This document shows, piece by piece, positions 1-16,018 of a stretch of DNA of 16,018 nucleotides. This stretch comes from an uncultured Methylotenera sp. (GTDB taxonomy: Bacteria; Pseudomonadota; Gammaproteobacteria; Burkholderiales; Methylophilaceae): NCBI GenBank assembly GCA_937957775.1, contig CALFXV010000215.1:1-16018 (forward strand), written 5' to 3'. A program made the translations under genes and the position numbers. Within the stretch, counting starts at the first letter, position 1, and the number at the start of each line of letters is the position of its first letter. Under the pieces are notes generated by a model, which saw only the letters and a list, made by a program, of their open reading frames with translations, was not told the DNA's origin and did no database searches.

Positions 1-385
1 TGAGTTCAAAGAGTACCGCGCCTCCGACGTGGTGAAGGTCGACATCTTGCTCAACGGCGAGAAGGTCGATGCCCTGTCCATCATCGTGCACCGCACCCAA
101 GCCCAATACCGTGGCCGTGCCGTCGTGGCCAAAATGCGCGAAATCATCAGCCGTCAAATGTTTGATGTGGCGATTCAGGCGGCCATTGGTAGCAACATTG
201 TGGCTCGCGAGAATGTCAAAGCGTTGCGTAAGAACGTTTTGGCCAAATGTTACGGTGGAGATATTTCTCGTAAGCGTAAGTTGCTGGAGAAACAAAAAGA
301 AGGCAAGAAACGCATGAAGCAAGTGGGTAACGTGGAAATCCCGCAAGAGGCGTTTTTGGCCATATTACGCGTAGAGGATAAATAA
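1..385 (+). CDS. lepA: Elongation factor 4 (LepA), C-terminal part, 5' end outside window
   Basis: This is the last ~127 codons of LepA (EF4), the ribosome-bound GTPase that acts on stalled or mistranslocated ribosomes in the cytoplasm. The reading frame is open from base 2 and begins EFKEYRASD, so the gene started upstream of the window. The visible part is the LepA-specific C-terminal domain, with the conserved stretches [51 protein letters not shown] and the terminal [12 protein letters not shown]. The GTPase and EF-G-like domains are missing only because of the window edge. The TAA stop overlaps the ATG of lepB by one base (TAATG), so the two are probably translationally coupled. A lepA-lepB pair is common in proteobacteria. 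Family identity is essentially certain. Confidence 0.97.
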
Positions 386-1164
386 TGTATTTCGCTTTAT
401 TCATGGTGGCCATATTGGCGGTGACCGGCTTCATTTGGTTGCTAGACAGCTTAGTCTTGCGCAAAAAACGCGCGGCCGATGCGGCAGAGCCGGTGCTAGT
501 GGAATACGCTAAAAGCTTTTTCCCGGTTATCTTGCTGGTGTTTTTTGTGCGCTCCTTTATCGTTGAACCTTTCAAGATTCCGTCTGGTTCCATGATGCCT
601 ACCTTGCTGGCTGGCGATTACATCTTGGTGAATAAATTTACCTACGGTTTGCGCGTGCCCATTTTAAACAACCGTTTCTTGGACGTGAATGAGCCTAAGC
701 GTGGTGATGTGTTTGTGTTTCATTACCCACCGTCACCATCGGTCGATTACATTAAGCGCGTGGTGGGCTTGCCCGGCGATAAAATCCGCTACATGGACAA
801 ACGCTTGACCATTAACGGCCAATTGTTGGACGTGCAAGACGTGGGCGATTACACCTACGTTAAACCCGGTTTAAACATGCTGACCGCTAAGCAATACCGT
901 GAGCAACTGGGCGACGTGCAACACGACATTTTGATCAATCCCTGGGTAGGCAATTACGATGCCGATGCCTTGGGTGCTAAGTTGGCCAACGACGAGGAAA
1001 TCGTCGTGCCAGCTGGGCATTATTTAGCCATGGGCGATAACCGCGACGACAGTTCCGACAGCCGTGTTTGGGGCTTTGTGCCTGAGCAAAACTTGGTAGG
1101 CAAGGCCTTTTTTATCTGGATGAATTTTGACCAGACTTCTAGAATAGGCAATGCCATTCATTAG
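385..1164 (+). CDS. lepB: Signal peptidase I
   Basis: A 259-residue type I signal peptidase, the inner-membrane Ser/Lys protease that removes signal peptides from exported proteins. Two membrane segments are visible (about residues 1-20 and 45-62), followed by a periplasmic catalytic domain. The nucleophile is Ser69 in PSGSMMPTLLAGD. The general base is Lys124 in DYIKRVVGLPGDK. The conserved GDNRDDSSDSRVWGFVP box starts near residue 217. The length is lower than that of E. coli LepB (324 aa) and typical of betaproteobacterial forms. The start is the ATG overlapping the lepA stop; the hydrophobic first segment begins immediately after it. It lies between lepA and a DUF4845 gene, in the order usual for betaproteobacteria. 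Confidence 0.97.
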   Translation: MYFALFMVAILAVTGFIWLLDSLVLRKKRAADAAEPVLVEYAKSFFPVILLVFFVRSFIVEPFKIPSGSMMPTLLAGDYILVNKFTYGLRVPILNNRFLDVNEPKRGDVFVFHYPPSPSVDYIKRVVGLPGDKIRYMDKRLTINGQLLDVQDVGDYTYVKPGLNMLTAKQYREQLGDVQHDILINPWVGNYDADALGAKLANDEEIVVPAGHYLAMGDNRDDSSDSRVWGFVPEQNLVGKAFFIWMNFDQTSRIGNAIH

Positions 1165-1196
1165 CGTTGGCTTAGTGAAACCCAATCGGAGGCCTT

Positions 1197-1589
1197 ATGC
1201 ACCACCCTGTAAAAACTGCTTATCAAACGCGTAAACAACAAGCTGGCATGACCTTGTTAGGCATGTTGTTGGTGTGTGCCTCATTGGTGATGGTGGCCTA
1301 CGTGGCCATGAAAGTGGTGCCAGCATACCAGCAGTTTTACACGGTTAAAATGGTCATGGCCGGCCTAAATAAAGAGCCGCTAGCCAGCATGAGTCAAAAA
1401 GAAATTAAAGACGCGTTTGAGCGCCGTGCCGATGTGGCTTACGTGACCGCGGTTAAAAGCAGCGATTTGATTATAGACAAAGACAGCGCCGGGGTGACCG
1501 TGGCCACGGCCAAATACCAAGTAGTGGAACCTTTGTTTGGCAACCTGAGTATTTTGCTGGATTTCTCCACGCAAGAGGCCGGCCTATAA
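1197..1589 (+). CDS. DUF4845 family small membrane protein
   Basis: A 130-residue protein of unknown function that fits the DUF4845 family, found between lepB and rnc in many beta- and gammaproteobacteria. A short basic N-terminus is followed by GMTLLGMLL at residues 17-25 and a single hydrophobic helix to about residue 44, then a small extracytoplasmic domain. The Gly-Met-Thr-Leu context resembles a type IV prepilin cleavage site, but the usual Glu at position 5 of a mature pilin is absent, so cleavage by PilD is only a possibility. A GGAGG Shine-Dalgarno (1188-1192) sits just before the ATG. Neighbours are the signal peptidase gene and rnc, which would suit an envelope role. I cannot assign a biochemical function. 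Confidence 0.85.
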   Translation: MHHPVKTAYQTRKQQAGMTLLGMLLVCASLVMVAYVAMKVVPAYQQFYTVKMVMAGLNKEPLASMSQKEIKDAFERRADVAYVTAVKSSDLIIDKDSAGVTVATAKYQVVEPLFGNLSILLDFSTQEAGL

Positions 1590-1616
1590 ATGGCCATGGC
1601 TAGGAATACATAAGCG

Positions 1617-2312
1617 ATGTCTGTGCAAGATTTAGCTAAACGCCTACCCTATAAATTCGTTAACCACGGTTTGTTGACACAAGCCTTAACGCACCGCAGT
1701 TTTAGCGCGCAGAATAACGAGCGCTTGGAGTACCTAGGCGACGGCGCCCTTAATTTCATTATTGCCAATCAGTTGTATCAGCGTTTTCCTGGCTTAGACG
1801 AAGGTGATTTAAGTCGTTTGCGTGCGCAGTTGGTGAAGGAAGCCAGTATCAGCGAATTGGCTTTGGCGCTGAATGTCGGTGATGCGCTTAAATTGGGCGA
1901 AGGCGAATTGAAAAGTGCCGGTTGGCGCAGGCCATCGATTTTGGCTGATGCACTGGAAGCCATCATAGGCGCGGTGTATTTAGACGGTGGCTTTGCCGCC
2001 GCTGAAGGCTTGGTGCTGCATTTGTACAACGATAAACTCAGCACCATAGACCCGAAAGTCATAGACAAAGATGCCAAATCCTTGCTGCAAGAGCGTTTGC
2101 AAGGACGCAAAGTGGCAGTACCGGAATACGCAGTGGTGCACACCGGTGGTGAAGCCCATGCCCAGGTCTTCATCGTTGAATGCTTTATACAAAAACTCGA
2201 CATACGCACCGTGGGCGAGGGCACCAGTCGTCGCATTGCTGAGCAACAAGCCGCACAATTGGCCTTGTTGGCTTTAGATAAACTGGGCTTTGGTAAAAGC
2301 TACAGCGCCTGA
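1617..2312 (+). CDS. rnc: Ribonuclease III
   Basis: A 231-residue RNase III, the double-stranded-RNA endonuclease that processes rRNA precursors and mRNAs in the cytoplasm. The catalytic domain carries the signature NERLEYLGDGALNF (residues 34-47), with Glu38 and Asp42 aligning to E. coli Glu41 and Asp45. Asp111 and Glu114 in ILADALEAIIGAVYLD align to the other metal ligands. A C-terminal double-stranded RNA-binding domain spans roughly residues 152-222, including GEAHAQVF and GTSRRIAEQQAAQLAL. The usual Ser of LGDSxL is Gly here, outside the metal ligands. AGGAAT at 1602-1607 is a plausible ribosome binding site for the chosen ATG. The length matches the family. The rnc-era-recO order is the classical proteobacterial operon. 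Confidence 0.98.
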   Translation: MSVQDLAKRLPYKFVNHGLLTQALTHRSFSAQNNERLEYLGDGALNFIIANQLYQRFPGLDEGDLSRLRAQLVKEASISELALALNVGDALKLGEGELKSAGWRRPSILADALEAIIGAVYLDGGFAAAEGLVLHLYNDKLSTIDPKVIDKDAKSLLQERLQGRKVAVPEYAVVHTGGEAHAQVFIVECFIQKLDIRTVGEGTSRRIAEQQAAQLALLALDKLGFGKSYSA

Positions 2313-2355
2313 TTACTGGCCTAATTTCTCGCCTATTTAAATTGGATAGCCTTAC

Positions 2356-3267
2356 ATGACAGACAACAATACGAATTTAACCGACTTGGCCGCTTTTAAA
2401 TGCGGCACGGTGGCCATAGTGGGCCGGCCCAACGTCGGTAAATCGACCTTGCTTAATCACATATTGGGCATGAAGTTGGCGATCACCTCACGTAAGGCGC
2501 AAACCACCCGTCATCGCCTATTAGGCATACACACCACCGACGACACGCAATTCTTATTTGTCGACACGCCGGGTTTCCAGCAAAAGCATTTAAATGCCCT
2601 GAACAAAGGCCTGAATAAAACCGTGACGCAGGTGTTAACCGAAGTCGACGTGGTGCTGTTTGTCATTGAGCCCATGAAGTTGGGCGAAGCCGATCGCAAG
2701 GTCTTGCAATTGTTGTCTGAAAAAACACCGACCATATTGGTGGTGAACAAAGCGGATTTAATGGGTGATAAAGGCAATTTATTGCCCTTAATTCAAGACT
2801 TTGATTTGGAATTTCCTTTCTCCGACATCGTGCCGGTCAGCGCTAAGAAAAGCCTGCATCTGGATGAGTTGCTGCAAACCATACGTAAATACCTGCCTAC
2901 CCAAGAAGCGATTTATTCCGAAGACGAACTGACCGACAAGAACGAACGCTTTTTGGCCGCCGAATTGGTGCGTGAAAAAATATTCCGTTTATTAGGCGAT
3001 GAGATACCTTATTCCGTGGCGGTGGAAATCGAGAAGTTTGAAGTGGTGGGCAATTTGCGCCGTATTTTTTGCGCCATCATCGTCGATAAAGACAGCCAAA
3101 AACCCATGCTGATTGGCAAAAATGGCGAGAAGATGAAGCAAATCTCTACCGAAGCCAGGCAAGACATGGAAAAACTGTTTGGTGGCAAAGTCTACTTGGA
3201 AACGTGGGTGAAAGTGAAAGGCGGTTGGGCGGACGACGAGCGCGCGCTCAAAAGCTTGGGTTACTAA
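2356..3267 (+). CDS. era: GTPase Era, 16S rRNA maturation factor
   Basis: A 303-residue Era GTPase, which binds the 3' end of 16S rRNA and helps 30S subunit assembly. The G motifs are all present: P-loop GRPNVGKS (23-30), the effector region with QTTRHRLLGI (49-58), DTPG (70-73), NKAD (131-134) and VSAK (161-164). The C-terminal KH RNA-binding domain occupies about residues 205-300, with the GxxG loop GKNG at 254-257 and the usual GGWADDERALKSLGY end. Length is the family norm. The ATG at 2356 lacks a strong Shine-Dalgarno, but the residues following it fit Era N-termini. It follows rnc and precedes recO. Confidence 0.98.
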   Translation: MTDNNTNLTDLAAFKCGTVAIVGRPNVGKSTLLNHILGMKLAITSRKAQTTRHRLLGIHTTDDTQFLFVDTPGFQQKHLNALNKGLNKTVTQVLTEVDVVLFVIEPMKLGEADRKVLQLLSEKTPTILVVNKADLMGDKGNLLPLIQDFDLEFPFSDIVPVSAKKSLHLDELLQTIRKYLPTQEAIYSEDELTDKNERFLAAELVREKIFRLLGDEIPYSVAVEIEKFEVVGNLRRIFCAIIVDKDSQKPMLIGKNGEKMKQISTEARQDMEKLFGGKVYLETWVKVKGGWADDERALKSLGY

Positions 3268-3296
3268 GCCATACTTCTCCGTCATCTAGAGCCAAC

Positions 3297-4025
3297 ATGC
3301 AGCCTAGTTTTCGATTCGATAATCAAGCAGTGTTCGTGCTGCACACCTATCCCTTTAAAGAAACCAGCCTAGTGGTGGAGTTGTTTAGCCACGATCACGG
3401 CCGTGTCGCCACCACTGCCAAAGGCGCGCGGCGCCCGCGTTCTGCTATGCGTGGCATGCTGCAATCCTTTCAACCCTTGATTGCCACATGGTCGGGCAAA
3501 GCCGAATTAAAAACCCTGCACAGCTTGGATTGGGCAGGTGGCTTGCTGTTATTAAAAGGCGAGGCCTTGATGTGCGGCTTTTATTTAAACGAGCTCTTGC
3601 TGCGCTTGTTGCCGCGCGAGGATGCGCACGAGGCCTTGTTTGTTTATTACAGTGCCACGCTAAAAACCTTGGCCACTGAAGTGGATTTGGCCGCGACCTT
3701 GCGCCGCTTTGAATTGAAACTCTTGCAAGAGTTGGGTTATGCCATCCCTCTGCAAGTCGACAGCAGTGGTACCCCGGTATTGGCTGAGCAAAGCTATCTA
3801 TACCAGGCGGAGCTTGGCGCCCAGCGCACGACTGGCCTGGGCAATATGGGTCAACATGGCGTACAATTGAGCGGTAAAACCATGCTGGACATGGCTGGTG
3901 ACGATTACAGTCAGGCGCAAACCCAGCAACAAAGTAAGCAATTGATGCGTTATTTATTGGCGCATTACCTAGGCGATCAGCCTTTGCACACACGCCAACT
4001 TTTGCTAGACATGCAGGGTCTATGA
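3297..4025 (+). CDS. recO: DNA repair protein RecO
   Basis: A 242-residue RecO, the mediator that with RecR loads RecA onto SSB-coated single-stranded DNA in the RecFOR pathway. The N-terminal OB-fold is visible as AVFVLHTYPFKETSLVVELFSHDHGRV and the following KGARRPRS (about residues 11-49). The helical C-terminal domain includes CGFYLNELLLRLLPRED and LRRFELKLLQELGY. I see no Cys4 zinc cluster, as is usual for Gram-negative RecO. The frame is open back to a possible start at 3204 inside era, but those extra 31 residues are low-complexity and unlike RecO. The ATG at 3297 gives the usual length and a conserved N-terminus. Third gene of the rnc-era-recO group. Confidence 0.95.
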   Translation: MQPSFRFDNQAVFVLHTYPFKETSLVVELFSHDHGRVATTAKGARRPRSAMRGMLQSFQPLIATWSGKAELKTLHSLDWAGGLLLLKGEALMCGFYLNELLLRLLPREDAHEALFVYYSATLKTLATEVDLAATLRRFELKLLQELGYAIPLQVDSSGTPVLAEQSYLYQAELGAQRTTGLGNMGQHGVQLSGKTMLDMAGDDYSQAQTQQQSKQLMRYLLAHYLGDQPLHTRQLLLDMQGL

Positions 4026-4067
4026 TGGCCCTATGCTGGTCTAGCCATATTATTTAGGACGACGAAC

Positions 4068-4802
4068 ATGATTAAATTAGGTGTGAATATCGATCACGTT
4101 GCCACCATACGCCAGGCACGCGGCACCAAATACCCTAGCGTGGTGCAGGCCGCTTTGCGCGCTGAGCAGTCTGGTGCCGACAGCATCACCCTGCATTTAC
4201 GCGAAGACCGCCGCCACATGCAAGATGCCGATGTGCATGCCTTGCGTGGCTTGCTGCAAACGCGCATGAATTTAGAGTGTGCGGTTACCGATGAAATGCT
4301 AGACATTGCCGTCACGGTAGCCCCGCAAGACGTCTGCTTGGTGCCGGAACGCCGTGAAGAACGCACCACCGAGGGTGGCTTGGACGTGCTGGGGCAGTTT
4401 GCCAAGGTGCAACACGCCGTGCAAAAACTGATGGCTGCCGGCATACGCGTGTCCTTGTTCATTGCGCCGGATGCAGCGCAAATTGAGGCGGCTAAAAAAA
4501 CCGGCGCTGCCGTGATTGAATTGCATACCGGCACCTTTGCCGATGCCGAAACACCGGCCGTGCAAGCACACGAGTTACAACGCATCAAAGCCGCCGTGCA
4601 GTTGGGCTTGAAGTTAGGCTTGGTGGTGAACGCCGGCCACGGTTTGCATTACCACAACGTGCATCACATTGTCTCCATTCCTGGAATAGACGAGCTCAAT
4701 ATCGGTCATGCCATCGTGGCACACGCCTTGTTTGTCGGTTGGGACAATGCCGTTCGTGAAATGAAAGCGCTGATGAAAGAATCGGCGCCAGCTAGAACAT
4801 GA
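4068..4802 (+). CDS. pdxJ: Pyridoxine 5'-phosphate synthase
   Basis: A 244-residue PdxJ, the TIM-barrel enzyme that condenses 1-deoxy-D-xylulose 5-phosphate with 3-amino-2-oxopropyl phosphate in the DXP-dependent vitamin B6 pathway. Strong family motifs are [17 protein letters not shown] (4-20), [10 protein letters not shown] (41-50), TRMNLE (65-70), [17 protein letters not shown] (91-107) and [12 protein letters not shown] (187-198). His43, Glu70 and His191 align with the E. coli catalytic residues His45, Glu72 and His193. A good AGGAC Shine-Dalgarno (4056-4060) precedes the ATG by seven bases. The gene ends in an ATGA overlap with acpS, the conserved pdxJ-acpS coupling of proteobacteria. 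Confidence 0.98.
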
Positions 4803-5176
4803 TATTTGGCATAGGCACCGACATCGTTGAAGTGGAGCGCATTGCTGCTTCCATTAGCCAATTCGGTGACGAATTTGCCAAGCGCATCTTGGCGACCAGC
4901 GAGATGGAGCGTTACTTGGCTTCAAACATTCAAGCGAGATTTTTGGCCAAACGCTTTGCTGCCAAAGAAGCGTTTTCCAAGGCGCTGGGTACGGGTTTGC
5001 GCGGCCCAGCCAGTTTTCAAAATATCGCCGTGGCCCACGATGAATTGGGTAAGCCTTTGTTGGTGTTAGCGCCTGAATTGCAGGCCTTTATGCAAAGCAA
5101 GCAAATACGGCATACCCACTTAACCATCAGCGACGAGCGTAACCTGGCTGCGGCCTTTGTTGTTCTGGAAACATGA
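4799..5176 (+). CDS. acpS: Holo-[acyl-carrier-protein] synthase
   Basis: A 125-residue AcpS-type phosphopantetheinyl transferase. It transfers 4'-phosphopantetheine from CoA to the serine of apo-ACP, activating fatty acid synthesis. The start [14 protein letters not shown] carries the metal ligand Asp8. [19 protein letters not shown] carries Glu57, the second ligand. The C-terminal [12 protein letters not shown] matches the family end. Length is normal for AcpS. The ATG overlaps the pdxJ stop (ATGA, 4799-4802), and its own stop overlaps the tcdA start in the same way (5173-5176), so three consecutive genes are translationally coupled. Confidence 0.97.
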
Positions 5177-5991
5177 CGCCCAGTCAGCCTGACACTCAAA
5201 ACGAAGACATGGCGCGGCGCTTTGGCGGCGTGGCGCGACTGTATGGTGAAGCCGGTTTAGCGCAGTTGCAAGCGGCGCACGTTTGCGTGATAGGCTTAGG
5301 CGGCGTGGGCTCTTGGGCGGCGGAAGCGCTGGCGCGCAATGCTATCGGCCGCCTCACCTTGATCGATTTAGACAACCTGGCGCTATCCAATGTGAATCGC
5401 CAATTGCCTGCCTTGGACGGCAGTTTTGGTAAAGCCAAAATCAGCGCCATGGCCGAGCGCATGCGCTTGATTAATCCGCAGTTGCGCATCAGCGAAATAG
5501 AAGATTTTATTACCCCAGATAATTTAAGCCAATTACTGCCCAGCGATTTGGACGGCGTGTTGGATTGCATCGATGACGCCAAAGCCAAGGCAGCCTTGGC
5601 CGCTTATTGCCTAAGTCAAGGTATACCCTTGGTGGTAACCGGAGCCGCCGGTGGGCGTTTGGATGCCACGCGCATTAAAACAGCCGATTTAAGCGTGGTC
5701 AGCCACGATAAATTGTTGGCTAAAGTGCGCAACCTATTAAGGCGCGACTACGGTTTTACCAAAGCCAGCACCGGTCAAGCCAAGCCAAAAAAAATGTCGG
5801 TGTTGTGCGTCTATTCCGATGAGAGCGTGATTGAGCCGGATGCGGTTTGCGCTGTTGTTGAACCTCGCACTGAAGGTCGTGCCGGCGTGACTGGTTTAAA
5901 CTGCGCCGGTTACGGTTCCAGTGTTTGCGTCACCGCGCCATTTGGCTTTATTGCAGCCGGTCTAATCATCAAAGCCTTGCTCGCTCCTTAG
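5173..5991 (+). CDS. tcdA: tRNA threonylcarbamoyladenosine dehydratase (TcdA/CsdL)
   Basis: A 272-residue E1-like enzyme of the ThiF/MoeB/HesA superfamily. TcdA uses ATP to convert t6A37 in tRNA to the cyclic form ct6A. The nucleotide-binding glycine loop is VIGLGGVGSWAAEALAR (39-55), followed by LIDLDNLALSNVNRQ (63-77) with the adenylation Arg/Gln pair, LDCIDDAKAKAALAAYC (130-146) and TGAAGGRLD (156-164). The C-terminal VTGLNCAGYGSSVCVTAPFGF segment is typical of TcdA rather than ThiF or MoeB, and no Cys4 zinc site is seen. The ATGA overlap with acpS favours the start at 5173; Met13 (MARRFGGV) is a possible alternative. It ends just before the Pho-like promoter of ppk and is probably the last gene of the upstream transcription unit. 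Confidence 0.93.
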   Translation: MTPSQPDTQNEDMARRFGGVARLYGEAGLAQLQAAHVCVIGLGGVGSWAAEALARNAIGRLTLIDLDNLALSNVNRQLPALDGSFGKAKISAMAERMRLINPQLRISEIEDFITPDNLSQLLPSDLDGVLDCIDDAKAKAALAAYCLSQGIPLVVTGAAGGRLDATRIKTADLSVVSHDKLLAKVRNLLRRDYGFTKASTGQAKPKKMSVLCVYSDESVIEPDAVCAVVEPRTEGRAGVTGLNCAGYGSSVCVTAPFGFIAAGLIIKALLAP

Positions 5992-5998
5992 TTAATTT

Positions 5999-6038
5999 TT
6001 GTCATTAAACGGTCATCAATTTGTCACAATTGATGCCT
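5999..6038 (+). promoter_or_regulatory. Tandem Pho-box-like array upstream of ppk1
   Basis: Between the tcdA stop and ppk1 there are three direct 7-base half-sites, TTGTCAT (5999-6005), CGGTCAT (6010-6016) and TTGTCAC (6021-6027), with AT-rich 4-base spacers TAAA and CAAT. A weak fourth unit GATGCCT falls at 6032-6038 after AATT. The exact 11-base period and the GTCA core match the PhoB binding-site architecture (7-bp repeats, 4-bp AT spacers), so this reads as two adjacent 18-bp Pho boxes. The second ends 11 bases before a -10-like TATATT. The inference is phosphate-starvation activation of ppk by PhoB. No phoB gene is in the window. Confidence 0.8.
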
Positions 6039-6049
6039 ACCATCGGTGC

Positions 6050-6055
6050 TATATT
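6050..6055 (+). promoter_or_regulatory. Likely -10 element of the ppk1 promoter
   Basis: TATATT lies 11 bases downstream of the last Pho-like unit, the placement seen at PhoB-activated sigma-70 promoters where the Pho box replaces a -35 element. Predicted transcription would start near 6062, only about 9 bases before the ATG at 6071, so the leader would be very short. The AAAGA at 6056-6060 is the only Shine-Dalgarno-like run and would lie at or upstream of that start. Confidence 0.55.
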
Positions 6056-6070
6056 AAAGACGAAAATCTT

Positions 6071-8137
6071 ATGAGCCCCGCATACCCTCCCTTGAAGCTA
6101 TTAAACCGAGATGCCAGCATATTGGCATTCAATCAACGCGTGCTAAGTCTCGCGCAAAATGTGGATTACCCCCTATTAGAACGCTTGCGCTTCTTGTGCA
6201 TAGTGTCGTCAAACTTAGATGAATTCTTTGAGGTGAGGGTGGCACCGCACGTTGATGCCATGCGTGCTAACGAGCAGCACGGTGATATTACTGTGCACAG
6301 TTTTCAAACCATCTCCAATGCAGCACATGCATTAGTCGAACAGCAGTACCAAATTTTTAATAACGAACTTATGCCCGCTCTGGCTGATCAGGGCGTGCAT
6401 TTGGTCTCGCATTGCGATCGCACCGCCGAACAACGACGCTGGGTCTCCCGTTATTTCGAATCCTCAGTCAGGCCGCTATTGGTGCCGGTGGCCTTAGACC
6501 CATCGCACCCGTTCCCCTTGGTGGCGAATAAGGCTTTGAATTTTATTGTGTTGTTAGGCGGCGACGATGCCTTTGGTCGCAGCAATAACATTGCCATAGT
6601 TAAAGTGCCCAGGGTCTTGCCGCGCTTAATTAAATTACCTAAAACCCTGAGTGATAAACAACAAAAATTCGTTTCATTATCCAGCGTGATACGCGCCCAT
6701 TTGCCAAGTTTGTTTACGGGCAGAGACGTGCTGAATTTCTCACAATTTAGGGTGACCCGCCATTCCGATTTGGCCGTCGACGAGGACGATGTTAAAAACC
6801 TCCGCACTGCGCTGCGTAAAGGCCTGGCCCACCGTAATTTTGGTGAGGCCGTGAGGTTGGAGGTGTCGCACGGTTGCGACGAAAAGCTGGCTAAATTGTT
6901 ATTGCAACAATTCGATTTGCCTAAAGAATCCATGTACCGCGTCAATGGCCTGGTTAATCTAGCTAGGCTGATGCAATTAGCCGATTTGGCCGAAGGCAAT
7001 CATCTAAAATTCAAACCATTCGAACCGGCGCTAAGCCATCAATTGCAGGGCAATCAGTCGTTCTTTACGCGTCTTAAGCAAGGCGACGTGCTCATCCATC
7101 AGCCTTATGAAAGTTTTGAGTCGGTGATTGATTTCTTGCGTGAAGCCGTCAACGATCCGAATGTATTGTCCATACAGCAAACCATTTACCGCACCGGCTC
7201 CGACCCGCGCATGCTCAAGCTTTTGCAAGAGGCGGTACGGCGTGGCAAAGAAGTCATGGCCGTGGTCGAGCTTAAAGCGCGATTTGACGAAGAAGCCAAC
7301 ATTAACTGGGCAGAAGATCTGGAGTCAGTAGGAGCGCAAGTGGTTTACGGCGTGGTCGGCTTAAAAACCCATGCCAAAATGCTCTTGGTGATGCGCCGTG
7401 AAGGCGAGGGGCTGAAATACTACGGCCACGTGTCCACTGGCAACTACAACCCCAGAACCGCTCGTTTGTATACCGACGTCAGTATGTTGACGGCAGACCC
7501 GCTGATCACACGCGATATGGAACATTTGTTTAGGCACATTGCCAGCCAAATTAAATTGCCACGCTTAAAAAAATTATTGGTGGCGCCGTTTAATTTGCAT
7601 AGGCAAATGCTGGCCAAAATTAAAAGTGCCGAAACCGCGGCCAAGGCCGGCAAGCCCACCCGCATTATATTGAAAATGAATGCCTTGACCGACGAGGCCT
7701 TGGTTTTGGCCTTGGTAAAAGCCGGTCGGGCTGGCGTGGAAGTGGATTTGATTCTGCGCGGTGCCTGCATCCTGCCCGTTGATGCAGCTGGCTTGAATGG
7801 ACGCATCCGGGTTCGCTCCATCATAGGTCGATTGCTAGAGCATTCCAGGGTGTTTTATTTCAATATTGATGGCGTGGAAAACATGTGGTTAGCCAGTGCC
7901 GATTGGATGAACCGCAACATGATGCGCCGCATAGAAATCGCTTGGCCAATTGATAACGCGGCAAACCGTGCGCGCATCTTGCGCGAGTGTTGCCAAATGA
8001 GTTTGGATGACAATCAAGATGCCTGGGTACTGACGGCGGATGGCAGCTACCTGTTAGCCGGCGCTAAGACGAAAGGCGTCACGGCAGCGCCAGCCTTCAG
8101 TGTGCAACAACACCTTATCCAGCAATACACAGGCTAA
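6071..8137 (+). CDS. ppk1: Polyphosphate kinase 1
   Basis: A 688-residue PPK1, which reversibly polymerises the gamma-phosphate of ATP into inorganic polyphosphate. The N-terminal domain opens with LLNRDASILAFNQRVL and RLRFLCIVSSNLDEFFEVRV. Two phospholipase-D-like C-terminal domains hold the active site: His434 in GLKTHAKM (the autophosphorylated His, E. coli His435), His453 in GHVSTGNYNPRTARLYTD, and His591 in LLEHSRVFYF. The total length equals that of the E. coli enzyme. The frame extends upstream to a TTG at 5999, but that would place the start inside the Pho array, and the extra 24 residues do not resemble PPK; ATG 6071 is preferred. sixA follows after 11 bases. Confidence 0.97.
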   Translation: MSPAYPPLKLLNRDASILAFNQRVLSLAQNVDYPLLERLRFLCIVSSNLDEFFEVRVAPHVDAMRANEQHGDITVHSFQTISNAAHALVEQQYQIFNNELMPALADQGVHLVSHCDRTAEQRRWVSRYFESSVRPLLVPVALDPSHPFPLVANKALNFIVLLGGDDAFGRSNNIAIVKVPRVLPRLIKLPKTLSDKQQKFVSLSSVIRAHLPSLFTGRDVLNFSQFRVTRHSDLAVDEDDVKNLRTALRKGLAHRNFGEAVRLEVSHGCDEKLAKLLLQQFDLPKESMYRVNGLVNLARLMQLADLAEGNHLKFKPFEPALSHQLQGNQSFFTRLKQGDVLIHQPYESFESVIDFLREAVNDPNVLSIQQTIYRTGSDPRMLKLLQEAVRRGKEVMAVVELKARFDEEANINWAEDLESVGAQVVYGVVGLKTHAKMLLVMRREGEGLKYYGHVSTGNYNPRTARLYTDVSMLTADPLITRDMEHLFRHIASQIKLPRLKKLLVAPFNLHRQMLAKIKSAETAAKAGKPTRIILKMNALTDEALVLALVKAGRAGVEVDLILRGACILPVDAAGLNGRIRVRSIIGRLLEHSRVFYFNIDGVENMWLASADWMNRNMMRRIEIAWPIDNAANRARILRECCQMSLDDNQDAWVLTADGSYLLAGAKTKGVTAAPAFSVQQHLIQQYTG

Positions 8138-8148
8138 TAGCTGACAGC

Positions 8149-8643
8149 ATGGCTAATTTAATTCTGTGGCGGCATGCAGACGCTGAAGACGACAGCGTCA
8201 CCGGTTTGGATGCCGATAGGGCACTTTCCAAGCAAGGTCGCAAGGATGCGCGTCGCATGGCGGATTGGTTAGACCAGTTCCTGCCGCAAAACACCACCAT
8301 ACTGTCTAGTCCTGCTAAGCGTTGCCTAGAAACGCTAGCCGCACTGCCGCCACTCAACCCCAACAAAACCAAGCGGCAAGTGCAGGTTGTGGATTACCTG
8401 TCGATTGATAACACGGTGGCGGACATGTTGCCGCATCTGCTCAATGACAACCATCAACAAACGATATTGGTAGTGGGCCATCAGCCCAATCTAGGCTTAT
8501 TAATCAGCCATTTATTGGCCATGCCTAATGCCTGTGTGGTAAAGAAAGGGGCAATTTGGTGGTTACGCCAGCGGCCTATTAGCAATGAAAATGGGCCGGC
8601 CGTGCAAACCTATTTGTTTGCCGTGCAACAGCCCACTTATTAA
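8149..8643 (+). CDS. sixA: Phosphohistidine phosphatase SixA
   Basis: A 164-residue SixA of the histidine phosphatase (phosphoglycerate-mutase-like) superfamily. SixA removes phosphate from phosphohistidine in signalling proteins such as His-containing phosphotransfer domains; NPr of the nitrogen PTS is a reported substrate. The catalytic motif is LWRHADAE with His9; the usual RHG is RHA here. Further motifs are LSKQGRKDARRMADWL, ILSSPAKRCLET and VVGHQPNL with His111. It starts 11 bases after the ppk1 stop and is probably co-transcribed with it; a ppk-sixA-ppx neighbourhood is familiar in betaproteobacteria. It is convergent with the histone-like gene, with only 18 bases between the stops and no clear bidirectional terminator. 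Confidence 0.93.
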   Translation: MANLILWRHADAEDDSVTGLDADRALSKQGRKDARRMADWLDQFLPQNTTILSSPAKRCLETLAALPPLNPNKTKRQVQVVDYLSIDNTVADMLPHLLNDNHQQTILVVGHQPNLGLLISHLLAMPNACVVKKGAIWWLRQRPISNENGPAVQTYLFAVQQPTY

Positions 8644-8661
8644 GTCTTGCTTTAAACCGGT

Positions 8662-9126
8662 TTATTTTTTGTTAGGACGACCGGTTTTAATGGTCGGCAC
8701 TTTGGCCATGGCGGTTTTTAATGCGGCATCGGTCATGGCGGCCAATTGCATGATGCCGGCGCGTAATAACTCACTCTTTTTAACTGGTTGACCCAATTTA
8801 ACCAAGCGGTCTTTTAATACTGCAAACTGCGCGTATTCGGTTTTTGGCATGGTGAAGCTGTCGCGCTCCATTTTCAATTTTGGCGCTTTAGGGGTTTTCA
8901 CTACCGGTGTTTTTGCAGCGGCTACTTTTTTCACGGCGACCGGTTTAGAAACTGCTGATTTAGAGAGCGCGGCTTTGGCTGCGACGGGTTTTTTGCTAGC
9001 CGTTGCGCTGCTGGTTGCTTTAACGGCAGCAGCCTTAGGGGCTGCGGATTTTTTAGCTGGCGCAGTGGTGCTAGGTTTAGCTGCTGCGCTTGGCGTAGCA
9101 ACGGGTTTTGGCGTATTCTTTGACAT
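8662..9126 (-). CDS. Histone H1-like Lys/Ala/Pro-rich protein with conserved C-terminal domain
   Basis: A 154-residue basic protein. Residues 1-85 are a low-complexity tail of Ala, Lys, Pro, Ser and Thr with repeated KP, AAK and KSA units, like eukaryotic H1 tails and bacterial AlgP- or HctB-type proteins. Residues 86-154 form a compact, less repetitive domain starting MERDSFTMPKTEY, with KKSELLRAGIMQLAAM and ending KTGRPNKK. From memory, a similar C-terminal domain recurs in proteobacterial histone-like proteins; I cannot name a Pfam entry. Nucleic-acid or polyanion binding is inferred from charge. An AGGA Shine-Dalgarno (9134-9137) lies 7 bases before the ATG and abuts a perfect inverted repeat. 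The gene sits between sixA and ppx, downstream of ppx on the same strand, so a link to polyphosphate metabolism or nucleoid organisation is plausible but unproven. Confidence 0.8.
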   Translation of the reverse strand: MSKNTPKPVATPSAAAKPSTTAPAKKSAAPKAAAVKATSSATASKKPVAAKAALSKSAVSKPVAVKKVAAAKTPVVKTPKAPKLKMERDSFTMPKTEYAQFAVLKDRLVKLGQPVKKSELLRAGIMQLAAMTDAALKTAMAKVPTIKTGRPNKK

Positions 9127-9136
9127 AATGAAATCC

Positions 9137-9173
9137 TAATTAAACGGTATAAATAGTTTATACCGTTTAATTA
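9137..9173. repeat. Perfect 17-bp inverted repeat with 3-base centre, upstream of the histone-like gene
   Basis: The left arm TAATTAAACGGTATAAA (9137-9153), centre TAG (9154-9156) and right arm TTTATACCGTTTAATTA (9157-9173) pair without mismatch. It lies in the 80-base gap between the ppx stop and the start of the histone-like gene, on their coding (minus) strand. Read on the minus strand, a TATAAA -10-like hexamer sits at 9162-9157, and the Shine-Dalgarno AGGA begins at the last stem base (9137). It could be an operator over a promoter for the histone-like gene, or an mRNA hairpin just upstream of the ribosome site. No T-run follows on the minus strand, so it is not a canonical intrinsic terminator. 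Confidence 0.85.
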
Positions 9174-9206
9174 AGCTAGCAAGTTAAATTTTTATGACAA
9201 AGCTTG

Positions 9207-10160
9207 TTAACTTAGATTTAGCGCAAACGCCCAGTTGGTCTTTTGCCAAGCTAGGGTTTCTTCGTCTAATAGGTAATAGGACTGCGGGTATTTTTCTGCC
9301 CAGCTAGCAGATAAGCTCAATGTGATGCTGTTGTGTTGCGCGCTCAGTTGCAAACCGCGCAAATTGGGCATTTGTCTGGCGTGGCATAAAATGACAGCCA
9401 AGCGCAAACAAGCCAACTGCATGACAAATATCCTATCCGAGAAATCGGCTTCCAGGCGTTTGAGTTTGCCTCGGTAACCCAAGACCAATAAGCTTAAGCG
9501 GTGCAATTCGTTTTGAGAAAAGCCTGCCGGTTCAGCGTGATCCAATATGTAGGCGCCGTGTAAATGCGCGTCTATTGGCGACACCATGCAGCCCATTTCG
9601 TGTAGCAGGCTAGCCCATTGCAGTTTACGTGCATGGGCGGCTTGCTCGCCTGCAGCAAATTGGGTGTCGGCACTAATCTTTTCAAATAATTTTTCTGCCA
9701 CCAGTGCGACGGTTTTGGCGTGCGATTCGTCCACGGCAAACTTATGCATCAGGTGCAAGACGGAGGCATTTCTCATGTCTAGCATGGTGGTGTCTTGGGC
9801 TAACATATCGTACATCAAGCCATGCCTGAGCGCGCCTTTGGCGACGTTCATGGTTTCTATGTTTAAAAAGTCAAACACCCCTAGCATGATGGATAAGCCA
9901 CCGGCAATCACCGCTTTGCGTTCTTCTTTTAAACCGAGCAAACGCAATTTATCGGTGTGTTTGGCGCGCAGTAATTCCTCGCGCAACCACAACAGGCCTT
10001 CCTTGCTGATGGTGTCAGCGGGCCTGCCGTATTGTTCCAGCACATCGGCAATCGCACCCACCGTGCCGGATGCGCCGTAAGCGACGTCCCAGTGTTTTTG
10101 GTGGTAGTTAACGCCCAGCGTATCAAAGATGGATTCGGCGGCAATCTCGGCGCGGGTGAA
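9207..10160 (-). CDS. ppx: Exopolyphosphatase (Ppx/GppA family), C-terminal part, N-terminus lost at contig junction
   Basis: About 317 residues of the Ppx/GppA phosphatase family, which hydrolyses the terminal phosphate of polyphosphate. The visible part begins near FTRAEIAAESIFDTLG. It contains the nucleotide-fold motif AYGASGTVGAIADVLEQYG, then EERKAVIAGGLSIMLGVFDFL and GALRHGLMYDML. The HD-like C-terminal region includes LLHEMGCMVSPIDAHLHGAYILDH. Roughly the first 200 residues expected from E. coli PPX are missing, including the N-terminal ASKHA lobe and the catalytic Glu region. Instead the frame runs straight into an aldehyde dehydrogenase N-terminus at about 10,160-10,166. The fragment cannot be an active phosphatase as drawn. 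Its position beside ppk1 and sixA is natural, so the intact gene very likely exists in the source genome. Confidence 0.9.
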   Translation of the reverse strand, partial: FTRAEIAAESIFDTLGVNYHQKHWDVAYGASGTVGAIADVLEQYGRPADTISKEGLLWLREELLRAKHTDKLRLLGLKEERKAVIAGGLSIMLGVFDFLNIETMNVAKGALRHGLMYDMLAQDTTMLDMRNASVLHLMHKFAVDESHAKTVALVAEKLFEKISADTQFAAGEQAAHARKLQWASLLHEMGCMVSPIDAHLHGAYILDHAEPAGFSQNELHRLSLLVLGYRGKLKRLEADFSDRIFVMQLACLRLAVILCHARQMPNLRGLQLSAQHNSITLSLSASWAEKYPQSYYLLDEETLAWQKTNWAFALNLS

Positions 10161-10185
10161 GGCATTTTCGCTGTATTCGCCCTTG
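10155..10185. other. Junction between betaproteobacterial and actinobacterial sequence
   Basis: Minus-strand codons for LKGEYSEN (10,187-10,164) are the last that fit IolA/MmsA, and those for FTRAEIAAES (from 10,160) are the first that fit Ppx. The few bases between (AAT GCC) may be shared by both parents. The frame is preserved, producing one 447-codon reading frame spanning 9207-10550. Gene content and codon habits differ on the two sides: TTG/TTA leucines on the left, CTC/CTG on the right. No insertion sequence, integrase, tRNA or target duplication is visible, which favours an assembly join over recombination. Confidence 0.85.
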
Positions 10186-10550
10186 AGCATCTGGTTCATG
10201 CCACAGGCAAACTCAACAACTTCCTGACCACGAGTGATCTCACCGAGAGCATCGGAGAGAACCTTTCCGTGCTCGGAGGTGATGATCTCTGCGAGTTCAC
10301 CCTTGCGAGCATTGAGTAGTTCGCGGAAGTTGAAGATGATCTGCTGACGCTTAGCGAGTGAGGTGTCGCGCCATGCGGGGAAAGCAGCCTGAGCTGACTC
10401 AATAGCAGCTGTAATTTCTGCCTGGTTTGCCAGTGCTACCTCTTTGGTGATTTCACCAAGCGCAGGGTCATATACAGGGGCGGTGCGACCGGAGGTGCTG
10501 ACAACTTCAGCACCGTTAATCCAGTGGCCAACTACGGGAAGAGTAGACAT
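10161..10550 (-). CDS. iolA: CoA-acylating (methyl)malonate-semialdehyde dehydrogenase, N-terminal part, truncated at contig junction
   Basis: The first ~130 residues of an MmsA/IolA aldehyde dehydrogenase, which converts malonate semialdehyde (inositol pathway) or methylmalonate semialdehyde to acetyl- or propionyl-CoA. Motifs are HWINGAEV, TAPVYDPALGEITKEVALA, FPAWRDTSLAKRQQIIFNFRELL, EIITSEHGKVLSDALGEITRGQEVVEFACG and LKGEYSEN. The expected continuation (IxPFNFPxMVP, NAD-binding and the catalytic Cys) is absent because Ppx sequence replaces it in frame. The start ATG has an AAGAAG-type ribosome site just upstream (minus strand, near 10,556-10,562). It lies 33 bases after the aldolase gene and is the third gene of an iol operon. 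mmsA is an equally valid symbol. Confidence 0.88.
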
Positions 10551-10583
10551 TGATCTTCTTTCGTGAGGGGTGATCTTAAGAAC

Positions 10584-11465
10584 TTATGAACCGTGAACCA
10601 GTGCGGCTGCGGTGTCGATGGCGGAGGCTACGTCTCCGTCGGCGGGGTAGAGCAGGCTACGTCCAACAACCAATCCACGTACTCCGGGAAGTGCGAGGGC
10701 CGCTGCCCATGAAGCGAATGTTTCTTCAGCATCGCCGTTCGGGTCTCCTCCGAGGAGAAGTGTTGGAAGTGTTGTCGAAGCCATCACGCGTTCCATTTCT
10801 GGAACCACGGGAAGCTTGAGCCAGGAGTATGCACTGGAGTTACCCAGACCTGACGCAATAGCAATCGACAGGATGACCGCATCGGGTGAGAGGTCATTCA
10901 CAATCTTGCCATCTACCCACTCGCTCATAAAGGGTTCGAGCATGATGGGAAGCTCTGCGTCCGTAGCCTCAGACACTGCTAAGGCAGTTGCTTCGAGAGT
11001 GTCGACAGAACCTGCATCTTCGAGGTTGATGCGAACCAAGTTTTTAGCGAAGTCCAAACCTGATTCGACGATGCCATCCACGTCATAAGCGGTGTATCGA
11101 TCGTCCATCTCGAAAGAGGCGCCCTTGAGGCCACCACGGTTCATGGAACCGACCACAATCTTGTCATCCAGAAGACCGAGCAGGGCAAGATCTTCAATGA
11201 TGTCGGGGGTGCCGAGGACTCCGTCAACACCGGGGCGAGACAAAGCAAGTGCCAAACGCTCAAGTAGAACATTGCGGTCTGCCATGGCAGTTTCGTTCTT
11301 GCCTACCCCGAGTGCACCACGTGCAGGGTGGTCAGCAGCGACAATGAAGAGCTTTCCGTCTCCACGAAGGAGTTCGCGGCGCTTTCGATTGGCGAGAACT
11401 TCGGCAATCTTTCCGGGGTTTTCCGCGCGGGTCTTGCGCAGGGCGTCTAAATCGATGGTGCTCAT
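10584..11465 (-). CDS. Cgl0158/DeoC-LacD-type class I aldolase of the inositol pathway
   Basis: A 293-residue (beta/alpha)8-barrel aldolase of the DeoC/LacD superfamily, similar to the Cgl0158-type proteins in actinobacterial inositol clusters. By position it probably acts as IolJ, cleaving 2-deoxy-5-keto-D-gluconate 6-phosphate to malonate semialdehyde and dihydroxyacetone phosphate; this is inferred from context. Visible motifs are LFIVAADHPARG (39-50), VDGVLGTPDIIEDL (80-93), GLKGASFEMDDRYTAYD (112-128), LPIMLEPFM (172-180) and YSWLKLPVV (213-221). Lys217 is a candidate Schiff-base lysine. The frame is open upstream to 11,525, but the ATG at 11,465 overlaps the iolC stop as ATGA and gives a sensible N-terminus. 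The iolA/mmsA gene follows after 33 bases. Confidence 0.85.
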   Translation of the reverse strand: MSTIDLDALRKTRAENPGKIAEVLANRKRRELLRGDGKLFIVAADHPARGALGVGKNETAMADRNVLLERLALALSRPGVDGVLGTPDIIEDLALLGLLDDKIVVGSMNRGGLKGASFEMDDRYTAYDVDGIVESGLDFAKNLVRINLEDAGSVDTLEATALAVSEATDAELPIMLEPFMSEWVDGKIVNDLSPDAVILSIAIASGLGNSSAYSWLKLPVVPEMERVMASTTLPTLLLGGDPNGDAEETFASWAAALALPGVRGLVVGRSLLYPADGDVASAIDTAAALVHGS

Positions 11466-12424
11466 GCGCCAATCTCCTTCAGAATTGCTTCCACCTCTGC
11501 CGTCGTTGGCATGGCGGTTGAACATTCGCGGCGGCTTGCCACCACAGCACCTGCCACGTTGGCAAAGCGCAAGATCTTCTCAAGACCCCAGCCCTGAAGT
11601 AGGCCATAGCAGAGAGCTCCACCGAAGCTGTCGCCAGCCCCTAGACCGTTAATGACATCAACAAAATATGGTGGGACCTCGACGGTCTCGTCCTTGGTCT
11701 TAGCCAGAACACCCTTAGGGCCCTGCTTCACAATGGCAAGTTCAATACCGCGCTCCAGCAGAGCATCTGCCGCACGATGTGGTTCAGTCTCCCCCACTGC
11801 AACCTCGCACTCTTCCTTGTTGCCGACGGCAACAGTGACGTTTTCGAGTGCTTTAGCCACCTGAACAGAGGCGTTCTCGGGGTTCTTCCAAAACATGGGA
11901 CGGTAGTCCAAGTCAAGGATGGTCAACGGCTTGCGACCGCGTGCTTCCCATGCCGCAAAGTGCGCGGTGCGGCTGGGCTCTTCAGAAAGACCGGTCACGG
12001 TGGACCAATAAATCTTCGCATTGGAGATTGCGTCCAGGTCTAGTTCGTTGGCCTTGATGACCAGGTCTGGAGCAATGGGGTCGCGGTAGAAGTAGAGGGG
12101 GAAGTCATCTGGTGGGAAAATTTCGCAGAACACAACAGGGGTGTTCAGTCCTTCAACGCCGGAAACGAATTCATCGCTGACACCTAGACGCTTGAGTTCT
12201 TCGTGAACATACTTGCCAAAGGAGTCGTTACCGGTGCGTGTGATGACCGCTGACTTGAGTCCGTGACGCGCAGCAGCGACAGCAACGTTTGTTGCAGAAC
12301 CACCCAGGTACTTGCCAAAGGTTTCAACCTTCTCTAGGCCAACACCGTCCTGCAAAGGGTAGATGTCAATGCCAACGCGACCGATGGTAATGACATCGAA
12401 TGGGGTTTTGGATGCGGCGGTCAT
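11462..12424 (-). CDS. iolC: 5-dehydro-2-deoxygluconokinase (PfkB family)
   Basis: A 320-residue PfkB-family sugar kinase that phosphorylates 5-dehydro-2-deoxygluconate at O6 in myo-inositol breakdown. The N-terminal DVITIGRVGIDIYP and KYLGGSATNVAVAAARHG (38-55) are typical of IolC. ITRTGNDSFG and CEIFPPDDFPLYFYRDPIAPD follow. The C-terminal PfkB signature is VINGLGAGDSFGGAL (257-271), with Asp265 as catalytic base. It is the first gene of the minus-strand operon iolC, aldolase, iolA, with an ATGA overlap to the aldolase. No strong Shine-Dalgarno precedes the ATG. The upstream 143-base divergent region with rmuC contains an imperfect palindrome that may be the operator for an inositol regulator. 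Other PfkB kinases are possible from sequence alone, but context supports IolC. Confidence 0.9.
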   Translation of the reverse strand: MTAASKTPFDVITIGRVGIDIYPLQDGVGLEKVETFGKYLGGSATNVAVAAARHGLKSAVITRTGNDSFGKYVHEELKRLGVSDEFVSGVEGLNTPVVFCEIFPPDDFPLYFYRDPIAPDLVIKANELDLDAISNAKIYWSTVTGLSEEPSRTAHFAAWEARGRKPLTILDLDYRPMFWKNPENASVQVAKALENVTVAVGNKEECEVAVGETEPHRAADALLERGIELAIVKQGPKGVLAKTKDETVEVPPYFVDVINGLGAGDSFGGALCYGLLQGWGLEKILRFANVAGAVVASRRECSTAMPTTAEVEAILKEIGA

Positions 12425-12567
12425 ACTGCGGTGTACAACTTTCTTAAGAGGGATGAAACAAATCTAATAGCTCTAACGTACATATGTTAGGACATATTGA
12501 CAAGTCTGACATTACGGGGACTTAAACGCGAGCGCAACACCGAAATGTCCCCGGCTCCTGAGACACT
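12425..12567. promoter_or_regulatory. Divergent iolC-rmuC intergenic region with candidate operator
   Basis: The 143-base gap must hold promoters for both directions. An imperfect 18-base palindrome occupies 12,473-12,490 (arms CTAAC and GTTAG, 7 of 9 positions symmetric), and ACATAT is repeated at 12,480-12,485 and 12,492-12,497. On the minus strand, TTGTCA at about 12,504-12,499 could be an iolC -35 with the palindrome just downstream, a typical repressor position. On the plus strand, TTGACA at 12,497-12,502 is a perfect -35 toward rmuC, but the -10 about 17 bases later is poor (ACTTAA). Assignments are tentative. Confidence 0.5.
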
Positions 12568-13806
12568 GTGAAGATGGAGTCTTCACTGTTTCTCATCCTC
12601 GGCTTGATTGCCGGAATTGTTGCTGGAATTGCTATTGGTTGGGGCCTGCGTTCGCGTAAATCCCTGCCCAGTAATGCGGGTGATCTCGCTGTGCGAGTAG
12701 CCACTGCGGAAGAGCGCGCCAAGGGTAAAGACGAGCAAATCCAGACTCTTGAGCGGATGCTCTCGGAGCTGCGCGAAGTAAGCGAGCGTAAGCAAGAAGA
12801 CGAGGCAGCCCGTGCGCGCGAAGAGCACAAAGTGCTCGAAGCGCTAGCTCCGGTGAAGGAAACCCTGCAAGCGATGCAGACCAAGGTCAACGACCTCGAG
12901 AACCAGCGACAGGAACAATACGGTCAGATTGCCCAGCAATTAACTCAATCTCGTCAGTTTGGTGAAGAACTGCGCGCCACCACTCAGTCCCTCGCCTCTG
13001 CACTGAGCTCCAACAGCGTTCGTGGCACCTGGGGAGAGGCTCAACTGCGCCGTTTGGTTGAAGTTGCTGGTCTGACCGCCCACGTCGACTTTGATACTCA
13101 AACCACCATGAAGACAGATGGTGGAACCATCCGCCCCGATATGGTGATCAACTTGCCCGGCGGAAAGACCATCGTCATCGATGCCAAGGTGCCCTTCAAC
13201 TCGTATCTTGAAGCCAGCCAGATTCCCATCACCGCAACCGGTGAAGAGGCAGCTCGTCGCAAGACTCTGATGGATGCTCACGTCAAAGCAGTGCGCTCTC
13301 ACGTAGACGCCCTGAGCTCTAAGAGTTATTGGAGTGGCTTCGACTTCAGCCCTGAGTTTGTGCTGGCGTTCATCCCCAGTGAATCTCTTCTTGCTTCTGC
13401 GCTTGAGGCAGACCCCACTCTGCTGGATTACGCTTTCGGCAAGCGCGTAGCACTGGCTTCCCCCGTGAACCTGTGGGCAGTACTCAAGACCGTCTCCTAC
13501 ACCTGGCAGCAGCAGGTCGTCACCGATGAAGCAAAGAAGCTCTTCGACTTGGGCATTGAGCTCTACTCACGCCTCAGCACGATGACCAAGCACACCGAGG
13601 ACCTCCGCAAGGCCATTGAGAACACGGTGAAGCACTACAACGGCTTTATTTCTTCATTGGAAACCCGCGTACTCTCGACTGCTCGCAAGTTCCCTGGCAT
13701 CGACCCAACCAAAATCCTTCCCGAGGGAATTGAAGTTCACGATGCGCCGAAGCCCCTCACCGCTGGTGAACTCGTAGACCCCGATGACAAGAGCTTGTCC
13801 AGCTAA
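12568..13806 (+). CDS. rmuC: DNA recombination protein RmuC homologue
   Basis: A 412-residue RmuC family protein, a predicted membrane-anchored nuclease-like protein; E. coli RmuC limits recombination at short inverted repeats. A single N-terminal helix (about 6-27) is followed by a charged coiled coil (about 40-145) rich in Glu, Gln, Arg and Lys. The RmuC domain starts at RGTWGEAQLRRLVEVAGL (152-169). RPDMVINLPGGKTIVIDAKVPF (189-210) contains the D...DAK pattern of a PD-(D/E)xK fold, with Asp191, Asp205 and Lys207 as candidate catalytic residues. LSSKSYW and SPEFVLAFIPSE match the family further on. The start may be GTG 12,568 or ATG 12,574; neither has a convincing Shine-Dalgarno. The MFS gene begins 15 bases after the stop. 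Confidence 0.93.
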   Translation: MKMESSLFLILGLIAGIVAGIAIGWGLRSRKSLPSNAGDLAVRVATAEERAKGKDEQIQTLERMLSELREVSERKQEDEAARAREEHKVLEALAPVKETLQAMQTKVNDLENQRQEQYGQIAQQLTQSRQFGEELRATTQSLASALSSNSVRGTWGEAQLRRLVEVAGLTAHVDFDTQTTMKTDGGTIRPDMVINLPGGKTIVIDAKVPFNSYLEASQIPITATGEEAARRKTLMDAHVKAVRSHVDALSSKSYWSGFDFSPEFVLAFIPSESLLASALEADPTLLDYAFGKRVALASPVNLWAVLKTVSYTWQQQVVTDEAKKLFDLGIELYSRLSTMTKHTEDLRKAIENTVKHYNGFISSLETRVLSTARKFPGIDPTKILPEGIEVHDAPKPLTAGELVDPDDKSLSS

Positions 13807-13821
13807 TGACATGATGGGAAC

Positions 13822-15057
13822 GTGAGTTCCCCATCGGCTAACGCGCCTCGTGCCTTATTGGCAGGGCGCGTTTTAGCGTTTGCTGGAATTGCTCTTGTTG
13901 CCTTCAGCATGCGTGCTGCTGTGGCAGGACTCTCTCCCCTGATTCCCATCATCAGCCAGACTTATGAACTCAACACAGCAGCGATTGCGCTACTGGGGGC
14001 CATTGCGCCACTGAGCTTTGCCACCGGCGGCGTGCTGACTCCACGCATAGAAAAGCGCATCGGTCTGGAACGAACGCTGATCGTGGCTTTGCTGCTGATG
14101 ATTGTTGGACATGTCATCCGAGCTGCCTCGGTGAACTGGCAAACCCTCGCCATTGGAACACTTTCCGCTTTGCTCGGAATGGGCTTTGCCAACGTGGCTA
14201 TGCCACCAGTCGTCCGCAAATACTTCCCCGACCGCGTCAGCATGATGACTGCGGTCTATATGTCCATCATGTCGATCAGCGCCTTCTTGCCCGCACTGGT
14301 TGCCGTACCGGTGGCAGATGCCATTGGCTGGCGCGGATCGCTATTGCAATGGGCCGTCATTGCGACCATTGCGCTGATTCCCTGGATCTTGGAATACCGC
14401 TCTCATCGCAAAGACACGACGTTCGATGCTCCCGAAGAAGCACCCTTGGTGCGAGCTATTCACCCCTGGCGCTCCCCCACAGCCTGGTCAGTAGGACTCG
14501 TTCTCGCCGTATCTTCGATTACCGGCTATGCCATGTATGCATGGATGCCGGTGATCCTCATTGATATTGCTGGTGTAACACCGGCACAAGCAGGTGCACT
14601 TCTGGCGCTCTTTGCAGGTATTGGTCTTCCGTTGGCTTTCGTTACCCCGGGTCTGGCCAAACGCATGGGTAAGCATGTGCATTGGTTAGTGACCTTGGGA
14701 AGCGCATTCTTCGTTGTGGGATATCTAGGCCTGTTGCTGTCACCGACCTATGGAACCTGGGTATGGGTTGCCATTGTGGGCACAGGCTGCTTAGAGTTCC
14801 CTCTCGCGCTGACGCTGGTCAACCTTCGAACCGGGAGTGTGCGCAGCTCGATGGCACTTAGTGGCTTTGCCCAGATTGTTGCCTACCTCAGTGCAGCAAT
14901 GGCACCGCCACTGATGGGGGTTCTCTACAGCTCAACCAACAGCTGGACTGTGGTACTCACAACCCTGCTGGTTGTGTCGGTCACGCTCAATGTGCCGGCA
15001 GCATTGATTCTGCGTCGCAACCGCATGGTTGACGCAGAGATCGCTGCAAAGTTTTAG
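13822..15057 (+). CDS. MFS transporter, CynX/NimT-like
   Basis: A 411-residue major facilitator superfamily permease with about 12 predicted hydrophobic segments. The N-terminal MRAAVAGLSPLIPIISQTYELNTAAIALLGAI arrangement resembles the CynX/NimT (cyanate or 2-nitroimidazole exporter-like) subgroup. The central loop (about residues 192-215, charged, with SHRKDTTF) separates two six-helix halves. Substrate cannot be read from the sequence. The start is a GTG at 13,822 with a weak GGGAA just upstream, 15 bases after rmuC, so co-transcription with rmuC is likely. Its TAG stop overlaps the end of the convergent glpX gene by four bases, leaving no room for a separate terminator. Confidence 0.88.
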   Translation: MSSPSANAPRALLAGRVLAFAGIALVAFSMRAAVAGLSPLIPIISQTYELNTAAIALLGAIAPLSFATGGVLTPRIEKRIGLERTLIVALLLMIVGHVIRAASVNWQTLAIGTLSALLGMGFANVAMPPVVRKYFPDRVSMMTAVYMSIMSISAFLPALVAVPVADAIGWRGSLLQWAVIATIALIPWILEYRSHRKDTTFDAPEEAPLVRAIHPWRSPTAWSVGLVLAVSSITGYAMYAWMPVILIDIAGVTPAQAGALLALFAGIGLPLAFVTPGLAKRMGKHVHWLVTLGSAFFVVGYLGLLLSPTYGTWVWVAIVGTGCLEFPLALTLVNLRTGSVRSSMALSGFAQIVAYLSAAMAPPLMGVLYSSTNSWTVVLTTLLVVSVTLNVPAALILRRNRMVDAEIAAKF

Positions 15058-16018
15058 GACTCGAGCCAGCGGTCAGCGCGGTAGTCGGCCTGAACGCGGC
15101 GGATGGTGCCGGAGCGACCGCGCAAAATGATGCTGTCGGTGCGGATGATCGGCCCCTTGCGACGAACACCCTCCACCAGACCACCATCGGTCACACCAGT
15201 GGCGACAAAGAAGGTGTTGTCACTGGTGACGAGCGAGTCCTGGTCATAGACATGGTCAAACTTGAGGCCTGCGTCGAGACCCTTCTGCTTTTCCTCATCA
15301 TCTTTGGGAGCCAAAATGGTCTGGATCATTCCGCCGAGTGCCTTCATGGCACAGGCGGTGACCACACCTTCAGGGCTGCCGCCGATTCCCACACACATGT
15401 CGATACGTGACTCATAGCGGGCAGCATTAATGCCACCAGCGACGTCACCGTCGAGAAGAAGTCGAGTTCCCGCACCTGCGTCGCGGATCTCTTGGATCAG
15501 CTCCTGGTGGCGGGGACGGTCAAGAATAGCCACGCGGATATCTCCCACGTTGCGGCCAGTTGCCTTAGCGAGCGCACGAATGTTCTCACCAATCGGCTTG
15601 CGAATGTCGACGACTCCGATGCCTTCTGGGCCGGTGGCGATCTTGTTCATATAGAAAACAGAAGAAGCATCCAACATGGTGCCACGGTCAGAAACTGCAA
15701 TAACAGAAACCGCATTCTGGCGGCCTGCAGCCGTCAGGCTGGTGCCGTCGATGGGGTCTACGGCAATGTCGCAGGCAGGGCCACGGCCATTGCCGACGTG
15801 CTCGCCGTTGAAGAGCATGGGAGCTTCGTCCTTCTCACCTTCACCGATAACGATGACGCCATCAAAGTTCACAGTGGCGAGAAAAGCGCGCATGGCGTCG
15901 ACGGCAGCCTTGTCAGCTGCGTTCTTGTCGCCGTGACCAATGAAAGGAACTGCACGAATAGCTGCAGCTTCGGTGGCACGCACCAGCTCCATACCAAGGT
16001 TGCGATCGGGGTGAAGGT
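15054..16018 (-). CDS. glpX: Class II fructose-1,6-bisphosphatase GlpX, N-terminus outside window
   Basis: GlpX hydrolyses fructose 1,6-bisphosphate to fructose 6-phosphate in gluconeogenesis. The frame is open to the window edge and reads LHPDRNLGMELVRATEAAA at the start. PDRNL before MELVR is a normal GlpX N-terminus, so the Met at 15,992 is internal and the true start lies just beyond the window. Motifs are FIGHGDKNAADKAAVDAMR, VIGEGEKDEAPML, DIAVDPIDGTSLTA (metal and phosphate binding), LLLDGDVAGGI and GIGGSPEGVVTACAMKALGG. The C-terminus ends at a TAA overlapping the MFS stop tail to tail. Class II enzymes of this type are the usual FBPase of actinobacteria, where glpX commonly sits near other central metabolism genes. 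Confidence 0.96.
   Translation of the reverse strand, partial: LHPDRNLGMELVRATEAAAIRAVPFIGHGDKNAADKAAVDAMRAFLATVNFDGVIVIGEGEKDEAPMLFNGEHVGNGRGPACDIAVDPIDGTSLTAAGRQNAVSVIAVSDRGTMLDASSVFYMNKIATGPEGIGVVDIRKPIGENIRALAKATGRNVGDIRVAILDRPRHQELIQEIRDAGAGTRLLLDGDVAGGINAARYESRIDMCVGIGGSPEGVVTACAMKALGGMIQTILAPKDDEEKQKGLDAGLKFDHVYDQDSLVTSDNTFFVATGVTDGGLVEGVRRKGPIIRTDSIILRGRSGTIRRVQADYRADRWLES

Follow-up and report, generated by a model that had tools for sequence, protein, structure and literature searches.

The window, the whole stretch of 16,018 nucleotides analysed here and assigned to an uncultured Methylotenera species, is a chimeric contig with a probability that we place at about 97%, and the apparent fusion of IolA and Ppx encoded in it is not a real feature. 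A chimeric join of two genomes had been proposed in a preliminary description of the window, and the proposal is borne out by two collinear lineages, a single place at which they meet, and unfused full-length copies of both genes in relatives. Segments from a Methylotenera and from an Aurantimicrobium-like member of the Microbacteriaceae would have been joined inside the unrelated genes ppx and iolA. Separate, non-overlapping parts of the contig are each collinear with other species, as expected of an interspecies chimera.

The fused open reading frame is positioned at 9207-10550 on the minus strand and encodes 447 amino acids from an ATG start in one open frame. The Pfam family Aldedh matches residues 19-129 with a score of 83.1 bits, which is above the cut-off of 23 but covers only positions 4-114 of the 461 in the profile. 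Ppx-GppA (PF02541) matches residues 126-251 and Ppx-GppA_III (PF21447) residues 260-429; both are above their cut-offs, PF02541 through its last 127 positions only (157-283 of 285). The NCBIfam scores are far under the curated cut-offs because both halves are fragments: the MMSDH family TIGR01722 reaches 129.2 bits against 448.5 over profile positions 1-139 of 477, the exopolyphosphatase PRK10854 167.6 against 864, and TIGR03706 78.1 against 307. The first ~165-176 profile positions of the latter two families have no match in the frame. Among the PDB matches listed, alignments of Ppx/GppA chains begin no earlier than residue 122, whereas those of MMSDH chains end at residues 127-135, and in one case at 147. 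The preliminary description had divided the frame into IolA from residue 1 to ~129 followed by Ppx; this division stands, with Ppx entering at ~178 of its 501 residues, but the point breakpoint has to be replaced by an interval, 10,160-10,181.

The iolA piece (10160-10550, minus strand) contains the 5' 129-130 codons of the gene, and the remaining ~368 codons are missing from the window. The best match, protein P0122, has the same residue as the frame at 129 of 129 positions (100% amino acid identity) and then continues as IolA (ASTGVDVYSTRQP...), which supports the chimeric reading. It is followed by three proteins of Aurantimicrobium sp. with 95% identity, including P0125, which is full-length with 498 residues. 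The closest named IolA is thus that of Aurantimicrobium, and the DNA is collinear with that of Microbacteriaceae, in agreement with the earlier assignment of the dehydrogenase half to actinobacteria. Residues 1-129 form an ordinary N-terminus of IolA/MMSDH (TIGR01722); however, about three quarters of the enzyme are gone from the frame. In native P0125, the motif PFNFP starts at residue 151 and GERC at 281, both past the join; we take the two to be functional motifs. The C-terminal end of P0122, which is 271 residues long, reads WNHLR where P0125 and P0148 have LVADS. P0122, which is encoded on a 4-kb contig, may itself be the product of a broken frame or of a further join.

The ppx piece (9207-10181, minus strand) represents the 3' two thirds of a Methylotenera gene and corresponds to residues ~178-501 of native P0003. 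The best matches are P0002 (337 residues, 95% amino acid identity) and P0003 (501 residues, 94%), so that the nearest intact Ppx, at 94-95% identity, belongs to another strain, a point against the chimeric reading. Among the best 120 of 7,922 matches, the organisms named are mostly Methylotenera; one record carries the label Bacteroidia bacterium and another the label mine drainage metagenome. Protein matches and collinear DNA both point to Methylotenera, as expected from the claim that this half is betaproteobacterial. Residues ~124-447 of the frame are an ordinary C-terminal part of a Methylotenera Ppx/GppA protein (PF02541, PF21447), from which the frame differs in lacking the N-terminal ~177 residues, which are missing from the window altogether. 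In P0003, the sequences IDLGSNSFRL, GVEEARL, and IDIGGRSTE, presumably functional motifs, start at residues 13, 115, and 140, all ahead of the join at 178. Comparison with the native proteins shows that neither half is complete, as had been stated previously: IolA is without its GERC and PFNFP regions and Ppx without its N-terminal lobe.

Two features were observed next to the ppx piece. A short stretch at 9135-9173, in the gap that separates the stop codon of ppx from the next open reading frame, matches many Methylotenera genomes on both strands, which fits an inverted repeat, perhaps a terminator. The gap between sixA and ppx contains a lysine- and alanine-rich open reading frame of 154 residues (8662-9126, minus strand), for which searches of Pfam and NCBIfam gave no match and which occupies the same place in the Methylotenera stretches L057, L061, and L062.

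The junction interval (10160-10181, minus strand) encodes the peptide GEYSENA, residues 124-130 of the frame, which is common to both native proteins. These residues can be assigned to either parent, and the breakpoint may lie anywhere in the interval. The peptide starts at residue 124 in P0122 and P0125, and at 178 in P0003. It is the longest word that P0003 has in common with P0122 or P0125, and the only one of seven residues shared with P0122. When P0003 was shuffled 5,000 times and compared with P0125, a common word of at least seven residues occurred in 2 of the shuffled sequences and one of at least six in 50. P0148 has only GEYSEN in common. On the Ppx side the word varies, being GEYTEN in P0002, GDYTEN in P0004 and P0005, and GDYSEN in P0006. 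Because GEYSENA is common to both proteins in the same phase, the reading frame continues through the join; a join placed where ppx and iolA both encode it in one frame would let the open frame survive and resemble a two-domain protein.

The open frame is what might suggest a functional two-domain IolA-Ppx protein of new domain architecture. However, IolA is missing the region of its cysteine motif and Ppx its N-terminal part, the architecture is found in none of the best 120 of 7,922 relatives, and the in-phase GEYSENA accounts for the frame being kept. Such a protein is improbable in the extreme, and the fused frame should be left without a functional annotation. The acquisition of a gene with a function was also considered and rejected.

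At the nucleotide level, the junction was read from an alignment without the misregistered row L041_ppx. From 10,181 downward in coordinate, the Ppx relative L001 has one difference from the window, at 10,164, before 10,131. The iolA relatives L049 and L010 are identical to the window over 10,202-10,180, with a mismatch at 10,179; L047-L049 use the codons GGT for the glycine and TCC for the serine, against GGC and AGC in the window. The exact DNA shared at the join is 2 nt when measured through these relatives and would be at most 22 nt if the codons of the true iolA parent were those of the window. Methylotenera loci (L057, L061-L063) and Microbacteriaceae loci (L058-L060) share two 15-mers in a comparison of about 72 kb with 51 kb, and no 17-mer, native ppx and iolA included. 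Since no 17-mer is common to the relatives, they cannot serve as proof of a k-mer join. By arithmetic, about one shared 21-mer is expected between two random genomes of 1.5 Mb, which is a plausibility argument for such a join only. A k-mer join at 10,160-10,181 would be the likely step.

The two parts of the window differ in the genomes with which they are collinear. The Methylotenera block (328-10181, plus strand) contains the 3' end of lepA, lepB, rnc, era, recO, pdxJ, acpS, tcdA, ppk, sixA, the lysine- and alanine-rich open reading frame, and the ppx piece. The Microbacteriaceae block (10160-16018, minus strand) contains the iolA piece, a Cgl0159-like gene, iolC, rmuC, a CynX-type MFS gene, and glpX. 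The genes ppk, sixA, and those of the right-hand part were named through family searches (Pfam, NCBIfam); the remaining left-hand names, from lepB to tcdA, are our presumed identifications from the sequences, for which the gene order was checked.

From ~302 to ~10,185, the window is collinear with Methylotenera genomes at 78-89% nucleotide identity. The stretch L057, from a metagenome-assembled genome of Methylotenera oryzisoli, aligns in one piece over 2-9947 at 88%, much more weakly in the first 300 nt, and its alignment stops at 9947, where the contig of L057 ends. L061 and L062 align in pieces of 78-83% identity that start at 10 or 2 and end at 10,185 (L061) or 10,184 (L062). L063 covers 8811-10,189 at 89%, and BLAST alignments to L001 also end at 10,189. 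On the other side, L058, L059, and L060, from genomes in the family of Alpinimonas (G006), align in one piece each from 10,155 or 10,156 to 16,018, with identities of 86, 86, and 80% and alignment lengths of 5866-5878 nt when the whole window is aligned. Their IolA proteins are 98-99% identical to Aurantimicrobium P0125. The gene order of the window is kept in the relatives on either side (L061 and L062 on the left, L058-L060 on the right). This confirms the claim that each half lies among the genes typical of its lineage, with ppk and sixA on the left and iolC and the aldolase gene on the right. The two parts match different phyla and both sets of matches end at one short stretch, which argues for a chimera.

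Intact genes in the relatives lead to the same reading, because they are not fused. Full-length ppx is present in three of the four Methylotenera stretches (L061, L062, L063), the fourth, L057, being cut by the end of its contig, and full-length iolA lies beside the Cgl0159-like gene and iolC in all three Microbacteriaceae stretches. A change of codon habits at the join had been described, and composition does change there: the sign of tetranucleotide log-odds in 500-nt bins flips between the bins 9501-10,000 and 10,001-10,500. All 20 bins over 1-10,000 are Methylotenera-like and all 12 over 10,001-16,000 are Microbacteriaceae-like, in a test with some circularity, the homologous stretches having also supplied the reference sets.

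The fusion was also sought elsewhere. No protein with both halves is present among the best 120 of 7,922 relatives, whose coverage of the query never exceeds 78%. A scan of genome_contigs with six peptide patterns, in which 84,980 species were represented by a single genome each, gave 16 loci, none of which carries both halves. Six of them belong to the Ppx side, of which five have a Methylotenera title and one the title "uncultured proteobacterium". The other ten match the IolA side: seven (L007-L012 and L014) are titled Microbacteriaceae, Micrococcales, Alpinimonas, or Gulosibacter, one is titled Spongiactinospora, and two have alphaproteobacterial titles and identities of 50 and 27%. The alignments of Ppx-side and IolA-side loci overlap by some residues around 111-147. 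The same six patterns had no match in viral_contigs. The homologues of IolA-Ppx architecture that would speak for a real rearrangement are thus absent from the best 120 of 7,922 proteins, the 16 loci, and viral_contigs.

The query 8650-10,550 has matches in 48 of the 52 genomes that make up the genus of G001, titled Methylotenera, and none of the listed ppx alignments runs past query position 1550 (window 10,199). Genome G026 has a short separate piece on another contig, matching query positions 1528-1605 at 76%, mostly on the far side of the join. The iolC family TIGR04382 was found in none of the 52 genomes at E <= 1e-40, a search in which 8 of 14 control genomes matched, 3 of these over the cut-off; this absence is a further reason for the chimeric reading. 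The query 10,150-12,450, whose start precludes a leftward view, has matches in 305 of the 398 genomes from the family of G006, with a best identity of 89%.

These results also bear on illegitimate recombination between phyla at a microhomology of 2-22 nt, which would have brought 5.9 kb or more of foreign DNA into a Methylotenera (or Microbacteriaceae) cell and left a non-functional ppx/iolA fusion. The short coding stretch in common at the join would suit such an event, as would the window having no N to mark a scaffold gap. However, both ppx and iolA would be broken, the native gene order is kept on either side, iolC (TIGR04382) is not found in the 52 genomes, and no second occurrence appears in the protein, locus, and viral_contigs searches. 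Scans of nine proteins near the join with Pfam and NCBIfam revealed no mobile-element gene, and the same contig contains another probable switch, in lepA. Recombination is therefore very unlikely.

The probable switch in lepA is of the same kind as that in ppx and iolA and adds to the case for a chimera. A lepA fragment at 1-327 (plus strand) probably belongs to another genome of the same order, and sequence comparison suggests that it is joined to the 3' end of Methylotenera lepA at about 302-327, which would make the contig a likely mosaic of three genomes. Before position 301, the identity to L057 is 57-83% in ten 30-nt bins, against 87-100% in the ten bins that follow, whereas L057 and L062 are 80-100% identical across the same stretch of lepA. 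The 26 nt at 302-327 are exactly those of L057. At the protein level, this part of lepA is 91-94% identical to L064-L068 and 75% to L057, L061, and L062. In the order of G001, 370 of 399 genomes match the fragment, the best at 82% nucleotide identity and G001 at 74%. A protein search (best 120 listed), which reaches only short, mostly partial proteins with few organism names, gave P0242 as the best match (95%); the named proteins include those of Polynucleobacter victoriensis (89%) and Rubrivivax (82%). The identity of L064-L068 to the window is 77-97% over 1-90 and 67-90% over 91-300, and the piece 1-300 may itself be patchy. Bases 1-300 could alternatively be a diverged native lepA; the simplest reading is that they do not fit Methylotenera and reflect mixing in the assembly of the contig.

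The most likely origin of the join between ppx and iolA is a passage from one genome into the other at a short shared sequence, made either by the assembler or through template switching in the PCR of the library preparation; such an event would be technical and not biological. Stretches in common between two species have been described as "chimeric nodes" of de Bruijn graphs, and chimeric contigs have been reported from several assemblers (PMC8171044). In simulated metagenome assemblies, chimericity rises with the complexity of the community (PMC3285633). The window resembles such short-read metagenome chimeras in that two genomes form one contig; the switch lies at a stretch common to both at the protein level, and at the DNA level this may be so. 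However, that source refers to evolutionarily similar species (PMC8171044), whereas the genomes in the window belong to different phyla and have only a short word in common, by chance, in genes that are unrelated.

A chimera joined in frame can pass for a new domain architecture or seem to connect the metabolism of polyphosphate with that of inositol. There is a simple reason for in-frame joins, since a shared word is a shared peptide when it is in the same phase. The apparent IolA-Ppx fusion says nothing new about biology and is of value as a caution only: surveys of domain fusions in metagenome proteins should demand independent homologues.
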